From Paenibacillus sp. MBLB1832 (GTDB lineage: Bacteria; Bacillota; Bacilli; Paenibacillales; NBRC-103111), in the NCBI RefSeq assembly GCF_032271945.1, contig NZ_CP130319.1, forward strand, positions 4,049,001 through 4,113,000: a stretch of DNA of 64,000 nt, in the 5' to 3' direction. The first letter of the stretch is position 1, and each line of letters starts with the position of its first letter. The notes beneath the pieces are model-generated. The model did not search any database. It saw nothing but the letters and a program-made list of their open reading frames with translations, and was not told the origin of the DNA. This document shows positions 1-64,000 of the stretch, piece by piece. Both the position numbers and the translations under genes were made by a program.

Positions 1-187
1 AGGCGTTTAAGCTCCATTCTCTGGGAATCAGAAAAAATCCCCGAGTGACGATTTCCTGTTTGCTGGCAAGAGACATCATAATGATATAGAGAACCGGGAA
101 AACCTCGATACATAAAATAAGAATGAGCAGGGCATAGACGAAGGCCAGATAGAATGGGGCTTTCCCCCGAAAATTGTACGTATTCAT
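1..187 (-). CDS. Sugar ABC transporter permease, LplC/YtcP type (5' part only, runs off the left edge)
   Basis: The first 62 codons are present: start ATG at 187, N-terminus MNTYNFRGKAPFYLAF, then one clear membrane helix (about residues 13-35) and the start of the periplasm-facing segment with SLASKQEIV. This matches the N-terminus of LplC/YtcP (CUT1 family) permeases, which pair with an LplB partner. It begins 1 bp after the lplB-like stop codon, so the two are certainly co-transcribed and probably translationally coupled. Together with LplB it would form the membrane channel for an oligosaccharide imported from the lipoprotein at 4209-5765. The C-terminal part, with the EAA loop that contacts the ATPase, lies outside the window. 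No ATPase gene is seen nearby; these systems commonly share an MsmX-type ATPase coded elsewhere. Confidence 0.85.
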   Translation of the reverse strand, partial: MNTYNFRGKAPFYLAFVYALLILILCIEVFPVLYIIMMSLASKQEIVTRGFFLIPREWSLNA

Positions 188-188
188 C

Positions 189-1145
189 TCAATAAACGCC
201 CTCCTCGCCCAGCTTTTTGGCAACCCAATTCGCCACCACAATTAAGGCCAATCCTATGACCGACTTGAAAAGACCAACAGCGGTCGTAAAGCTGAACTGT
301 CCCTGCAGAATCCCTTCCCGGTACACATAGGTATCAAATACATCCGCTACACCGAGGTTCAGTGGATTTTGCATAAGTAGGATATGCTCGAAGCCGGTAT
401 TCATCACGTAGCCCACGCGGAGAATAAACAGAATAATAATGATCTGCTTCAAGGCAGGCAGCGTAATGTGCCATAATTGCCTCATCCGGGAGGCTCCGTC
501 CACAACGGACGCTTCATATAAGGTCGGATCGATGGAGGCCAGCGCAGCGAAGAAGATCACCGCGTTCCAGCCCGTCTCCTTCCAAATATTTTGGGACAAA
601 TAAAGCGGCCGGAAGTAGTCGGGACTAGTCAGCAGCTCGAAACGGGGAAAGCCCCAGTCGACAAGCAGTTTGTTCACGCCGCCTTCCTGCGTAGCAAACA
701 AGATAAAAGTAACACTGATGACAATAACCCAAGATAGAAAGTGGGGAATGTACACAATCGTCTGGATGCTTTTTCGAAACCAGGCCAGCCGGATTTCATT
801 GAGCAAAATTGCCAAAATGATCGGCGCCGGGAAAAAGAAAAACAAGTTGACCGCGCTGAGCGCGAGTGTATTCCACATGAGAGTGAGGAAATCGGCGGAG
901 GTGAACAGTCTTTGAAAGTGCTCTAGTCCTACCCATTTGCTGCCCCAAAGTCCTATGAACGGATCATAATCCTTAAAGGCAAGAAGGACCCCTGCCATCG
1001 GAATGTATTTAAAAATCGAAAAAAACAAAAACCCTGGCAAAATCATGAAATAGAGCGGAATTCCTCTTTGCCAGCTCGACAACTTAGTCGTCTTGGCCGG
1101 CGGTAACACGTTAGCCACTTGCGTTGTTAAGCCTGTTGATTCCAT
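189..1145 (-). CDS. Sugar ABC transporter permease, LplB/YtcQ-partner type
   Basis: 318-aa integral membrane protein of the CUT1 family with about six helices and an EAA loop (EASVVDGASRMRQLWHITLP region, about residues 210-230). The N-terminal part has the LplB-like signature PGFLFFSIFKYIPMAG and LLAFKDYDPFIGLWGSKWVG. It forms the permease pair with the LplC-like protein that follows at 187. The start ATG at 1145 has AGGAGG and AAGGAAG upstream. A 98-bp gap separates it from the histidine kinase gene and holds a candidate promoter and AraC-type operator, so it can be transcribed apart from the two-component genes. Its 5' end (about 1090-1145) is duplicated in the degenerate copy at 10134-10200. 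Family assignment is secure; the substrate is unknown. Confidence 0.9.
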   Translation of the reverse strand: MESTGLTTQVANVLPPAKTTKLSSWQRGIPLYFMILPGFLFFSIFKYIPMAGVLLAFKDYDPFIGLWGSKWVGLEHFQRLFTSADFLTLMWNTLALSAVNLFFFFPAPIILAILLNEIRLAWFRKSIQTIVYIPHFLSWVIVISVTFILFATQEGGVNKLLVDWGFPRFELLTSPDYFRPLYLSQNIWKETGWNAVIFFAALASIDPTLYEASVVDGASRMRQLWHITLPALKQIIIILFILRVGYVMNTGFEHILLMQNPLNLGVADVFDTYVYREGILQGQFSFTTAVGLFKSVIGLALIVVANWVAKKLGEEGVY

Positions 1146-1180
1146 ATAGAGCGCTTCCTTTCCTCCTGCTTGATAGGATA

Positions 1181-1240
1181 AGTATAGCGAAATCAGGCTC
1201 GCACGTGATGATCAGATCTTATCATTCCTTCTTCAATCTT
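1181..1240 (-). promoter_or_regulatory. Candidate AraC-type operator and promoter before the lplB-like gene
   Basis: Reading the minus strand, AAGATTG (1240-1234) and AAGATCTG (1220-1213) form a direct repeat with a 20-nt period, followed about 27 nt on by a -10-like TATACT (1186-1181). The same repeat with the same spacing lies before the binding-protein gene (5833-5862) and in the degenerate copy at 10258-10287. Two direct half-sites about two helical turns apart just upstream of -35 are typical of AraC-type activators, so the YesN-like regulator at 3057-4070 is the natural candidate. Binding itself is inferred. Confidence 0.5.
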
Positions 1241-1242
1241 CT

Positions 1243-3060
1243 TCACTTCGACCCGAATGGGGCTAGAGGCAATCGCAGCGATACCACGGTACCTCTCCCG
1301 GCAAAGGATGTGAGTGTCACGCCGTATTTACTGCCGTATTTGAGTACAAGCCGGGCGTGAACATTCGAGATGCCCAGTGATTCTCCCTTTCCGTAATGCT
1401 CGTCAACATTGGCTGAAATTTCGTCCAATTGCTCGCGGATTCGCAGCAAGACCTCCTCTTCAATCCCCGGCCCGTTATCCGCTATCTCGATGATGAGATC
1501 CGGACCCTCGTCATAAGCGCTGACGATAACCGCGCCTTCTCCGCCTCTGGGTTCAATGGCATACTTCACCGCGTTCTCCACGATCGGCTGCAGTATAAAT
1601 TTAACGACCCGAAGCTGTAAAAACTTCTCATTGAAAAAACATTGGCTCTGAAAATGCTTCGGAAATCGGGTGTGTATAATTTCAAGGTATTTAGTCAAAT
1701 GGCCAAGCTCTTCCTCCAGCCTAACCTCCATCTCCGTAAACTTGGTCGTATACCGGTACACATCCGCTAAATTACGCGCCATCCGCTCGATGACGGGAAC
1801 CTTCTCCAAATAAGCCATCCCTTTAATGATGCCTAGCGTGTTATAGAGCAGGTGGGGATTGATCTGATTCTGCAGCGCCTTGATGAACGCCTCCTTCTGC
1901 ATAAGCTGCGCCTTCATTTCCTTGAGCTGAAGTCCCGTATTGGTAATAATCAATTGATCCAGCCGCTTAACCATCTGGTTGAAGCTGTGAGACAGCTGCT
2001 GGATTTCATCTTGACCGGTAACCGATTCTGTCTGCACAGTAAGATCTCCCTGTCCCACCTGCCTCATCAAGCTGCGCAAGGTCAGAATCGGCTTGATGAA
2101 ACGATTCGTCACCAAAGGAACGACGATAAGCACGAGCATGGTGATAAGAAGCAGCACGACTAACATCGAAATTCGCGCCGCGCTAAGGCCAACCGCCACT
2201 TCATCGAAGGGCACCATGGAAACGATTCGCCAGCCGGTAACCGCGGAACGGGAGCTGGCTACTAAATAATTCTTGCCCTGATACCGCTGCTTGGCGGCCG
2301 ACTGATCGTCCGGTATCCGCAAGGAAGAAAGCGGCGTCTGCGCCATCGGAAGTCCATCCCACTCCTCATTGGGGTGGTACACGATAGTATTTTGCTGGGA
2401 CACGATAAAAAAAGTTCCTGTGCTGCCCAGTCTGGAGCTTTGGAAAGAGCGCTTGATTTCCTGCAAGGAGACGTCCACTACCAGCCTTCCGATTAGATCC
2501 AATGTGCTCTTATCAAAAATCGGCAAAAAGATGGAAACCACGGGTCTTCCATTGGCAATTTGATATTTGGCAATATGCGTAGGCAGGATTTCCAAATTAC
2601 CGGATAACGGCATGCTGTACCACGGCTCGTTCATCAAATGGTCCAGCTTGGCGAACGATTGAGCCATCGATACGACCGGTTGGGATCTGGAGATCAGAAA
2701 CATCCCCTGCGTTTCGGAATAATTGAGCGCAAGGTAGCTCCTAAGCTCCTTCTCCACGTTCTGAATATCCTCATTGGTATAATTAGGACTGGTCAGCCAA
2801 TTCTGGATACGCTCGCTCGAAATCAACGAATGCGTCGACTGCTGCAGCTGCCGATAGTAATAATCCAGATGATAATTCAAGCGAACGGTGGCTTCGTTGG
2901 AAATGCTGTAGAACTCTTTCTCTACCGCATCGCTGTAGATATAATTGGAGAACCCGCCTACCATCAACACGGAGAGTACACTCACCGCGAGAAAAGCAAG
3001 AACCATCTTCACCTTGATCGAAATTTTCCATCGGGAGATATAGCCGATGGCTGTCTTCAT
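1243..3060 (-). CDS. Sensor histidine kinase, YesM family
   Basis: 605-aa membrane kinase: helix 1 at about residues 18-40, an extracytoplasmic dCache-like sensor of about 255 residues, helix 2 at about 295-318, HAMP (about 320-372), a His_kinase domain with QINPHLLYNTL (phosphoacceptor His403) and an HATPase domain with PIVENAVKYAI and DNGPGIEEE. This is the standard YesM layout; it should sense an extracellular sugar or a loaded binding protein and phosphorylate the neighbouring YesN-type regulator. Its ATG overlaps the regulator's TGA (ATGA), giving translational coupling. The gene sits between the binding-protein gene and the permeases of its importer. Its last roughly 200 bp are copied in the remnant near 10300-10503. 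Confidence 0.92.
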   Translation of the reverse strand: MKTAIGYISRWKISIKVKMVLAFLAVSVLSVLMVGGFSNYIYSDAVEKEFYSISNEATVRLNYHLDYYYRQLQQSTHSLISSERIQNWLTSPNYTNEDIQNVEKELRSYLALNYSETQGMFLISRSQPVVSMAQSFAKLDHLMNEPWYSMPLSGNLEILPTHIAKYQIANGRPVVSIFLPIFDKSTLDLIGRLVVDVSLQEIKRSFQSSRLGSTGTFFIVSQQNTIVYHPNEEWDGLPMAQTPLSSLRIPDDQSAAKQRYQGKNYLVASSRSAVTGWRIVSMVPFDEVAVGLSAARISMLVVLLLITMLVLIVVPLVTNRFIKPILTLRSLMRQVGQGDLTVQTESVTGQDEIQQLSHSFNQMVKRLDQLIITNTGLQLKEMKAQLMQKEAFIKALQNQINPHLLYNTLGIIKGMAYLEKVPVIERMARNLADVYRYTTKFTEMEVRLEEELGHLTKYLEIIHTRFPKHFQSQCFFNEKFLQLRVVKFILQPIVENAVKYAIEPRGGEGAVIVSAYDEGPDLIIEIADNGPGIEEEVLLRIREQLDEISANVDEHYGKGESLGISNVHARLVLKYGSKYGVTLTSFAGRGTVVSLRLPLAPFGSK

Positions 3061-4070
3061 AATCCTAGACGCTTTCTATACTCCACGGGGGTAATCGTGA
3101 TGATTTGTTTGAATATCCGATTGAAATAAGGCAGCGAGGTGTAGCCTACCATATCCGCGATCTCGTAAATTTTCAAATCCGGCTCCTGCAGCAGCTCCTT
3201 GGCTTTCTGCAGACGAACTTCATTAAGATAATTCAAAAAGGTTTGTCCGGTTGTTTTCTTAAACAGCAAGCTGAAGTAGGAAACGCTCATATGCGACATG
3301 TCCGCGAGACGGGCGAGCGTAAAATTCTCATAATAATGCGAATCGATATAGTCGCATACTTGTTTAATCGAGTTTTTATACTGCTGGGCTTCGTATTTAG
3401 GAGATGCGATCAGCCACATATCCAATAACCCCGTAAAGTGCTTGCGGATCCCCTGCTCGTCCTCCTCCGTGAGAGGGGTCGGGGCGAACTCCGGAATCAT
3501 CGCTTGAAACAGTTCATTGAGCTTCATACTGAGGATAGTCAATAGACTCTTGACCTTGCTGGGTGATACCGCCCTCTGCTTTAGAATGAGAGTCAACAAC
3601 GAATTAATCTGCTGAGACAGCGTTTTGGGGCTCATTTCCGGCAGCTGTTCAATAAAAGATTGAATGGTCAAATACCCCTCATGCAGTTCTGTCATCTGCT
3701 CAAGCCGTTTGGTCGAGCGATTCAAAGCGCTTTGAAGCTCGACTTCATCCACCGGTTTCAGCAAATATTCCGTGATACCGTAGCGCATCGCCTGCTTTGC
3801 ATACTGAAAATTGTCGTAACCGCTTACAACAATCACAACAACAGGTAAATTCAATTCATAAATTTGTTCGATGAGCCACAGTCCTGTTTTTTTGGGCATC
3901 ATAATGTCCGTAATTACAATGCTGGGCCAATGCTCATTGATAAAGTTCCAGGCCTCTTCCCCGTTGCTTGCCTCTCCAACAACATGGAATTGGGGATGCA
4001 TGCTCTCGACCATCTCGACGACGGCATCGCGAATCCACAGCTCATCCTCGGCCACCAGTACTTGAAACAT
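3057..4070 (-). CDS. Response regulator, YesN type (receiver + AraC HTH)
   Basis: 337 aa from the ATG at 4070. That start is chosen over an in-frame upstream one because AGGAGG lies 9-10 nt before it and the receiver begins at once (MFQVLVAEDELWIRDAV). Receiver domain about 1-120 with acidic DE and phosphoacceptor Asp55 in IVITDIMMPKK; C-terminal AraC/XylS helix-turn-helix pair about 235-337 (ENFTLARLADMSHMSVSYFS and KIYEIADMVGYTSLPYFNRI). It is expected to activate the importer genes after phosphorylation by the kinase whose start overlaps its stop. The candidate operators at 1213-1240 and 5833-5862 are its probable targets (inference). Confidence 0.92.
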   Translation of the reverse strand: MFQVLVAEDELWIRDAVVEMVESMHPQFHVVGEASNGEEAWNFINEHWPSIVITDIMMPKKTGLWLIEQIYELNLPVVVIVVSGYDNFQYAKQAMRYGITEYLLKPVDEVELQSALNRSTKRLEQMTELHEGYLTIQSFIEQLPEMSPKTLSQQINSLLTLILKQRAVSPSKVKSLLTILSMKLNELFQAMIPEFAPTPLTEEDEQGIRKHFTGLLDMWLIASPKYEAQQYKNSIKQVCDYIDSHYYENFTLARLADMSHMSVSYFSLLFKKTTGQTFLNYLNEVRLQKAKELLQEPDLKIYEIADMVGYTSLPYFNRIFKQIITITPVEYRKRLGL

Positions 4071-4208
4071 TTCAACGTTCCTCCTCATCCATCCATGCGT
4101 TAAGCAAATCGTAGATATACTGTAACATGTCTTGCCTAAAAGCAAAAGAACCACCCGGCCCTTGCTGCACTTGGTGATCCCTTGCTTATTCCGAACCGTC
4201 TGGCTTCA

Positions 4209-5765
4209 TTATTTCATCGCTTTGTAAGCCGTGTTCATTTCTTCTATAATCTTGTCGCCGCCATTCTTCTTCCAATCGTCAATCGCTTTATCGATCCCTT
4301 CCGCAGGGATCTCACCGATGATGTATTTGACCATTTCGCTCATCAATTTTTGATCCAGGGAATTTCCGGATTTGGCCGCGGTCTCCGAATACACGCCTAC
4401 TCCTTTATTAGGATTGGCATACTTCGCATTTTCTTCAAAAATACCATTGATCCTTTTCGCATAAGCCGGGTCATCCCATAACCGATAGGTCGTTAACGGA
4501 TTGGATTTGCGGAAAAACCAGAAGCCCACAATGAAAGGACGGTCTTTATCAAATGCCTCCAGCTTCTCGTATTTATTGTCTGTAGTTTTCTTGTAATGAA
4601 TTCCCTCTACTCCGCTCTTGTTCAAAATATCGCCTTCATCGGTACTCAAATAATCCAGAATGGCGAGGATTCGTTCCTGCTTGTTCTTGTCAATCTTGGC
4701 ATTGATGACGACCTTGCTTGAAGAGGCTCCCGTTCCAACGCCTTGGAGACCGGTCGGCCCTTTAGGAGGAGCACCTGTCATCCACTGCGCATTCGGCGCC
4801 GTCTTCTTGACGTTGAGCTCCGAGCCGGCGGAGCCTTCGGCGTAAATCGCGGTGGCCACCAGCTGATGGATTCCCAATTTATTGGCTTCCGCCTTGACGC
4901 TGGGATCGGTTTCCTTATTGACGGCAAAATCTTTATCCAGAATACCTTCGGCATAGGCCTTACGCAAATAGCCTAGGAAATCCTTCAATTCCTTGTTCTG
5001 TGTTTGCCATGAAACCAAGGCGCCGTTAACCTCTTTCCAGCCATTCGCGAGGCCAAAAGCAAACTTCAGGTAATCCAATCTGCTGAAGCTCGTACCCCCG
5101 GTGATCGCGGTCGAGAAGCCGATCGTATCGTCTTTGCCGTTCCCGTCCGGATCGTTTTTGGTAAAGGCCTTGGCCACATTGTACAGCTCATCGGTGTTTG
5201 TAGGGTATTTGAGACCCAGCTTATCGAGCCAATCCTTACGGATAACCAATGTATCGCGAGTTTCAGGCGTGTAGAGAGGAACACCCAACGCTTTGCCGCT
5301 CGGATTGCCGAGAGCGAACGTTTCCGGCTTAATATCCTTGGTGAGATTAGGATAATTGGCCAGCAGCGGCTTGACATCCAAGAACACGCCTTTATCGCGC
5401 CACTTTAGAAAATCGTTCATGTCGATAAAGAAAGCGTCAGGAAATGAGTTGGAGGCGGCAAGAACACCCAACTTCTCCTTGTAGGTATCCGATGGAACCC
5501 ATTGGAATTTCAGATCGACATTGAACTTTTTATTCAAAAAGTCAATCATCGGATGTTTGTCAGGCCAGCCTCCGCCTTCGTAGGTGATACTCATCAGATT
5601 AAGGCTCAGCTTCTCTTTGAATTTATCTGCAGCCCCTGACGTCGCTTGCGGCGCTGACGAAGAATTACCGCCTGACTGCGTTGATATCGCTCCTGGTGAT
5701 GAGCATCCGGCAAACATACTAGCCGTCAGTACCATGGCTGCGGTAGATTTAATCCATTTCTTCAT
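4209..5765 (-). CDS. Extracellular sugar-binding lipoprotein, LplA type
   Basis: 518 aa from the ATG at 5765, preceded by a G-rich ribosome site; an earlier in-frame start at 5780 lacks a site at the right spacing. Lipoprotein signal peptide with lipobox FAGC (Cys21), a Ser/Gly-rich linker, then a large (about 490 aa) solute-binding fold of the LplA/YtcQ class (KLSLNLMSITYEGG, ANYPNLTKDIKPE, RDTLVIRKDWLDKLGL). It is the receptor for the LplB/LplC pair and the first gene of the cluster on the minus strand, with its own upstream operator. A gap of about 140 bp separates it from the response regulator. Ligand unknown; oligosaccharides of uronic or mixed polysaccharides are common for this class. 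Confidence 0.9.
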   Translation of the reverse strand: MKKWIKSTAAMVLTASMFAGCSSPGAISTQSGGNSSSAPQATSGAADKFKEKLSLNLMSITYEGGGWPDKHPMIDFLNKKFNVDLKFQWVPSDTYKEKLGVLAASNSFPDAFFIDMNDFLKWRDKGVFLDVKPLLANYPNLTKDIKPETFALGNPSGKALGVPLYTPETRDTLVIRKDWLDKLGLKYPTNTDELYNVAKAFTKNDPDGNGKDDTIGFSTAITGGTSFSRLDYLKFAFGLANGWKEVNGALVSWQTQNKELKDFLGYLRKAYAEGILDKDFAVNKETDPSVKAEANKLGIHQLVATAIYAEGSAGSELNVKKTAPNAQWMTGAPPKGPTGLQGVGTGASSSKVVINAKIDKNKQERILAILDYLSTDEGDILNKSGVEGIHYKKTTDNKYEKLEAFDKDRPFIVGFWFFRKSNPLTTYRLWDDPAYAKRINGIFEENAKYANPNKGVGVYSETAAKSGNSLDQKLMSEMVKYIIGEIPAEGIDKAIDDWKKNGGDKIIEEMNTAYKAMK

Positions 5766-5804
5766 ACCGTTTCCCCCCAAAGAATAATTGTTTTCTCTTA
5801 TTAA

Positions 5805-5862
5805 GGTATCAGAATAAATTCACTTTTGCATGATCAGATCTTCTAATTTCCTCTCCAATCTT
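5805..5862 (-). promoter_or_regulatory. Candidate AraC-type operator and promoter before the lplA-like gene
   Basis: On the minus strand AAGATTG (5862-5856) and AAGATCTG (5842-5835) repeat with a 20-nt period, followed by GATACC (5810-5805) as a weak -10. The surrounding roughly 48 bp also resembles the region before the lplB-like gene, so both transcription units look co-controlled. A weak -10 without a good -35 fits an activator-dependent promoter. Confidence 0.5.
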
Positions 5863-6167
5863 ATTTAGTTTGAGCCCCGGGGGAGAAAGATCCTCTGAAA
5901 ATCAAAAAAGAGCGGCAGTACTGGATCTTACCATAAAAACGAAAAACTTTTATAGCTCATGCTAACAACATTTTTCAAAAATAATTTTACGTCTTAATCT
6001 AATTTCTCTCTGTGCATCCTAGCTATGAGAGACAGAAGAAACACAAGGGTTTAAATGGTGGAATAAAGCAACAAAAACTGTTCACTCTGGTCTGAGTACA
6101 ACCCATTGTCACAATCATTAGATGAGCACCGAAACTTCAACTCTGGTCATCAAACCGATGCACCATT
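5863..6167. other. Intergenic region without recognised gene
   Basis: About 300 bp between the operator of the importer and the lyase remnant. No open reading frame here has a ribosome site or family resemblance, and I see no RNA gene or mobile-element end. Confidence 0.5.
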
Positions 6168-6202
6168 TCGAGGAATCTGGGTCATCCCCCCGGATTCCTC
6201 GA
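6168..6202 (-). terminator. Inverted repeat, probable old terminator of the lyase remnant
   Basis: TCGAGGAATC (6168-6177) and GATTCCTCGA (6193-6202) are perfect 10-bp arms around a 15-nt loop, about 25 nt after the remnant's stop codon. There is no clear T-tract on the minus strand, so termination is inferred only from position. Confidence 0.4.
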
Positions 6203-6225
6203 TTGGGGCTATCCTTAGCCTTATT

Positions 6226-6587
6226 TCAGTACGAGCGCAACTCAACTTCAAATGTCTTTCCGTCTACAGCATCAAACTGTACAATTGTTATATCCGTCTC
6301 CTAATTAATTGTATGAAAGTATTCTCACCTCTTCAGCTTCCGTCTCCGCCCAGTCTATCTGCCCTTAATTCGTACCTCCATTTTCTGCATCTTGCTCGGA
6401 ATTACCTCAAACGGGGTAATTGCACGGTTAGCATAGGTTGGAGTCCGGCCCATTCGGAGGTCAGGGTCCGCTACGCTTAATACCAGCTCCGTGGACGATT
6501 TAGCCTTTTCCAAGATAATGAATGGTGCGGTAACACTCTTACCAAGCCGTAAGTAGTAGGGTAGCTCTGAAATTCGCGTCGCCTGCT
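6226..6587 (-). pseudogene. C-terminal remnant of a secreted polysaccharide lyase-like protein (family uncertain)
   Basis: Translating the minus strand gives LPYYLRLGKSVTAPFII, then a TELVLSVADPDLRMG stretch, MQKMEVRIKGR and a stop, and 80 bp later, in another frame, TIVQFDAVDGKTFEVELRSY and a stop. The LSVADP-type strand motif and a closing FDAVDGKTFEVEL strand recall the C-terminal beta-domain of PL8-type lyases (hyaluronate, chondroitin, xanthan lyases), but this is tentative. It is joined directly to the GH5 remnant: the GH5 reading frame passes from HHEDWLWDEQ into this segment without a break. The piece is the 3' end of another gene fused by deletion or recombination. Confidence 0.4.
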
Positions 6588-6903
6588 CATCCCATAGCCA
6601 ATCTTCATGATGCGTATTGACAACTACAATAATAGAACGCTTTCCCTCAGCCTAACGCTGAGGATTCACTGTGTTAACAATATAATCCAAGATACTTTTG
6701 TACGTTAGAATATCCGGAACATTTGGATTCACATTGCCGCTAGCATCCGTTCGCCCCGGATACCTGGAGTTGTTCCCCCAGTTGATCGGAATTCTTAGAT
6801 TGGTATATCCCGCGGCGACCATATCGTCCACTTCCTTCTTAACCGCTGTATATTCACTATTCTGTAATCCCTTTAGTTCAAATGTGTTTACGGCCATCTC
6901 CAT
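6588..6903 (-). pseudogene. GH5 endoglucanase-like remnant (N-terminal quarter)
   Basis: Residues such as NTFELKGLQNSEY, DDMVAAGYTNLRIP, YKSILDYIVNTVNPQR, a TAG stop, then IIVVVNTHHEDWLWDEQ. They match residues about 30-130 of the multidomain GH5 protein at 47527-51747 almost position for position. The signal peptide is gone, an in-frame TAG follows NPQR, and the frame then enters the unrelated lyase remnant. As in the intact locus, it follows a GH5-CBM96 gene and a GC-rich hairpin. It is a truncated, non-functional copy of that gene. Confidence 0.8.
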
Positions 6904-6906
6904 AGG

Positions 6907-6955
6907 TATAGCCCCCCGGCATTCGCCAAGTAAATCCTTAGCTCCGGGAGGCTAT
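6907..6955 (-). terminator. GC-rich intercistronic hairpin after the GH5 gene
   Basis: On the minus strand TAGCCTCCCGG pairs with CCGGGGGGCTA about 25 nt later. There is no T-tract. The equivalent hairpin lies in the equivalent place at 51770-51821, so it was part of the duplicated segment; it may protect or process the mRNA rather than terminate. Confidence 0.45.
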
Positions 6956-6985
6956 GCATCATGATTGATTCAATGCTTAGGCAGA

Positions 6986-8830
6986 TTAATGAGTAATGAT
7001 CAGCTGCGGTCTAAGTGAAGCACTTTCCTTGCTTTGGAATTCGACACGATTGGCATCAGTCACTGGCTTCCTGATTGCAACGGAAGCGCTAGTACCTTGA
7101 GATTTCACATAATTCGTTACATCAAACTCGTAATATCTTTCTGTTCCATTGACAGTAAACGAGCCGAACACGGCAGGATTCACATAAGGCTGGTTGTTCC
7201 AAGTGATCGTCCCCTCGCCCCAGTTACTGTAAGCGCCGAATACGGACAGTGTCACATCACTGCTGCTGGTGACATTCTTACCATACAATCTTAGCTTCGC
7301 ATTGGTAATAAGGCTCTTGTTCAGCTCTCCGACAGGAAACTTCAAGAAGATTTCTCGATCATAATCTGCGTTCGGATCGTTCTTTACCTCAAGCTTCAAA
7401 TCAGAGCCATAGTTGCCGTTCCCATTGCTGCCCCCGCGAATGGATGCATCGTTGGACGGGTTGAGGCAGACCTTAGAGACCGTACCGTCGCCGAACACAT
7501 CATCCAGCAGGCTGTTAAAGGTTCCCGCAGACCGCTTGTATACCGTATAGTCCCCATTATCGTCCCATACCGCTATAGCCATGTTCCGTTTGACAGACTC
7601 ATCCGAGATGAAGCGGTACAGATCCTGTCGTTCCGGGTCAATCGGCTCATTCTTGTTCGTAGAGAATCCAGAGCCCGCTACACCCTTCAATTCGTACCAG
7701 TAGGTTTGCCCGAATTCGCCGAGGAATACTGGAATGTTGTACTTCTGAGAGAACTCCTCGTATACTTGCTGCATCTTATCGGTAATTGCAGCTCTCCAAT
7801 CATAGCTGTCGTAGCTTTGAACAACACATTGTCCGTTAACCAATGCTTTTGTTTTTTTCGTAAGAGATTGATAGAGGTGGTACGTTCCCATCAAATACTT
7901 ATCGGTACCTGAGCCATCCGGCAGGTCAGAGGCCGAGGCGTAGGTCTTTGCCAGAAATTCGCCTGCATTGTAGTGAATACCACCGAACATAATGACACGC
8001 TTCTCATGCACAGCTTGACCGGAGCTATTCGTGTAGCTGCGGATGGTGTTATACACCTGTTTATTCATATCAACAACCGTCTGGATGGCCAAGCTTTCTC
8101 TCGCCGCCTCCGCGTCGAATTCACTCTGAGGTGCCGGGCAGGCACAATTTTGTTGGCCGCTGACGCACTTCGTATTACCGTTCATGATGTTATGGGGCTC
8201 GTTGAGAACCTCGAATACAAGGGTGCTCGGCGCATCGGCGAACATATCAGTAATGCCCTGCCACATGGTCTTCAGCTTGTTGATATTCGCGGTATAGCTG
8301 GAGCCGTTGATCAGATCTGTCGCATCATCATAGAACCAATTTTCATGGTGCGAATTCACGATGACGACGATTTCCTTCAAGCCCTGGCTGGCCCGCTGAG
8401 GGTTCACGGTATGAAGGATATAATTCACCAGATTCTTGTAGGTCACCACATCAGGGCTGGTCTGGATGATGGTACCGGTGGAGGTGATCCGGTCGGGATA
8501 GAGCCGATTGCCGTTCGCGTCCACGTCCTTAGGCACCTCCCAGCGAATCGGCATACGAATCGTCGTGTAGCCAGCCCCGATGAACGCATCAATGACCGAC
8601 TTGGCAGACACATAGTCCCTAGGCTGTGCAGCACCGGGAGTGAACATTTCGAAGGTATTTCCAAGATTGGTCCCCCTGCCCATGAAGGTCATCATCTCCG
8701 CAGCGGAGATGGCTGCAGGCGCTGCGCTTACTTGTTTCGTGCCACCGGTTATGGGTGCTGCCAGTGTGATCGCCAGAATCGAAGCTACGAGAGCTCGGGT
8801 GAGCTTCTTTGACCATGCTTTTCCATTCAT
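6986..8830 (-). CDS. Secreted GH5 endo-glycanase with C-terminal CBM96/DNRLRE-like domain
   Basis: 614 aa; ATG at 8830 with GGAGG 8 nt upstream. Signal peptide about 1-36 (ending KQVSA), GH5 TIM barrel about 40-445 with GRGTNLGNTFEM, the acid/base in LNEPHN (Glu211) and the nucleophile in FLGEFGQ (Glu372), then a CBM96 (DNRLRE-type) beta-sandwich about 455-614 (NDASIRGG, IFLKFPVGELNKS, TWNNQPYVNP). It hydrolyses a beta-glucan or related beta-linked glycan outside the cell; the exact substrate is not readable. It is a full-length paralogue of the gene at 51865-53706 and sits in the decayed duplicate, flanked by pseudogenes. It keeps a complete reading frame, its own ribosome site and a cre-like site, so it may still be expressed. 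Confidence 0.88.
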   Translation of the reverse strand: MNGKAWSKKLTRALVASILAITLAAPITGGTKQVSAAPAAISAAEMMTFMGRGTNLGNTFEMFTPGAAQPRDYVSAKSVIDAFIGAGYTTIRMPIRWEVPKDVDANGNRLYPDRITSTGTIIQTSPDVVTYKNLVNYILHTVNPQRASQGLKEIVVIVNSHHENWFYDDATDLINGSSYTANINKLKTMWQGITDMFADAPSTLVFEVLNEPHNIMNGNTKCVSGQQNCACPAPQSEFDAEAARESLAIQTVVDMNKQVYNTIRSYTNSSGQAVHEKRVIMFGGIHYNAGEFLAKTYASASDLPDGSGTDKYLMGTYHLYQSLTKKTKALVNGQCVVQSYDSYDWRAAITDKMQQVYEEFSQKYNIPVFLGEFGQTYWYELKGVAGSGFSTNKNEPIDPERQDLYRFISDESVKRNMAIAVWDDNGDYTVYKRSAGTFNSLLDDVFGDGTVSKVCLNPSNDASIRGGSNGNGNYGSDLKLEVKNDPNADYDREIFLKFPVGELNKSLITNAKLRLYGKNVTSSSDVTLSVFGAYSNWGEGTITWNNQPYVNPAVFGSFTVNGTERYYEFDVTNYVKSQGTSASVAIRKPVTDANRVEFQSKESASLRPQLIITH

Positions 8831-8886
8831 CCTGAATTCCTCCGATAAAATAAAATGAGTTTGGTGCGTTTAAAGCATTTTGACTT

Positions 8887-8901
8887 TGAATCCGCTTACA
8901 T
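8887..8901 (-). promoter_or_regulatory. Candidate catabolite-responsive element (cre)
   Basis: The minus strand reads ATGTAAGCGGATTCA and fits the CcpA consensus WTGNAANCGNWNNCW at every position. It lies 57 bp before the GH5 start. The identical 15-mer is at 53755-53769, the same place before the paralogue, although the surrounding sequence has diverged. That points to selection for glucose repression. Confidence 0.6.
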
Positions 8902-9057
8902 TTAATGGATGAATTCAACAGCCTTCACCAAGCTTATGTTCTTCGCTGGTGCTATCGCCTCCTTTCCTATCGTCATCTTCCACCCCGTCGTCCCTCAACG
9001 AGCAATCTGCAGGAGATGCCCTAACAAGGGCAATCCCCAACAGTACCTCGCATTCGC

Positions 9058-10133
9058 TTATTTTTTATTTGATTCGATGATCTTGCTGATTTTGGATTTG
9101 ATGGCGTCGATCGTTGCATCCAGCGTCTCGCTTCACCTAGCAGGTAATTCTCCTCTTGGGAAATGAAGGCTTTCTCGACATCACCGCTGTAAGATGGAGG
9201 CACAACCGGTTTGGGAGCTTCCATACGTTATGTACATGGATGAGAGAGCCTTGTCGATTTTGTCCGGCGACTTCGTCGTCTTGATGATCTCCACCAGCTC
9301 CTTCGCAACATCCGCGTTCTTCCATGCCGAGAGCTGGCCCGTTAATCCCTTCCCCTACGTTGACAGGAAACGCTTCCTGCTTATGCTTGGAATTGGAGGA
9401 GATGACCAGCGGGTCGGCACCTCCGAAGGAATTGACCTCTTCGCCTTTATTATTAGTCGGCCATGGAGCGAAGGCCGATACGAATGTAGCCGGTATCTTG
9501 TCCGTGCCTCCTGCCTCGGTGATCATCCACGGACCCGTCGGAAGCATAGCTGCCTTCCCTTGGAAGTACTGATCGTGGTAAGGAATTTTCTGCGATACGA
9601 CATCAATGTACGGATGAGCCTAGCGGTTCACTTGCTCCATGTTGTAAAGAAGCTCCAAGGAAGACTTCAAGAGCGGGTTGTCCGCGTCGAACTTCGACCC
9701 ATCATCGGTGAGAATATTCTGATTCACTGGAGAGCTGTATTTCTTCAACAGCAGGTAGTCCTTCCAGGTATGGAAGAAGGTCCCGTATTGCTTGTATGGT
9801 CCCTCACCCTTGGTAAGCTTCTTGGCATATTCAACGGAATTCATCCCATGTCCAGCTCTTAGGTACAGGAAGCCCGGCAGCATCGAACTTCGCTTTGTTT
9901 GACAGAATCTACCAGTGGCCGAACTTACCAGGCAGCAAATATCGTTTTCCGCCAATTTTAATCTGCTCCGCCTTATAGAGATCCTCGTACTTGACCCCTT
10001 TTTTCTTGAGATACTCATCGAGCGGCTCGAGCATTCCATTGGAAGCACGCTGAGCGAAGGCCGGCGTGGAGTTCAATGAGAAGATGTCGAACGTATCCCC
10101 CAAAGCATACAGCACATCCATCTTCTTCACTTA
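9058..10133 (-). pseudogene. Sugar-binding lipoprotein pseudogene (decayed copy of the gene at 54052-55389)
   Basis: Fragments in changing frames on the minus strand match the intact protein in order: MKKMDVLYALGDTFDIFSLN, EPLDEYLKKKGVKYEDLYKA, LTKGEGPYKQYGTFFHTWKD, GPWMITEAGGTDKIPATF, PPSYSGDVEKAF and the C-terminal ESNKK followed by TAA (9058-9060). Several frameshifts interrupt it. The N-terminal roughly 85 residues, including the lipobox and promoter, are missing and replaced at about 10133 by the copied lplB/yesM boundary. No function is expected. Confidence 0.88.
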
Positions 10134-10503
10134 TTCTTCTTGGCCGGTGGTAACACGTTAGCCACTTGCGTTGTTAGGCCTGTTGATTCCATATAGCGCG
10201 CTTCCTTTCCTCCTGCTTGATAGAATAAGTATAGCGAAATCAGGCTTGCACGTGATGATCAGATCTTATCATTCCTTCTTCAATCTTCTTCACTTCGACC
10301 CGTATGGGGCTAGAGCAATCGCAGCGATACCACGGTACCTCTCCCTGCAAAGGATGTGAGTGTCACCCCGTATTTACTGCCGTATTTGAGTACAAGCCTT
10401 GGGTGAACATTCGAGATGCCCAGTGATTCTCTCTCCCTTTCCGTAATGCTCGTCAACATTGGCTGAAATTTCGTCTAATTGCTCACGGATTCGCAGCAAG
10501 ACT
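10134..10503 (-). pseudogene. Degenerate copy of the lplB 5' end, its operator and the yesM 3' end
   Basis: About 370 bp nearly identical to about 1090-1450, in the same order: the first codons of the lplB-like gene, its ribosome site, -10 region and AAGAT direct repeats (10258-10287), then the end of the kinase gene. Small indels (for example AGAGGC reduced to AGAGC near 10312, and extra TCTC near 10430) destroy the kinase frame. Similarity starts abruptly at about 10134 and stops at about 10503 after AGCAAGAC. It marks the junction of the duplicated block. Confidence 0.85.
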
Positions 10504-10603
10504 ATCGTTCACCAATAGTTTAATCATTTATCACACGAATTCAATTAACTTCCTCTCCCTTAAAGTATTACCTCTTGAGTTTTTATTTCTCCGTTTCTTT
10601 AGT

Positions 10604-10661
10604 AAAAAACGCGCTAAACCCTAAAGTCCTGCGCGATACATTTCGCAGGATGGGAAGCGCG
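10604..10661 (-). terminator. Rho-independent terminator of the C cluster
   Basis: On the minus strand CGCGCT pairs with AGCGCG, enclosing an inner stem CCTGCG/CGCAGG, followed directly by TTTTTT. It lies 74 bp after the stop of the lyase gene at 10735 and closes that operon. Confidence 0.75.
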
Positions 10662-10734
10662 ATTCGTTAAATTGTATTATTGATCTTGGTAAGCACAATA
10701 ATTCGGTTATTGCACAATAGAGTTCCTGGTAAAG

Positions 10735-12630
10735 TTATAACTGCCAAAACCGAATGGTATGACTTCCTGACCGGTTGAGAGTAATCGGCTTAAGAACAAC
10801 CCTGTAAAGACATTTTCCCCAAGCATTACTTAGTTTATTGTCCTCAAGCACAATCGTCTCTATTTCGGCAGTAAATTGATCACCGGCATAATTCATGGAT
10901 AACACAGTTTTTTGATTTCCTAGCAAATTTATTGTTCCTTCGACCACAATCACGGGTTCGTAGCAAGTCATGAAGTTCAGAGTAAACTGGTTCTCCGCCT
11001 CACTTGAAAATATGTAGTGCTCCTCTAACTCCACCATAGCTTTCGGCCATCGCACCATTCGGCAGCTGCGCGTCCATGAGATTATGCCGGCTTCCTCCGG
11101 ATAAGTTCCCGCTAACTCAAGCATTAGTCCTGTTTTTTCGTCACTTTCCTCATAGTGAAGATATAAGGCACGGAAGTTGCTTCCATCCTGTTGCATGCAT
11201 TCATTGATTGTCGGTAAGCTATGATAGCCAGATTGCATTGTCCAGATCTCATATCGATCAGAACTAAAGGTTTTCGCGGTATACTCTTCCACTCCAACAT
11301 CAATTAGAAAAGGATTCCCATCTGCATAAACGACAAAGTGTCCAACATCATTATGATTATGTCTTTCGTTGTTGTGCCCGCCTTTCATGGCGAGGTACAA
11401 CCCTTGATTTGATTTGCCTGTCTCGCGTGCCGCCATAACTTGGATTTGTTCCATCCATATCGATTTACTGAATGTTAATAGCTTTCTATCATTCTCGATT
11501 CGCCGGTAATTAAAAAGAGCTGGTAATACGCGCAAAAAAGATAAGAATTTCATGTTTTTCCAGCCTTCACTACCAAACATACGGTTGGCCTCTATGCCTA
11601 GAGCGATCATATTGTTATCTGCTATTCGAGTTCCATACCGATATACCAAATCTGCTTCTACAAAAATCTGATGAAATCCATCTGCAAAGTTAAGAAAATA
11701 TCTATCATTAATATATGCTTTATAAATATACTGCCCTACTTGATGAATCCATGATTCATTATATACGTTGAATTTTCCATTTGTTGCTTCGTATAGCATT
11801 TCCAAACAATCAAATAGTGAAGCCCCCGCTTTGTTCCAATATCCTGGCCCCTCATCACATCCGCCATCTGTTGGTTGGTTACCCACATACCGATCGATAC
11901 CTAGCAACGCTTTACGTACTGCAATCCGTCTGCGATCCGTATCTTCCTCCATTAGCAAAACAACACTTAAACAATTGGAGGTGCACCAAGGCGTCCAATT
12001 ATTTAGATGTTGATCTTCATCTCGTAACCCCATCCACCAAAAATCTACACGCTCTAAGTATGGTTCAAGGATTCGTCGATGCACTTCGTAACGGATCCTT
12101 TCAGCAATCAGAGGATTGATTTCATCCAATACAGAACGTAACAAATAATGTACCCATGATAACAAATTTCCTGTTTCGGCCGCAAACAAGTCGATCCCAG
12201 GCTGGTTTAAGATATCTGGTAAATTAGGATGCTTTTCCTGTGACATTTTGTTGTGAGCTGAAATGACCCAATTCGATTCTTCACTTATCAACCACACACC
12301 ATCGATAAGATCTTTGATAAAACGTCCCACATTCTCCACACATTCAGCAAGAGCAAGACTAGTAACAGCTCTCCTTCTCGCGTGATAAGGATTGTCGTAC
12401 CTTGTGCGGTTGCCATTATGTGAAAATTCCATATACATTGATGCAGTTAAAGAAGGCCAGTTAAAATTTAAGTATTTCTCACCTTCAGCAATGACAGATT
12501 TTCGAATGTTATCATTTAGTTTTTCCCACTCTCTTCTTTGACTAACGTCGGGAAAGGGACGATACTTTGTCTGGGATAACAAATAATCGTCTAAGTTCGA
12601 CTCTGAGTAAAGTTTATATAGACTTATCAT
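10735..12630 (-). CDS. Cytoplasmic heparinase II/III-like polysaccharide lyase
   Basis: 631 aa from the ATG at 12630, preceded by AGGAAGG; this start lies just beyond the LplC stop codon. There is no signal peptide, so the enzyme acts inside the cell on imported oligosaccharides. The N-terminal half is an alpha/alpha toroid (SWVHYLLRSVLDEINPLIAE, CDEGPGYWNKAGASLFDCLE with likely catalytic Tyr). The C-terminal half is the heparinase II/III beta-sandwich with HNHNDVGHFVVYADG (His426 region) and LIDVG. Such enzymes remove uronic-acid-containing units by beta-elimination. It is the last gene of an importer operon, 13 bp after lplC, and would feed unsaturated products to a GH88 enzyme such as the broken one at 18900-20033. 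The precise PL family is not clear. Confidence 0.8.
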   Translation of the reverse strand: MISLYKLYSESNLDDYLLSQTKYRPFPDVSQRREWEKLNDNIRKSVIAEGEKYLNFNWPSLTASMYMEFSHNGNRTRYDNPYHARRRAVTSLALAECVENVGRFIKDLIDGVWLISEESNWVISAHNKMSQEKHPNLPDILNQPGIDLFAAETGNLLSWVHYLLRSVLDEINPLIAERIRYEVHRRILEPYLERVDFWWMGLRDEDQHLNNWTPWCTSNCLSVVLLMEEDTDRRRIAVRKALLGIDRYVGNQPTDGGCDEGPGYWNKAGASLFDCLEMLYEATNGKFNVYNESWIHQVGQYIYKAYINDRYFLNFADGFHQIFVEADLVYRYGTRIADNNMIALGIEANRMFGSEGWKNMKFLSFLRVLPALFNYRRIENDRKLLTFSKSIWMEQIQVMAARETGKSNQGLYLAMKGGHNNERHNHNDVGHFVVYADGNPFLIDVGVEEYTAKTFSSDRYEIWTMQSGYHSLPTINECMQQDGSNFRALYLHYEESDEKTGLMLELAGTYPEEAGIISWTRSCRMVRWPKAMVELEEHYIFSSEAENQFTLNFMTCYEPVIVVEGTINLLGNQKTVLSMNYAGDQFTAEIETIVLEDNKLSNAWGKCLYRVVLKPITLNRSGSHTIRFWQL

Positions 12631-12643
12631 GGCGCATTCCTTC

Positions 12644-13531
12644 CTACCCCTTAAGAGATCCAACCATTGCACCCTTTACAAAATATTTTTGTACAAATGG
12701 ATACACGCACAGAACGGGTACCGTGGCAACCATAATGGTTGCATACTTTATTGTTTCGCCAATCTGAAATTTATCTTGATTGGAAGCAGCTGACGCCATA
12801 CTCTCCGTCGAATTGGCAATTAGAATCTCGCGCAGCACGAGCTGCAGAGGATATAGTTTAGTATCTTTAAGAAAAATGGAAGCATAAAACCATCCGTTCC
12901 ATTTGTCTACAGTATAATAGAGAATCATTACCGCGATAACGGGCATTGATAACGGTACGATGATTCGAAAGAATATGGTGAAATGATTTGCACCGTCAAT
13001 TTTGGCGGATTCTTCCAGACTATCTGGAATGGACTGAAAAGCAGTTCTCATAATAATCAGATTAAACGTGCTGATCGCAAAAGGGAAGATGACTGACCAT
13101 AATGAATCAATGAGACCAACGCCTTTGACCACTAAATAAAGGGGAATTAACCCGCCGTTAAAAAACATCGTCAAAACAATTACAATCATAAACATTTTGT
13201 TCCAAAAAACATTTTTTCGTGAGAGTACATATGCACCGAGCCCGGTCAAAAATAGATTTAAAGTGACCCCAAAAATGAGAATAAAAAAAGTGTTTTGGTA
13301 ACCTCTTAGAATGCCCGGATTTTTGAATACACCTTTGTAAGCTTCCAAACTAAACCCGAGTGGCGTATACAGAAAGCCACGATGTGCAACAAGCTTGCTT
13401 GCTTCACTCACTGATGCAAATGCAACATATAGCAGTGGATACAGAGTAACTAATATAAGAAGGGATAATACCGCGTATACAAAAATATCAAGCGACTTTT
13501 CTGATATGCCATAATTTTTATCCATGAACAT
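12644..13531 (-). CDS. Sugar ABC transporter permease, LplC type
   Basis: 295-aa CUT1 permease with six predicted helices and an EAA loop (EESAKIDGANHFTIFFRIIVPLS region, about 190-215). It ends with the family's typical tail QKYFVKGAMVGSLKG. ATG at 13531 (a second in-frame ATG two codons on has equally good spacing to GGGAGG). It starts 10 bp after the LplB stop and is followed by the lyase gene. It forms the channel with the LplB protein for the ligand of the lipoprotein at 14576. Confidence 0.92.
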   Translation of the reverse strand: MFMDKNYGISEKSLDIFVYAVLSLLILVTLYPLLYVAFASVSEASKLVAHRGFLYTPLGFSLEAYKGVFKNPGILRGYQNTFFILIFGVTLNLFLTGLGAYVLSRKNVFWNKMFMIVIVLTMFFNGGLIPLYLVVKGVGLIDSLWSVIFPFAISTFNLIIMRTAFQSIPDSLEESAKIDGANHFTIFFRIIVPLSMPVIAVMILYYTVDKWNGWFYASIFLKDTKLYPLQLVLREILIANSTESMASAASNQDKFQIGETIKYATIMVATVPVLCVYPFVQKYFVKGAMVGSLKG

Positions 13532-13540
13532 GATGCCTCC

Positions 13541-14512
13541 CTACCAAAGACTACTTTCGCTAATTTTGCGTGTAATTCGATTCGCAATTATCAGCAATGC
13601 CAGGTTGACAATAGAATTGAATATCCCCACCGCGGTGCTGTAGCTCCAGTTAAATTCAAGTAACCCTTTTCGGTAAACGAATGACGCAATCACATCTGCC
13701 GTTTCGTAAGTTAACGAGTTATACAACAGGATGATTTTTTCGAATCCTACATTCAACATATTACCGATTCTTAAGATGAACATAATCGATATCGTCGGCA
13801 TAATGCCTGGCACTGTAATATGGGTAATCATCTTAAATCGGCTTGCACCATCCATCCGTGCAGCCTCATATTGTTCTTGATCAATACCAGTTAAAGCTGC
13901 CATATATATAATCGATTCCCAACCAATTCTTTGCCAAATTTCAGATAATACATAGATTGGACGAAATAAACCAGCCTTTTGCAGCATCGCTTGTCCATCA
14001 TAACCCAAATATGTGAATACATTATTGATGACTCCGTCTGCGTTAGTGAAGCTAACAATCATGCCACAGATTACAACAAGTGAGATGAAATAAGGCATAT
14101 AGGTAACGGTTTGAGCAACACGTTTAAAGTACTTACTCCGGACCTCATTGAGCAGTAGGGCGAGTAAGATTGGAGCAGGAAATTCGAAGATCAAAGTATA
14201 CAAACTAATAATGACGGTATTTTTAAGAATTCTCCAAAAATAAAATGAAGTAAAAAAATCTTTAAAATTAGCTAGACCTATCCACTCACTTCCGGCAATA
14301 CCTTTAGCGGGTGAATAATCTTTAAATGCCAATAATGTGCCATATAGAGGCGCGTAATGGAAAATTACGTAGTAGGCAATAACCGGCAGCATCATCAAAT
14401 ATAGGTATTTGTTTATAGCGAAGTCACGCATAATATTCGCGCCAAGCCCATTTTTGCTGCGAGGGTGATCATTTATTGGAATTGCCTTAGTTGTAGCTGC
14501 AATTCTGGTCAT
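13541..14512 (-). CDS. Sugar ABC transporter permease, LplB type
   Basis: 323 aa from the ATG at 14512, chosen because GGAG lies just upstream and family members start with a short basic cytoplasmic tail (DHPRSKNGLG). Six helices, LplB signatures LLAFKDYSPAKGIAGSEWIG and LLNEVRSKYFKRVAQTVTYM, and an EAA loop at about residues 215-235 (EQYEAARMDGASRFKMITH). Partner of the LplC protein that follows; transcribed together with the binding protein upstream. Confidence 0.92.
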   Translation of the reverse strand: MTRIAATTKAIPINDHPRSKNGLGANIMRDFAINKYLYLMMLPVIAYYVIFHYAPLYGTLLAFKDYSPAKGIAGSEWIGLANFKDFFTSFYFWRILKNTVIISLYTLIFEFPAPILLALLLNEVRSKYFKRVAQTVTYMPYFISLVVICGMIVSFTNADGVINNVFTYLGYDGQAMLQKAGLFRPIYVLSEIWQRIGWESIIYMAALTGIDQEQYEAARMDGASRFKMITHITVPGIMPTISIMFILRIGNMLNVGFEKIILLYNSLTYETADVIASFVYRKGLLEFNWSYSTAVGIFNSIVNLALLIIANRITRKISESSLW

Positions 14513-14540
14513 CTCTCCATCTCCTACTATTAGAAAATAA

Positions 14541-14558
14541 GGGGAGCTAAGGCCCCCC
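14541..14558 (-). terminator. GC-rich hairpin between lplA-like and lplB-like genes
   Basis: On the minus strand GGGGGGCCTTAGCTCCCC can fold into a short G/C stem, with no T-tract. It lies in the 60-bp gap after the binding-protein stop. It may lower downstream expression or protect the binding-protein mRNA. Confidence 0.4.
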
Positions 14559-14575
14559 AAGAAAATTGTTGATAA

Positions 14576-16210
14576 TTAGCGTTTATTGTATCTATCTAAT
14601 GCCGCTTGTTGAATTTCCAGTGCACGATCGATTTTCATCGATTTCATTTTCTCTACAAATTTATCGAAACTATCAACAGGCTCCGCACCCAGAATAATTT
14701 TTAAGATCATCTCATTGACAAGTGTGTTTGTGTCATTCATGATTTTTGCAAACTCAGAGCTTTCTTCAGGTGTTGGCGTAATTGGTGGCAGTTGATGTTT
14801 AGCCATATCCGTCTTCTGCCAAACTGTAACAGCATCACGTTGTGTTTGAAGAGCAAAAAATTGTTCAGCATATCTTTTATCTTGAATAAACGGTCCGGTA
14901 TAATTACCACGGGTATAAAGCGACATTGCTTGAGCTACTGCCAATTTATCCGGGTTCTTCATAACAAGGTCCGTATAGCGAGGATAGCCATTATCCATTT
15001 TGTAGCTCGTATTCTCAGTTCCGAAGTTAAAGAACATTCTTCCTTCTTCACTATAGCCATAGTCCAGCATTTTAACAGCGAGCTCAGCATTTTTGGACTT
15101 AGCTGAGATAGCAACAGAACCTGCAGGGGTAAACGGCACATCCAGTTGTCCGAACTGAGGCATGTCGCCCTTCTTCAAAGTTGGATATGGAGTTCCAACC
15201 AGAACTGCTTTTGGATATTTAGCTTCTACTATTGGCTGCCAACGACCAATTCCGCCCCCAGCATTACCGACTGTCGCCCCCGTCGATCCGTTTGCGAAGT
15301 TAGCATCAATGGCCTTCACATCCGTTGTTGCCATGTTTTTATCAATCAGGCCCTCTGTATACCATTTCCGGAAGGTTGCTAAAAAGTCTTTGAAGCCTTG
15401 CTCCATAGGACCGAACTTAATTTTCCCATTATCGAGATAGAATCCTTTCGTCACACCGAAGGCACCTACGAAGTCGCCTGTTGCGGTGTCATTTAGCGGA
15501 TTCGGTTGTCCAACTAATGCGATTGGCGCAGCCGCTCCTTTTTTATCCTTGAACGCTTTCAGTGTTGTGTACCATTCGTCAATTGTCGTTGGTACGGGTA
15601 ATCCTAGTTCATCCAGCCAATCTTTGCGGACAATTGGTCCATGGTAAACTTGAAGATAATTGTCGCCACGAATAAATGGGAATACATAGTAGCTTCCATT
15701 GTCTGTCTTCACCATTTTATCGACTTCCGGATGCTCTTTTAAATACTTCTTCAAATTAGGTGCATATTTATCAATCAAGTCATTTAACTTTAAAATATAG
15801 CCATCTTTGATTGCTTTTTCTGGCCCGCCTGGGTAACCATTTGTCCAGTTATATTCGATCATATCGGGTAAATCCCCAGATGCCAACATAACATTAAACT
15901 GACGATCGCTAGCATTATTAGCTGCTGTAGTATACACCAGAGGTACCCCGGTTTTCTTTGGCCACTCTTGGAAAAAAGGAACTTCATCTAAGGATGACTT
16001 GACGCCAACGATGTTACCTTGAAGAGTTGCCCAGTAAGAAAGCTTTTTATCCGTTTTAATTGGATATGTTGTGGTTTGGCTTGCTTCTGGACTCGAAGTT
16101 GAAGTACCTCCTGCTTTATCAGACGAATTAGACTTGGATGATGAACAGCCAACAACAAAACTACTCAGCACCAAAGTTGTCGCTATAACGGATACGAAAC
16201 TTTTTTTCAT
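14576..16210 (-). CDS. Extracellular sugar-binding lipoprotein, LplA type
   Basis: 544 aa; ATG at 16210 with AGGAGG 9 nt upstream. Lipobox VVGC (Cys22), Ser/Thr-rich linker, then the LplA-type fold: TDKKLSYWATLQ, MLASGDLPDMIEYNW, DGYILKLNDLIDKYAPNLK, IVRKDWLDELGLPVPTTIDE. Receptor of the LplB/LplC pair downstream. The regulator gene upstream (16431) is separated by a terminator, so the importer operon probably starts at its own promoter in the 16211-16345 gap; that gap also contains a small CCGG-armed repeat near the start codon. Confidence 0.92.
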   Translation of the reverse strand: MKKSFVSVIATTLVLSSFVVGCSSSKSNSSDKAGGTSTSSPEASQTTTYPIKTDKKLSYWATLQGNIVGVKSSLDEVPFFQEWPKKTGVPLVYTTAANNASDRQFNVMLASGDLPDMIEYNWTNGYPGGPEKAIKDGYILKLNDLIDKYAPNLKKYLKEHPEVDKMVKTDNGSYYVFPFIRGDNYLQVYHGPIVRKDWLDELGLPVPTTIDEWYTTLKAFKDKKGAAAPIALVGQPNPLNDTATGDFVGAFGVTKGFYLDNGKIKFGPMEQGFKDFLATFRKWYTEGLIDKNMATTDVKAIDANFANGSTGATVGNAGGGIGRWQPIVEAKYPKAVLVGTPYPTLKKGDMPQFGQLDVPFTPAGSVAISAKSKNAELAVKMLDYGYSEEGRMFFNFGTENTSYKMDNGYPRYTDLVMKNPDKLAVAQAMSLYTRGNYTGPFIQDKRYAEQFFALQTQRDAVTVWQKTDMAKHQLPPITPTPEESSEFAKIMNDTNTLVNEMILKIILGAEPVDSFDKFVEKMKSMKIDRALEIQQAALDRYNKR

Positions 16211-16348
16211 GATTTACGACCTCCTGAGATGTTCCGGTTATTAGCCGGTATATATGAGCGCCAGCCTCTCGAGTTGACCGACCTCCTACTACTACCCTAT
16301 AACAGTTGTTACCCCCATGCAATTCAATAAACATCCAAAACGATTGAC

Positions 16349-16390
16349 AAAAAAGAGACTCCCTTGGCAATGTTGCCAATTGAATCTCTT
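16349..16390 (-). terminator. Terminator of the AraC-type regulator gene
   Basis: On the minus strand AGAGA, TTGGCAA and their complements form a hairpin with small internal mismatches, followed by CTTTTTTG. It lies about 40 bp after the regulator's stop at 16431. Confidence 0.7.
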
Positions 16391-16430
16391 GTTTCTTATT
16401 GTTCATTTGTAAAATATACAATTTACTCGT

Positions 16431-18788
16431 TTATTTTTCTAATTCCGAAGCCATCTCTTTATATTTCCCTGGCGTAATGCCTTCGTACTTTTTAAATGTA
16501 CGAATAAATACCGTTACATCATTAAATCCTACACTCCCCGCAACATCACTCATATTCTTGTCCGTCTCATATATTAACTTCTTAGCATTATCAATTCGTG
16601 TCTTATTAATAAATTCGAGCAGCCCTTCTCCAGTATGATCTTTAAATAATTTTGATAGATAAGTCGGCTTCATATCAAAGTGTTGGCCTATTAACGAAAT
16701 GTTTAAGTTCGGATCGTTATAATTCGCAAGAATGAAATCATTCACCAGCCCAATACGTCCGTCCATGGCTTTCTGACGGTTCGCCTGCAATTGACGCTGG
16801 CGCAAGACAGCGTTGTGATCGCAAACCTCCTTCATAAACAAAGTCATCTCTTCACGAATCTCGTGGATTGTTTCACAAGCCATAAGCTGCTTGATTTGCT
16901 TTGGATTCCGGACCAAAAAGCTTTCACTTAGGCTGCCCGTTTCACTAACGGCCTTGATCATTGTACTTGCTAAATTCAAGATTAAGCAGCGCGCTAAATC
17001 AACAGATACCACAGATAATTCAAAGTTGTTCTGTATAATTTCATCCAGCGTTTCTTTTGCCTTCTCAAATTCACCAAGTTTTAAGAAATTAATTAATTGC
17101 TGTTCAATTTGGAGTGGATAGTTATATCCCAACTGATTTGGCTCCTGATGAACGGACTCATATAACAAAATCTCCTTGCTACCCATTACAAGCTTGTACT
17201 CCATGGCATCCATAGCATCCTGGTATGCTTGCGGAATGCTTTCTAATTGGTTGTGAACCCTACTAATCGAAAGTGTCAAATGAATGGCATATTTTTCTGC
17301 AAGGAAACGTTGGGCATCTCTTGCGATTCGCTCTAGTTCGGATGCCTGCTCCTTTGCAGAAGTCTCACGGAAATTAATTAAAAGCGCAAGTCCGTCATCA
17401 ATTTCTAAGACATATCCATCATTAAACTGAGCAGCAATCTCTTCAAATACGTTAGTAATAATAAAATTTAGCAACATATGCTTTCTTACAGAATCTATCT
17501 TCTCGTATTTATCGTAAAACTCTTCCACATTTTCAACATATATCAGAATGACAGCGAAGTTCTGCGTGGAGATGCGTATTTGAAAAGCAGCCATGGATTC
17601 TTCTACCGGGACGTTACCATCTAGCCTACCCTTTAATAACCTTACTAAAAAATGATTCCGCAGCATCTGGTTCTGCCGCTCCATCTGTAATTCCATTGAA
17701 TCCATCTTGGTCTGTGACTGGTCGAAAGCTTGTTGAATGTATTGAAATTCGTTAACCCATGCCCCGTATCCACTTTCAGCTCTTCCTGATAACGTTTGTA
17801 CGAGACGATTGATAGGATTGTAATTCCTTCGAACAAAAAATAGCAAGCTTACTGTGCAACTTGCAATAATAAAGTTACGAACCAATTTAGCTTTTTCCCA
17901 ATAAAGGTTGCTTGGCACCATTGATACGTACATAAGACCTGATCGCTGGGACTTCATATATAGAACTTGATAACGAATACCTTCTAGTTCAAAGAAAGCA
18001 ACACTGGATGTAGCATTCAAAGATTTTTTTGGTATGTCAAGCACACCCACTACATCCTCATTGGTATTTGAATTGGAGACAATAATCTCATTCTGATCAT
18101 TTAAAATTAACACATGTCCTTTGCTGAATAATTCCACATTCGAGATCGCGCCCAAAACGTGCTTCTGATCCATCATAATCACATTTGTCGCTGGAGAATT
18201 CGTGTTGCCGAATGTAAAGGAACTAACATAAGCAACTGTTTTTTGCATCTTACCATTTTCATCTCTGCGCACCATCGGCATAAAGCTTCGCAAGTTATTC
18301 ATATTTACTGTCTCGAACCATTGCTCAAAAAATGGCATCTTATCCGAGTAATAAATTTCGTAAGCGTATTTTCCATCATAAATACGAGATGGTGCAATCA
18401 CCTTGTTATAGTCCTTTAAATAACTATAAAACTGATCCACAAAACTGTATGCTGTCTTGTAGTTCTCCATTTCTTTAGATATAAAATAGGCATCAACGTT
18501 GAACTCCTCTGGATGTATCTCGTAATTACTTGAATTCAGCAGGTTCTGCATATTTACATTCCAAGTCAATTCAAGATTAAGACGCTCCATTGCATTAAAA
18601 TAATTATCCGAAACCTCCTGCACTTGACTAAGAAGTGATTGGTTCGCTGTTTCAATTTGGGTCTCTAAGGTACGATTAGAAATTAAATAAACAAAGATAC
18701 TGCACAATATTGGCAGCAGTAGAACTGTCAAGTAAGAGATGAGCCATGTAAGGGCAACACTTCGTCGCTGATAAAATATTCTCTTCAT
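16431..18788 (-). CDS. Membrane-anchored AraC-family transcriptional regulator
   Basis: 785 aa; ATG at 18788 with GAGGG upstream. Helix 1 about 13-35, a large extracellular sensor (about 36-290), helix 2 about 292-312, a cytoplasmic middle region resembling a degenerate HAMP/GGDEF-like domain, and a C-terminal AraC HTH (about 685-785: LNISLIGQHFDMKPTYLSKLF, MSDVAGSVGFNDVTVFIRTF). These one-protein regulators sense a ligand outside and activate neighbouring sugar genes without a separate kinase. It lies between the GH88 gene and the importer operon, and is itself closed by terminators on both sides, so it is probably a single transcription unit controlling the C cluster. Confidence 0.88.
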   Translation of the reverse strand: MKRIFYQRRSVALTWLISYLTVLLLPILCSIFVYLISNRTLETQIETANQSLLSQVQEVSDNYFNAMERLNLELTWNVNMQNLLNSSNYEIHPEEFNVDAYFISKEMENYKTAYSFVDQFYSYLKDYNKVIAPSRIYDGKYAYEIYYSDKMPFFEQWFETVNMNNLRSFMPMVRRDENGKMQKTVAYVSSFTFGNTNSPATNVIMMDQKHVLGAISNVELFSKGHVLILNDQNEIIVSNSNTNEDVVGVLDIPKKSLNATSSVAFFELEGIRYQVLYMKSQRSGLMYVSMVPSNLYWEKAKLVRNFIIASCTVSLLFFVRRNYNPINRLVQTLSGRAESGYGAWVNEFQYIQQAFDQSQTKMDSMELQMERQNQMLRNHFLVRLLKGRLDGNVPVEESMAAFQIRISTQNFAVILIYVENVEEFYDKYEKIDSVRKHMLLNFIITNVFEEIAAQFNDGYVLEIDDGLALLINFRETSAKEQASELERIARDAQRFLAEKYAIHLTLSISRVHNQLESIPQAYQDAMDAMEYKLVMGSKEILLYESVHQEPNQLGYNYPLQIEQQLINFLKLGEFEKAKETLDEIIQNNFELSVVSVDLARCLILNLASTMIKAVSETGSLSESFLVRNPKQIKQLMACETIHEIREEMTLFMKEVCDHNAVLRQRQLQANRQKAMDGRIGLVNDFILANYNDPNLNISLIGQHFDMKPTYLSKLFKDHTGEGLLEFINKTRIDNAKKLIYETDKNMSDVAGSVGFNDVTVFIRTFKKYEGITPGKYKEMASELEK

Positions 18789-18861
18789 GTAAATGACCCT
18801 CTTAATTAAGAATGAATACCATCATTTTAAGTGCTTCCGAACCTTATGTACAGATTAAGAA

Positions 18862-18890
18862 ATAAAAGGCAGAGGGATCTCCCGCCTGCC
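18862..18890 (-). terminator. Terminator of the GH88 gene
   Basis: On the minus strand GGCAG-GCGGGAGATCCCT-CTGCC followed by TTTTATTT, 10 bp after the GH88 stop codon: a standard intrinsic terminator. Confidence 0.75.
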
Positions 18891-18899
18891 CAACCTAAT

Positions 18900-20033
18900 T
18901 TAAAAAATCCGATGACGCCAGCCATTTAACTTTGCCATGGCTTCAACATAAAAATAATCTCCGTATATCAACGAAATATCGATATTTTGATTTGCAGGCT
19001 TATGCCCTGTCGCGTTCAGTAGTATCCCCTCGTGTCCAGGTATATCCCAAGTCCCGCATTTTTTAGTCAGCGAATCAAGGATTCGCCCAGCCGCGTTCTG
19101 ATATACTCTCGATTCCGCTGATTCAGTTAACTGAGCGATTTCGAGTAAGCCTGAAGCAGCAATAGCTCCTGCAGATGAATCTCTTGGCTCATCCGCAAGA
19201 CTTTTTGTACGAAAATCCCAATAAGGCACTCCATCCTCCGGTAGGCAGGCAATAAAGTAATGGGCAACTCGTTTTGCGGCATCTAGAAATCTCTTTTCTT
19301 TTGTATAGCGATACGTATTAGCCATTCCATAAAGAGCCCATGCTTGCCCTCTACTCCAGGAAGATTGTGGACTATAGCCTTGTCCTCCAAGCGATTCAAT
19401 AAACGCCCCCGACTCAGGATCAAAGCTTACAATATGATTAACGGATCCGTCTGGACGGATAAAGTGCTGCAATACGGTGTCTGCATGTGCAACTGCTATA
19501 TGTTTAAATCTAGGATCCGCTGTTTCCTTTGCGGCCCAGAAGAGAAGCGATAAATTTAAGGAGCAATCAATAATAGCCCATCCGGTTGTATTATCCTTCT
19601 CCCAAGTTCCATCATTCCAGGCACGAATAAATTGTCCAACCGGATTATAACGCCCTGCCATAAAATTTGCAGCAGCAAGACCAATTCGTTTACCTTCTCG
19701 ATCCCCGGTAAGCATGTATTTGATTACGGCAGTCGGAAGAAATTGAAAACCCACATCGTGATGCAGCTCACCTAATTCTCCCTCATGCAGCCACTTCTCG
19801 ATCTCTGTATCCCATTTCCATGCCTCCTCCTTAAAGTAGGTTTCCTGCGTCATATCAAATAAAATCCACAACATTCCCGGCCAAAAGCCGGATGTCCACC
19901 ACTAGGTCGGCATTGAATCATAAATACCGGTCTTATCCGCACGATGAGGAGATCTTTCCTTCATACTTCTTGCCATATCAGTAACTTTTACTATGAGTCG
20001 TTCCCAAATTTGTTGTACTTCTTCAGATTTCAT
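18900..20033 (-). pseudogene. GH88 unsaturated glucuronyl hydrolase interrupted by an in-frame amber codon
   Basis: The full frame runs from ATG 20033 (AGAGGAG upstream) to the stop at 18900, 377 codons, the usual GH88 length. Codon 44 is TAG (19904-19902), between SMPT and WWTSGFWPGMLWIL, a stretch conserved in this family. The rest is intact: the Asp-bearing AIIDCSLNLSLLFW, SWSRGQAWALYGM and PEDGVPYWDF. GH88 enzymes hydrolyse the unsaturated uronic acid left at the non-reducing end by lyases, so the gene fits with the lyases around it. A shortened product could start at the ATG right after the conserved stretch (19853) but would lack the first part of the barrel. A single-base change (for example from CAG or TGG) is the simplest explanation; a sequencing error cannot be excluded. 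Confidence 0.85.
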
Positions 20034-20240
20034 TTAGATTACTCCTCTTATTCATTTGTTTAATATAATTATCTGTTAATGTTTAATAAAAAAAAATCAT
20101 ATATATCTACATTTTTATTGATAATTCCTTTATGAGATTCACTTTAATATGGTTTAATGTAAAATATTAGATATCTAGTTGTTTTTTAGAAGTTGAATGT
20201 ACTTTTATGATGTGTAGAAAATTTGAATCCTTGAAATAGC

Positions 20241-20279
20241 AAAAACAGACGTGAGACTCTCTGCTCTCGTCTGTTTTTT
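20241..20279 (-). terminator. Terminator of the large secreted lyase gene
   Basis: On the minus strand AACAGACGAGAG pairs with CTCACGTCTGTT around a short loop and is followed by TTTG. It starts 7 bp after the stop at 20286. Confidence 0.8.
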
Positions 20280-20285
20280 CCTCAT

Positions 20286-23200
20286 TTACTTAATAATAAT
20301 CAGCTTAGGCTGAAAATCGGAAATCGTGTTCTCCTTCATGCCATACGAAATACTGCCATTGCTGCCCTGATCAACTGGCGAATAAATACGCAGTGAAATT
20401 CTATGATCAGAATTGGCCATCGCTGCAATCACCTGCGAGGTCACGTCGATAGGTAGCGGTTGAAATTGTGAAGGCGAAACCCATGTTGTAAAGGGAACAC
20501 TTGAGCTAGATGGCTTATTATTCCAGGTGATGCCACTGGTACCTGTTTCGCTCCAACTGTTGTCGACAAACTCAATGTTGTTTATCAAATTATGGCTGGC
20601 TACAGTTGTCGGTGTCAAGATGACTGTCGCCTTGGATATGGGTCCTGTAATAGACGAAGTATCGAATTGAATGTATACCTCCCTATTGAACCCGGAACTT
20701 GATTTCTTCACATCTCCGTAAACAAATGAGCCATAGTTGGTTGAGGCATAAGAACCGTCTCGAACAAAAGAGTCTGCAGTCGATGTCAGTGAAGTTTGCT
20801 GCGGTTGAAGCATAATCGTCAGCATCGGTACGTTAATAGCTTTGCCGTTCTCCTTTGTTCCGTAAGCAATATATGAGTTGTCAGTATTAGGGTTGTAGAT
20901 ACTGAGCGAAAGCTTTTTGTCACCCGACAGCGCATTCGTTACTGCAGAAGTTATATCAATCGTCTTCGGAGTATTCACCACTGGTCCTGTCCATGATGCA
21001 GCTGTTGCCCCCTGTGCAGGCTTCGTATTCCAAGTAACTGTCGACTCATTCCAACTATTGTCGTTCACCACCACTGCAGTTTGTGCAGCACTAGAGGCAT
21101 TGTTAGCTGTCGTTGGCATTAGCTGCATTTGTGCGCTCAAGATTGATGAACTCACCGCCGATAAATCGAACCGTAATAAGCTCTCACTTCTCGTTGTGCT
21201 TGTCTTCTGAACATACATCTTCGTATCACTGCCATAGTTCGTACTGGCAGCAGACCCATTTTGCACATACGCATCTGCATCCGCATACAGCGTTATAAAT
21301 GGACTGTCGGTCAGCGGTGCTGCTACCTCTTTGCTATACAAGCTGGTGCCACTAGAATTATAAGCGGCCACAACAAAGTAAAACGGCGCCCCATTCATCG
21401 GAAGCGAGAAGCTTGTGGCATTACCTAGATCTTTCATGTGGTAATATCTACCGGTCGAGTTTCCGTACTGAAGGGTGTATCCGGTTGCTCCTGTTACTGT
21501 CTTCCACATTACTGTGGCTGTGTTGTTCGCTACTTTTATCCCCGAAATCGTAGGTGTATCGATAATTTTTGTCGGAACCACAGACTGCACAGATGTGATC
21601 GCGCTTTCTCCCGAATCATTCCAAGCGGAGACGGCAAAATAATACGTCGTTCCGTTGGTAAGACTCTTGATCGTACAAGAAGGATTAAGTATGGAATCTG
21701 TGCAGGACGTGTAACGATTACTAACGTTTTGAAGATTCGTAGGCGATGTGCCGTAATAGAAATAGTACTTTTCGGCAGATGGAACATTCTTGATATTTAT
21801 TGTGACCTGCTGATCACCTGAAGCTGTAGAGACAATAACAGGCGTAGAGGGAGCAGGCATAGGTTGTGCGACAGCCTGTTCGGATTTATTGCTTTCTCCA
21901 CTACTGTTGGTGGCGGTAACGGCCATATAATAGATAGTTCCATTGGTTTTATTGTTAAAAGTAAAACTGCTACTATTTCCAGCAGCAACCGGACTGCCGT
22001 AGATGCCACTACTCGTACCAATGTAGACGTTATATCCCGTTGCGCCGTCCACTGGCTTCCAGTTCAGCGTAAGTTGGCCGTTGCTCGTACTTGTAGCTCC
22101 TGTCACAATTGGGATGCCTGGACTCTTGATTCCCACAGCATATATATAATCTCCTATCCTGGTAGGAGACGCTACTGTAGTGCCGTTGAGCATGACATTC
22201 GTAATGAAAGTTGGAGCATATATCTTGATTGCTGTAGTGGGGTTTGTGTCCGACTGAAGAGAAGCTCCGTTGACCTCCAGCGTAGTTCCATTCCACTTGA
22301 CCCCGATCTCCGGTACTGATGCAGACGATACAATGACATCCAGAGCTCCCTGTTTCAGGGAACTACCACTAGCCAGAAGTGCCTTTGATAGTAACCCGTT
22401 CGACAATTTTTCTGCATACGCAATCTTCCCGTTAAAGGTATAATCGTTGCCGCTAGAACCGTAAGTTCTTGAAACTGTAGGTGCCGTTTCATGAGAGAGG
22501 TAATACACGCCGGTAGCTCCATCAGGAAGGTTGATTTGGGCAGCCGTTGCGGTTTCACTTCCAACACCGGTCGATAATCGGGAAACGGTTATATCCTTGC
22601 TTAGTGTACTTGTCGATAATGTAGGGTAGAGCACAGTATCAAATGTGACATTACCAGATACCGTATTCTGTTTGTATGAACCGTATACAGCCGACGAAAC
22701 AATACCTGACTTGGGCGAATAATAACCATTCTCAAGGGTTGCGCTTGATAATGAGGACCCATCAAATGGAACGATCTCAATATCCCCATTACCGGAATTT
22801 GATTTAATCATCTTCGTTGTGGCATCGATCGTCGGATTGGCATCCGGCAGCATGTGCCATGTCTGATTGTAGCTGTGTGATCCGCTCGTCGGCTTGAGTA
22901 GATCTGACACGATCCAATAACCGTCGCGGATGAACAAAATATTTCGAGTATGAGGTACTGAAGCATAAGCGTTCGACGTTCCTTCAACAAAGTCGAAGCT
23001 TGCATTGCTCGCCCATTTGTTCATATCCCCGTGAAGATTAAGTGCCTTGTTATCCACAGTCTGCGAGATGCTATCTACCTTGATCGTATTTCTCGATTCG
23101 GTATCAAGTCGCAGCCAGTTGGAAATAATATCATTGTTGTAGCTGTAGCGCCCCATGTTGGCAATAAGAGGCTTACCATACACGTACGCCGTTACAGAGA

Positions 23201-25010
23201 GCAGGTCGGGATTGCCGTGATTGCCCTCTTTGACAGAAAAGCTCATGAACTTATCATTTGCCGTCCATCCGGTACGCATATAGGCCTGCTTGCTGCCTGC
23301 ATCGAGAACAGAGGTATACGAGGAGGATTGGTAGTTCTGAAAATCCGGAATGCTGTAAAAGTTACCCACTTGTTGTACGAGAGTAGTTCGATCCGCTCTG
23401 TCCCCATCTCCCTGCTGAATGTCCGTGTGATCGGGATAGCTCGAATCCATAACATATTTAGCTAACTGCTGAATAAAGGTATCCAGTTTTCCTGACAAAC
23501 TGATGCCATTCAATTTAGCCATATTCTTAATATCAATAAATGTACTTAGTTCTCCGGCTGTATAGAAAGTAGAATTTTCAGCGTACGTACCGTCATACAG
23601 AGAAAGGGCCTGCACTTGACTCTCCAGTCTAGTCTTCGCCGCAGTGGTCCAATCCGCTGAAGCCACGAATTCCGGGAAGTAGACGCCGAGATTAAACAGA
23701 CTCTGGGATTCGAAGGTGCCCCAGTTAATATCTGCCCTATAATTTGCATCTGTATAGAAATTGCTTCCAGCTTTCCAGAGATACTTTAGAATGGATGTGT
23801 TGGCTCCAGCATCAATGGAACTGCTACCGCGAATGATATCATAAGCTTGCAACCAATTGTTCACCCTAGTCGTAATATCAAGATTTTCTTGATTGTATGG
23901 CGTTTGAATGATCGGATCATTACCGAAGTATTTAATAAAGCCTGTAATCTGGCGAAGCAAGTTGTTCGCGTATCTCTCGTCATGTGGTGAACTAGTGTTA
24001 TAGGCGGACGCCACTTTCGGTGCGTAGTTAAAACGGCTGATAATGCTTTCATTTAATCCACCAGGAGACTCCCAATTGATGCCGCTAGGTGCCCCTTGCC
24101 ACGATACCGTGTTCATCAGTGTATTCTTCCAAGTGGCACTCGTTTCAATTACGGGACTTGCATTGTAGACAGCGATGGCCATCTGCGTACTCGTCGAACC
24201 CGTGCCAGGTATAAAATTACCATTCACCACCAGGGATGCTGACTGAATGTTCCCTGTTATACTAGAAGCAGGAAAGACGATATAAGCGCGCTGCTCATTC
24301 TCATCGTAAGGAAGCCCCGAGCCTCGAATGTTCAGAGTTTGGGAACTGCCATAGTTCTGATCGGCGTACAATGTTCCCGGACGAATATATGTATCTGCGG
24401 ACGGATACAATTGATAGGTTATAGGATCACCAACCAAAGTGTACTGTAAATATGGGCGAAGTGTAGCAGTGGTAGCCTCCTTACTATTAATCACAGCAGT
24501 ATCGATGCCCTTATAGCGCCCCATGAACATGAATGAAATATCATTGGATGCATTCTGAAGCGCAGTTGTCACATCAATTTGCGCAGGTCCAGCGGTTTGA
24601 TTAAGATTGAAGGTGCCGATTGGAGCTTCACCACTCGCGCCTGAGAAGATATCGTCAATCGCAAATTCGGCTGCCGTTGTATCACTAGTTCTGTAAGTAA
24701 TAGTAAGTGATTGGCGATTTGAACGAGTCTTGAAATACGTCAAAAGGTCCTGTTGCGCTTGCGTGTAGTTGTTTGCCATTACGTCGTTCTTTACAGTTGT
24801 CAACACCTGTGAGCCACCAAAGGTATATCCGTAATCTAACGCTGCAGGAACATCCCAATTTGTACCATTCCAATGACCGAAAAACTGCCAATCGCTTATA
24901 TTGCTTTCATCTTTGTAAGCGTTAGCAATTTGCGGCAGCAAAGATGGAGTTAACAGCAGCGCAGCCGCTGCGGCAAGTAGTTTTCTTTTCCACTTGCTTC
25001 GTTTATTCAT
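20286..25010 (-). CDS. Very large secreted heparinase II/III-like lyase with CBM96-like and FN3 domains
   Basis: 1574 aa from the ATG at 25010 (GGGGAG 8 nt upstream; the frame stays open further 5' but a signal peptide starts here). Signal peptide about 1-31 (ending ANA). Then a CBM96/DNRLRE-type beta-sandwich region about 90-300 (YPSADTYIRPG, AYIVFPASSITG), a helical toroid about 310-545 (FESQSLFNLGVYFPEF, ENSTFYTAGELSTF) and a heparinase II/III-type sandwich about 560-900 with KEGNHGNPDLLSVTAYVYG (His598). Three FN3-like repeats follow at about 975-1245 (WKPVDGATGYNVYIG type) and two more CBM96-like domains at about 1250-1574. It should cleave a uronate-containing polysaccharide outside the cell. 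No SLH, LPXTG or dockerin is seen, so it is probably released. It is a full-length paralogue of the gene at 28700. The exact PL family is not recognised. Confidence 0.8.
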   Translation of the reverse strand: MNKRSKWKRKLLAAAAALLLTPSLLPQIANAYKDESNISDWQFFGHWNGTNWDVPAALDYGYTFGGSQVLTTVKNDVMANNYTQAQQDLLTYFKTRSNRQSLTITYRTSDTTAAEFAIDDIFSGASGEAPIGTFNLNQTAGPAQIDVTTALQNASNDISFMFMGRYKGIDTAVINSKEATTATLRPYLQYTLVGDPITYQLYPSADTYIRPGTLYADQNYGSSQTLNIRGSGLPYDENEQRAYIVFPASSITGNIQSASLVVNGNFIPGTGSTSTQMAIAVYNASPVIETSATWKNTLMNTVSWQGAPSGINWESPGGLNESIISRFNYAPKVASAYNTSSPHDERYANNLLRQITGFIKYFGNDPIIQTPYNQENLDITTRVNNWLQAYDIIRGSSSIDAGANTSILKYLWKAGSNFYTDANYRADINWGTFESQSLFNLGVYFPEFVASADWTTAAKTRLESQVQALSLYDGTYAENSTFYTAGELSTFIDIKNMAKLNGISLSGKLDTFIQQLAKYVMDSSYPDHTDIQQGDGDRADRTTLVQQVGNFYSIPDFQNYQSSSYTSVLDAGSKQAYMRTGWTANDKFMSFSVKEGNHGNPDLLSVTAYVYGKPLIANMGRYSYNNDIISNWLRLDTESRNTIKVDSISQTVDNKALNLHGDMNKWASNASFDFVEGTSNAYASVPHTRNILFIRDGYWIVSDLLKPTSGSHSYNQTWHMLPDANPTIDATTKMIKSNSGNGDIEIVPFDGSSLSSATLENGYYSPKSGIVSSAVYGSYKQNTVSGNVTFDTVLYPTLSTSTLSKDITVSRLSTGVGSETATAAQINLPDGATGVYYLSHETAPTVSRTYGSSGNDYTFNGKIAYAEKLSNGLLSKALLASGSSLKQGALDVIVSSASVPEIGVKWNGTTLEVNGASLQSDTNPTTAIKIYAPTFITNVMLNGTTVASPTRIGDYIYAVGIKSPGIPIVTGATSTSNGQLTLNWKPVDGATGYNVYIGTSSGIYGSPVAAGNSSSFTFNNKTNGTIYYMAVTATNSSGESNKSEQAVAQPMPAPSTPVIVSTASGDQQVTINIKNVPSAEKYYFYYGTSPTNLQNVSNRYTSCTDSILNPSCTIKSLTNGTTYYFAVSAWNDSGESAITSVQSVVPTKIIDTPTISGIKVANNTATVMWKTVTGATGYTLQYGNSTGRYYHMKDLGNATSFSLPMNGAPFYFVVAAYNSSGTSLYSKEVAAPLTDSPFITLYADADAYVQNGSAASTNYGSDTKMYVQKTSTTRSESLLRFDLSAVSSSILSAQMQLMPTTANNASSAAQTAVVVNDNSWNESTVTWNTKPAQGATAASWTGPVVNTPKTIDITSAVTNALSGDKKLSLSIYNPNTDNSYIAYGTKENGKAINVPMLTIMLQPQQTSLTSTADSFVRDGSYASTNYGSFVYGDVKKSSSGFNREVYIQFDTSSITGPISKATVILTPTTVASHNLINNIEFVDNSWSETGTSGITWNNKPSSSSVPFTTWVSPSQFQPLPIDVTSQVIAAMANSDHRISLRIYSPVDQGSNGSISYGMKENTISDFQPKLIIIK

Positions 25011-25644
25011 CACAGTCACTCCCCTTTTTAAGAAATTCGCTTCTGCAGAAACATTTTTTGCTATTCGGAAAAGATATTCTACGAACGCTCCCACAAATAA
25101 GTAAGACCATTGAAAAATCGTTATTCCAATTGCAGTCATTCAGAACGATTTTGTTGCCGCTCTCATTCTTTTCTTAGTTAACAGACTATAATAAAACTCT
25201 TTATTACCTCCTTATTAGAGTTTTTATCTTGTTGAGTTAAATTCTAGTTGCTTATCTTAATATTGGTCATTTTGATCCCAAAAGTATATGAATTAATTAT
25301 CCAAAATCATCGATGAAAACTCTAAAAATTGATCATAAGGCCAAAATAACCTTTTACATAATGGGATATTTTTATCAATTTGTACAAAAGAATTTACAGC
25401 GTTAACGAATAACATCTCTTAATTGTTTGGTGTGAAGCACCAAGAGTATACGGGAGGGCGGAGTGCCGGAGCTCGGAAAAGGAGAGAATGTGACAATACA
25501 GACAGCTCGATAATATACTACACAGGGAAAACCACTTTCCCCCAAAATATATAATGCGTTCATCTATTGGAGTGAACGCAGCTGCTAACTAAGGACAAAT
25601 GTCCTAAACATTTTGTTATTAATACCACATGGGTTAGTTTCTAT

Positions 25645-25747
25645 ACTTCAAAACTTTGTTTGTTGTTACTTCAGAACTTTGTTTGTTGTTACTTCAGAAC
25701 TTTGTTTGTTGTTACTTCAGAACTTTGTTTGTTACTTCAGTACTTTA
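25645..25747. repeat. 23-bp direct tandem repeat, four copies
   Basis: Unit ACTTCAGAACTTTGTTTGTTGTT begins at 25645 (with one base different in copy 1), 25668, 25691 and 25714. The last copy lacks three bases and is followed by a partial fifth. There are no unique spacers, so it is not a CRISPR array. Copy number is likely variable between strains. Confidence 0.85.
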
Positions 25748-25946
25748 TTGTCTTATAAAATCGATTTACAAATTAAGTTTGGAAGTGATGTTTTCGGGGT
25801 GAAAAGTTGAATTATAAGTATGTTTAGAAGACTTTTTACAAACCTTGACTCCCCTTTTTAATCATCCCTGTAGGAACATTAAGAATCGTTTCTTTATGGT
25901 CAAACTGGTTCCCCAGGGAGAATTTTCTCGATTCTTGCTTTTTTCA

Positions 25947-26042
25947 GACCATCGTCTGGGCAACTTGTCCGCCAGGATTAGGACAGCATACGCCATTAAT
26001 TTGCGGAATATGGTTTATCAGTAACACCAATCTATTTAGCAA
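25947..26042 (-). repeat. Dispersed repeat, copy 1 (relative at 58957-59049)
   Basis: About 95 bp alignable with 58957-59049 on the same strand, sharing CTTGTCCG/TTTGTCCG, GGACA and TAAG-type blocks and an in-frame minus-strand end reading GGQVAQTMV stop here and TDKAVQKVV stop there. It may be a decayed end of an insertion element; no transposase is recognisable. Confidence 0.45.
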
Positions 26043-26530
26043 ATCTAGAATTCTTTCTTCTAATGAAGATCAGATTTCTGACTTGCTTTTCTGTATCTTG
26101 AAACGCATATTTATTTGAATAGTCACTAGAAACAAAATAAAAAACGACTTACCTGGAAGTACTCGTCAAGTTAACAGTAAATCACAATGTCCCCGCTCAT
26201 TTAAGCCCTTACATGGAGATCTACAACTTGGTTTTTCCTAAGCATAACTTGCTAAGTCAAATTGAAAGACTATCGACTTCTCGATTTGTATGAAGTATTA
26301 AAGAATAACGGCGTTAGTTTGTACCCTAGGTTTTTTTTCAGTTTCCATAAAAGAGGGCTTGAACATAACGAACAGATCAGGTGGATATCATGCGTCTCCG
26401 CTTTCCCTACTTCGGTATTGCCCCGGGTTAATCCCCTCATGGGGCTGCTGGTACAACTGAGATCACTGTACATTATTCCAGAAGATCTAACCGTCAACAT
26501 TTTGTGTAGAAATACGATGTGATTCTTAGA

Positions 26531-26555
26531 ACCAGCACCGGCTTTTGGCGCTGGT
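26531..26555 (-). terminator. Hairpin downstream of the intracellular lyase gene
   Basis: ACCAGCACC (26531-26539) and GGCGCTGGT (26547-26555) pair over nine positions with one G-U. It lies about 100 nt after the stop at 26655 on the minus strand and lacks a T-tract, so it is a weak terminator candidate. Confidence 0.4.
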
Positions 26556-26654
26556 GTTCGGGAGTTGAACCCCTATCCCGTGTATTTCCTTGCTTCCACA
26601 CGGCTTCTAAGCCCCACAAATTCATGATCTTCAGCGAGTGGATGCCGGCTGAAG

Positions 26655-28613
26655 CTATTCCCGTCCGCAGCTAATGGTCATATCCCTGTCGTTGACAATG
26701 ACTTGGTAATTCTCGGAGCAGCTCAATTCAAAGCTGGCATCGCCCATTGGACGAATGTCGACCACAGGCCTTTGATCGCCTTGATAAGGAACCAGTACCG
26801 TCAAATAGACGGCGGTGCCGCTCTGCTTGCCACGGAACCTTACTCTGGTGGCGGCTCTAGCCACATCGTGTTCGTCGGATAGCCTTCCCGGTAGCAGATC
26901 AACGGCCTCCCAGGGATACGAATAGATAGCAAGGTTGGCCATATGGCTTGTGGCTAAGACTACATCAGGGTATGCTGCTACTTCCGTATAATCCAAATGA
27001 AAGTACCGCTCCACTTCCTGGTCATCCAGGCCCTTAACCCGATCCACAATGACCAACATCTTGTCGTCTACAAGAGCGATGTGGCGATAATGGACGGCCG
27101 GCTCATAGTTCAGATGAAAGGCGCTTGCAATTTGATAAAAGCCTCTGTGTTCCACGTTATAAATTTCCCCTGTTTTTTGCGGACCGTATTCCCACGAGCT
27201 TAGGTATTCGAAATGGTCTCTTTCATCAATTAGGAGTGTGGAATGATAGCTGGCGCTCTTAAACTGCCTGCGGTCGTCATCCTCCCGATAGCAGAAGATC
27301 CCTGGATCGCACACCATATTTTTTCCGAGCGCTGTAAAATCGAAGCTCATCAGATCAATGTGCGCATGGGCGTTCTGCACCGGACTTCGGCACGTAAACA
27401 GGAAGCTCAGCGCCTCGGAATGCCACCCGGTGCGGATGATCGCTTGATGAAGCGTTCGGTTCCAGAACGTTGTCAATTTATCGCACTCATACGGGTTGCC
27501 TTGAAGCGCTAGCAACTCCTCATGCAGCCTCTTTACATCCAATGCACGCCATATGTGTTTATTTACTTCATGAATAATCTTCTCATAATCAATCAGATTG
27601 GCAGCAAGTCCGAGCCAGCTCGAATCGTCTAATGCTAGGTAGCCGTACAACGCGCCTATAACGGCTATAGGTTTCGCAGTGGAGTCTCCTACCGGAATGC
27701 ATTTTCCTGTCGGACGCAGCGAATAGAGGGAGTAATCCAAATTTTTGCGCAGCAGCTTTAGGTAAGCATCCGAGAATTGAAAATGGAAACGCTTGGAAAG
27801 AACAACAGCCAGACCGAACCAGAACATGCAGCCATTGTGGTAGGATGGGCAGCCTTCGATCTGCCCGCCGTCCTCTGTCAATTGCGCCGAAACGCATCTT
27901 TCGATCCCATGGATCGCGAAGGACTTCCATTCCTCAGCTTCCTTGAGCTCTGGAAAATACAGCGCCGTCGTCAGAATGCCGAGACATTCCATAAGAAAAT
28001 GATTGTGGTCCGCCTTGGGCCAAAGAATCGGGGACACCTTGCGCAATATTTTGATTTGCTTATACACAGCCCCTAAGTACGCCTCCAGCAATTCCTCAGT
28101 AAACAAATCTGTAGGTCCCAGATGCTCCAGCACTAGCGGCCAAGTATGGTAATTCCGAATGCCAAGCTCCAAAGCCCGTAAAGGGTGGCATTGTGAGTAA
28201 AATTCAATTGGATAGTTCACCATGTCTTCACGGATGTCGATCGTCTCGATCCAATCCAGCATTTCCTCAATCACTTTGCGTCCATATTTGTCATCTCGTG
28301 TCAGCGTATAAGCTTCCAACAAATCCTGCCAATGCGTCATCCGATTGAGCTGCCATAGAAATTCGTTATCGTTATGTCTGCGTTCCAGCCAGTAAGGCGG
28401 GTTTCCTACAAATTCGCGTACACCACCGGTTCCCGGGAGGACCATCATCCCCTTGTAGGCTTCCTCGGCGTTTGCTATCGTTGCCTGCACCAATTCAGGC
28501 ATATGCTCCGAAATGTAGGTGCCCTTAGCTGCCACAGGCTCTAATCTGGCGCGAAGGCTGGACAACAGCTCGCCTGTAGTCATCGGTACCTTTAATAAAG
28601 CTTGTATATTCAT
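26655..28613 (-). CDS. Cytoplasmic heparinase II/III-like lyase
   Basis: 652 aa from the ATG at 28613, which has GAGGGAGAG upstream; an in-frame start 17 codons earlier has none. There is no signal peptide. The first part is an alpha/alpha toroid (LNRMTHWQDLLEAYTLTRDD, EGCPSYHNGCMFWFGLAV with likely catalytic residues in PSYHNG, GKCIPVGDS). The second is a heparinase II/III sandwich with NAHAHIDLMSFDF (His418 region) and VCDPG. It would split imported uronate oligosaccharides. It lies 87 bp downstream of the second giant lyase and may be co-transcribed with it; a strong hairpin separates them. It is only distantly similar to the other intracellular lyase at 10735. Confidence 0.82.
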   Translation of the reverse strand: MNIQALLKVPMTTGELLSSLRARLEPVAAKGTYISEHMPELVQATIANAEEAYKGMMVLPGTGGVREFVGNPPYWLERRHNDNEFLWQLNRMTHWQDLLEAYTLTRDDKYGRKVIEEMLDWIETIDIREDMVNYPIEFYSQCHPLRALELGIRNYHTWPLVLEHLGPTDLFTEELLEAYLGAVYKQIKILRKVSPILWPKADHNHFLMECLGILTTALYFPELKEAEEWKSFAIHGIERCVSAQLTEDGGQIEGCPSYHNGCMFWFGLAVVLSKRFHFQFSDAYLKLLRKNLDYSLYSLRPTGKCIPVGDSTAKPIAVIGALYGYLALDDSSWLGLAANLIDYEKIIHEVNKHIWRALDVKRLHEELLALQGNPYECDKLTTFWNRTLHQAIIRTGWHSEALSFLFTCRSPVQNAHAHIDLMSFDFTALGKNMVCDPGIFCYREDDDRRQFKSASYHSTLLIDERDHFEYLSSWEYGPQKTGEIYNVEHRGFYQIASAFHLNYEPAVHYRHIALVDDKMLVIVDRVKGLDDQEVERYFHLDYTEVAAYPDVVLATSHMANLAIYSYPWEAVDLLPGRLSDEHDVARAATRVRFRGKQSGTAVYLTVLVPYQGDQRPVVDIRPMGDASFELSCSENYQVIVNDRDMTISCGRE

Positions 28614-28655
28614 TCTGATTTCTCTCCCTCGTAGAAGCGTGCCAATTACACAAAT

Positions 28656-28689
28656 GGCAGACAAAAGTTACCTTGAACTTTTGTCTGCC
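28656..28689 (-). terminator. Strong hairpin between the giant lyase and the intracellular lyase
   Basis: GGCAGACAAAAGTT and its exact complement AACTTTTGTCTGCC flank a 6-nt loop. A T-rich run follows on the plus side but not on the minus side, so for minus-strand transcripts it may be a partial terminator or a 3'-end stabiliser of the upstream mRNA. Confidence 0.55.
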
Positions 28690-28699
28690 TTTTCCTATA

Positions 28700-31600
28700 T
28701 TATCTAGTGATCACCAATACAGGCCTGAATCCTAAGGTGGTGTTCTCCTTCATGCCATAAGAGGTATTGCCGCTGCCTCCCTGATCGACCGGCGAGTAGA
28801 CGCGCAGCGAAATTCTGTGGTCCGTCGGATTGGCCATCGCGGCTATCACCTGTGAGGTCACATCGATGGGCAGTGGTTGATAGACAGAAGGCGATGTCCA
28901 TGTCGCAATCGTGCCAAGTGACCCTATAGGTTGATTGCTCCAGGTAATCGCAGACGTCCCCGTTTCTGTCCAATTGTTATCGACCAGATCGACGGTATTC
29001 TTCAGATTCGGGCTAGCTACCGTCGTCGGCGTCAAGATGACCGTTGCCTTGGATATAGGTCCCGTGATGGACGACGTATCGAATTGGATGTACGTCTTCC
29101 GATTGAACCCTGTACCCGAATTCTTCACATCCCCAGTAGCCGAGGTGCCGTAAGAGGTCGTGGAATACGAACCATCGCGCACGAAGGAGTCAGCAGTCGA
29201 TGTCAGCGACGTCGTCTGCGGCGAGAGCGAAAGCGTCAGTACCGGTGCGTTGGCGAGCGTATTCTCCTTCGTTCCGTAGGCGATGTAAGAGGAGTCCGTA
29301 TTCGGATTGTAGATGTTCAGTGACAGCTTCTTGTCGCCAGCCAGCGCTGTCGTTACAGCAGTCGTAGCATCAAACGTTATCGGAGTGCCCACGACCGGTC
29401 CCGTCCAAGAGGCAATCGTCGTCGATCGAGCAGGCTTCGTGCTCCAGGTGACGGTAGATTCGCTCCAGCTATTATCCACCAGCGCTGCCGTCTGCTGGGC
29501 GCTGCTAGCATTATTCGCCGTCAGCGGCATGAGCTGAACCTGAGCGCTCGTGATCGATGAGGTGACCGCGGATAGATCGAATCGAACCAGACTTTCCCGA
29601 CTCGTCGTGCCTGTCTGAACATACATTTTCGATTCGCTGCCACGTAGGGTGGCGTCGTTGTTAGTAACATAGGCATCTGCATCGGCATACACCTTCATGA
29701 ACGGACTGTTCGTTAGCGGCGCAGCGAACTCCTTGGAATATAAGCCGGTGCCGCTCGTGTTGTAAGCCGCCACGATGAAGTAGAAAGGTGCGCCATTCAT
29801 CGGAATCGAGAAGCTGGTAGCCGTACCGAGATCCTTCAGATGATAATATTTACCGCTATTATTCCCGTACTTGATGCTGTAGCCCGTCGCTCCTGTCACC
29901 GGCTTCCACCTTAGCGTGGCGGTGTTATTCGCTACTGTGAGGCTTGACACGAAAGGCACATCAATGATAGTGGCCGGAGTTACCGACTGCACAGCTGTAA
30001 TTGAGCTCTCCCCCGAATCGTTAACAGCGGAGGCGGCCACATAATACGTCGTGCCATTGACAAGACCCACGATCGTGCAAGATGGATTCAGGGTTGCATT
30101 GGTGCATGACGTGTACCGATTGCCTGGGCTCTGCAGATTCGTGGGCGATGTGCTGTAATAGTAGTTATATTTTTTGGCATACGGAACATTCTTGATATTC
30201 AACGTGACCTGTTTATCGCTTGCCACAGTAGAGACGATGACAGGCGTCGATGGAGCTGACAACGGCTGTGCCAGGGCTTGCCCCGATGGATTGCTCTCCC
30301 CGTTGCTATTGGTGGCGGTAACGGCCATGTAATAGATGGTTCCATTGGTCAGACCACTAAGCGTATAACTAGTCGTATTTCCCGCTGCTACTGGACTTCC
30401 GTAGCTGCCGCTGCTCGTTCCAATGTAGACATTGTATCCCGTTGCGCCGTCCACCGGCTTCCAGTTGAGCGTGATCTGTCCGCTGCTCGTGCTTTTGGCA
30501 CTAGTAACAATCGGGGTGCCTGGACTCTTGATTCCCACCGCGTACAGATAGCTCCCGACCCGGGTAAACGATACCGCGGCTCCATTAAGCTTCACACTCG
30601 TGACGGAAGTCGGCGCGTAGATCTTAATTGCCGTAGTCGTGCTGGCGTCCGGTTGCAGAGAAGCTCCGCTGACTTCCAGTGTCGTACCGTTCCACTCGAC
30701 TCCGATCTCCGGCACTACGGCAGACGAGAGGAAGACATCCGACGAGCTCCTCTTCAAGCTGCTGCCGCCAACCATAAGCGCCTTCGTTAGCGATCCGCTC
30801 GACGAAAATTCGGTATAGGCAGCCTTGCCATTGAACGTATAATTGTTGGGAGAGCCATACGTCCGGGTTGCCGTAGGCGTCGCTTCATGTGAGAGGTAGT
30901 ACATGCCAGTACTGCCATCCGGAAGATCGATCTGGGCGGCGGTTGCCGTTGCAGCGCTAACGCCGGTCGATTTGCGTGTCACCGTTACATCCTTGCTTAG
31001 CGTTGCTGTCGAGGCTGTCGGATAGAGCACCGTATCGAAGACGGCATCGCCGGATACGGCATTCTGCTTGTAGGAACCATATACAGCCACTGAAACGACG
31101 CCTTGTCGTTGCGAATAGTACCCATTCTCAAGCGTCGCACTCGACAGAGAGGAGCCGTCGACCGGAACAATCTCGATATCCCCATTACCGGAATTTGTCT
31201 TAATCCGCTTCGTTGTCGCATCGATCGACGGGCTGGCATCCGGGCGCATATGCCACGTCTGATTGTAGCTATGCGTTCCGCTGGTCGGCTGCAGTAGGTC
31301 AGAGACGATCCAGAAGCCATCGCGGATGAACAGAACATCTCGGGTATGCGGAACGGAAGCATATCCGGTCGACGTTCCTTCGACAAAGTCAAAGCTTCCA
31401 TTGGTCGCCCATCGGTTCACATCGCCATGTGAAGTAAGCCCTACCCCTGTGCTATCCACGGTCTGTGAGGTATTATCCACCTTGATCGTATTTCTCGATT
31501 CGGTATCGAGCCGCAGCCAATTGGAGACGGCATCATTGTTGTAGCTGTAGCGACCCATGTTGGCAATGAGCGGCTGCCCATATGCATATGCGGTTACGGA

Positions 31601-33406
31601 GAGCAGGTCGGGATTCCCGTGATTGCCTTCCTTCGCCGTGAAGCTCATGAACGAATCCGATGCCGTCCATCCGGTGCGCATGAAGGCCTGCTTGCTGCCG
31701 GCATCAAGGACGGAGGTATAGGCAGTCGACTGATAGTTGGTCAAGTCGGAGTTGCCGTATAAGGTACCCACTTTTTGTACGAGACTGGTTCGATCCGCCC
31801 GATCTCCATCCCCTGACTGGATGTCCGTATGATCGGGATAGCTGGAATCCATCACATACTTAGCCAACTGTTGGATAAACGTATCCAGTTTCCCCGACAA
31901 GCTGACCGAATTGATCTGGGCCATACTCTTAATGTCCAGGAAGGTGCTGAGCTCTCCGGCGGTATAGAAGGTGGAGTTCTCGGTGTACGTGCCGTCGGAC
32001 AGAGTCAAGGTTTGCACCTGACTCTCCAGTCTGGTCTTCGCTGCCGTCGTCCAGTCGGTAGAAGCGGCAAATTCCGGAAAGTAGACGCCGAGATTGAACA
32101 GTGCCTGGGATTCGAAGGTGCCCCAGTTATTGTCGGCCCTGTAATTGGCATCCGTATAGAAATTGGTTCCGGATTTCCAAAGAGACTTCAGCATCGACGT
32201 GTTAGCCCCAGCATCGATGGAACTGCTCTTGCGAATGATTTCGTAGGCTTGCATCCATTTATTTACCCTGGACGAATCATCCAGATTAACGGGATTGTAT
32301 GGCGCCTGAATGGTCGGATCATTGCCATAGGTCTGAATAAACCCGGTAATCTGACGAAGCAGGTTGCTCGCGTATTTCTCGTCATTCGTCGCTTGATAGG
32401 CGACTGCCACGATCGGTGCGTGGTAGAAACGACTCATGATGGACGTATTGATCCCACCAGGCGTATCCCAATTGAAGCCGCCAGGAGCCCCTTGCCATGA
32501 CACGGTGTTGAGCAGCGTGTTGTTCCAGGTAGCGCTCGATTCCGTGACCGGACTTGCATTGTAGACGGCAACGGTCATCTGCGTACTCGACGAACCCGTG
32601 CCACGTACAAAATTACCGTTCACCACCAGCGATGCCGTCTGAATCGTCCCGGTTATTGTAGAAGCGGGAAAGACGATATACGCGCGCTGCTCGTTCTCAT
32701 CGAAGGGAAGCCCCGAGCCTCGAACATTCAGCAGCTGGGCACTGCCATAGTTCTGATCGGCATTCGACGCTCCTGCACGAATATACGTATCCGCAGTCGC
32801 AGCGAGCGTGTACGTGTTCGGATCTCCGACCAAGGTGTATTGTAGATAGGGGCGAACCCCTGAATTAGAGGCTTCCTTGCTGTTAATCATAGCGGTATCG
32901 ATGCCCTTATAGCGACCCATCAGCATGAAGGAAATGGAACTGGAGGCGCTCTGTAGCGCCGTCGTCACATCAATGGAGGCAGAGCCGGCGGTTTGAGTGA
33001 GGTTAATGGTGCCGATTGGATATTCGGCAGTCACTCCAGAGATGATATCGTCGATTGCAAAATCGGCTGCCGTGGTATTACTAAAGCTCGAAGTGATTGG
33101 GAGCGGTTGCCGATTCGTCCGACCTTTGAAGTACGTCAGTAGATCCTGCTGCGCCTGCGGGTAATTGCCCGCCTTCACGTCATTCTGCACGGTTGCCAGC
33201 ACTTGCACACCACTAGAGGTATAGCCGTAATCTAGCCCCGGAGGCACATCCCAAGACGTACCATTCCAATGGCCAAACAACTGTTGGTCGCTGACTGTAC
33301 TGACGTCACTGTAAGCGTTAGTAACTTGCGGCAGCAAAGAGGGGGTCAATAACAACACAGCCGCGGTAACGAGGAGTCTGCTTTTCCATCTGTTACGCTT
33401 TAACAT
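28700..33406 (-). CDS. Very large secreted heparinase II/III-like lyase with CBM96-like and FN3 domains (paralogue)
   Basis: 1568 aa from the ATG at 33406; a GTG three codons earlier (33415) is better spaced to AAGGAA and could be the real start. The domain order equals that of the gene at 20286: signal peptide (LLTPSLLPQVTNA), CBM96-like sandwich, toroid (ALFNLGVYFPEF, ENSTFYTAGELSTF), catalytic sandwich with KEGNHGNPDLLSVTAYAYG (His596), three FN3-like repeats and two C-terminal CBM96-like domains. The two proteins align from end to end with only short indels; for example this one has NNDATLRGSESKMY where the other has an ASTNYGSD stretch. This copy is visibly richer in GC. They probably arose by gene duplication and have kept the same secreted lyase role, perhaps on variants of one polymer. 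Confidence 0.8.
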   Translation of the reverse strand: MLKRNRWKSRLLVTAAVLLLTPSLLPQVTNAYSDVSTVSDQQLFGHWNGTSWDVPPGLDYGYTSSGVQVLATVQNDVKAGNYPQAQQDLLTYFKGRTNRQPLPITSSFSNTTAADFAIDDIISGVTAEYPIGTINLTQTAGSASIDVTTALQSASSSISFMLMGRYKGIDTAMINSKEASNSGVRPYLQYTLVGDPNTYTLAATADTYIRAGASNADQNYGSAQLLNVRGSGLPFDENEQRAYIVFPASTITGTIQTASLVVNGNFVRGTGSSSTQMTVAVYNASPVTESSATWNNTLLNTVSWQGAPGGFNWDTPGGINTSIMSRFYHAPIVAVAYQATNDEKYASNLLRQITGFIQTYGNDPTIQAPYNPVNLDDSSRVNKWMQAYEIIRKSSSIDAGANTSMLKSLWKSGTNFYTDANYRADNNWGTFESQALFNLGVYFPEFAASTDWTTAAKTRLESQVQTLTLSDGTYTENSTFYTAGELSTFLDIKSMAQINSVSLSGKLDTFIQQLAKYVMDSSYPDHTDIQSGDGDRADRTSLVQKVGTLYGNSDLTNYQSTAYTSVLDAGSKQAFMRTGWTASDSFMSFTAKEGNHGNPDLLSVTAYAYGQPLIANMGRYSYNNDAVSNWLRLDTESRNTIKVDNTSQTVDSTGVGLTSHGDVNRWATNGSFDFVEGTSTGYASVPHTRDVLFIRDGFWIVSDLLQPTSGTHSYNQTWHMRPDASPSIDATTKRIKTNSGNGDIEIVPVDGSSLSSATLENGYYSQRQGVVSVAVYGSYKQNAVSGDAVFDTVLYPTASTATLSKDVTVTRKSTGVSAATATAAQIDLPDGSTGMYYLSHEATPTATRTYGSPNNYTFNGKAAYTEFSSSGSLTKALMVGGSSLKRSSSDVFLSSAVVPEIGVEWNGTTLEVSGASLQPDASTTTAIKIYAPTSVTSVKLNGAAVSFTRVGSYLYAVGIKSPGTPIVTSAKSTSSGQITLNWKPVDGATGYNVYIGTSSGSYGSPVAAGNTTSYTLSGLTNGTIYYMAVTATNSNGESNPSGQALAQPLSAPSTPVIVSTVASDKQVTLNIKNVPYAKKYNYYYSTSPTNLQSPGNRYTSCTNATLNPSCTIVGLVNGTTYYVAASAVNDSGESSITAVQSVTPATIIDVPFVSSLTVANNTATLRWKPVTGATGYSIKYGNNSGKYYHLKDLGTATSFSIPMNGAPFYFIVAAYNTSGTGLYSKEFAAPLTNSPFMKVYADADAYVTNNDATLRGSESKMYVQTGTTSRESLVRFDLSAVTSSITSAQVQLMPLTANNASSAQQTAALVDNSWSESTVTWSTKPARSTTIASWTGPVVGTPITFDATTAVTTALAGDKKLSLNIYNPNTDSSYIAYGTKENTLANAPVLTLSLSPQTTSLTSTADSFVRDGSYSTTSYGTSATGDVKNSGTGFNRKTYIQFDTSSITGPISKATVILTPTTVASPNLKNTVDLVDNNWTETGTSAITWSNQPIGSLGTIATWTSPSVYQPLPIDVTSQVIAAMANPTDHRISLRVYSPVDQGGSGNTSYGMKENTTLGFRPVLVITR

Positions 33407-33563
33407 CAATCTCACTCACTTTCCTTCAAGAAATTCCGTTCTGCATAGGTCTTCCGCATCCCGGTACTGAAATAATAGTAGCGAATAGGTTCCATGCATA
33501 GATCTCATTTTTTTAGCTTATTATCAAAATTACAGATTGGATCAAACTGGTGATCAACCTAAA

Positions 33564-33606
33564 CAAAAAAAGAGTCAAACCTGAGCATGATGAGGTTTGA
33601 CTCTTT
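33564..33606 (-). terminator. Terminator of the AraC-type regulator gene
   Basis: On the minus strand AAAGAGTCAAACCT pairs with AGGTTTGACTCTTT and is followed by a T-run (CTTTTTTTG). It lies 6 bp after the stop codon at 33612. Confidence 0.85.
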
Positions 33607-33611
33607 GCAAA

Positions 33612-35924
33612 TTATGTTCTATTGAACTGCCTATACTCTCCTGGTGTCGTATATTCGATTTTTTTGAAATTACGACTTAACACAACGCTATTGGAATATC
33701 CGACTTTTTGTGCGATTTCTTGCAAGGTCATATCTCCATTAATTAACAGTCTTTTTACTTCATCCACTCGAAACTCATTGACCAATTCGATGAAATTCCT
33801 GCCGACTTGCTCCTTGATCAGGTTAGATAAGTAGGTCGGATTCATATTCATATAACTGGCCATGGTGGCAAGACTCATATTAGGATCATGGTAGTTTTGT
33901 TTCAAATAATGGAGCATTCTATCCTTCAGACTGTCGCTTCGACTTGTTCGTTTTTCATTCATATGCAAACTGAGTTTTTGGAAAATGTTCCTTACCGTTT
34001 CCTGCATCGCTCGAATGGTTTGACAAGCCAATAAGTCATCATAAGGATTACGATCCGATTCGAACACTTCTTGATACGATGCAACAGTTTCATTAAGCAC
34101 TTTAATAGCTGTACACATCAGATCGAAGAACAAACAACGCGCAAGGTCAAGCGGCATCTTGTCCTGAGCCAAATTCAATTCAAACACCGTGTCCAGAAGA
34201 CGTTCGGTGCGCTTGATATCCCCATGCTGAATTGCACTGACTAGTGACATCTCAATCTCTAGAGGATACATATACTTCGATGGATTGAATTCTACAAGAG
34301 TATCTTGGTAACTAATAACAGTATTGCTTCCCTTAATTAACCGATATTCCATCGCCTTCAGTGCTTCATTATAAGAAAATACAGCTCCATCCGTACCCTC
34401 ATGAATGCTGCCCAGAGCAATGCTAACGTCATTATTAAATTTATTTTTAATGAATGTGATTCCTTCCTGGATGGAGGAATGTAAGGATCGAATATCAAGT
34501 TGATCACTCTTGATGTTATAAATGACACCTATTTTTTCCAAATCAAGGTCAATGACATAGGCGGTATCTCCATACTGTCCCAAGTGCTCTAGAATGTTGC
34601 CAATGACAAACTTAGAAAACGTTTTCTCCGCGAGTGAATCTTTATGAAACTGATCGATGTGCACAAGAATGAACAGAAAGTAAGGATGTGGAAATTTCAC
34701 ATCAACGGTTTCCAACGTTTGGGGAGACAGATCTTCCCATGCTACGTTTCCTTTTAGAAACTGAATGAGGAGCTGATTCCTAATATTAGGGGCTTGGCTC
34801 TTCAATATTGTGCTCATTTTATCTTTCTCAGCCCAAGCCGATTCAGCGGCGAATGCAATCATATCAAATTCATTCTTCGTTGCATACAAATCAGGTTGTC
34901 CAGTCATTCTCTTCTGCAGTTTCCCCATAAGCCGTTTGACAGGCAGGTAGCTAATGTATGCTAACAAATAAGCGATTAACATACTTAAAGTGATCATACC
35001 AAGCGATAACCATATAAAGGTATTTCTCGTGCCTCTTAAATCACGTTCAATAAATTCAGTTGGAACGACAGAAACAATACTTCGTTTTTTTAATTCGTCG
35101 GAAACACGGGACACTATAAATTCTTTCCCTGCTCCAGTCAGCCTTATGCGATCGGTCCTCAATGGAAGCACATTCTCCAAGGGTAAAGCAGATCTTATCT
35201 TCTCATCTCCATAATAAAGGAGTATTTGATTCTGATTATCAAATAAATAAACCGCCGCCTGATTTCTCTTGAAAGCCGTATCCAACAATTTATCGACGTC
35301 TGAGGCGCCTATCCAAATGACAATCGTTGCAAAGGCATCCTGCGAATTTTTGGAACTCACGGATTGTAGTAACCCGATGACCTTCTCATTTGCCGATACA
35401 CTGCTGGATATTTGTTGCTCATGGATATAGTCTAGTTTATGATGCTCGCCCATCATCGTTTTCCACTGTTGATAATCCCCTCCCGATTGTAGCTTTGCAG
35501 TCTCGAAGAAATCGGGAGGGTTAAATTTGGAGCTGTCTGTCACAACCATATCAGATCGGTTGAAATAAATATAAATTCCCTTGACGTAGATATCCTTTGC
35601 CTTAACTCTATTTAATAATGCAATTAATTGAGATAGATTGTACTTGTCCTGGTTATCCATTTCCGTTGGAGTGTTTAATAGTCTCTGCACTAGCGGTTCC
35701 TGTGTTAAACCGAGGACCTGCTGTTCTACATTGCCAAAATGTTCGTCCATGACCTTCTCCGTTTGTTGAAGCATAGACAAGTTATAATCACTAATCTGCG
35801 TCTCCAGAACGCCAGAATATTGCTTATAGCTCAGAAAGGCTAATAGGAGTGGTACTAATATCATGATCAGATAGGAGAGAAATACAATCAAAAATATACT
35901 TCTTCCTCGTAAAAGGCTATACAT
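33612..35924 (-). CDS. Membrane-anchored AraC-family transcriptional regulator
   Basis: 770 aa; ATG at 35924 with GGGAGG upstream. Helix 1 about 9-31, extracellular sensor about 32-298, helix 2 about 300-322, cytoplasmic middle region with HAMP- and GGDEF-like character, C-terminal AraC HTH about 665-770 (MSLATMASYMNMNPTYLSNLI, MTLQEIAQKVGYSNSVVLSR). Same architecture as the protein at 16431 and likely the regulator of the E cluster, whose last gene it is on the minus strand, 39 bp after the GH95 gene. Being inside the operon it controls would give positive feedback (inference). Confidence 0.88.
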   Translation of the reverse strand: MYSLLRGRSIFLIVFLSYLIMILVPLLLAFLSYKQYSGVLETQISDYNLSMLQQTEKVMDEHFGNVEQQVLGLTQEPLVQRLLNTPTEMDNQDKYNLSQLIALLNRVKAKDIYVKGIYIYFNRSDMVVTDSSKFNPPDFFETAKLQSGGDYQQWKTMMGEHHKLDYIHEQQISSSVSANEKVIGLLQSVSSKNSQDAFATIVIWIGASDVDKLLDTAFKRNQAAVYLFDNQNQILLYYGDEKIRSALPLENVLPLRTDRIRLTGAGKEFIVSRVSDELKKRSIVSVVPTEFIERDLRGTRNTFIWLSLGMITLSMLIAYLLAYISYLPVKRLMGKLQKRMTGQPDLYATKNEFDMIAFAAESAWAEKDKMSTILKSQAPNIRNQLLIQFLKGNVAWEDLSPQTLETVDVKFPHPYFLFILVHIDQFHKDSLAEKTFSKFVIGNILEHLGQYGDTAYVIDLDLEKIGVIYNIKSDQLDIRSLHSSIQEGITFIKNKFNNDVSIALGSIHEGTDGAVFSYNEALKAMEYRLIKGSNTVISYQDTLVEFNPSKYMYPLEIEMSLVSAIQHGDIKRTERLLDTVFELNLAQDKMPLDLARCLFFDLMCTAIKVLNETVASYQEVFESDRNPYDDLLACQTIRAMQETVRNIFQKLSLHMNEKRTSRSDSLKDRMLHYLKQNYHDPNMSLATMASYMNMNPTYLSNLIKEQVGRNFIELVNEFRVDEVKRLLINGDMTLQEIAQKVGYSNSVVLSRNFKKIEYTTPGEYRQFNRT

Positions 35925-35963
35925 TTTCAGCCCCCTCCCTTCTGCTATTATACTTTAAAGGCG

Positions 35964-38267
35964 CTAATCATTCATTATTTGATAAGTTTGACCCGCTGTC
36001 ACATCAAATTGTAACAATCCATCCCTGTAGTTCGTTATTACGGATTCATGACCATCATGTACGGATAAGGAATCAGTCGTTCTGATGAAGCAAGTTCTGT
36101 TGTGGCTGGCCTTAATCCAAGCGGCAGTCAACTGTCCATTCCTCCATTCTATGGTGATCTCCATGCCTCCCCTTGCTCGAAGGCCTCTCACTCTTCCATT
36201 GGACCAGGCTCTAGGGAGCGCTGGAAGGAAACAAATCTCACCTCCATGAGATTGCAGCAACATTTCAGCTACACCAGCTGTGCCGCCGAAATTACCGTCA
36301 ATCTGAAAAGGAGGATGCCGATCAAAGAGATTATTATAGGTAGAATCCGTCAATAAATGACGGAATTGATCGTAGGCTTGCTCACCATCTCGCAATCGTG
36401 CCCAGAAATGAATCAGCCATGCCCTGCTCCATCCCGTATGGCCTCCGCCATTCGCGAGCCGTCGCTCCAATGTGACCCTTGCCCCCTCGGCTAGTTCAGG
36501 TGTGTGATTGACATGGATTTGTTCACCTGGGCTGAGTGCGAACAAATGGGAAATATGACGATGCCCTGGCTCCACTTCCTCATAGTCCTCCAGCCACTCC
36601 ATGATCTGTCCATGCTTGCCAATAGACGGTCTAGGCAGCTTTAGGATTGCAGCTCGCAGCGTCATTTCAAACTCTTCGTCTCGTTCTAATATACGTGCGG
36701 CTGTCATGCAGGCATTCCATAACGCATACGTAATCTGACTATCCATCGAAGGTCCCATGCAGAGGGATGCCTTGGTTCCATCTGGTAAAAGATATGAATT
36801 TTCAGGAGATACGGAGGGGCCGGTCACTAATCGGCCTTGCTCGTCCTCCTGCATATAAGCTAACAGAAATACCGCAGCTTCTTTCATGATGGGATAGGCT
36901 CTCTCTGAAAGAAACGTTCTATCCATTCCAAATTGATAATGTTCCCATAGATGAAACGACAGCCACGCCGCCCCCATAGGCCACACAGAACACGTTACGA
37001 GGATGCCCTCAACATGCGTGTCCCCCCACAGATTGGTATTGTGATGGGCGACGAAGCCTTCGCAGCCATATACCTGCTTCGCGGTCCGCCTTCCATTCGG
37101 CAGCATGCGTTCAATGAGATCGAACAAGGGCTCATGACACTCCGCCAGATTACAAATTTCTGCAGGCCAGTAGTTCATTTGCGTATTAATATTAATCGTA
37201 TATTTGGATTCCCAAGGCGGCGTAAAGCTATTGTTCCATAGGCCTTGCAAATTGGCCGCAAGCGTACCCGGACGAGAACAAGAAAGCAATAAATATCGAC
37301 CGAATTGGAAAAAAAGTGTATCCAGTACAAGATCCGTTCTTCCTTCTCTAACTCGCTGCAACCTTACGTCGGTCGGCAGATCTTCCCTTTCATCTTCAGA
37401 TTGATATGGAAACAATTCTAGCGAAACTCTTCGATACAAGCTTCTATAATCACGAATATGATCGTTCAGAATCGAAGAATAGGACCGCTGAGTTGCTCGA
37501 TCCAGCTGTTCCAAACAAACCATCAATGGATCTATGCAGCGAAACGTTGAATTCGCCGACACATACAGAGTAACGGTATCCGCCTTCTCAACGGAGAGAA
37601 AATCCCCGATAATCTGAACGGTCCCTCCTTCGGCAACCGCTCTAACTCCGACATGGAATCGGACTCCTCCCGTCCCGCACTCACCGTTCATTACAATTGT
37701 ATCTGTTCCGTGAGTAAATGTCCCTAGGTCAAATGGACGACGCATTAAGTTGACACTACACGTTAAGCTTCCTGGCAGGCTTGCCTTCAAGCGAATAACG
37801 AGGACTTGATCGACTGCACTACTGAAGGCTTCGCGCTCGTATTGAATCCCATTTAACTTATACTCGGTGCGGACAACGGCTTGATCAAGATCTAATTCTC
37901 GACGATAGGCTTCCACGGGCCCTTCATGGTCCAGCATCCATAGGTTCAAATCACCCAGCGGTTGATAAGGATACATATATTTAGGCGATGACATGAAGGA
38001 CATTCGGGTTACATGCTCGGCTTCTCCCAGCTTTTGATCATGCAATAATTGTCGAATGTGTTCGACGTGGGTAGAAACATCCTTTTGATTGGTTCTAATG
38101 GGACCCCCATACCAGATAGAATCTTCATTTAATTGAATTTTTTCCTGAGCTACTTTGCCGAATATCATGCCGCCAAGTCTACCATTACCGATGGGGAGCG
38201 CTTCTTCCCATTGCTCGGCCTGATCTTGATACCAGAGTACCTGATTGGATCGATTTCCATTCATCAT
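35964..38267 (-). CDS. GH95 family glycoside hydrolase (alpha-L-fucosidase / alpha-L-galactosidase type), cytoplasmic
   Basis: 767 aa; two adjacent ATGs at 38267/38264 behind AAGGAGA. N-terminal beta-sandwich (EALPIGNGRLGGMIFGKV, LNEDSIWYGGP), then the (alpha/alpha)6 barrel with NINTQMNYWPAEICNLAE, HHNTNLWGDT, GPSVSPENSYLLPDG and QIDGNFGGTAG, which carry the catalytic Asn, Glu and Asp of GH95, and a C-terminal beta domain. No signal peptide, unlike many GH95 enzymes, so it works on sugars imported by the preceding transporter. It inverts alpha-L-fucosyl or alpha-L-galactosyl linkages; which of the two cannot be told. It lies 51 bp after the binding-protein gene. Confidence 0.88.
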   Translation of the reverse strand: MMNGNRSNQVLWYQDQAEQWEEALPIGNGRLGGMIFGKVAQEKIQLNEDSIWYGGPIRTNQKDVSTHVEHIRQLLHDQKLGEAEHVTRMSFMSSPKYMYPYQPLGDLNLWMLDHEGPVEAYRRELDLDQAVVRTEYKLNGIQYEREAFSSAVDQVLVIRLKASLPGSLTCSVNLMRRPFDLGTFTHGTDTIVMNGECGTGGVRFHVGVRAVAEGGTVQIIGDFLSVEKADTVTLYVSANSTFRCIDPLMVCLEQLDRATQRSYSSILNDHIRDYRSLYRRVSLELFPYQSEDEREDLPTDVRLQRVREGRTDLVLDTLFFQFGRYLLLSCSRPGTLAANLQGLWNNSFTPPWESKYTININTQMNYWPAEICNLAECHEPLFDLIERMLPNGRRTAKQVYGCEGFVAHHNTNLWGDTHVEGILVTCSVWPMGAAWLSFHLWEHYQFGMDRTFLSERAYPIMKEAAVFLLAYMQEDEQGRLVTGPSVSPENSYLLPDGTKASLCMGPSMDSQITYALWNACMTAARILERDEEFEMTLRAAILKLPRPSIGKHGQIMEWLEDYEEVEPGHRHISHLFALSPGEQIHVNHTPELAEGARVTLERRLANGGGHTGWSRAWLIHFWARLRDGEQAYDQFRHLLTDSTYNNLFDRHPPFQIDGNFGGTAGVAEMLLQSHGGEICFLPALPRAWSNGRVRGLRARGGMEITIEWRNGQLTAAWIKASHNRTCFIRTTDSLSVHDGHESVITNYRDGLLQFDVTAGQTYQIMND

Positions 38268-38290
38268 TTTTTCTCCTTACATAGAGGAAG

Positions 38291-38311
38291 AGGGTCTCTA
38301 AGAGAGACCCT
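38291..38311 (-). terminator. Hairpin between binding-protein and GH95 genes
   Basis: AGGGTCTCT and AGAGACCCT are perfect 9-bp arms around 3 nt, 8 bp after the binding-protein stop, without a T-tract. It is probably a processing or stability element that keeps binding-protein mRNA above that of the genes downstream. Confidence 0.5.
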
Positions 38312-38318
38312 AGTCCGA

Positions 38319-39980
38319 TTATTTTCTCGCATTAAATCGATCATAGGCAGCTTGGTACATCTTGGTCGCATCGTCAATGCCCATGATTTTCAGCTTCTTG
38401 ACGAATGCATCATAATTGCTAAGCGGCTCCACACCCATAATGAATTTCAAGATCATTTCCGTCTTGTACGTATTAATATCTGCCATCATCGCAGTAAGCT
38501 TAGACAATTCGCTCGTTGAGAAACCGAGACCTAATGGCGTATTCAAAGACGTATCTCCCTTGCCCCAATTAGTGGCCGCTTCTTGCTGTTCCGGTAATAC
38601 GAGGTTGATTTGACTATAAGCATCAAAATCCATCACCTTCGTAAAGCCGTTAATCGGGAATGCGTAATGGCTAATTGCCTGGTTCGGCGATTTCCCTGCG
38701 GTGTTCTTCAGAATCTCATCCGTGAATTGCTTCTTCCCATCTTTCACTGTGTAGCTCTTACCTTCAATTCCCCAATTAAGAAGCGTCTGCCCTTCTTCTG
38801 AATACAAGTAGTCCAGTAATTTTGCAGTCTCGACTGGATATTTATTGCTCTTGGTGATCACGCCTTGCCAGCCAACTTTTTGAATTAAATCCGCTGTATA
38901 ATTATAAGGCTTGCCTGCAGGACCTACCGGCGGGGTGAGTCCAATGAATTTGAAATTAGAATTCTTTGCTCTTGCTGCTTTTGTATTGTTGCCAAGTCCT
39001 CCTCCAACCGTGGAGTAAGTTGCACCAGCCAGGTCACCCTGCAGCTTGGTATCGCGACTCTTCGCATCCGTAGAAGCATACTCCGAATCAATAAGTCCTT
39101 CTTTATACCAGCTGTTCATCGTCGTTAAGAAATCTTTAAATGGTGGTTGAATAGGTCCATATTGCAATTTGCCGCTGGATGGGTCACGATAAAATCCATC
39201 TAATACTCCCCATGCCGTTGCAAACTCCGTTATACCGGACAGCCCTCCCCCTAAAACTCCGTTGTTTGTCTTCGCAATGGTATAAGGAATTTCATCCGCT
39301 TTTCCGTTTCCATTCGGATCCTTTTCTTTAAATGCCTTAAGAACGGTATGCCATTCGTCAATGGTCGTTGGCGGTTGCAAGCCAAGCTTATCCAGCCAAT
39401 CCTTTCGCATGAAAAACCCCGTATATGCTAACCGCCTAGGGTCAGGATCTAATTGATAAAACGCAGGCATCGTGCCATCGTCCATCGTAGCAAATTTTTT
39501 AATATCCGGATACTTTGCTAGAATACTCTTGTAATTAGGCGCATATTTATCAACAAGATCATTGAGCTTGACTGCGGTACCGTCGTCGATCAACCCCTTC
39601 AGTCCGCCTGGAATATTATTGATATCCCAGAAAATCACATCCGGATAGTCTCCTGAAGCCAGCATGACGTTAATTTGATCAGGAGTTGCGGGATGCTGCC
39701 ATTCAATATGAATGCCTGTCCTTTTTTCAATTTCTTGAAATCCCTCTGCCATACCCATATTCCCCAGTTCAGTGCCAGCAAAGTTTAACTGATACCACTT
39801 CAACGTAATCGGCTTATCGGTAATTTTCTTGCTTCCCGACGGTGCCGCTGTAGTAGCGGAAGTGGGCGATGATGCGCCAGGCTCCTTGCTGCCATTCGAA
39901 TTGTTGCTGCAAGCTGCAAGTAATGAAAGGGCAATAGCCCCCGTAAGAAGCAACCTCATGTTTTTCTTTTTTCTGTTCAT
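38319..39980 (-). CDS. Extracellular sugar-binding lipoprotein, LplA type
   Basis: 553 aa; ATG at 39980 with GAGGAGG upstream. Lipobox LAAC (Cys24), linker, LplA-type fold: KPITLKWYQLNFAGTELG, MLASGDYPDVIFWD, GTAVKLNDLVDKYAPNYK, FFMRKDWLDKLGLQPPTTID. Recognisably related to the protein at 14576 but with its own specificity. Receptor for the LplB/LplC pair just upstream in the operon (permease genes precede it here, the reverse of cluster C). Confidence 0.92.
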   Translation of the reverse strand: MNRKKKNMRLLLTGAIALSLLAACSNNSNGSKEPGASSPTSATTAAPSGSKKITDKPITLKWYQLNFAGTELGNMGMAEGFQEIEKRTGIHIEWQHPATPDQINVMLASGDYPDVIFWDINNIPGGLKGLIDDGTAVKLNDLVDKYAPNYKSILAKYPDIKKFATMDDGTMPAFYQLDPDPRRLAYTGFFMRKDWLDKLGLQPPTTIDEWHTVLKAFKEKDPNGNGKADEIPYTIAKTNNGVLGGGLSGITEFATAWGVLDGFYRDPSSGKLQYGPIQPPFKDFLTTMNSWYKEGLIDSEYASTDAKSRDTKLQGDLAGATYSTVGGGLGNNTKAARAKNSNFKFIGLTPPVGPAGKPYNYTADLIQKVGWQGVITKSNKYPVETAKLLDYLYSEEGQTLLNWGIEGKSYTVKDGKKQFTDEILKNTAGKSPNQAISHYAFPINGFTKVMDFDAYSQINLVLPEQQEAATNWGKGDTSLNTPLGLGFSTSELSKLTAMMADINTYKTEMILKFIMGVEPLSNYDAFVKKLKIMGIDDATKMYQAAYDRFNARK

Positions 39981-40018
39981 CCTTCGACCTCCTCGAATAT
40001 GTGCATTGCAATGTATGA

Positions 40019-40957
40019 TTAACCAGAACAGTGAAGGTTAAAGAAACTGTCCTGAGCGAATCCGTTTGGGATCCTTATCCTTTTATTGCGCCTATCATGA
40101 CACCCTTGACGAAAAACTTCTGTTAAGAAGGGATATAACACAAGGATAGGCACGGTTGCTATCACAATAGCAGCAGACTTCACGATTTCCGACATATCTC
40201 GCCCCTTTATAGTGCCAAGGCTTGTAAGAAGATCATCCGTGTTACCCGTTACTAATATATTTCGTAATACAAGCTGAAGCGGATATAAGCTCGACTTTGT
40301 CAAATAGATGGACGCGTTAAACCATGAGTTCCAATGCCCCACACCATAATACAAAATCATAACGGCAATGATGGGCATGGATAGGGGGATCATAATCCGC
40401 ACCATAATCTTCATCTCGCTTGCACCGTCAATTCTGGCTGACTCCTCAAGTGCTTCCGGTATCGATTGAAAGTACGTTCGCATGATGATCAAATTATAGG
40501 TTCCAATCAGCCCTGGAAAGACCATGGAAATCCACGTATTCACGATCCCAAGTTGTTTCATGACCAAGTACGTGGGTATTAACCCTCCGCTGAAAAACAT
40601 CGTAATCACGATCATGATCATCAAGCTATTCCTCAGCATCAGCCCTCTTCTCGACAATGCATACGCTAACGTCGTAGTAAAAATAAGATTGAGAGACGTT
40701 CCCACAATCGTGTAAACAATGGTGTTCCGATAGCCTATGAGAATAGGCTTGTTATGCAGCACGGCATAGTATGCATCGAATTGCAAGCCTAACGGACGAT
40801 AAAGAATGTTGTTGTAACCAGCTAACTGTGATGGAACGCTAAGCGATGAAAAAATGATGTATAATAGCGGATAGCTCGCTGCAATCATGATGACAATTAG
40901 AATGCAGATGTTGACTATGTCGAACACTTTCTCAGCGACACTGCGATGGGTCTTCAT
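40019..40957 (-). CDS. Sugar ABC transporter permease, LplC type, with frameshifted C-terminus
   Basis: 312 aa; ATG at 40957 with AGGAG upstream, 10 bp after the LplB stop. CUT1 permease with six helices and an EAA loop (EESARIDGASEMKIMVRIMI). After VPILVLYPFL the frame leaves the family pattern and ends in about 30 unrelated residues (TEVFRQGCHDRRNKRIRIP and on). Removing one base near 40124 restores QKFFVKGVMIGAIKG and a stop at 40075, the standard tail. The defect is thus a one-base insertion in the last 16 codons. The channel may still assemble, or the base may be a sequencing error. Confidence 0.85.
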   Translation of the reverse strand: MKTHRSVAEKVFDIVNICILIVIMIAASYPLLYIIFSSLSVPSQLAGYNNILYRPLGLQFDAYYAVLHNKPILIGYRNTIVYTIVGTSLNLIFTTTLAYALSRRGLMLRNSLMIMIVITMFFSGGLIPTYLVMKQLGIVNTWISMVFPGLIGTYNLIIMRTYFQSIPEALEESARIDGASEMKIMVRIMIPLSMPIIAVMILYYGVGHWNSWFNASIYLTKSSLYPLQLVLRNILVTGNTDDLLTSLGTIKGRDMSEIVKSAAIVIATVPILVLYPFLTEVFRQGCHDRRNKRIRIPNGFAQDSFFNLHCSG

Positions 40958-40967
40958 ACTATCACTC

Positions 40968-41933
40968 CTAGAACAAACTAGATTCTGAATATTTTTTGCT
41001 AAGCTTGTTGGCGCTTAAGAGGAAGATAAAATTCACTGCGGAGTTAAAAAATCCGACTGCTGTTGCATAGCTGTAATTGGCTTCAATAATTCCTTTTCGA
41101 TACACAAAGGAAGAAATGACATCGGCTTTTTCATAAGTGGACGGCGAATAGAGCAAAATAACTTTCTCGAATCCCACATTCATCACAAACCCCATCCGTA
41201 AAATGAGCAAGATGATAATGGTCGGAAGCAATCCTGGTAGTGTGATGTGAATTAGCTGCTTCCACCGGCCTGCGCCATCTATTTTGGCTGCTTCATATAG
41301 GCTGGAATCAATACCGGTTAGCGCTGCAAGATAGATGATCGAGCCCCACCCGATTTCCTGCCAAATATCAGAGCCTACAAATATCGCGCGGAACCAATCG
41401 GCGTTCAGAAGCCAATTCTCACGAGGAACTCCCAGCACAGACAACACATCATTGAACAATCCTTGCTTTTGTGTAAAAGCAATAATCATTCCAGAAACGA
41501 CAACTACGGAAATAAAATGCGGCATGTAAGTGACTGTCTGCACAACCCGCTTAAAAACTTGATTTCTGACTTCATTAAGTAAGAGGGCTAGAATAATGGG
41601 GGCAGGAAAGCCAATAACAATGGAATAGAAGCTGATCACCAGTGTATTACGTAATATCCTTGTAAAATAATAGCTCTTGAAAAAGTTTACAAAATGCTCA
41701 AGTCCAATCCACGGACTTCCAAATACACCTTTGGAGGCAACAAACGATTTAAAAGCGATCGTAACTCCGAGCATCGGCCAATAATAGTAAATGATATAAT
41801 ACATAATTCCAGGCAGCGCGATAAGATATATCGCTTTATTCTTAATAATATCTCTGGTTAAACGTTTCAGTACGTTTACTTTGTTCCTGGGAAGAATGCT
41901 GCTCCCCATTTTTGACATTATGCTCTCATTCAT
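40968..41933 (-). CDS. Sugar ABC transporter permease, LplB type
   Basis: 321 aa from the ATG at 41933 (AAGGA 9-10 nt upstream; the upstream in-frame ATG at 41954 has no site). Six helices, LplB signatures TIAFKSFVASKGVFGSPWIG and LLNEVRNQVFKRVVQTVTYM, EAA loop SLYEAAKIDGAGRWKQLIH. First gene of the E operon on the minus strand (LplB, LplC, binding protein, GH95, regulator). A perfect palindrome lies 33-60 bp before its start. Confidence 0.92.
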   Translation of the reverse strand: MNESIMSKMGSSILPRNKVNVLKRLTRDIIKNKAIYLIALPGIMYYIIYYYWPMLGVTIAFKSFVASKGVFGSPWIGLEHFVNFFKSYYFTRILRNTLVISFYSIVIGFPAPIILALLLNEVRNQVFKRVVQTVTYMPHFISVVVVSGMIIAFTQKQGLFNDVLSVLGVPRENWLLNADWFRAIFVGSDIWQEIGWGSIIYLAALTGIDSSLYEAAKIDGAGRWKQLIHITLPGLLPTIIILLILRMGFVMNVGFEKVILLYSPSTYEKADVISSFVYRKGIIEANYSYATAVGFFNSAVNFIFLLSANKLSKKYSESSLF

Positions 41934-41965
41934 ATTTTCAAATCCTTTTCTCATGTATTTGTCCT

Positions 41966-41993
41966 GTGCTTTGCTCTCACTATAGCAAAGCAC
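41966..41993 (-). promoter_or_regulatory. Perfect palindrome over the candidate promoter of the E operon
   Basis: GTGCTTTGCT (41966-41975) and AGCAAAGCAC (41984-41993) are exact 10-bp arms around 8 nt. On the minus strand the spacer and arm contain TATAGT (41984-41979), a good -10 hexamer. Position and symmetry suggest a repressor operator, or alternatively a leader hairpin if transcription starts further upstream. Confidence 0.5.
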
Positions 41994-42167
41994 TCGTTAA
42001 TCTAATAGATACCGATTCTTTGGATTGCTTATCAATCCTACAGAATCTACCTAACCACCAAGAAAATAAAAATTCAACAGACAATTGTTTCTGTTAGATT
42101 TGCCCCCTTTGTTAGTTAGGTTATCTAAATTTGTAAGAAATTTTCAAAATTTCTCGATAGACCTAAA

Positions 42168-42209
42168 CAAAAAAACGCATCAAAATCCCTATATAAGGAA
42201 TAGATGCGT
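42168..42209 (-). terminator. Terminator of the F operon
   Basis: On the minus strand ACGCATC pairs with GATGCGT across a partly paired AT-rich loop and is followed by TTTTTTTG. It lies about 65 bp after the stop of the response-regulator gene at 42274 and separates it from the E operon promoter. Confidence 0.75.
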
Positions 42210-42273
42210 ACTTCGTATTTTAGAGTATTCGATTGCGACGAATAGTTGGTAGAGAAGCTGCCACTATAGAATT

Positions 42274-43872
42274 TTATTCACCCATAAATTGACTTGGGCT
42301 CATACCATAGTGCTCCCTGAACACCTTCACAAAGTAGCTTCTATTTTCGTACCCAAGCATTACTGAGACGCTTTCGACCGTTTGGTCTGGTCTTGAGAGG
42401 AGCTCTTTGGCCTTTTCCATTTTCATTCTTTTCACATATTCAATGAAGTTTTCCCCTGTTTCCTTTTTGAACAAGCGGCTAAAATAGCTGGCGTTCAGAT
42501 GCAGGTGCTCAGCTACCTCTTCCAAGCTCAGCTTCTGTTCAACCCGAAGCTGGACGTACTTCTGCGCCTTGACAATTTCCGTCTTTTTGCTCGTTTTTGA
42601 AATCCGGTCCATGATGTCGACAGCCTGTTGAAAGTAAAAACAGAGCCATTCCCTAAGCTCCTCCACGTCCCCGATATACCCAAGCTCATGCTGAACTCTC
42701 TCCATCGTATATTGGGGATTAAACTTTACTCTCATCATTAAATCCAGAATTAATTTATTCAAAAATTGCTTGACGAATTTGGGATGATACCGCTTCCGCG
42801 TTACCATCTCAATAAACGAGTCAACTAGCGTTGACACAGGCTCCGTAGAGGAAAGGAGAAGCCTATTGAGCTTTTCAGCATAATCAAAATACACTGCAAA
42901 TAATTCTTCTCCATCCTTTAGTGTCGGGAAAGGACTGTGAAGCCTTATGTAGGGTGCGCCCTGATCATAAAAGCATTGCTCTGCGTCAGACTGCAACCGC
43001 AATAACTGGTGACGAAGACCCTCTCGCGTACCCGTCACATCACCAACCAATGTAGATAACTTTAGCTTCAAAAACTGGGAAAGCTTCCGCTGAATCTGGG
43101 CAGTGATCTCCTCGATTCTGACCTCACATTCCTGCCGATGCTCCACATTGCAGGAGAATACCATATATACATAAGGCGAGAAACAGCCAAGAAACAATGC
43201 TTCCTCATTGGCATGCACAATCTCCTCAATAGCATTGCTAATGGCAAAGGAGAGCGTATTTTCATGCTTGTACCGCGATATGGCACCGACCATTTGGTTG
43301 AGACGCAAAACTACAGGTGTTACTGTGCCCTGACCCTTTACAAGTCCAAAAGACTCCAGCTCATTATGCCACAACGAATCTTCAATGCTCGAACCGGTGA
43401 GCAAATCACGCAGCCACTTCTCCTTCATAGGGAATTTGGCCTTATGTGCTTCATGGTGCAAGCGCTCTACTTCCTTTTGCAAATTTCGCTCTTGATCGAG
43501 CTGCTGCTTCACCTTGGCAAGAAGCTCGGCCATCTCATCGTCAACTTCCAAAGATTCCTTCAGCACATAATCCTGCACGCCGAGCTGTAAGGCTTGCTGC
43601 GCGAAACGAAAGTCATCATGACACGATAAAATTAAAAATTTCGTAAGGTGACCCTGTTCCTGTATGGTCTTAATTAGCTCTAGCCCATTCATCCCCGGCA
43701 TGCCGATATCGGTAATGACCAGTTCAGGAGTAAGCAGCTCGTATTGCTGCAGTGCCGATACGGGGGAATGAAAGGCCCCAGCAAGTACGAAACCATGATC
43801 CGCCCAGGGGAGACATTCCCTTAGGTAATCCAACACCGCCACATCATCATCCACGATAAAGACGTTATACAT
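42274..43872 (-). CDS. Response regulator, YesN type
   Basis: 532 aa; ATG at 43872 with AGGAGG lying inside the end of the kinase gene, 8-bp overlap. Receiver about 1-120 (FIVDDDVAVLDYLREC, phosphoacceptor Asp55 in LVITDIGMPG), a long coiled-coil and GGDEF-like middle part, AraC HTH about 430-532 (LSLEEVAEHLHLNASYFSRLF, QTVESVSVMLGYENRSYFVKV). Last gene of the GH5 operon. Its likely target is the direct repeat before the operon at 57300-57329. Confidence 0.92.
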   Translation of the reverse strand: MYNVFIVDDDVAVLDYLRECLPWADHGFVLAGAFHSPVSALQQYELLTPELVITDIGMPGMNGLELIKTIQEQGHLTKFLILSCHDDFRFAQQALQLGVQDYVLKESLEVDDEMAELLAKVKQQLDQERNLQKEVERLHHEAHKAKFPMKEKWLRDLLTGSSIEDSLWHNELESFGLVKGQGTVTPVVLRLNQMVGAISRYKHENTLSFAISNAIEEIVHANEEALFLGCFSPYVYMVFSCNVEHRQECEVRIEEITAQIQRKLSQFLKLKLSTLVGDVTGTREGLRHQLLRLQSDAEQCFYDQGAPYIRLHSPFPTLKDGEELFAVYFDYAEKLNRLLLSSTEPVSTLVDSFIEMVTRKRYHPKFVKQFLNKLILDLMMRVKFNPQYTMERVQHELGYIGDVEELREWLCFYFQQAVDIMDRISKTSKKTEIVKAQKYVQLRVEQKLSLEEVAEHLHLNASYFSRLFKKETGENFIEYVKRMKMEKAKELLSRPDQTVESVSVMLGYENRSYFVKVFREHYGMSPSQFMGE

Positions 43873-45718
43873 CGTCCCCCTCCTCCTTTCTTCCTTCGTG
43901 ATAGGGAAGCGTAATGGTCCATTTTAGTCCTTGCCCCGGAGCGCTTAGAACTGTCATTGAGCACATATCCCCGTATATGATGCGGAGACGCTCGAACACA
44001 TTTTTCAATCCGATCCCATTCAACCCCGTCTTCTCATTGGTAAGCCTGGACTCATTCAATGAATCCGTGAGCATATCCTGCAGCTTCTCAAGCTTATCTG
44101 CATCCATCCCTATGCCATCATCTTCCACCTGGAGATACAGCATCTCTCCCTGCTTCCAAGAATGAATCGCAATTACGCCCGAACGCTGCTGCAATCCGTG
44201 TATATATGCATTCTCGATTAATGGCTGAAGCGTTAATCTTGGGATGCTGCAAAGCAATGTATCAGATGCCAAATCGCTAGTGAAGGTAACGTGTTCATGA
44301 TGACGGAAATTCATGAGTTTGATATATTGGCTCACAATCTTAACTTCCTCGTGTAGGGGCAGAAACTCATTACTACGATTAATCGTCATTCGGAGCAAGG
44401 TGGACAGGGAGCCGATAATCATCCCGATCTCCCGCTCCCCCTTCATCATTACACGCAATCGGATGGAATTAAGCGTATTGAAGAGAAAGTGAGGATGAAT
44501 TTGCGCTTGAAGCAGCTCCAGCTCAGCCATTCTTTTGCGTGTCTGCTCTTGCTTGACCTGCTCAAGCATCTGCTTTATTCGATCTAGCATGGCATTAAGT
44601 GCGCTGCTAAGCTTAGCGATTTCATCCTTTTGCTTCAATTGCAAGCGTACGTCCAAATTCCCCGCCTCCACCTGCATGGCCATTCGAGCTAATTGGACGA
44701 TGGGTTTGGTGAACTGGCGGAGGATGTAAAACAGGGCGATGGAAAATAGGATAAAGAAGATAAATTGCACGGTGAAAATCTCGCTGAGCTTGCTGCTTAT
44801 TTTTCGAGTAATATCTTGTAGTGGTGTTATACTTATCATTCGCCAGTTCCCGTAGGACAAGGAATGGTTGACATAGATATAGTCCTGTCCCTTCCAGCTG
44901 GTTCTTCCGCGGGGCAAGCTCAAATCGAAGGAATCGGAAAGTGTAGTGCCCACCTGCTGTGTGTCCAGACCGGAAATGACTTGCCCCTTGGCATCCAATA
45001 GGATCAGCGTTTGGTCCTCCTGGTATTTACTAAAGATTTCGTGGAACTGCTTCTCCGACTTGCTCAACATAATATAAGCATTCGGTGTATTCGCATAGAG
45101 CTGAAAGCTTCGGATGATGGTTATGATATGCGGATCCTGCTTGCGCTCGGAAGGAACATAATTGGGCTGTCCACCGAAGAAGAACGTATGGTTTACCGGC
45201 AGCTTATGAAGGTCCTGAAACCAGGCTTCCTTGTAAATGAAAGACAAGTCGCTGGGGTACGTAGAGAAGTTGGTTAAATGGTCGCCTGTCGGCAGCAAAA
45301 TGGTCGCATAGGTTTTGCCGCCAAACAGGGTCAGCTGGTTCAGCTTCTCCACAACAGCCTGCGAGGCGTAGAATCGTTTGGTAGGTTTGGCGCTCTCGCC
45401 AGGCTCTGCTGTGTCCCATAAGACGCGAAGATTCGCCATCGTTGTTTGATCATATTGAATTTCGTTAAGTGTTTTCACCATATCGCTCACAATGCTGCCT
45501 ATGTACAGGTCAGACACCTCCATCGACTGCTCGGAGCGCGAATAGGCCTTGGCCAACAGCTCTTTATTAATATAAAAGTTTGTAAGAACAAGGATACCGA
45601 TCGATGGAATCAATAAACATAGTAACGACGCTGTGATCAGCTTCTGTCTCCAGCTTAGTGTGGAAGCCCTCAATCTGGCACCCCGTTTCTCATGAAAGAT
45701 GTAAGTAAAGTATATCAA
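43865..45718 (-). CDS. Sensor histidine kinase, YesM family
   Basis: About 617 aa if it starts with the TTG at 45718, whose TTGA overlaps the stop of the cohesin-SLH gene; there is no clear ribosome site, so coupling or a later start (TTG at 45673) is possible. Helix 1 about 25-47, extracellular sensor about 50-305, helix 2 about 312-332, HAMP to about 385, QIHPHFLFNTL with His410, and HATPase with QPLIENAYIHGL and DDGIGMD. It should pass the signal to the regulator that overlaps it. A kinase directly coupled to a surface-anchor gene suggests that sensing polysaccharide breakdown at the cell surface is part of the same programme. Confidence 0.9.
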   Translation of the reverse strand: MIYFTYIFHEKRGARLRASTLSWRQKLITASLLCLLIPSIGILVLTNFYINKELLAKAYSRSEQSMEVSDLYIGSIVSDMVKTLNEIQYDQTTMANLRVLWDTAEPGESAKPTKRFYASQAVVEKLNQLTLFGGKTYATILLPTGDHLTNFSTYPSDLSFIYKEAWFQDLHKLPVNHTFFFGGQPNYVPSERKQDPHIITIIRSFQLYANTPNAYIMLSKSEKQFHEIFSKYQEDQTLILLDAKGQVISGLDTQQVGTTLSDSFDLSLPRGRTSWKGQDYIYVNHSLSYGNWRMISITPLQDITRKISSKLSEIFTVQFIFFILFSIALFYILRQFTKPIVQLARMAMQVEAGNLDVRLQLKQKDEIAKLSSALNAMLDRIKQMLEQVKQEQTRKRMAELELLQAQIHPHFLFNTLNSIRLRVMMKGEREIGMIIGSLSTLLRMTINRSNEFLPLHEEVKIVSQYIKLMNFRHHEHVTFTSDLASDTLLCSIPRLTLQPLIENAYIHGLQQRSGVIAIHSWKQGEMLYLQVEDDGIGMDADKLEKLQDMLTDSLNESRLTNEKTGLNGIGLKNVFERLRIIYGDMCSMTVLSAPGQGLKWTITLPYHEGRKEEGDDV

Positions 45719-47469
45719 GAGTGCTCATGAAATGGAATGCGGTATAGTATCACAGCAGCCTGGGCCCTCGTAGCATAGGAACCTGGCTCAAGCTTGCCGT
45801 TCTCCATCCCTTGGATGATTCCGGAAGCATGAAGACTGGTTAATGCCTTTACAGCATAGCTGCTTATATGATCTAGGTCGGTAAAAGCAGAAACGGTTCC
45901 ATCTTGCTTAGAGACGATTCCCTTGCACTGCATCGCCCGATAGATGATTGCAGCCATCTCCTGCCTAGTAATGAATTCCTTCACGCCAAACCGAAGTTGG
46001 GAGTTGCCTTCCACGATGCCCAGTTCCTCGGCGCTTGCGATAGCGGGGTAGTACCATTCACCAGGAAGCACGTCCTCGAAGCGACTGATTGCTGAAGTGT
46101 CCATGAGATCGAAAGCGTCGATCACCATCTTGATAAATTGCGCCCGTGTTACATAGGACTGCGGCTGAAACTCCCGCTCCGATACCCCTTGAATGGTGCT
46201 TTGCAGAGCAAGCGCTTCGATGGCACTCCTGCCCCATTCCGCTTGGTTCAGATCGTCAAATAATGGTTTATCGTTATAGCTTACATAATATTTGCTGAAG
46301 TGCTTAAGTGTAGTTTCCATCCTGCTTGTAGCTTGGTTATATCGCGAGTTCTTAACAACCTCCAGCGTGCCATTGTCCGAGACATAATACACAACTAGCC
46401 TGTGGGGCTGCCATGCGTGCTTCCCTTGATAGGGCAGCTCCACCTTCACCTCTGCGCCGGCAAAGTCATGCAGTCGGCGGCCATCTGCAAGCAGAGTCAG
46501 ATCGATCAACGCATCACCGTCCCTCATTCTCTCAGAAAAACCCAAGGGAATGTCCGATGCGGTCAGCACCTCGATACCTAGCTCCATATGGCCAGGCTGG
46601 TTTCTTTGCAGCTCCCCCCAGAGCTTAGACGGAATCGTTACCGAGGCTAAGCCCGTCTCTACTCGCAGAGAGAGCCGCCATTTGTTGTCTCCTCCTAACG
46701 AATTCAACGGCAGCTGTACCTGTATGGACCTTGTTCCCTGCGATTGCCTTACCTCGACGACTACCTCGGATTGCGCGCTTGACTCCATAGCTTGCCTAAG
46801 CTTTTCGGGGTCCACCTGAACCTTTACTCTCCCTTGGGAATCCGCTGACCCGTCCGTCACGATCCGATGGGGTGTTACGCTGTGGGAATCGATTGGCAAC
46901 TCCCCTTGCGTCCCCCCGGTGCTATGGTCTTTTCCATTACCATTACCATTACCATTTTCATTCCCGTTACCTTTGTCTTCCTCAGCAGTGCCGGTTCCCA
47001 CGGTGATATCCGAAACCCGGAGATCTTCTTCGCCCACAGACGTGCCATTAGCCAGCTTCACCTTAATGGACTTGGTAAGACGAACATGCGTCTGGCGCTC
47101 CTGCAGTACCTTCAGTTTCAGTCGATATAACTCGTGATCCCCGGTAAGTCCAGCCTTGGCTCCTATGAAGGTGTGTGCGAGGATAATTTCATTACCTGTG
47201 TTCTGAAACACGGGAAATCCGCCATTCAACCTCAATTCGGTCCCTACATATTGCAGCGATTCCGGTTCATATGCAATACGAACCTCATTGGCGTAAAGCC
47301 CCTGAAGTCCCTTCCCTTCGACAGTAATTGTGATTGTGTCCCCTACCCGAACGGGCTGCGTGGAATAGGACAGACTTAGGCGATCCGCATCGGACTGGGC
47401 TAAGCCCGCCGTAGGCAAGAACCAAATCCCTGCAAGAATAAGTAGTAAGGATAGATATCGTATATTCAT
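45715..47469 (-). CDS. Cohesin-SLH cell-surface anchor protein
   Basis: 584 aa from the ATG at 47469 (GAGG upstream; the in-frame start at 47520 would put extra residues before the signal peptide). Signal peptide about 1-24 (TAGLA), a cohesin-type beta-sandwich about 28-155 (LSLSYSTQPVRVGDTITITV, EVRIAYEPESLQYVG, LAHTFIGAKAGLTG), an Asn-Gly repeat linker about 162-185, a beta-rich region about 190-405 common in Paenibacillus SLH proteins, and three SLH motifs about 410-584 (PQSYVTRAQFIKMVIDAF, VKEFITRQEMAAIIYRA, PGSYATRAQAAVILYR). SLH domains bind pyruvylated cell-wall polymer; a cohesin binds dockerins. The gene directly upstream codes for a GH5 enzyme with a dockerin, so this is its probable surface receptor, comparable in layout to single-cohesin anchors of clostridial cellulosomes. 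Confidence 0.82.
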   Translation of the reverse strand: MNIRYLSLLLILAGIWFLPTAGLAQSDADRLSLSYSTQPVRVGDTITITVEGKGLQGLYANEVRIAYEPESLQYVGTELRLNGGFPVFQNTGNEIILAHTFIGAKAGLTGDHELYRLKLKVLQERQTHVRLTKSIKVKLANGTSVGEEDLRVSDITVGTGTAEEDKGNGNENGNGNGNGKDHSTGGTQGELPIDSHSVTPHRIVTDGSADSQGRVKVQVDPEKLRQAMESSAQSEVVVEVRQSQGTRSIQVQLPLNSLGGDNKWRLSLRVETGLASVTIPSKLWGELQRNQPGHMELGIEVLTASDIPLGFSERMRDGDALIDLTLLADGRRLHDFAGAEVKVELPYQGKHAWQPHRLVVYYVSDNGTLEVVKNSRYNQATSRMETTLKHFSKYYVSYNDKPLFDDLNQAEWGRSAIEALALQSTIQGVSEREFQPQSYVTRAQFIKMVIDAFDLMDTSAISRFEDVLPGEWYYPAIASAEELGIVEGNSQLRFGVKEFITRQEMAAIIYRAMQCKGIVSKQDGTVSAFTDLDHISSYAVKALTSLHASGIIQGMENGKLEPGSYATRAQAAVILYRIPFHEHS

Positions 47470-47500
47470 GTAGGCCTCATCCCCCTGACAAATAGGAAGA

Positions 47501-47518
47501 GGAGGGGGTTCCCCCTCC
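47501..47518 (-). terminator. Perfect GC hairpin between the dockerin enzyme and the cohesin-SLH gene
   Basis: GGAGGGGG and CCCCCTCC are exact 8-bp arms around TT, 9 bp after the GH5 stop codon, without a T-tract. It is probably a processing or attenuation element that sets the ratio of enzyme to anchor. Confidence 0.5.
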
Positions 47519-47526
47519 ATTCGTCC

Positions 47527-50500
47527 CTATTCATGCAATATGCTTCGTGCTATTATGCTCAAATCTACAATATTAATAATTCCATCACGATTCACATCAC
47601 AAAACGCATAAGCATTCCAATCCGAATCTCTCGATGACTTGCCGTATCTTGCAGCCACCATACCCAGATCAGCGACATCGACCTTCTGGTCGCCGTTCAC
47701 ATCGCCCGGTATTCCAAGGTTAACCGATTCCTCGAAACTTCGCAGGGCAGCCAATAGGACCTCAGCCGCTTGATCCACTTCTGCCTGCGTAAGGCGCGCA
47801 TCATTCCGTACAGCGATGGCAGCGTCGATAGCAACTTGCAATACAACCTTCGAACCAGCAGGATATGTCCCACTCGTCACTCCCTCCAATGCAGTATCAT
47901 GAATTTGCTGCGCTCTCGCCACGGCAGCGCTTAACACTTCCCGATTTACGGCAATAATCTGAATGGATATCGAGTTTGATGCCGAGGTAAGTATTCTGCC
48001 AAGATCATCGGAGAGCTTGACAGCTTCTAGCCTCCACGTATCTGTCTGATTAGCCTCAGGCGACTTAGCCGTTACGTTCACGTTAAACATAGGACCGTCC
48101 GATGTAATCGCGTTGGCTCCGCCTTCACTAGCTGCGATAAGCCTGAGTGTGCCCGGAGATGTCTCTGTGGTTTCCAGCAGTCCGAAGCCCGCTCGCGCAC
48201 TGGTAACCGAATCGATATGGAATAGGTCAGGATTGTACTTCAGCGTCATATCGGCGGCCAGAACCTTGCCGATCTCGCTTGTTGTCACATTCGAAATCCC
48301 GACAGTCAAACTCGCCGATTGCCATGCTTGCACCGAAGCCGGCCCATCCAGTGATACGGTTGTTTCCGGACGCTCCAAGGATGCTGCGACGAAGTCATCA
48401 ATCCGCGCGGCCTGATTGGCAATACGGAATCCCGGCTTGCCCGAGAGCAGCGGCGGACCTGAGCTGTTGCCGAAGAAGTTGTTGCTGTCATTCACATCGT
48501 ATACGAGCATATCATCCACGTAACCTTTAATATGTGTCCCTTGGACGACCAATCTGAGATCATACCACAGCTTCAACGAATAGGGATACGCATAAACCGG
48601 CGCTGCCAGCTCCATCGGCGCAGAACCATTGACTACTTTACTCAATCCAATCTTGGGCGCATTGCTGATTCTTAGCATGTAATAGCTTTGCCCATCGTCC
48701 GAAGCTCTGGCGATAATGCCGGGCAAGGCGTTGTTCGTTGACGAAGCGATCGGGCTTACCCGAGCTCTAACCTCATAGTCGCTCCCGGAGGAGCCTGTGA
48801 CCGCTACGATGTTCCCGCTGGTGCTTGTTCTCTCCAGCACCTTCCCATTCCCATCCGCCACGATGGAGAAGTGGCTGCTCATAGGCACAGCCAAAGCTCC
48901 GGAGAACGCCTTCCACTGCGGTTGAATCACGCTATTCTCGAATTCATCTGCGAATAAGATCGCACCCATCGGCACAGCTTGCTTCGTGACAATCCGAATC
49001 GCATATTCCCTGATCGTCGTCCCGTCTTCTGCAGTGACAATCGCCTTTGCCCGTCCTTCTCCATTGACGATCGTCGCATGCTCCAGCCGTACCTTTGCTA
49101 AGGGATCTTCGGGAATGGCCTCAAGAATCGTGACCTCCTTCGTTCGAGAGGATACGGTAACCGTGTATTCGTATTTGCTTGGCTCGAGTATGACATTGGC
49201 ATTCTTCATACCGATCGAACCGTTCGGTACAATAGACAGCTTGAGCGAGCTCAGGTTTGCACTGCTGCCGATCGGGCGAGCATAAATAGAATAATAGCTG
49301 GCATACCCTTCCGGGGTTTCCGCGCCAAGCACAAGTTGCTTATACGTTGAAGGATTTTCGAACACCAGCTGCGTGGAAGCCGGTGCCGCATACGCCGTCG
49401 GATACTGAGCAGGCTGATACGTTGCCGCTGTTACCGGAACGGAAGATACGGTCGTATTCACCTTCATATAATAATGGCCAACTGCTGGGTCAAATCCCGG
49501 TAATGGAGCATTATTGATTTGAACAACTCCAAGCTTGGGCGCAATAGGATATACCCTGATATTGTCATAGTTGACCTTGGCATACTGGGATCGTAGCCCA
49601 TACCTGCCTGAAGTGAAGGTGCCGTTGACCGCTTCCACCACCTTGACTCCGTTCACGTATCCTGTTAATACCTTCCCAACCGCCTCGAACCGGAGTTGGT
49701 ACCAGGAACCAGGGTCGATTGTGAAACTCAAATTGACTGCACTCAGATCCGTTGTTGTGCCATTGTTCCGAATACCGATGACCGCTTGGTTGGTATTGGT
49801 CGTCAGATTACGCTCCAAACGGAAGAAGTAATTGTTATTCGGATTCGAGCCTCTCAGCACGAGTCCAGGGTTATAGCGGTTGTAGGTTCCCATGCTTGCC
49901 AAATCTGCTTGGACCATGCCCTCAATACCGTAGTCGCTCGGAGTCTCCAAATTAAGAAACGCCAGCTCTACATTCGTTCCGTTCGTACGCTGGTTTTGAA
50001 CGAAGGTTTCCCCGTTCTCTGTCTTCACGCTCCATTGGGAGGGGGTGTAAGCATGGCTCGTCATCTCCCAGCCATACGTCGTTTCCGTTACCGTTCCGAA
50101 AGAGTTCGAATACAAGGCGTTGGCAAAGATACGAACCCCATCTACCGACAAGGGAACTGCCGGGTTGGATGCCTCCGTCACCGTCACCTTAACGTAACGG
50201 GCTTCCGTATTGTAGGAATCCGTTCCTGCTCCTAACGGCTTGAAGCTGTATGTATTTTGGGTGACCGTTCGGTAACTGACCTTATCCATACTCGTTTCTA
50301 TGATGTATTTGTAGCGGGTCTGGTTACCGTCAGACCATTGAATCGTTGAGCCTGACAAGAGAAACCGGCGTCCAAGATCAATCTCAAACGACTGAGGGTA
50401 TGTATTACTCCCAGCAATCCACGGGGTCCCCGGCCCTGTATCGGTTAAGCCTGCCGTCGAAAATCCGGATGCCGTACTGCTCGTCATGGCCGCCTTGCCC

Positions 50501-51747
50501 GCCGATACAACCATGTCACCTGCCCTAGTGCCCTCGCCAAGAATGTCCTCCAGCAGCACATTAAATACCCTGGTCGTTCTCTTGTATACCTGCCAATTGC
50601 CGTTATCATCCCATACTGACACAGCGAAGCCTTTGCGAATCGCGTCCTCCGCTGTGACCCGGTAATATTCACGGGTAGCAGCATCCAGTGGCTGACCGCT
50701 GTTGTTTCTAGCGTTGCTCGGACCGAACTCTCCAACATAGACGGGGATGTTATATTTCCGGGAAAAATCCGTGTAGATCGCACTGCTCCACTCGATCGCA
50801 CCAGCCGCATCCCCCCTGTATACATGGTAAGTGCCCATGATATACGGGTCCTGACCCAATCCATCGGGAAGATCTTGCCGATTCTTAAAGGTCTTGGGCA
50901 AATATTCGCCCGAGTTATAGTTAATGCCGCCGAAGAGGAGAATACGGTTCTTATGAACTGCGACCCCGTCAAACGTTATATTACGTATATGAGCATACAG
51001 TTGTTGATTCATCTTCACAACCGATTCAATCGCCTTCTGCTCCTTAATCACTCCCTTCGCGTAGGCATCCCGGGTCTCCGCCGTGTCGGGACAGGTGGTG
51101 GAGGATCCTGGATAACAAGCGCGGTTTTTGTCAAAATAATTTTGCGGCTCATTGATCAGCTCAAACACGAGGGTAGGGGGTGCATTCTTGAATAACTCGG
51201 CGATTCCGGACCAAATATGAGTCAGCTTGGTCATATTGGCATCAAACTTGGCGTTGCCAATGACATCCTCCTGCTCATCCCAGACCCAATCCTCATGATG
51301 CGTATTAACCACAACAATGACGGGCTGTTTTCCTTCCAGCACCCGCTGAGGATTTACCGTATACAGAATGTATTCGACAATCCGTTTGTAGGTCATTACT
51401 TCCGGATGGTTCGGATTCACAATGCCGTTCTCATCGGTACGCCCAGGGAATTTGACATGATTCGCCCAATTCATAGGAATTCTCAGGTTGGTGTACCCGG
51501 CGGCCACCATGTCATCAACTACGAGCTTGACTGATTCATAGTCATTCTTCTGCATGTCCTTCAATTCGAAGGTATTTCCAATATTGCTGCCCCGTCCCAT
51601 ATAACGGACCATGTCCCCAGCCGTAATATCCGATGGTGCTGCGTTTGCGGCATGGACGAACAGCATAGACACGATAGTTAATACCATGGAGACTGACAAC
51701 GTGGTTGGAATGGCATTCAGCAGCTTTTTTAACAGCTGTTGATACAT
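47527..51747 (-). CDS. Secreted multidomain GH5 enzyme with internal cohesin-like domain and C-terminal dockerin
   Basis: 1406 aa from the ATG at 51747 (AGGAGG 8 nt upstream; the ATG two codons earlier is too close). Signal peptide about 1-37, GH5 barrel to about 405 (acid/base Glu200 in LINEPQN, nucleophile Glu340 in VGEFGPS), an F5/8C (CBM32-like) domain about 410-550, a LamG/CBM66-like domain about 555-740, cadherin-like sandwiches about 740-925, a second LamG-like domain to about 1120, a cohesin-like domain about 1122-1265 (VSLDGPASVQAWQSASLTV, MTLKYNPDLFHIDSV), a FIVAR helix region about 1267-1345 and a type I dockerin about 1347-1406. The dockerin has two Ca-binding loops, DVNGDQKVDVAD and DVNRDGIINIVD. 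The enzyme degrades a beta-glycan, and its dockerin probably docks onto the cohesin-SLH protein coded next. Having both cohesin-like and dockerin modules in one chain is odd. Confidence 0.85.
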   Translation of the reverse strand: MYQQLLKKLLNAIPTTLSVSMVLTIVSMLFVHAANAAPSDITAGDMVRYMGRGSNIGNTFELKDMQKNDYESVKLVVDDMVAAGYTNLRIPMNWANHVKFPGRTDENGIVNPNHPEVMTYKRIVEYILYTVNPQRVLEGKQPVIVVVNTHHEDWVWDEQEDVIGNAKFDANMTKLTHIWSGIAELFKNAPPTLVFELINEPQNYFDKNRACYPGSSTTCPDTAETRDAYAKGVIKEQKAIESVVKMNQQLYAHIRNITFDGVAVHKNRILLFGGINYNSGEYLPKTFKNRQDLPDGLGQDPYIMGTYHVYRGDAAGAIEWSSAIYTDFSRKYNIPVYVGEFGPSNARNNSGQPLDAATREYYRVTAEDAIRKGFAVSVWDDNGNWQVYKRTTRVFNVLLEDILGEGTRAGDMVVSAGKAAMTSSTASGFSTAGLTDTGPGTPWIAGSNTYPQSFEIDLGRRFLLSGSTIQWSDGNQTRYKYIIETSMDKVSYRTVTQNTYSFKPLGAGTDSYNTEARYVKVTVTEASNPAVPLSVDGVRIFANALYSNSFGTVTETTYGWEMTSHAYTPSQWSVKTENGETFVQNQRTNGTNVELAFLNLETPSDYGIEGMVQADLASMGTYNRYNPGLVLRGSNPNNNYFFRLERNLTTNTNQAVIGIRNNGTTTDLSAVNLSFTIDPGSWYQLRFEAVGKVLTGYVNGVKVVEAVNGTFTSGRYGLRSQYAKVNYDNIRVYPIAPKLGVVQINNAPLPGFDPAVGHYYMKVNTTVSSVPVTAATYQPAQYPTAYAAPASTQLVFENPSTYKQLVLGAETPEGYASYYSIYARPIGSSANLSSLKLSIVPNGSIGMKNANVILEPSKYEYTVTVSSRTKEVTILEAIPEDPLAKVRLEHATIVNGEGRAKAIVTAEDGTTIREYAIRIVTKQAVPMGAILFADEFENSVIQPQWKAFSGALAVPMSSHFSIVADGNGKVLERTSTSGNIVAVTGSSGSDYEVRARVSPIASSTNNALPGIIARASDDGQSYYMLRISNAPKIGLSKVVNGSAPMELAAPVYAYPYSLKLWYDLRLVVQGTHIKGYVDDMLVYDVNDSNNFFGNSSGPPLLSGKPGFRIANQAARIDDFVAASLERPETTVSLDGPASVQAWQSASLTVGISNVTTSEIGKVLAADMTLKYNPDLFHIDSVTSARAGFGLLETTETSPGTLRLIAASEGGANAITSDGPMFNVNVTAKSPEANQTDTWRLEAVKLSDDLGRILTSASNSISIQIIAVNREVLSAAVARAQQIHDTALEGVTSGTYPAGSKVVLQVAIDAAIAVRNDARLTQAEVDQAAEVLLAALRSFEESVNLGIPGDVNGDQKVDVADLGMVAARYGKSSRDSDWNAYAFCDVNRDGIINIVDLSIIARSILHE

Positions 51748-51769
51748 GTACATCTCCTCCTTACATTTG

Positions 51770-51821
51770 CATAGCCCCCCGGATCTGTTCCAAGGTATGA
51801 CCTCAGGCCCGAGAGGCTATG
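51770..51821 (-). terminator. GC-rich intercistronic hairpin between the two GH5 genes
   Basis: CATAGCCCCCCGG (51770-51782) pairs with the CCCGAGAGGCTATG side (51808-51821) apart from small mismatches, with no T-tract. The counterpart at 6907-6955 has kept the stem with changed bases, which suggests that the fold matters. Confidence 0.5.
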
Positions 51822-51864
51822 AATCATGAATAGTCAATAATGGATGTAACGATAGAGGTGGGAA

Positions 51865-53706
51865 TTACTCAGTAATGATCAACTGAGGTCGCAATGAAGC
51901 GTTCTCTTTGCTGTTGAATTCCACTCGATTTTCATCCGATTGAGACTTCTTGATCACCAGAGATGCGCTGGTACCTTGCGATTTAATAAAACCGGTTACA
52001 TCGAATTCGTAGTACTTCTCCGTGCCATTCACGGTGAAGGTGCCAAATTGAGATGGATTCACATAGGGTTGGTTATTCCAGGTTAGCGAATCCTCTCCCC
52101 AGTTGCTATAGGCGCCGAATACGGACAGCATAGTATCGCTGGTTGCGGTAACATTCTTACCGTAAACCCTCAGCTTGGCGCTCGTGATCAGATTCTTGTT
52201 CAGGTCGCCGACAGGGAATTTGAGAAAGATGGCACGATCATAATCCGCATTCGGATCATCCTTTACTTCTAGCTTGGCAGCAGTTCCATAATTGGTATTG
52301 GCATTGATTCCGCCCCGGATAAAGGCATCGTTCGTCGGATTCAGGCTGACCTTGGGTCTCAATCCATTCCCAAACACATCATCAAGAAGACTGTTGAAGG
52401 TATTGGATGACCGCTTATACACCGTATAATCACCGTTATCGTCCCATACCGCTGCCGGCATATTGCGCGCGATTGATTCGTTGGAAATGAATTGATAGAG
52501 CGCCTCCCTTTCCGGATCGATCGGCTCATTCTTATTCGTAGAGAAGCCGGAGCCCGCTACTCCCTTCAGTTCATACCAATAGGTTTGACCAAATTCCCCC
52601 AAGAAGACAGGGATATTATATTTTTGGGAAAAATCCTCATACACCTGCTGCATCTTGTCAATGATCGCCGCTCTCCAGTCGTAGCTGTCATAGCTCTGTA
52701 CAACACACTCGCCGTTTACCATCGCTTTCACTTTCTTGGTGAGAGGCTGATAGAGATGGTAGGTTGCCATCATGTATTTATCCGTGCCCGACCCATCTGG
52801 CAAATCAGTTGCAAGTGCGTACGTCTTCGCCAAATATTCTCCGGCGTTGTAATGAATACCGCCGAACATGATGACACGCTTCTCATGAACCTTTTGCCCG
52901 GTGCTTGATGTATAATTGCGGATCGTGCTGTACACTTGTTTATTCATATTAACAACTGTTTGAATGGCAAGGCTTTCCCTAGCAGCTTCTGCATCGTACA
53001 GACTTTGAGGCGAAGGGCAGGAGCAACTAGGCTGACCGCTGACACATTTGGTGTTTGCCGCCATGATGCCATGGGGTTCGTTGAAAATCTCGAAGACGAG
53101 CGTACTTGGCGCGTTAGCGAACATTTTCGAAATTCCTTGCCAGATCGTGTTCAACTTGCTGATGTTGCTTGCGTAGTTGGAACCGTTAATCAAGTCCCCT
53201 TCTTCATCGTGAAACCAAAACTCGTGATGCGTATTCACAATCACGACGATTTCCCTTAGCCCTTGACTGGCACGCTGTGGATTTACAGTATTAAGAACAT
53301 AATTGACCAAATTCTTGTACGTTACGACATCAGGGCTCGTTTCAATGATAGTGCCATTCGAGGTAATTCGGTCAGGATATAGCCGGTTCCCATTGCTGTC
53401 GACATCTTTGGGAACATCCCATCGAATCGGCATACGGATCGTAGTGTAACCCGCTCCAATGAAGGCATCCAGCACCGCTTTGGCAGAGGTATAGTCCCGG
53501 GGTTGGGCAGCGTATTGATTAAACATTTCAAAGGTGTTTCCAAGATTCGATCCACGTCCCATAAAAGAAGCCATTTCTGCCGCCGAGATGGCTGCCGGTG
53601 CGGCACTTGCCTGATTCATCCCAGCAGGAGCAGCAAGAATGGTGCATGCCAATGTGACGGATGCAAGAAGTTTACCGCATTTGCTTGACCAAGCTCTCAA
53701 GTTCAT
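51865..53706 (-). CDS. Secreted GH5 endo-glycanase with C-terminal CBM96/DNRLRE-like domain
   Basis: 613 aa from the ATG at 53706, which has AGGAGG 8 nt upstream; the longer frame (53748) would bury the signal peptide. Signal peptide about 1-36, GH5 barrel about 38-445 with GRGSNLGNTFEMF, acid/base Glu210 in IFNEPHG and nucleophile Glu371 in FLGEFGQ, then a CBM96 sandwich about 455-613 (NDAFIRGG, IFLKFPVGDLNKN, LTWNNQPYVNP). Four Cys in a short CVSGQPSCSC loop may form disulphides. Full-length paralogue of the gene at 6986. It lacks a dockerin, so unlike its neighbour it is probably released. A cre-like site lies 49 bp upstream. Confidence 0.88.
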   Translation of the reverse strand: MNLRAWSSKCGKLLASVTLACTILAAPAGMNQASAAPAAISAAEMASFMGRGSNLGNTFEMFNQYAAQPRDYTSAKAVLDAFIGAGYTTIRMPIRWDVPKDVDSNGNRLYPDRITSNGTIIETSPDVVTYKNLVNYVLNTVNPQRASQGLREIVVIVNTHHEFWFHDEEGDLINGSNYASNISKLNTIWQGISKMFANAPSTLVFEIFNEPHGIMAANTKCVSGQPSCSCPSPQSLYDAEAARESLAIQTVVNMNKQVYSTIRNYTSSTGQKVHEKRVIMFGGIHYNAGEYLAKTYALATDLPDGSGTDKYMMATYHLYQPLTKKVKAMVNGECVVQSYDSYDWRAAIIDKMQQVYEDFSQKYNIPVFLGEFGQTYWYELKGVAGSGFSTNKNEPIDPEREALYQFISNESIARNMPAAVWDDNGDYTVYKRSSNTFNSLLDDVFGNGLRPKVSLNPTNDAFIRGGINANTNYGTAAKLEVKDDPNADYDRAIFLKFPVGDLNKNLITSAKLRVYGKNVTATSDTMLSVFGAYSNWGEDSLTWNNQPYVNPSQFGTFTVNGTEKYYEFDVTGFIKSQGTSASLVIKKSQSDENRVEFNSKENASLRPQLIITE

Positions 53707-53754
53707 CGTTAATTCCTCCTCATTATTGAAGGTAAAGTGTGATTTCAAACTCTT

Positions 53755-53769
53755 TGAATCCGCTTACAT
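53755..53769 (-). promoter_or_regulatory. Candidate catabolite-responsive element (cre)
   Basis: Same 15-mer as at 8887-8901 (minus strand ATGTAAGCGGATTCA), full match to WTGNAANCGNWNNCW, 49 bp before the GH5 start. It lies inside the operon after the binding-protein gene, so it may act as a roadblock or belong to an internal promoter. Confidence 0.6.
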
Positions 53770-54005
53770 TATTCGATGTAACGGTTCGTCATGCCAACAC
53801 TAGTAAAGAAAGTATGATCTGCTGAAGTCATCTCCCCCTTTCCTACAGCCTCTTACTCTTTCTATTTGAGCATACGGACATAAGTCAAGAGCACCGAAGA
53901 AGATAGGTAATCGTTCACGGCATTCAAGTTCTTGAAGTTCTTCAAAGGAAAAGAACCTTTTTTCGCAAGGCTTCCGAATTACGCAAGATGCTCATATAAG
54001 TAATT

Positions 54006-54040
54006 CCAGATGGATGCCATAGGCGACAGCATCCATCTGG
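54006..54040 (-). terminator. Strong hairpin between binding-protein and GH5 genes
   Basis: CCAGATGGATGC and GCATCCATCTGG are exact 12-bp arms around 11 nt, 11 bp after the binding-protein stop, without a T-tract. It likely stabilises the transporter mRNA or partly terminates before the GH5 genes. Confidence 0.6.
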
Positions 54041-54051
54041 TCTGGGCAAAC

Positions 54052-55389
54052 CTATTTTTTGTTGGATTCAATAATTTTGCTTATGTTTGTTTTCATTGCA
54101 TCCACAGTCGCATCAAGCTTGGTTTCTCCAAGTAAATATTTTTCAGCCTGGGATAGGAATGCCTTCTCTACCTCACCGCTGTAGGCAGGAGGGACAACCG
54201 GGTTAGGAAGCTTCGTCACTTTGTGCACGTGAATCAGAGAGTCCTTATCGATTTTGTCAGGGGATTTAGTCGTATTGATAATCTGCTCCAGCTCCTTGGC
54301 TACGTCCGCATTCTTCCAAGCAGATAATTGTCCTGTTAAAGTCATACCTTCCGTAGTTAAGAAACGAATGAACTGGTATGCCTCTTGCTTATGCTGTGAT
54401 TTCGAGGAGATTACCAGCGGGTCCGCTCCACCGAAAGAATAGGGCTCATCGCCTTTATTGTTAGTTGGCCATGGGGCAAATGCAGAAACGAAGGTCGCTG
54501 GAATCTTATCCGTACCACCCGCTTCCGTAATCATCCAAGGACCGGTAGGCAGCATTGCCGCTTTGCCCTGGAAGTACTGATCACGATAAGGGATCTTCTG
54601 CGAAACGACATCAATATACGGGGGAGCCGATTTATCTACTTGCTCCATATTATACCGAAGCTCCATGGAGGCTTTAAGCAGCGGGTTATCCCTGTCGAAG
54701 GCCGATCCGTCATCCGTCAATATATTCTGGTTCACAGGGGTGCTGTATTTCTTCAGCAGCATATAGTCCTTCCAAGTGTGAAAGAAAGTGCCATATTGCT
54801 TGCTTGGTCCTTCTCCCTTGGTAAGCTTTTTGGCATATTCCCTGAACTCATCCCAAGTCCAGCTCGAGGGTACCGGCAATCCCGCAGCGTCCAGTTGAGC
54901 CTTGTTTAACAGGACGAACCATGGTCCGAACTTTCCCGGCAGCGAGTATCGCTGGCCCCCTACCTTGATTTGCTCCGCCTTATAGATATCCTCGTACTTT
55001 ACTCCCTCTTTCTTCAGATACTCATCCAAAGGCTCGAGCATACCGTTGGTAGCCCGCTGGGCAAACGCAGGCACGGCGTTTAACGAGAACACATCGAAGG
55101 TATCTCCCGAAGCGTACAGAACATCCATCTTCTTCATGGATTCATTCGAATCATTCTCTACAACGGTTTCATACTTGACCTTAATATTCGGATATTTCTT
55201 CTCGAACGCCTCAATAGCTGGCTTGTATACCTCAGGCTTAGCCCAGTACAGAAAGCGGATCGTTACGGGGTTGGCCTTGCCGGCCTCCACAGTTGTTGGT
55301 GTGGACTTCACATCTTTTTCTCCACAGCCCGTAAGAACGGTACCCAGAGCCAGGACGGATGCCAGTGCGCTAATTACTGTTTTTTTCAT
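54052..55389 (-). CDS. Extracellular sugar-binding lipoprotein, MalE/family 1 type
   Basis: 445 aa; ATG at 55389 with GGGAGG upstream. Lipobox LTGC (Cys22), then a family 1 solute-binding fold: TIRFLYWAKPEVYKPAIEAF, KKYPNIKVKYE, AKLTKGEGPSKQYG, PTGPWMITEAGGTDK, SFGGADPLVISSKSQHKQEA. It is shorter and of a different class from the three LplA-type lipoproteins in the window. Receptor of the MalF/MalG pair that precedes it in the operon. Its decayed paralogue lies at 9058-10133. Confidence 0.92.
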   Translation of the reverse strand: MKKTVISALASVLALGTVLTGCGEKDVKSTPTTVEAGKANPVTIRFLYWAKPEVYKPAIEAFEKKYPNIKVKYETVVENDSNESMKKMDVLYASGDTFDVFSLNAVPAFAQRATNGMLEPLDEYLKKEGVKYEDIYKAEQIKVGGQRYSLPGKFGPWFVLLNKAQLDAAGLPVPSSWTWDEFREYAKKLTKGEGPSKQYGTFFHTWKDYMLLKKYSTPVNQNILTDDGSAFDRDNPLLKASMELRYNMEQVDKSAPPYIDVVSQKIPYRDQYFQGKAAMLPTGPWMITEAGGTDKIPATFVSAFAPWPTNNKGDEPYSFGGADPLVISSKSQHKQEAYQFIRFLTTEGMTLTGQLSAWKNADVAKELEQIINTTKSPDKIDKDSLIHVHKVTKLPNPVVPPAYSGEVEKAFLSQAEKYLLGETKLDATVDAMKTNISKIIESNKK

Positions 55390-55428
55390 TTTTGTTTGCC
55401 TCCCTGTTTGTGTATATTTATATATCGG

Positions 55429-56262
55429 TTATCCCTTCACTCCGCCTAAGGCTACACCCTCGAGCACATGCTTCTGTCCAAGGATAAAGATCAGGACCAA
55501 AGGAATAATCGCTGAAACCGTTCCCGCCATGATTAATGAGAAGTACACTCCGCTCTCCGAGGCGAACTTATGAATGCCCAGCTGGATTGTCTCCAGCTCC
55601 TCGGACCTAATGAAAACAAGTGGATGCGCATAGTCGTTCCAAGACCAGATAAAGCGTAGTATGGCATAAGTGGCGAGAGCAGGCCGCACCAACGGCAAAG
55701 CAATGCCAAGGAAGATTTGGAAATGCCCGGCTCCGTCCATTCGGGCAGCGTCGATATAATCTTTGTGAAGCCCCAAGAAAAACTGCCGTAGCATGAATGT
55801 GCCCAGGGCACTCAGAGAACCTAGCAGGATTAAACCCAAGTGTGTATCGTAGAGCTTGAGATACTTAAATATGATAAACTGGGGGACCAGAATCGAATGG
55901 GACGGAATCATAAATGTGGCTAGAACAATCAGGAACATCGTGCTTTTGCCACGAAATTCAATATGAGAAAACGCATATGCTGCCATACTAGAAACCAGAA
56001 CGGACAGCAGGGTTGTTAACACTGTTACCTTCACCGAATTCCAGTAAAAGAGGGCAAAAGGGTTCTCACCGAACCAAACCTCGGAATAGTTCTCAACAAA
56101 ACGCCAGGTATGAGGAATCCACTCAATGGGATAAGTAAATACATCTATTTCACGTTTCATAGAGGCTGAGATCATCCACAGAAACGGCAGCAGGAAGATC
56201 AGGCCCACTAGCAGCATCACGGCAGTCAACACAATTTTGCTTATATTTATCTCTCTCTTCAT
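55429..56262 (-). CDS. Sugar ABC transporter permease, MalG/LacG type
   Basis: 277-aa CUT1 permease with six helices and an EAA loop at about 180-200 (DYIDAARMDGAGHFQIFLGI), ending with GQKHVLEGVALGGVKG, the family's usual tail. ATG at 56262 with GGGAG upstream; 23 bp after the MalF stop. Forms the channel for the lipoprotein coded 39 bp downstream. Confidence 0.92.
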   Translation of the reverse strand: MKREINISKIVLTAVMLLVGLIFLLPFLWMISASMKREIDVFTYPIEWIPHTWRFVENYSEVWFGENPFALFYWNSVKVTVLTTLLSVLVSSMAAYAFSHIEFRGKSTMFLIVLATFMIPSHSILVPQFIIFKYLKLYDTHLGLILLGSLSALGTFMLRQFFLGLHKDYIDAARMDGAGHFQIFLGIALPLVRPALATYAILRFIWSWNDYAHPLVFIRSEELETIQLGIHKFASESGVYFSLIMAGTVSAIIPLVLIFILGQKHVLEGVALGGVKG

Positions 56263-56285
56263 ATTACTTCTCCCACCCTACCAAA

Positions 56286-57215
56286 CTAGTAATTAACCCA
56301 CTTCTTCTGCCCATAAATTTGTACAACCGTAATCAGGAGCACACAACCGAACAACACCCAAGCCATTGATGACGCATAGCCTGTCTTGAGACTCTCGAAG
56401 GCTGTCGAGTATAAATACAAGGTTACTACCGATGTCGATTCTGAAGGCCCCCCATTCGTCAATACCTTAATGATGTCAAATGACTTAAATGAACTGATCA
56501 GGCCGGTAACGAGCAAGAAAAAGGTCGTAGGCGACACAAGCGGGAAAGTGATGCTCTTAAACTTGCGAACCGCTCCAGCCCCATCCAGCTCGGCTGATTC
56601 ATAAAGTTCCTTCGGGATCGCCTGCAGCGCTGCCATATAGATAATCATACAGAACCCTACGCCTACCCACACCATAATTATCATGACCGATGGAAGCGCA
56701 TAATGGATATCAGCTAGCCACTTCGGTGGATCCGTGATCCCGATTCCTCTCAAGAATTGATTGATCGGACCATAAGACGGGTGAAACAGCAACTGGAACA
56801 CAATCGCCACGGCAACGATACTTGAGATGTACGGCATGAAGAAGATGACCTTCATGACATTCTTGAAGTAAACGAATTTATCGATAATGACTGCCAGCAG
56901 TAACGCCAGTACCATCTGCACGGGAACGACTACGAGCAACTTCAGATTGTTCATTAGCGACTCCAGAAAAACCTGATCGTCAAGAAGCATTGCATAATTT
57001 TTAACACCGACAAACTTTATTTTGTCTATACCCGAGATGAAGCTCCACTCCGTAAAGCTTAGTAACAAAGAAATGATTGTAGGAATTACTGTGAAAATGA
57101 GTAAACCTATCATCATAGGGGCAACGAAGGTATATCCGTGCAAATTTTCATAATTCTTCTTCTGCTTGACCTTCTTTGCTGAAATTTCCTGGTATGGCAT
57201 TGTTTGTACCCTCAT
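56286..57215 (-). CDS. Sugar ABC transporter permease, MalF/LacF type
   Basis: 309 aa; ATG at 57215 with GGAGGG upstream. Six helices (GYTFVAPMMIGLLIFTVIP first), EAA loop KELYESAELDGAGAVRKFK, and DIIKVLTNGGPSESTSVVTL, which is typical of LacF/UgpA proteins. First gene of the F operon. No ATPase gene is present, as for the other importers here. Confidence 0.92.
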   Translation of the reverse strand: MRVQTMPYQEISAKKVKQKKNYENLHGYTFVAPMMIGLLIFTVIPTIISLLLSFTEWSFISGIDKIKFVGVKNYAMLLDDQVFLESLMNNLKLLVVVPVQMVLALLLAVIIDKFVYFKNVMKVIFFMPYISSIVAVAIVFQLLFHPSYGPINQFLRGIGITDPPKWLADIHYALPSVMIIMVWVGVGFCMIIYMAALQAIPKELYESAELDGAGAVRKFKSITFPLVSPTTFFLLVTGLISSFKSFDIIKVLTNGGPSESTSVVTLYLYSTAFESLKTGYASSMAWVLFGCVLLITVVQIYGQKKWVNY

Positions 57216-57265
57216 GTCTCTCCCTCCAGTGAATCTGAATCTTGTATGTATCTCTTCTTACTGTT

Positions 57266-57329
57266 ACTATACTGATCTTAATTGAATTGCGGCAGTTCCA
57301 TTTTTGACATCGTCTGAAAAATTATTGAC
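57266..57329 (-). promoter_or_regulatory. Candidate promoter and AraC-type direct repeat before the F operon
   Basis: On the minus strand GTCAATAAT (57329-57321) and GTCAAAAAT (57308-57300) repeat with a 21-nt period. A -10-like TATAGT follows at 57271-57266 without a good -35. This is the same arrangement as at the YesN-linked promoters of cluster A but with different half-sites, as expected if each cluster has its own YesN. Confidence 0.45.
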
Positions 57330-57400
57330 TACTATAGAAAAGTTTGAAGTGCATGACGGTGAAGAACTTTCTGTTTTTCAGAATTTCCAAATTCTCTAAA

Positions 57401-57449
57401 CAAAAAGACAACTCATATCCATTTTTAAATGGAATAGTTGTCTTTTTTG
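57401..57449. terminator. Bidirectional terminator
   Basis: AAAAAGACAACT and AGTTGTCTTTTTT enclose a second stem ATCCATTT/AAATGGA; A- and T-tracts lie on both sides. It ends the transcript of the GH66/permease remnant just before the promoter of the F operon. Confidence 0.8.
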
Positions 57450-57479
57450 TTATATAAAGCGTATCATCCCAAAGCTGAT

Positions 57480-57975
57480 CTTCGTTCCTTCGCCTGTGAC
57501 GTATGCCTACTTCCTTCGTTCTCGGCATTCCCATTAAATCGCGAAATTTATCCAGAGGCAGAATGAGATCGTCATGCTTATACATCCAGTCATAAAATTG
57601 CACCACATTTAAATGCAGCTTGTTGATATATGCCACATCCGCTGTAACGCCCAACTTCGAAGTATTGAAATCACTCAGAAAGCCATAACGTATGGACTTG
57701 CGCCAATTCGATACCACATCGAAGGAAGTCGCATGCTCGTGATTCAGAATGTTCTGCTCATAGAGAAAGACATCCACACCATAGCCGTTAAAGACAGTAT
57801 CCTTAGGAGCGACCACCATCTCGTGCTTCGTTATCTCAAATGGTTGAGTCCACACATCGCTACCATAAACCTCCACTTGCTTTTCTAAGAATGAAAAATT
57901 CGCGCCCAAGTTGAGCATGAGCGACGTATCCGTCGGATTGGCGATCTCAATGACGATGGTAATGCTCTCATTTCA
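57480..57975 (-). pseudogene. GH66 dextranase/cycloisomaltooligosaccharide synthase-like remnant (N-terminal part)
   Basis: The minus strand gives SITIVIEIANPTD, LGANFSFLEKQVEVYGS, NGYGVDVFLYEQN, SFDVVSNWRKSIRYGFLSDF, LHLNVVQFYDWMYKHDDLIL and DKFRDLMG. This resembles the N-terminal sandwich and the start of the barrel of GH66 proteins. A TGA (57975-57973) cuts the frame on the 5' side, and the barrel with the catalytic acids is missing: after LMG the sequence runs into unrelated codons and the terminator. The signal peptide is also gone. Non-functional remnant of a dextran-type alpha-glucan gene. Confidence 0.65.
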
Positions 57976-58033
57976 AATAAACTGTGCTTTCTTCGGGTAG
58001 ATGTCATGAAAGGCTGATCTGGCTCCACTGTAT

Positions 58034-58215
58034 TCATCCTTTCACCGCTCCTGCGGTTATGCCTTTAATAAAATACTTCTGGAAGATAAGAAAAGTAACG
58101 ACCGCTGGCGATACGCCGATAACGGCTGCAGCCGCCATCGAAGAACCCGAAATATTGGAGAAGAATTGAGAAGGAATGGCCGGAGCTATATCCGGAGCAA
58201 TAAATCGTATGGCAT
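58034..58215 (-). pseudogene. MalG-type sugar permease, C-terminal remnant
   Basis: The minus strand reads APAIPSQFFSNIS, GSSMAAAAVIGVSPAVV, FLIFQKYFIKGITAGAVKG and TGA (58036-58034): the last helix and terminal signature of a LacG/MalG permease. The rest of the gene is absent. It lies directly before the GH66 remnant, so a lost dextran-oligosaccharide operon is likely. Confidence 0.75.
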
Positions 58216-58289
58216 GTTCAAGGCAAAGTAACCGGAGTATGGGGAGTAAGAGCTCCGTTATATCAGTTGGGAGAGGAGGTTCAAAAATA

Positions 58290-58495
58290 ATGTGGACTTG
58301 GATCGTTATTTATACGATCGGAACCGGAGCCTTGAACACTTGGATCTACCGCTATTGGAATGAAAAGGGGCAGGGTGTGGAAAATGGGTGTTTATCGGCT
58401 GGATGCTTGTTGCCTGGATCACTGTTGTTGCATTCATGGCGGGACTTAAATTTCCGATCCCCAATAAAGCGTTGTTCCCATCCTGGCACGCATGA
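58290..58495 (+). pseudogene. Small membrane protein, one-base frameshift
   Basis: ATG at 58290 with GAGAGGAGG upstream; codes MWTWIVIYTIGTGALNTWIY and RYWNEKGQGVE, then the frame breaks. Adding one A to the AAAA run at about 58380-58384 gives EKWVFIGWMLVAWITVV, AFMAGLKFPIPNK and a stop at 58493-58495: a 68-residue protein with two membrane helices. Family unknown. One of very few plus-strand genes here. Confidence 0.5.
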
Positions 58496-58743
58496 AGGAG
58501 CCGGACAGAGTACAGCAACTCCCCTGTTGGCCGTGCTTCCGCCGGAGCGGCGGCGAAGGCCTGCTCATTGGACGAGAGCCGTACTTTTCTCAAAAACAAG
58601 CACGCAATAAAGCCGCAACGGCAGGTTATGGCGAACATGTGTTAGAAGGCCCCGGATACCAATATGGCCAGTTCTTCAAAGACACCTTTAAGCGGGCTAT
58701 GGGAGCATTGTACTCTTGCAGTAAACTCAACTATTCTCTGTAA
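58492..58743 (+). CDS. Hypothetical small protein
   Basis: 83 codons; its ATG overlaps the stop of the preceding small ORF (ATGA). There is no clear ribosome site, so it would depend on coupling to an upstream ORF that is itself frameshifted. Sequence KEPDRVQQLPCWPCFRRS, then GPGYQYGQFFKDTFKRAMG; no family recognised. May be debris. Confidence 0.3.
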   Translation: MKEPDRVQQLPCWPCFRRSGGEGLLIGREPYFSQKQARNKAATAGYGEHVLEGPGYQYGQFFKDTFKRAMGALYSCSKLNYSL

Positions 58744-58848
58744 CTGTAATTGAAGGGCCAATAATTAAAAGAGAGGTAAACTTCCCGACAAGTTGGACAT
58801 TCACTATGCCGCTAAATAAATTATTTTATTGAGCTATTCAAAACAGAG

Positions 58849-58886
58849 AGGACAGACGAATTAGTTTCGATCTGTCCTTTTCTTTT
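58849..58886 (+). terminator. Terminator
   Basis: AGGACAGA (58849-58856) and TCTGTCCT (58871-58878) around 14 nt, followed by TTTCTTTT on the plus strand. It is about 105 bp after the small plus-strand ORFs. Confidence 0.6.
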
Positions 58887-58956
58887 CATATTCATGGCCT
58901 CGATTCACTAAATGTATAAACAACTATCTTATTTTTAGCATGATTTTTCCTTTCTT

Positions 58957-59049
58957 CAAACCACTTTCTGGACAGCTTTGTCCGTCAGAGTTAAGATGAC
59001 AGACTCTGTCAATACGCGGAGAGTATATTTTAGTAGTCTATTCATTTTA
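58957..59049 (-). repeat. Dispersed repeat, copy 2 (relative at 25947-26042)
   Basis: Alignable with the segment near 26 kb in the same orientation; the minus strand has a short frame MNRLLKYTLRVLTES to TDKAVQKVV and a stop. It may be shared debris of one element family at the edge of both unstable regions. Confidence 0.4.
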
Positions 59050-59076
59050 AGTACCTGAGAAAGAATCGTTCACTTA

Positions 59077-59889
59077 TCATTTTTGGCTAAGCTTTGATAA
59101 TTTGGTTAATTTATGGTGCCAATACTCCTTCTTACTCATTTCTTTATGGAATGTCATTAACAAATACCTTCTATTAACTGCAATAATTTTTCTAAAACTA
59201 TTTAATTCTTTTGTCCTCAAAAAGCCTCTTGCTGTAAACTCGACTAATTTATTTGGATCAACTCTGGCCTTTTTTAAAGTTGTCTCTAAACCTAGGATAT
59301 CAACAACCATATCTGTTCTATATCTAATTGGTGATTCAACAATTGATAGTGTTCCACCACTGATAGTAATTTTTTTCTCTAGCATCCCATTATACGATGT
59401 TAATGTTCTCACTTTTTCTTTTTCCCAAGAGCTATTTAATATCTCATACTTATTATATGATTCTCTCCATAGTCCAACTTTTCTAGTTAACCCAAAATCA
59501 TTCATACTGGTATTAAAATGTGATACTGAGATCTGTTCTCTAATATCTTTATTAGCTGTATACTTCAAAAAATATTTTTCAGGGATGTTGTGACACTTCA
59601 ATTTCTCTTTCTCTTCTTCCGATAATTCTTCACCCTTTATGTAAGTATTTTGATGAAAAATCCCAAGATCAAGAAGTAATACATTTAAATCCAAGTGGTT
59701 GTAACTGTATTGATTACAGATTTCAAATTCACCAACTACACCATGTTTTTTCCAAACCAATCTTTTTATATCTAGTGCATCCTGTTCAGTTCTAATCATA
59801 TTTTTTAACAGACTTAACTTTTCTTTCTCTTGCTTCAGCTTCAAAAATGAACCGTCCTGGATAAATTTAATTATTCCTTCTAGTCTCAT
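59077..59889 (-). CDS. Unrecognised protein of the TniQ island
   Basis: 270 aa; its ATG overlaps the stop of the preceding frame (ATGA). Mixed alpha/beta, rich in Lys, with DALDIKRLVWKKHGVVGEFE, EEEKEKLKCHNIPEKYFLKY and IRYRTDMVVDILGLETT. No signal peptide, membrane helix, zinc motif or nuclease motif that I can name. Last gene of the minus-strand operon of the island, so a role linked to transposition or target choice is inferred from position only. Confidence 0.6.
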   Translation of the reverse strand: MRLEGIIKFIQDGSFLKLKQEKEKLSLLKNMIRTEQDALDIKRLVWKKHGVVGEFEICNQYSYNHLDLNVLLLDLGIFHQNTYIKGEELSEEEKEKLKCHNIPEKYFLKYTANKDIREQISVSHFNTSMNDFGLTRKVGLWRESYNKYEILNSSWEKEKVRTLTSYNGMLEKKITISGGTLSIVESPIRYRTDMVVDILGLETTLKKARVDPNKLVEFTARGFLRTKELNSFRKIIAVNRRYLLMTFHKEMSKKEYWHHKLTKLSKLSQK

Positions 59890-60497
59890 TTATCATCAAT
59901 CTTTCTTTTAATTTTTATTTCATTACCCTTACTTAAACAATGCTGAATTTTTGAAATCGTATCTTCTTTAAAATAATATCTTTTTCTACCATCTTTCATA
60001 TGCAAAGTGTAATTCGCAGCAATGTCATTTTCTTTTATTAGCCTCCACAACCTCTTTTCTCCAATTTTTAATTTTTTCATAACATCTTGAAAATAAAACC
60101 CCTTTTCTACTTGTTTATTTCTTTTAACTAGTTCCAGACAGGTCTTAATTTCATTTTCCTCATAATAATTGTCTGCAAGAGTCCCCGTAGGTAGAATTCT
60201 TAAAGGCTTGAGTTGCCCAGATAGCGTAAAAGAAATAATATCAACTATTGTTAGTGAGCATGTAGAAAATTTGATTAGTACATCATGAAATTTAATAAAA
60301 TTAGGGGGCAGCTCAATTACAATTTGACCACTACATCTCTCCATTAAATTTTTTACTTCATCTAAATAAAACTGTTTATTCCGCGACTTTGCAATTTGAA
60401 TTGGAGTTAAATAGCCAACACTAACCACTTTATTAACTGAGTATGAATTTATCCCTAATACTAATCCAACTTCCTTTCTTGAAATTAGTGACTCCTT
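59886..60497 (-). pseudogene. C-terminal part of a TniQ/TnsD-like protein, separated by a frameshift
   Basis: From about 60497 the frame reads ESLISRKEVGLVLGINSYSV, NKVVSVGYLTPIQIAKSRNK and on to EKRLWRLIKENDIAANY and KRKIDDK. It holds two short helix-turn-helix-like motifs of the kind in TnsD C-terminal regions (compare YLTRREVINQLGKELFKAG in the protein at 62513). It has no good start of its own (a GTG at 60428 is possible). Restoring one A in GAAAGG at about 60497-60499 joins it in frame to the TniQ gene upstream, giving one protein of about 590 residues. So the two pieces were probably one gene; reinitiation at 60428 would be the alternative. Confidence 0.6.
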
Positions 60498-61648
60498 TCG
60501 ATTAAATAGTTATCCAAGGTTGCTTTCTCGACTAAATACCTTGATATCCCATTAGATAAAATTTTTTCGAGCTTCAACTCCTGATAATCACTTAGTTCTT
60601 CTAGCTTTTCATAAGCTATCCCAGTGAGTTGTCTAACCTCTTCTCTCCGCACATTCGTTCTTTTTGTTAGTAAATGTGGATTCTTCTTAAAAATTGAAAA
60701 ATCCCTTCTTATTTTCCCTCTATCTACTTGATTAATGAAATAAGCATCGTAAGCTTCTTGGACCCATAAAAAATCCTTAACACCGAAGAGTTCATCAAAT
60801 GCTTTTAATTTCTCATAATTTAATTGTCCGCGATTACGCGTTATGAAATTATCTAAAACAATTAAGAAATGATTTGGGAATTCATTATACATCCAATACA
60901 CATTTGCTATAGCAGTTGCCAGCATAAATCCACTTTTTTCACCTTTGGAACGATTATGAAATATCGACAGGTTCTCTAGTGTTAGAGAGATATAATCAGG
61001 GGCACCATTAAGCAAATGGAAGCTGTGGAAAGCTAACTTCAAAAAATTAACAAAATTACAATTCTTGATAACCTTAAAATTATCATTCCAAAAGCCATAG
61101 GATATTTGCATTTGTGACTCTACAAAAATATTATTTCCAATTACTATTGGTTCTGTTTCAACGAACTCAAAAAAACATTTAGCACATTTTTGATTAATAA
61201 ATGCAGCCATACTTATAAAGCAATCACAGTTAGGGCATTGATCCACCAATTTCACTTTATGCTCAATACATAAATGACAAGGGACCAACATCCAGATTGT
61301 TCGGTGATAATATTTATCCTGAATGCACAGCGGACAGTACTTCACTTTATTTCTCATCAATATTTTAGTATATAAATCTGACCCAATACGTTCTTCTAAT
61401 TCAAATCCATTGTTTAGCCCAAAATTTACAAGGCCGCCATTCAAGTCATTAAGTTTACTTAGAGATTCTCGATGGAATTGATTATTTTGCGCTTGGTAAA
61501 ATGATAAACAAAGGTATTTAGATAAATAATTAATATTATGATAATGATTACTCTGAGACAATCTGAAAAGATAACCTGAAATACTCTCATCTGGATAAAT
61601 ATCTAGTTGGTTTTTTAAATGCTTTATTTGAATAAAAATTCTCATCAT
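60485..61648 (-). CDS. TniQ/TnsD-family protein (N-terminal 387 residues; probably frameshifted at the 3' end)
   Basis: ATG at 61648 overlaps the stop of the small Mu-C-like gene (ATGA). It starts with the TniQ signature YPDESISGYLFRLS and carries the zinc-binding region YCPLCIQDKYYHRTIWMLVP, CIEHKVKLVDQCPNC and CAKC (about residues 106-165). TniQ/TnsD proteins choose the target site in Tn7-like transposons. After LDNYLIERSH it stops, but adding one A restores reading into the ORF that follows. It is a different protein from the second TniQ at 62513, so the island has two target selectors. Confidence 0.85.
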   Translation of the reverse strand: MMRIFIQIKHLKNQLDIYPDESISGYLFRLSQSNHYHNINYLSKYLCLSFYQAQNNQFHRESLSKLNDLNGGLVNFGLNNGFELEERIGSDLYTKILMRNKVKYCPLCIQDKYYHRTIWMLVPCHLCIEHKVKLVDQCPNCDCFISMAAFINQKCAKCFFEFVETEPIVIGNNIFVESQMQISYGFWNDNFKVIKNCNFVNFLKLAFHSFHLLNGAPDYISLTLENLSIFHNRSKGEKSGFMLATAIANVYWMYNEFPNHFLIVLDNFITRNRGQLNYEKLKAFDELFGVKDFLWVQEAYDAYFINQVDRGKIRRDFSIFKKNPHLLTKRTNVRREEVRQLTGIAYEKLEELSDYQELKLEKILSNGISRYLVEKATLDNYLIERSH

Positions 61649-61971
61649 TTTCTTACTCTTTTCCGTTTTTTCAATTGCTGCTTTAAGTCTCTTATCTTTT
61701 CTTGATAACTTAGTTTATTTTGCTCACTCATACCTATTTCATCAGTTATTCTATATGCAATCGTAAGACTACCATCGGTTAACACAACTAGAATATACTC
61801 GTTATCATTTCTGTCTACATAAATAGGAATTTCTCTAGATATTACCTCTTTAAAAATGAACCACTGTTCTTTGATTGCGACGCTACACGAATACCAATTT
61901 CCATTGAAAAATAACCCTTTGTTAGTAATTTCAGCTCTTTCCAGTGGAAATAAATCATACAATGTTTCCAC
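61645..61971 (-). CDS. Free-standing protein resembling the C-terminal barrel of Mu/TnsB-type transposases
   Basis: 108 aa from the GTG at 61971 (AGGAGG 8 nt upstream; the earlier GTG at 61980 overlaps that site). The pattern LFPLERAEITNKGLFFNGNW, a hydrophobic stretch, IPIYVDRNDNEYILV and a DGSLTIAY strand matches the small beta-barrel found after the catalytic core in Mu, TniA and TnsB transposases (VTrkGIrFnGl..Y and vryDprDlsrIyV patterns), followed by a Lys/Arg-rich helix ending KKRKRVRK. No DDE catalytic domain precedes it: the DNA upstream is a divergent promoter. First gene of a minus-strand operon with the TniQ gene. It could be a regulatory or bridging protein, or a trimmed relic. 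Confidence 0.6.
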   Translation of the reverse strand: METLYDLFPLERAEITNKGLFFNGNWYSCSVAIKEQWFIFKEVISREIPIYVDRNDNEYILVVLTDGSLTIAYRITDEIGMSEQNKLSYQEKIRDLKQQLKKRKRVRK

Positions 61972-61984
61972 AATTAACACCTCC

Positions 61985-62029
61985 TATTAATCTATTACTA
62001 TTAATATCACCAAAAACTAGATTATTAAT
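61985..62029. promoter_or_regulatory. Repeated TATTAAT boxes in the divergent promoter region
   Basis: TATTAAT occurs at 61985, 61999 and 62023 between the Xre gene and the oppositely transcribed transposition operon. Repeats close to both starts are typical of Xre operators. The region is very AT-rich, so chance is possible. Confidence 0.35.
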
Positions 62030-62121
62030 ACAAATAGATAGCATTTTTATTTATATAATATGATTTCGCATATGTTTGACTTCATGTATCTTGACTACAC
62101 TTCAATTAGAGGTGTTAGCCA

Positions 62122-62457
62122 ATGTCAGATCCTACTTTAAAATTAATTGGTGAACGAATACGTGATTTACGTAAGCAAAGAGGATTCTCACAAGAACAAT
62201 TAGGGGAATTAGCTGATTTTCACTATACATATATTGGTGGAGTAGAACGTGCAGAAAAAAACATCTCCGTTCTAAATCTTGCAAAAATTGCGACAGCACT
62301 GAACGTTGGATTGTATGACTTATTGGAATATACTAGGCAAAAAAGCCGAACCAAAGATAAATCAGATGATTTGGAGCAAATTGTAAATTTGCTACTTTCT
62401 TTAAAATCCAGCGAGGTAAAAAAAGTAAAGAACATCCTACTGGAAATGTATGAATAA
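62122..62457 (+). CDS. Xre-family (SinR-like) transcriptional regulator
   Basis: 111 aa; ATG at 62122 with GAGGTG 7 nt upstream. HTH_3 domain about 8-65 (IGERIRDLRKQRGFSQEQLG, YTYIGGVERAEKNISVLNLA), then a charged helical tail with SSEVKKVKNILLEMY. Divergent from the transposition operon, so it probably represses that operon and itself, as lysogeny-type regulators of mobile elements do. Confidence 0.85.
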   Translation: MSDPTLKLIGERIRDLRKQRGFSQEQLGELADFHYTYIGGVERAEKNISVLNLAKIATALNVGLYDLLEYTRQKSRTKDKSDDLEQIVNLLLSLKSSEVKKVKNILLEMYE

Positions 62458-62500
62458 AAATAAACATGGTGACTAAAGACAGTCGCCATGTTTATTTTTA
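62456..62500. terminator. Bidirectional terminator between xre and tniQ
   Basis: AAAAATAAACATGG and CCATGTTTATTTTT are exact 14-bp arms with a further short GAC/GTC pairing inside; A- and T-tracts end both convergent genes. Confidence 0.85.
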
Positions 62501-62512
62501 TTAAAAAAGTCT

Positions 62513-64000
62513 CTACTTCTTGATCATATTTCTCATGAAAATCTCTTTATTACGAATTTTAAAAACTTCCTTAATATTTTCATGTTTCTCAAACATACTA
62601 ATCACATGATTCACATCAAATTTCAAAAAATGTGGAGCATCCGTTTTACCGCCTGAAGAATAGTACACATCCAATTGCCCAGCTTTAAAAAGCTCCTTAC
62701 CTAATTGATTAATCACTTCACGTCTAGTTAGGTAATCACTTTTGTTATTACTCAAGACATTAAATGCATTCATTGCATCTTCTCTTAAATATAAATATTC
62801 CCATCGATTTATTCTCGACCGAAAAACTATTTCAATATTTCTTCTACTTAAATACTCTATTAAAGTATCTTTGCTCCAAATACTTTTATCTAATAGATCT
62901 TGGACTGCGATATACTGAGTCGCTTTTTGATCGAGAACTTCTAACTCAGATAGTTTGAAGCATACTGATTCAAGAATACTCCGACTCGGAACCTCAAACA
63001 TCTCACAAATCAATTTCGCTGTTTTAATACTAACATTCCATCTTTTAGCTACAGCACCTACAGAGATAAAATTTATCTTTCCAGAGTAATTTCTGACTTG
63101 ATTTTGTATAAGTGGAATACACTCTGAATTAATAATATTGAGATTATTTCTAGGATGTTTTATAAATTCCAATTTATTTTTTTTTATAATTCGATGAAGT
63201 ATCTCTTCAGGAATATTATTAATTTCTAAAAGGTCTTCTATTAATAAAAAATTGTGATCGTAGTATTGATGTTCAAAACGAATATCTTTATATCCCCTTT
63301 CACGCTCATGAACTTTCCAGAGTAATTTCTTAATATTTTCATAAGGCATTGAATAAACAAATTTGAACATAAACTCCTTTACTTTATCGTACGATCCGTT
63401 AAAATGAATTCTTAAAAATAAAACTAGTTTTGACGGCCATGCTGAGAGTAAATCATGAGCAAGTGATAAAAATCTTCTTTGTAAAACTATTTCATGGTAG
63501 TACCCCTTAGCAAGTCTTTGTTTCTCAGTTGAATTTAAATTTAAATTAAAAAGCTTTGTTCTATCTACCAAATAATATGATAGCCACCTTGTTAAATATA
63601 TTTGTTCTGTTTCATTTAATGAATGCCTTAAATATAAACAACCTATTTCTTTAAATCCACCATCCTCTGTCACATACTCTTTTTCATTATTAACATCAAC
63701 AACCGGAGTATGCTTCAACAAGCAATGACAAGTACCACACCTCCCTTTCGTTACATCCTCAATTTTTATTTTTTTGTGACAATAATAACAATTTTCTATT
63801 AAATATATTAAATGTTTTATACAAGACGTGTGGTGACTCAGTGACCAAATAGTCCTATGATATGTCTTTTCTTTTATACAATTCGGGCAAAATCGCGTAT
63901 AGTAATGGTTTTTCCATTCAGGTAAAGTTAGTCCTTTGAGATACCATTTAAAAGGAAATAAAAAGTCCTTGGATATATCCTGTCCAGTCAAAATTGATAT
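62513..64000 (-). CDS. TniQ/TnsD-family protein (5' end beyond the right edge)
   Basis: At least 495 codons; the frame stays open to base 64000, so the N-terminus is outside. The zinc-binding region is near the visible start: FCPNCIKEKTYHRTIWSLS, SCIKHLIYLIENCYYC and CGTCHC. The middle part is helical (TRWLSYYLVDRTKLFNLNL), and the C-terminal part has HTH-like motifs (ISVGAVAKRWNVSIKTAKLI, YLTRREVINQLGKEL). Its length and layout match TnsD more than short TniQ proteins. It is the second target-selection protein of the island. The core transposition genes, if present, should follow to the right. Confidence 0.85.
   Translation of the reverse strand: MSILTGQDISKDFLFPFKWYLKGLTLPEWKNHYYTRFCPNCIKEKTYHRTIWSLSHHTSCIKHLIYLIENCYYCHKKIKIEDVTKGRCGTCHCLLKHTPVVDVNNEKEYVTEDGGFKEIGCLYLRHSLNETEQIYLTRWLSYYLVDRTKLFNLNLNSTEKQRLAKGYYHEIVLQRRFLSLAHDLLSAWPSKLVLFLRIHFNGSYDKVKEFMFKFVYSMPYENIKKLLWKVHERERGYKDIRFEHQYYDHNFLLIEDLLEINNIPEEILHRIIKKNKLEFIKHPRNNLNIINSECIPLIQNQVRNYSGKINFISVGAVAKRWNVSIKTAKLICEMFEVPSRSILESVCFKLSELEVLDQKATQYIAVQDLLDKSIWSKDTLIEYLSRRNIEIVFRSRINRWEYLYLREDAMNAFNVLSNNKSDYLTRREVINQLGKELFKAGQLDVYYSSGGKTDAPHFLKFDVNHVISMFEKHENIKEVFKIRNKEIFMRNMIKK

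Follow-up and report, generated by a model that had tools for sequence, protein, structure and literature searches.

Two adjacent genes, a dockerin-bearing enzyme and a cohesin/SLH anchor, lie where an earlier sequence-only reading had placed them in the window, by which we mean the whole stretch of 64,000 nucleotides of Paenibacillus sp. MBLB1832 that was analysed. Both are on the minus strand, as are all the features given with coordinates below. The enzyme ORF (47527..51753) encodes 1408 aa and the anchor ORF, as called, 601 aa (45715..47520). The called ORF of a YesM-like sensor kinase (43865..45718) shares 4 nt with that of the anchor, and a YesN-like response regulator with Response_reg and AraC-type HTH domains lies at 42274..43872. 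On the other side of the pair, Pfam recognises a second enzyme, GH5-CBM96, at 51865..53748 and a solute-binding protein (SBP_bac_1) at 54052..55389. Together with ABC permeases, these assignments agree with the sugar-ABC context with YesMN that had been proposed. Judged by Pfam gene content, the co-occurrence of ABC importer parts, solute-binding protein, CAZyme and two-component regulator is that of a Gram-positive polysaccharide-utilisation locus.

Pfam and our own profiles divide the enzyme into a GH5 domain, F5/8-C, ConA-like (3keto-disac_hyd) and cadherin-like modules, and a C-terminal cassette, CohE-FIVAR-Doc, which the neighbouring GH5-CBM96 enzyme lacks. The GH5 domain (residues 62-382; 50608..51570; Pfam Cellulase/GH5, E 1.1e-17) contains, by inspection, the motifs FELINEP and VYVGEFG, to which we presumptively assign a catalytic role. 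At its C-terminus the chain does carry a type I dockerin (residues 1349-1407; 47533..47709), matched by Pfam Dockerin_1 at residues 1349-1406 (E 3.7e-9), with the two loops DVNGDQKVDVAD and DVNRDGIINIVD.

The sequence-only reading overlooked the two modules that precede the dockerin, and with them its self-contained minimal pair is not supported. CohE, an X82-like cohesin borne by the enzyme itself (residues 1131-1269; 47947..48363), was recognised by Pfam Cohesin (residues 1133-1250, E 4.8e-10, above the cut-off), by our own profile and by a PDB sequence search, whose best matches, 2vo8, 2jh2, 2o4e and 2ozn_A, place it with the X82-type cohesins. Its model superimposes on 2vo8 with a TM score of 0.90 (on target 2vo8). 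Next comes a three-helix spacer of FIVAR type (residues 1270-1347; 47713..47946), identified by our own profile and by the helices of the predicted model; Pfam FIVAR gave no match to it at 0.01. An alignment profile relates the FIVAR-Doc tandem to that of NagH (2jnk/2ozn) with both modules covered (E 1.4e-31). The entry 2ozn is the solved complex of the Clostridium perfringens NagJ cohesin with the NagH FIVAR-dockerin, and CohE matches the cohesin partner (E 3.6e-12). By sequence, the two halves of the cassette are homologous to both partners of one solved complex, and these C. perfringens modules are their nearest solved relatives.

The anchor carries one cohesin, CohA (residues 47-175; 46996..47382), a conserved middle region found by our own profile and without a Pfam match (residues 218-412; 46285..46869), and three SLH motifs (residues 413-598; 45727..46284; Pfam SLH, E 3.2e-26). 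SLH motifs, as a family, hold proteins to the cell wall. CohA was detected by our own profile and by Pfam Cohesin at E 7e-5, its 23.5 bits being slightly below the cut-off of 24.1. A cohesin fold in the anchor, on which the earlier reading had staked itself beforehand, is predicted (block mean pLDDT mostly 84-96, and 72-76 across the final 26 residues), and it aligns best with 2vo8, a cohesin of C. perfringens, over 130 residues (Z 15.7, rmsd 2.7). Translation of the anchor may start at an internal ATG at 47469, giving about the residue numbering of that reading.

Between the enzyme stop and this possible start lies a stem-loop, GGAGGGG-GAAC-CCCCTCC (47501..47518). Stems are visible at all 8 enzyme-anchor junctions of the host genome that were folded (L019 was left out), and the one in the window is no stronger than shuffles of its own region (z -0.64). 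Where an anchor gene follows the cassette (33 ends), fold strength averages z -2.88. This does not differ from the mean at the 121 remaining cassette ends (-3.21, p 0.60), and the difference from 75 control ORF ends is weak (-1.91, p 0.03). Given these comparisons and the weak window junction, we rejected the hairpin as a special enzyme-anchor signal.

Does the dockerin dock on CohA? When predicted together as one read-through chain, the two modules reach pLDDT 82.7 and pTM 0.75. The alignment behind this prediction contains one dockerin row (L093) that runs beyond the dockerin. As the cohesin alone makes up about 55% of the chain, this pTM, reached although 55 of 246 residues fall below pLDDT 70, suggests a confident relative placement. 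We read it, as a single global score, as suggesting that the dockerin docks on CohA. Display of the enzyme on the wall through this predicted contact is likely, and this part of the earlier proposal stands: a dockerin enzyme lies beside a single-cohesin SLH anchor and the one-chain prediction is consistent with docking. A minimal two-gene unit is not supported.

The search for other dockerins that the earlier reading had suggested showed that the pair is not unique. The host genome encodes nine cassette proteins at separate loci, each with a CohA-SLH gene adjacent or nearby, one of these anchors being broken across two frames. All dockerin chains (9/9) also bear a cohesin. By inspection, five of these dockerins have a degenerate first calcium loop, which, like the split anchor, weighs against the docking model. 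No ORF with two cohesins was found: the 18 cohesin places detected by Pfam at E 0.001, a threshold at which weaker cohesins could be missed, fall in 18 different open frames.

An anchor gene for every cassette is what would be expected if the dockerin bound only the CohA of its neighbour, with the enzymes sitting singly on the wall and CohE left over or engaged with another ligand. Dockerin column 14 points the same way, as residues other than G are more frequent beside anchors (13/32) than elsewhere (12/118; p 0.0002). The contrast fades upon clustering (p 0.0016 at 80%, 0.08 at 70%, 0.24 at 60%), so that the greater diversity of anchor-adjacent dockerins is suggestive only. Two results favour the reading preferred below: in a tree, CohE and CohA separate at one supported branch (150 vs 36), and across 32 enzyme-anchor pairs dockerin divergence follows CohA (partial correlation 0.40) and not the anchor SLH (-0.06). 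Against it, CohE follows CohA about equally (0.39). Within the host genome, distances of Doc and CohA are uncorrelated in 8 pairs (0.09), while those of CohE and CohA (0.64) and of CohA and SLH (0.73) correlate; one-to-one pairing of Doc and CohA is thus not supported, and we dropped the idea of insulated pairs there.

Other observations argue against such exclusive pairing. CohE is kept in 177 of 184 dockerin-protein ORF rows, which were not deduplicated and were partly picked by the cassette search, and of the 80 dockerins that Pfam counts in three relatives, 71 are accompanied by a cohesin at most 800 bp away on the N-terminal side. One relative, G036, combines 46 cassettes with few anchors; by Pfam, 8 of its cohesin places are unpaired. 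In addition, cassette proteins with no Pfam catalytic domain adjoin anchor genes at three loci (L064, L089, L091), which is most easily explained if CohE accepts another dockerin. We consider exclusive pairing improbable, at roughly one chance in a handful.

Two other arrangements have to be weighed. As both partners sit on a single chain, CohE might bind the dockerin of its own molecule, as a latch or a protection during secretion that opens only at the anchor. The predicted structure of the cassette (pTM 0.79) defines the relative placement of the modules in part, and the model is compatible with an open rod and with a fold-back alike. However, the spacer and short linkers would keep CohE and the dockerin apart, the linker is only 2-10 residues long in 20 of the 24 cassettes without a detected FIVAR, and the homologous complex 2ozn joins two proteins, which makes self-closure quite unlikely. 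Even less credible is that anchors and CohE gather dockerin enzymes from other bacteria. A 2024 survey raises this for P. guangzhouensis (PMC11557425), but in the present host suitable dockerins are found on its own chains, nine out of nine with a cohesin. A scan of viral contigs gave at least three dockerin-like loci.

At 1e-30, the cassette profile found a match in 128 of the 392 Paenibacillales genomes and in none of 397 genomes from outside this order in a sample of the phylum. The cassette is, on sequence evidence, common in the order and not special to the window, and a unique two-gene system is rejected.

Compared with clostridial cellulosomes, the host genome likewise has enzyme-borne dockerins and SLH-cohesin surface anchors but, among its 18 Pfam cohesin places (E 0.001), no scaffoldin with several cohesins. 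In ChiW of Paenibacillus, the SLH motifs are reportedly part of the enzyme's own chain. As is likely for the enzyme studied here, ChiW (PMC5132251) and XynA of Paenibacillus JDR-2 (PMC2838879) are described as kept on the wall through SLH motifs; in XynA these are on the enzyme chain itself and not joined to it through cohesin and dockerin. Complexes of Paenibacillaceae without cohesin or dockerin, as excerpted (PMC6823336, PMC6794216), are other systems. C. perfringens enzymes carry single cohesins, and one GH31 carries both modules; the excerpts present cohesin and dockerin as mostly residing on separate enzymes and interacting pairwise (PMC12997984). Here, the X82 cohesin and the FIVAR-dockerin tandem recur on one chain, next to an SLH anchor.

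A close precedent, Paenibacillus guangzhouensis, is a counter-example to the earlier reading, which was aware of no described system with exactly this layout. According to the 2024 survey, this species has 28 proteins that each combine a single dockerin with a single cohesin, in many instances behind an N-terminal GH, and five SLH anchors bearing cohesins (PMC11557425). The layout is thus already known in one species, and the host genome shares its single cohesin and dockerin per chain and its separate single-cohesin SLH anchors. It differs in having nine proteins and nine anchors at separate loci, and the excerpted account makes no mention of FIVAR, an X82 relation or chain growth. Among open-licence PMC papers, we found none on an order-wide cassette system.

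We favour, with rather better than even confidence, the view that the pair serves a polysaccharide-utilisation locus by displaying its enzyme on the wall. The anchor, fixed to the wall by its three SLH motifs, would display CohA, and the C-terminal dockerin of the enzyme would bind it, perhaps with a need for calcium, which would bring the GH5 enzyme to the cell surface close to its ABC importer. At the other end of the spacer, CohE would stay free to receive the dockerin of a further cassette protein. It is plausible that CohE is open in this way, so that enzymes could be added head to tail with no dedicated scaffoldin. In the host genome each of the nine loci has its own anchor, and in cassette-rich relatives few anchors would serve many enzymes. 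More tentatively, and a little short of even odds, the system may be a scaffoldin-free cellulosome analogue of one order, in which each enzyme is its own adaptor and cassettes chain from CohA-SLH anchors. It would have two modes, private-anchor loci with a diverged dockerin recognition helix, and pooled clusters with consensus dockerins, few anchors and cassette-only extenders.

Surveys that demand at least two cohesins per protein miss genomes of the host's kind, and with its nine natural pairs of cassette and anchor this single genome offers a ready test set for the evolution of cohesin-dockerin specificity. Should the dockerins bind other enzymes' cohesins as well as the anchor, surface complexes of several enzymes could form without a scaffoldin, and they would fall in a group where cellulosomes have seldom been sought.

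The genome is a single 5.85-Mb contig, with the window at 4049001-4113000. In the window, Pfam places ABC permeases and a solute-binding protein (54052-57215), a GH5-CBM96 enzyme (51865-53748), a YesM-like kinase with a YesN-like regulator, and two further permeases (40019-41993) in one minus-strand gene group with the GH5 enzyme studied here (47527-51753) and its anchor (45715-47520). As called, the enzyme and anchor ORFs share a frame across a gap of 6 nt. The enzyme is composed, in order, of GH5, F5/8-C, ConA-like, cadherin-like, cohesin and dockerin domains, while in the anchor an unnamed stretch separates a cohesin from three SLH motifs (Pfam). This middle region (46285-46869) is conserved among anchors and has no Pfam match. 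A terminator-like hairpin of 15 pairs (54006-54040) separates the gene for the solute-binding protein from the GH5 genes. Elsewhere in the window, two large heparinase II/III proteins (20286-25139 and 28700-33415) carry fn3 and three CBM96 stretches; no cohesin, dockerin or SLH match was found in them at 0.001.

The sequence-only reading was right that the enzyme ends in a type I dockerin, but it overlooked the enzyme's own cohesin (CohE), which Pfam scores at 40.2 bits against 23.5 bits for the anchor cohesin (CohA). Together with the dockerin and a three-helix spacer of FIVAR type, CohE makes up a single conserved cassette. When a 15-row cassette profile was compared with PDB sequences, the best match of the FIVAR-dockerin half was C. 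perfringens NagH (2jnk/2ozn, E 1.4e-31), and that of the CohE half lay among C. perfringens cohesins (2vo8, 5.5e-13; NagJ 2jh2, 2.5e-12; 2ozn_A, 3.6e-12); the title of 2ozn names a NagJ-NagH cohesin-dockerin complex. In the predicted cassette model (pLDDT 95.2, pTM 0.79), CohE superimposes on 2vo8 with a TM of 0.90 (target), and FIVAR-dockerin as one body fits 2ozn_B only loosely (rmsd 10.8).

The two cohesins are of different kinds. In a quick tree of 150 CohE and 36 CohA sequences (deduplicated), one branch with support 99 parts all CohE from all CohA, and the label changes once, compared with 33 times on average in shuffles; with 132 columns and long branches, that of the window's CohA included, finer points of this tree are unsafe. 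One position is D in 93% of CohE and E in 91% of CohA; we assume that it aligns with Asp39 of the C. thermocellum cohesin.

The pair had been read as a self-contained two-gene version, yet this genome has nine cassette-anchor loci. Pfam at E 0.001 yields 6 dockerins and 18 cohesins genome-wide; profiles from the genome's own copies give nine dockerins, a tally of copies already aligned that also seeded those profiles and hence not an independent search. CohE is present in all nine dockerin proteins and FIVAR in eight (none in L016, two in L015). A CohA-SLH gene lies downstream of every cassette, directly in eight cases and with one gene between at L019. The remaining parts vary (GH5, GH2, CBM9, an RG-lyase sheet domain, beta-helix, heparinase-like). 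Pfam gave binding domains and no catalytic domain in L015 and L019. The L022 anchor is in two frames (cohesin 8373-8801, SLH 8776-10140), from an assembly error or a broken gene. A lone weak cohesin (L023:3638-5197, 22.2 bits, below cut-off) accompanies Big_13, with no SLH or dockerin by Pfam.

Of the family's 104 genomes, 74 have Dockerin_1 and 85 have Pfam cohesin. Across 392 genomes of the order, the cassette profile matched 221 at 1e-10, partial matches counted, and 128 at 1e-30 (63 from the window's family and 65 others). In a phylum sample of 398 genomes, this genome was the sole match at 1e-30; the sample holds few genomes of the order, and among those listed none matched either. CohE is present in 177 of 184 pooled ORF rows with this dockerin, rows that are not deduplicated and often come from a cassette search; of the other seven, three belong to a single split gene and two come from viral contigs. 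Dockerin-like matches occur in three IMG/VR viral contigs (L054, L055, L056). Genome G042 has ten cassette ORFs in one 39-kb stretch, nine on one strand (L034-L035). In relatives there is also a second pair type, a Dockerin_1 protein (with Big_5 in L032) adjoining an ORF with two cohesin stretches, identified by Pfam in L032 and by our profiles in L024, L025, L028 and L029; in G051 and G036, SLH motifs share the frame of the two cohesins.

Because both ORFs share a frame, a single read-through chain of dockerin and CohA could be folded. The model (58 further alignment rows) reached pLDDT 82.7 and pTM 0.75, with 55 of 246 residues below 70, mostly linker and signal peptide. Since CohA makes up about 135 of the 246 residues, a pTM of ~0.5-0.6 would be expected were the dockerin not fixed; we read the value as predicting a confident placement on CohA. 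The cohesin fold of the anchor is clear in prediction: the best 41 of 50 fold-search matches listed are cohesins (Z 13.4-15.7), the rest reaching 12.0.

Distances were compared over 32 enzyme-anchor pairs (31 adjacent plus L019), species relatedness being controlled via the other terms only. Rank and partial correlations, respectively, were 0.52 and 0.40 for dockerin-CohA, 0.54 and 0.39 for CohE-CohA, 0.38 and 0.15 for dockerin-CohE, and 0.12 and -0.06 for dockerin-SLH. The eight pairs of this genome alone gave 0.09 for dockerin-CohA, 0.64 for CohE-CohA and 0.73 for CohA-SLH. Diversity is higher among dockerins that adjoin an anchor, above all at columns 14 and 18, presumably recognition positions of type I dockerins. 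At column 14, a residue other than G occurs in 13 of 32 dockerins beside an anchor versus 12 of 118 others (p 0.0002; 0.007 with this genome left out; 0.0016, 0.08 and 0.24 after clustering at 80%, 70% and 60%). This diversity may hint at private and pooled modes.

CohE could serve as a receptor for the dockerin of another cassette protein. The best indirect support for such chains comes from adaptors in which Pfam finds no catalytic domain: L064:7893-9923 (P. validus) has two cassettes separated by fn3, and L089:7656-8819 and L091:7668-8840 encode ~390-aa proteins with ~110 residues before one cassette (in L091, a weak Big_2 below cut-off). An anchor gene directly precedes all three. They are easiest to explain if cohesin and dockerin have different partners. 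Alternatively, the dockerin would bind the neighbouring CohA only, and each enzyme would sit alone on the wall. Three relatives bear on this, chosen from family Dockerin_1 matches, two already known to have cassettes in fetched stretches. In them, a cohesin lies no more than 800 bp to the N-terminal side of 71 of the 80 dockerins found by Pfam (G036 46/50, G051 13/16, G030 12/14). Unpaired cohesin places number 8 in G036 (in at most 7 ORFs), 15 in G051 and 10 in G030, so a low ratio of anchors to cassettes is not general. Because unpaired cohesins nearly equal cassettes in G051 and G030, display of single enzymes gains a little credit, and the fuller explanation, wall display with CohE as a receptor for chains, loses a little; we still regard the former as rather unlikely.

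The sequence-only reading knew of no described system with exactly this layout, but in outline it is known from two papers. For P. guangzhouensis, 35 proteins with cohesins are reported, of which 28 combine one dockerin with one cohesin, many of them together with a GH; five anchors with SLH motifs are also reported, and the result is termed architecturally distinct from conventional cellulosomes (PMC11557425). That survey made the presence of a protein with two or more cohesins a condition of its search, and at the Pfam level our genome has none. GH31 proteins with one cohesin and one dockerin are mentioned for C. perfringens and Akkermansia (PMC12997984). As far as the literature searched shows, the present analysis adds the order-wide spread, the kinship to FIVAR/X82, the finding of an anchor at each locus, and the adaptors.

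Thus, the proposed wall-display pair is real, but instead of standing alone it belongs to a wider, partly described cohesin-dockerin system. Wall display through the predicted dockerin-CohA binding is likely, and the proposed chain growth through CohE is plausible. Taken as a whole, dockerin-CohA display with CohE as a receptor for chains is, with some reserve, the explanation that we favour.
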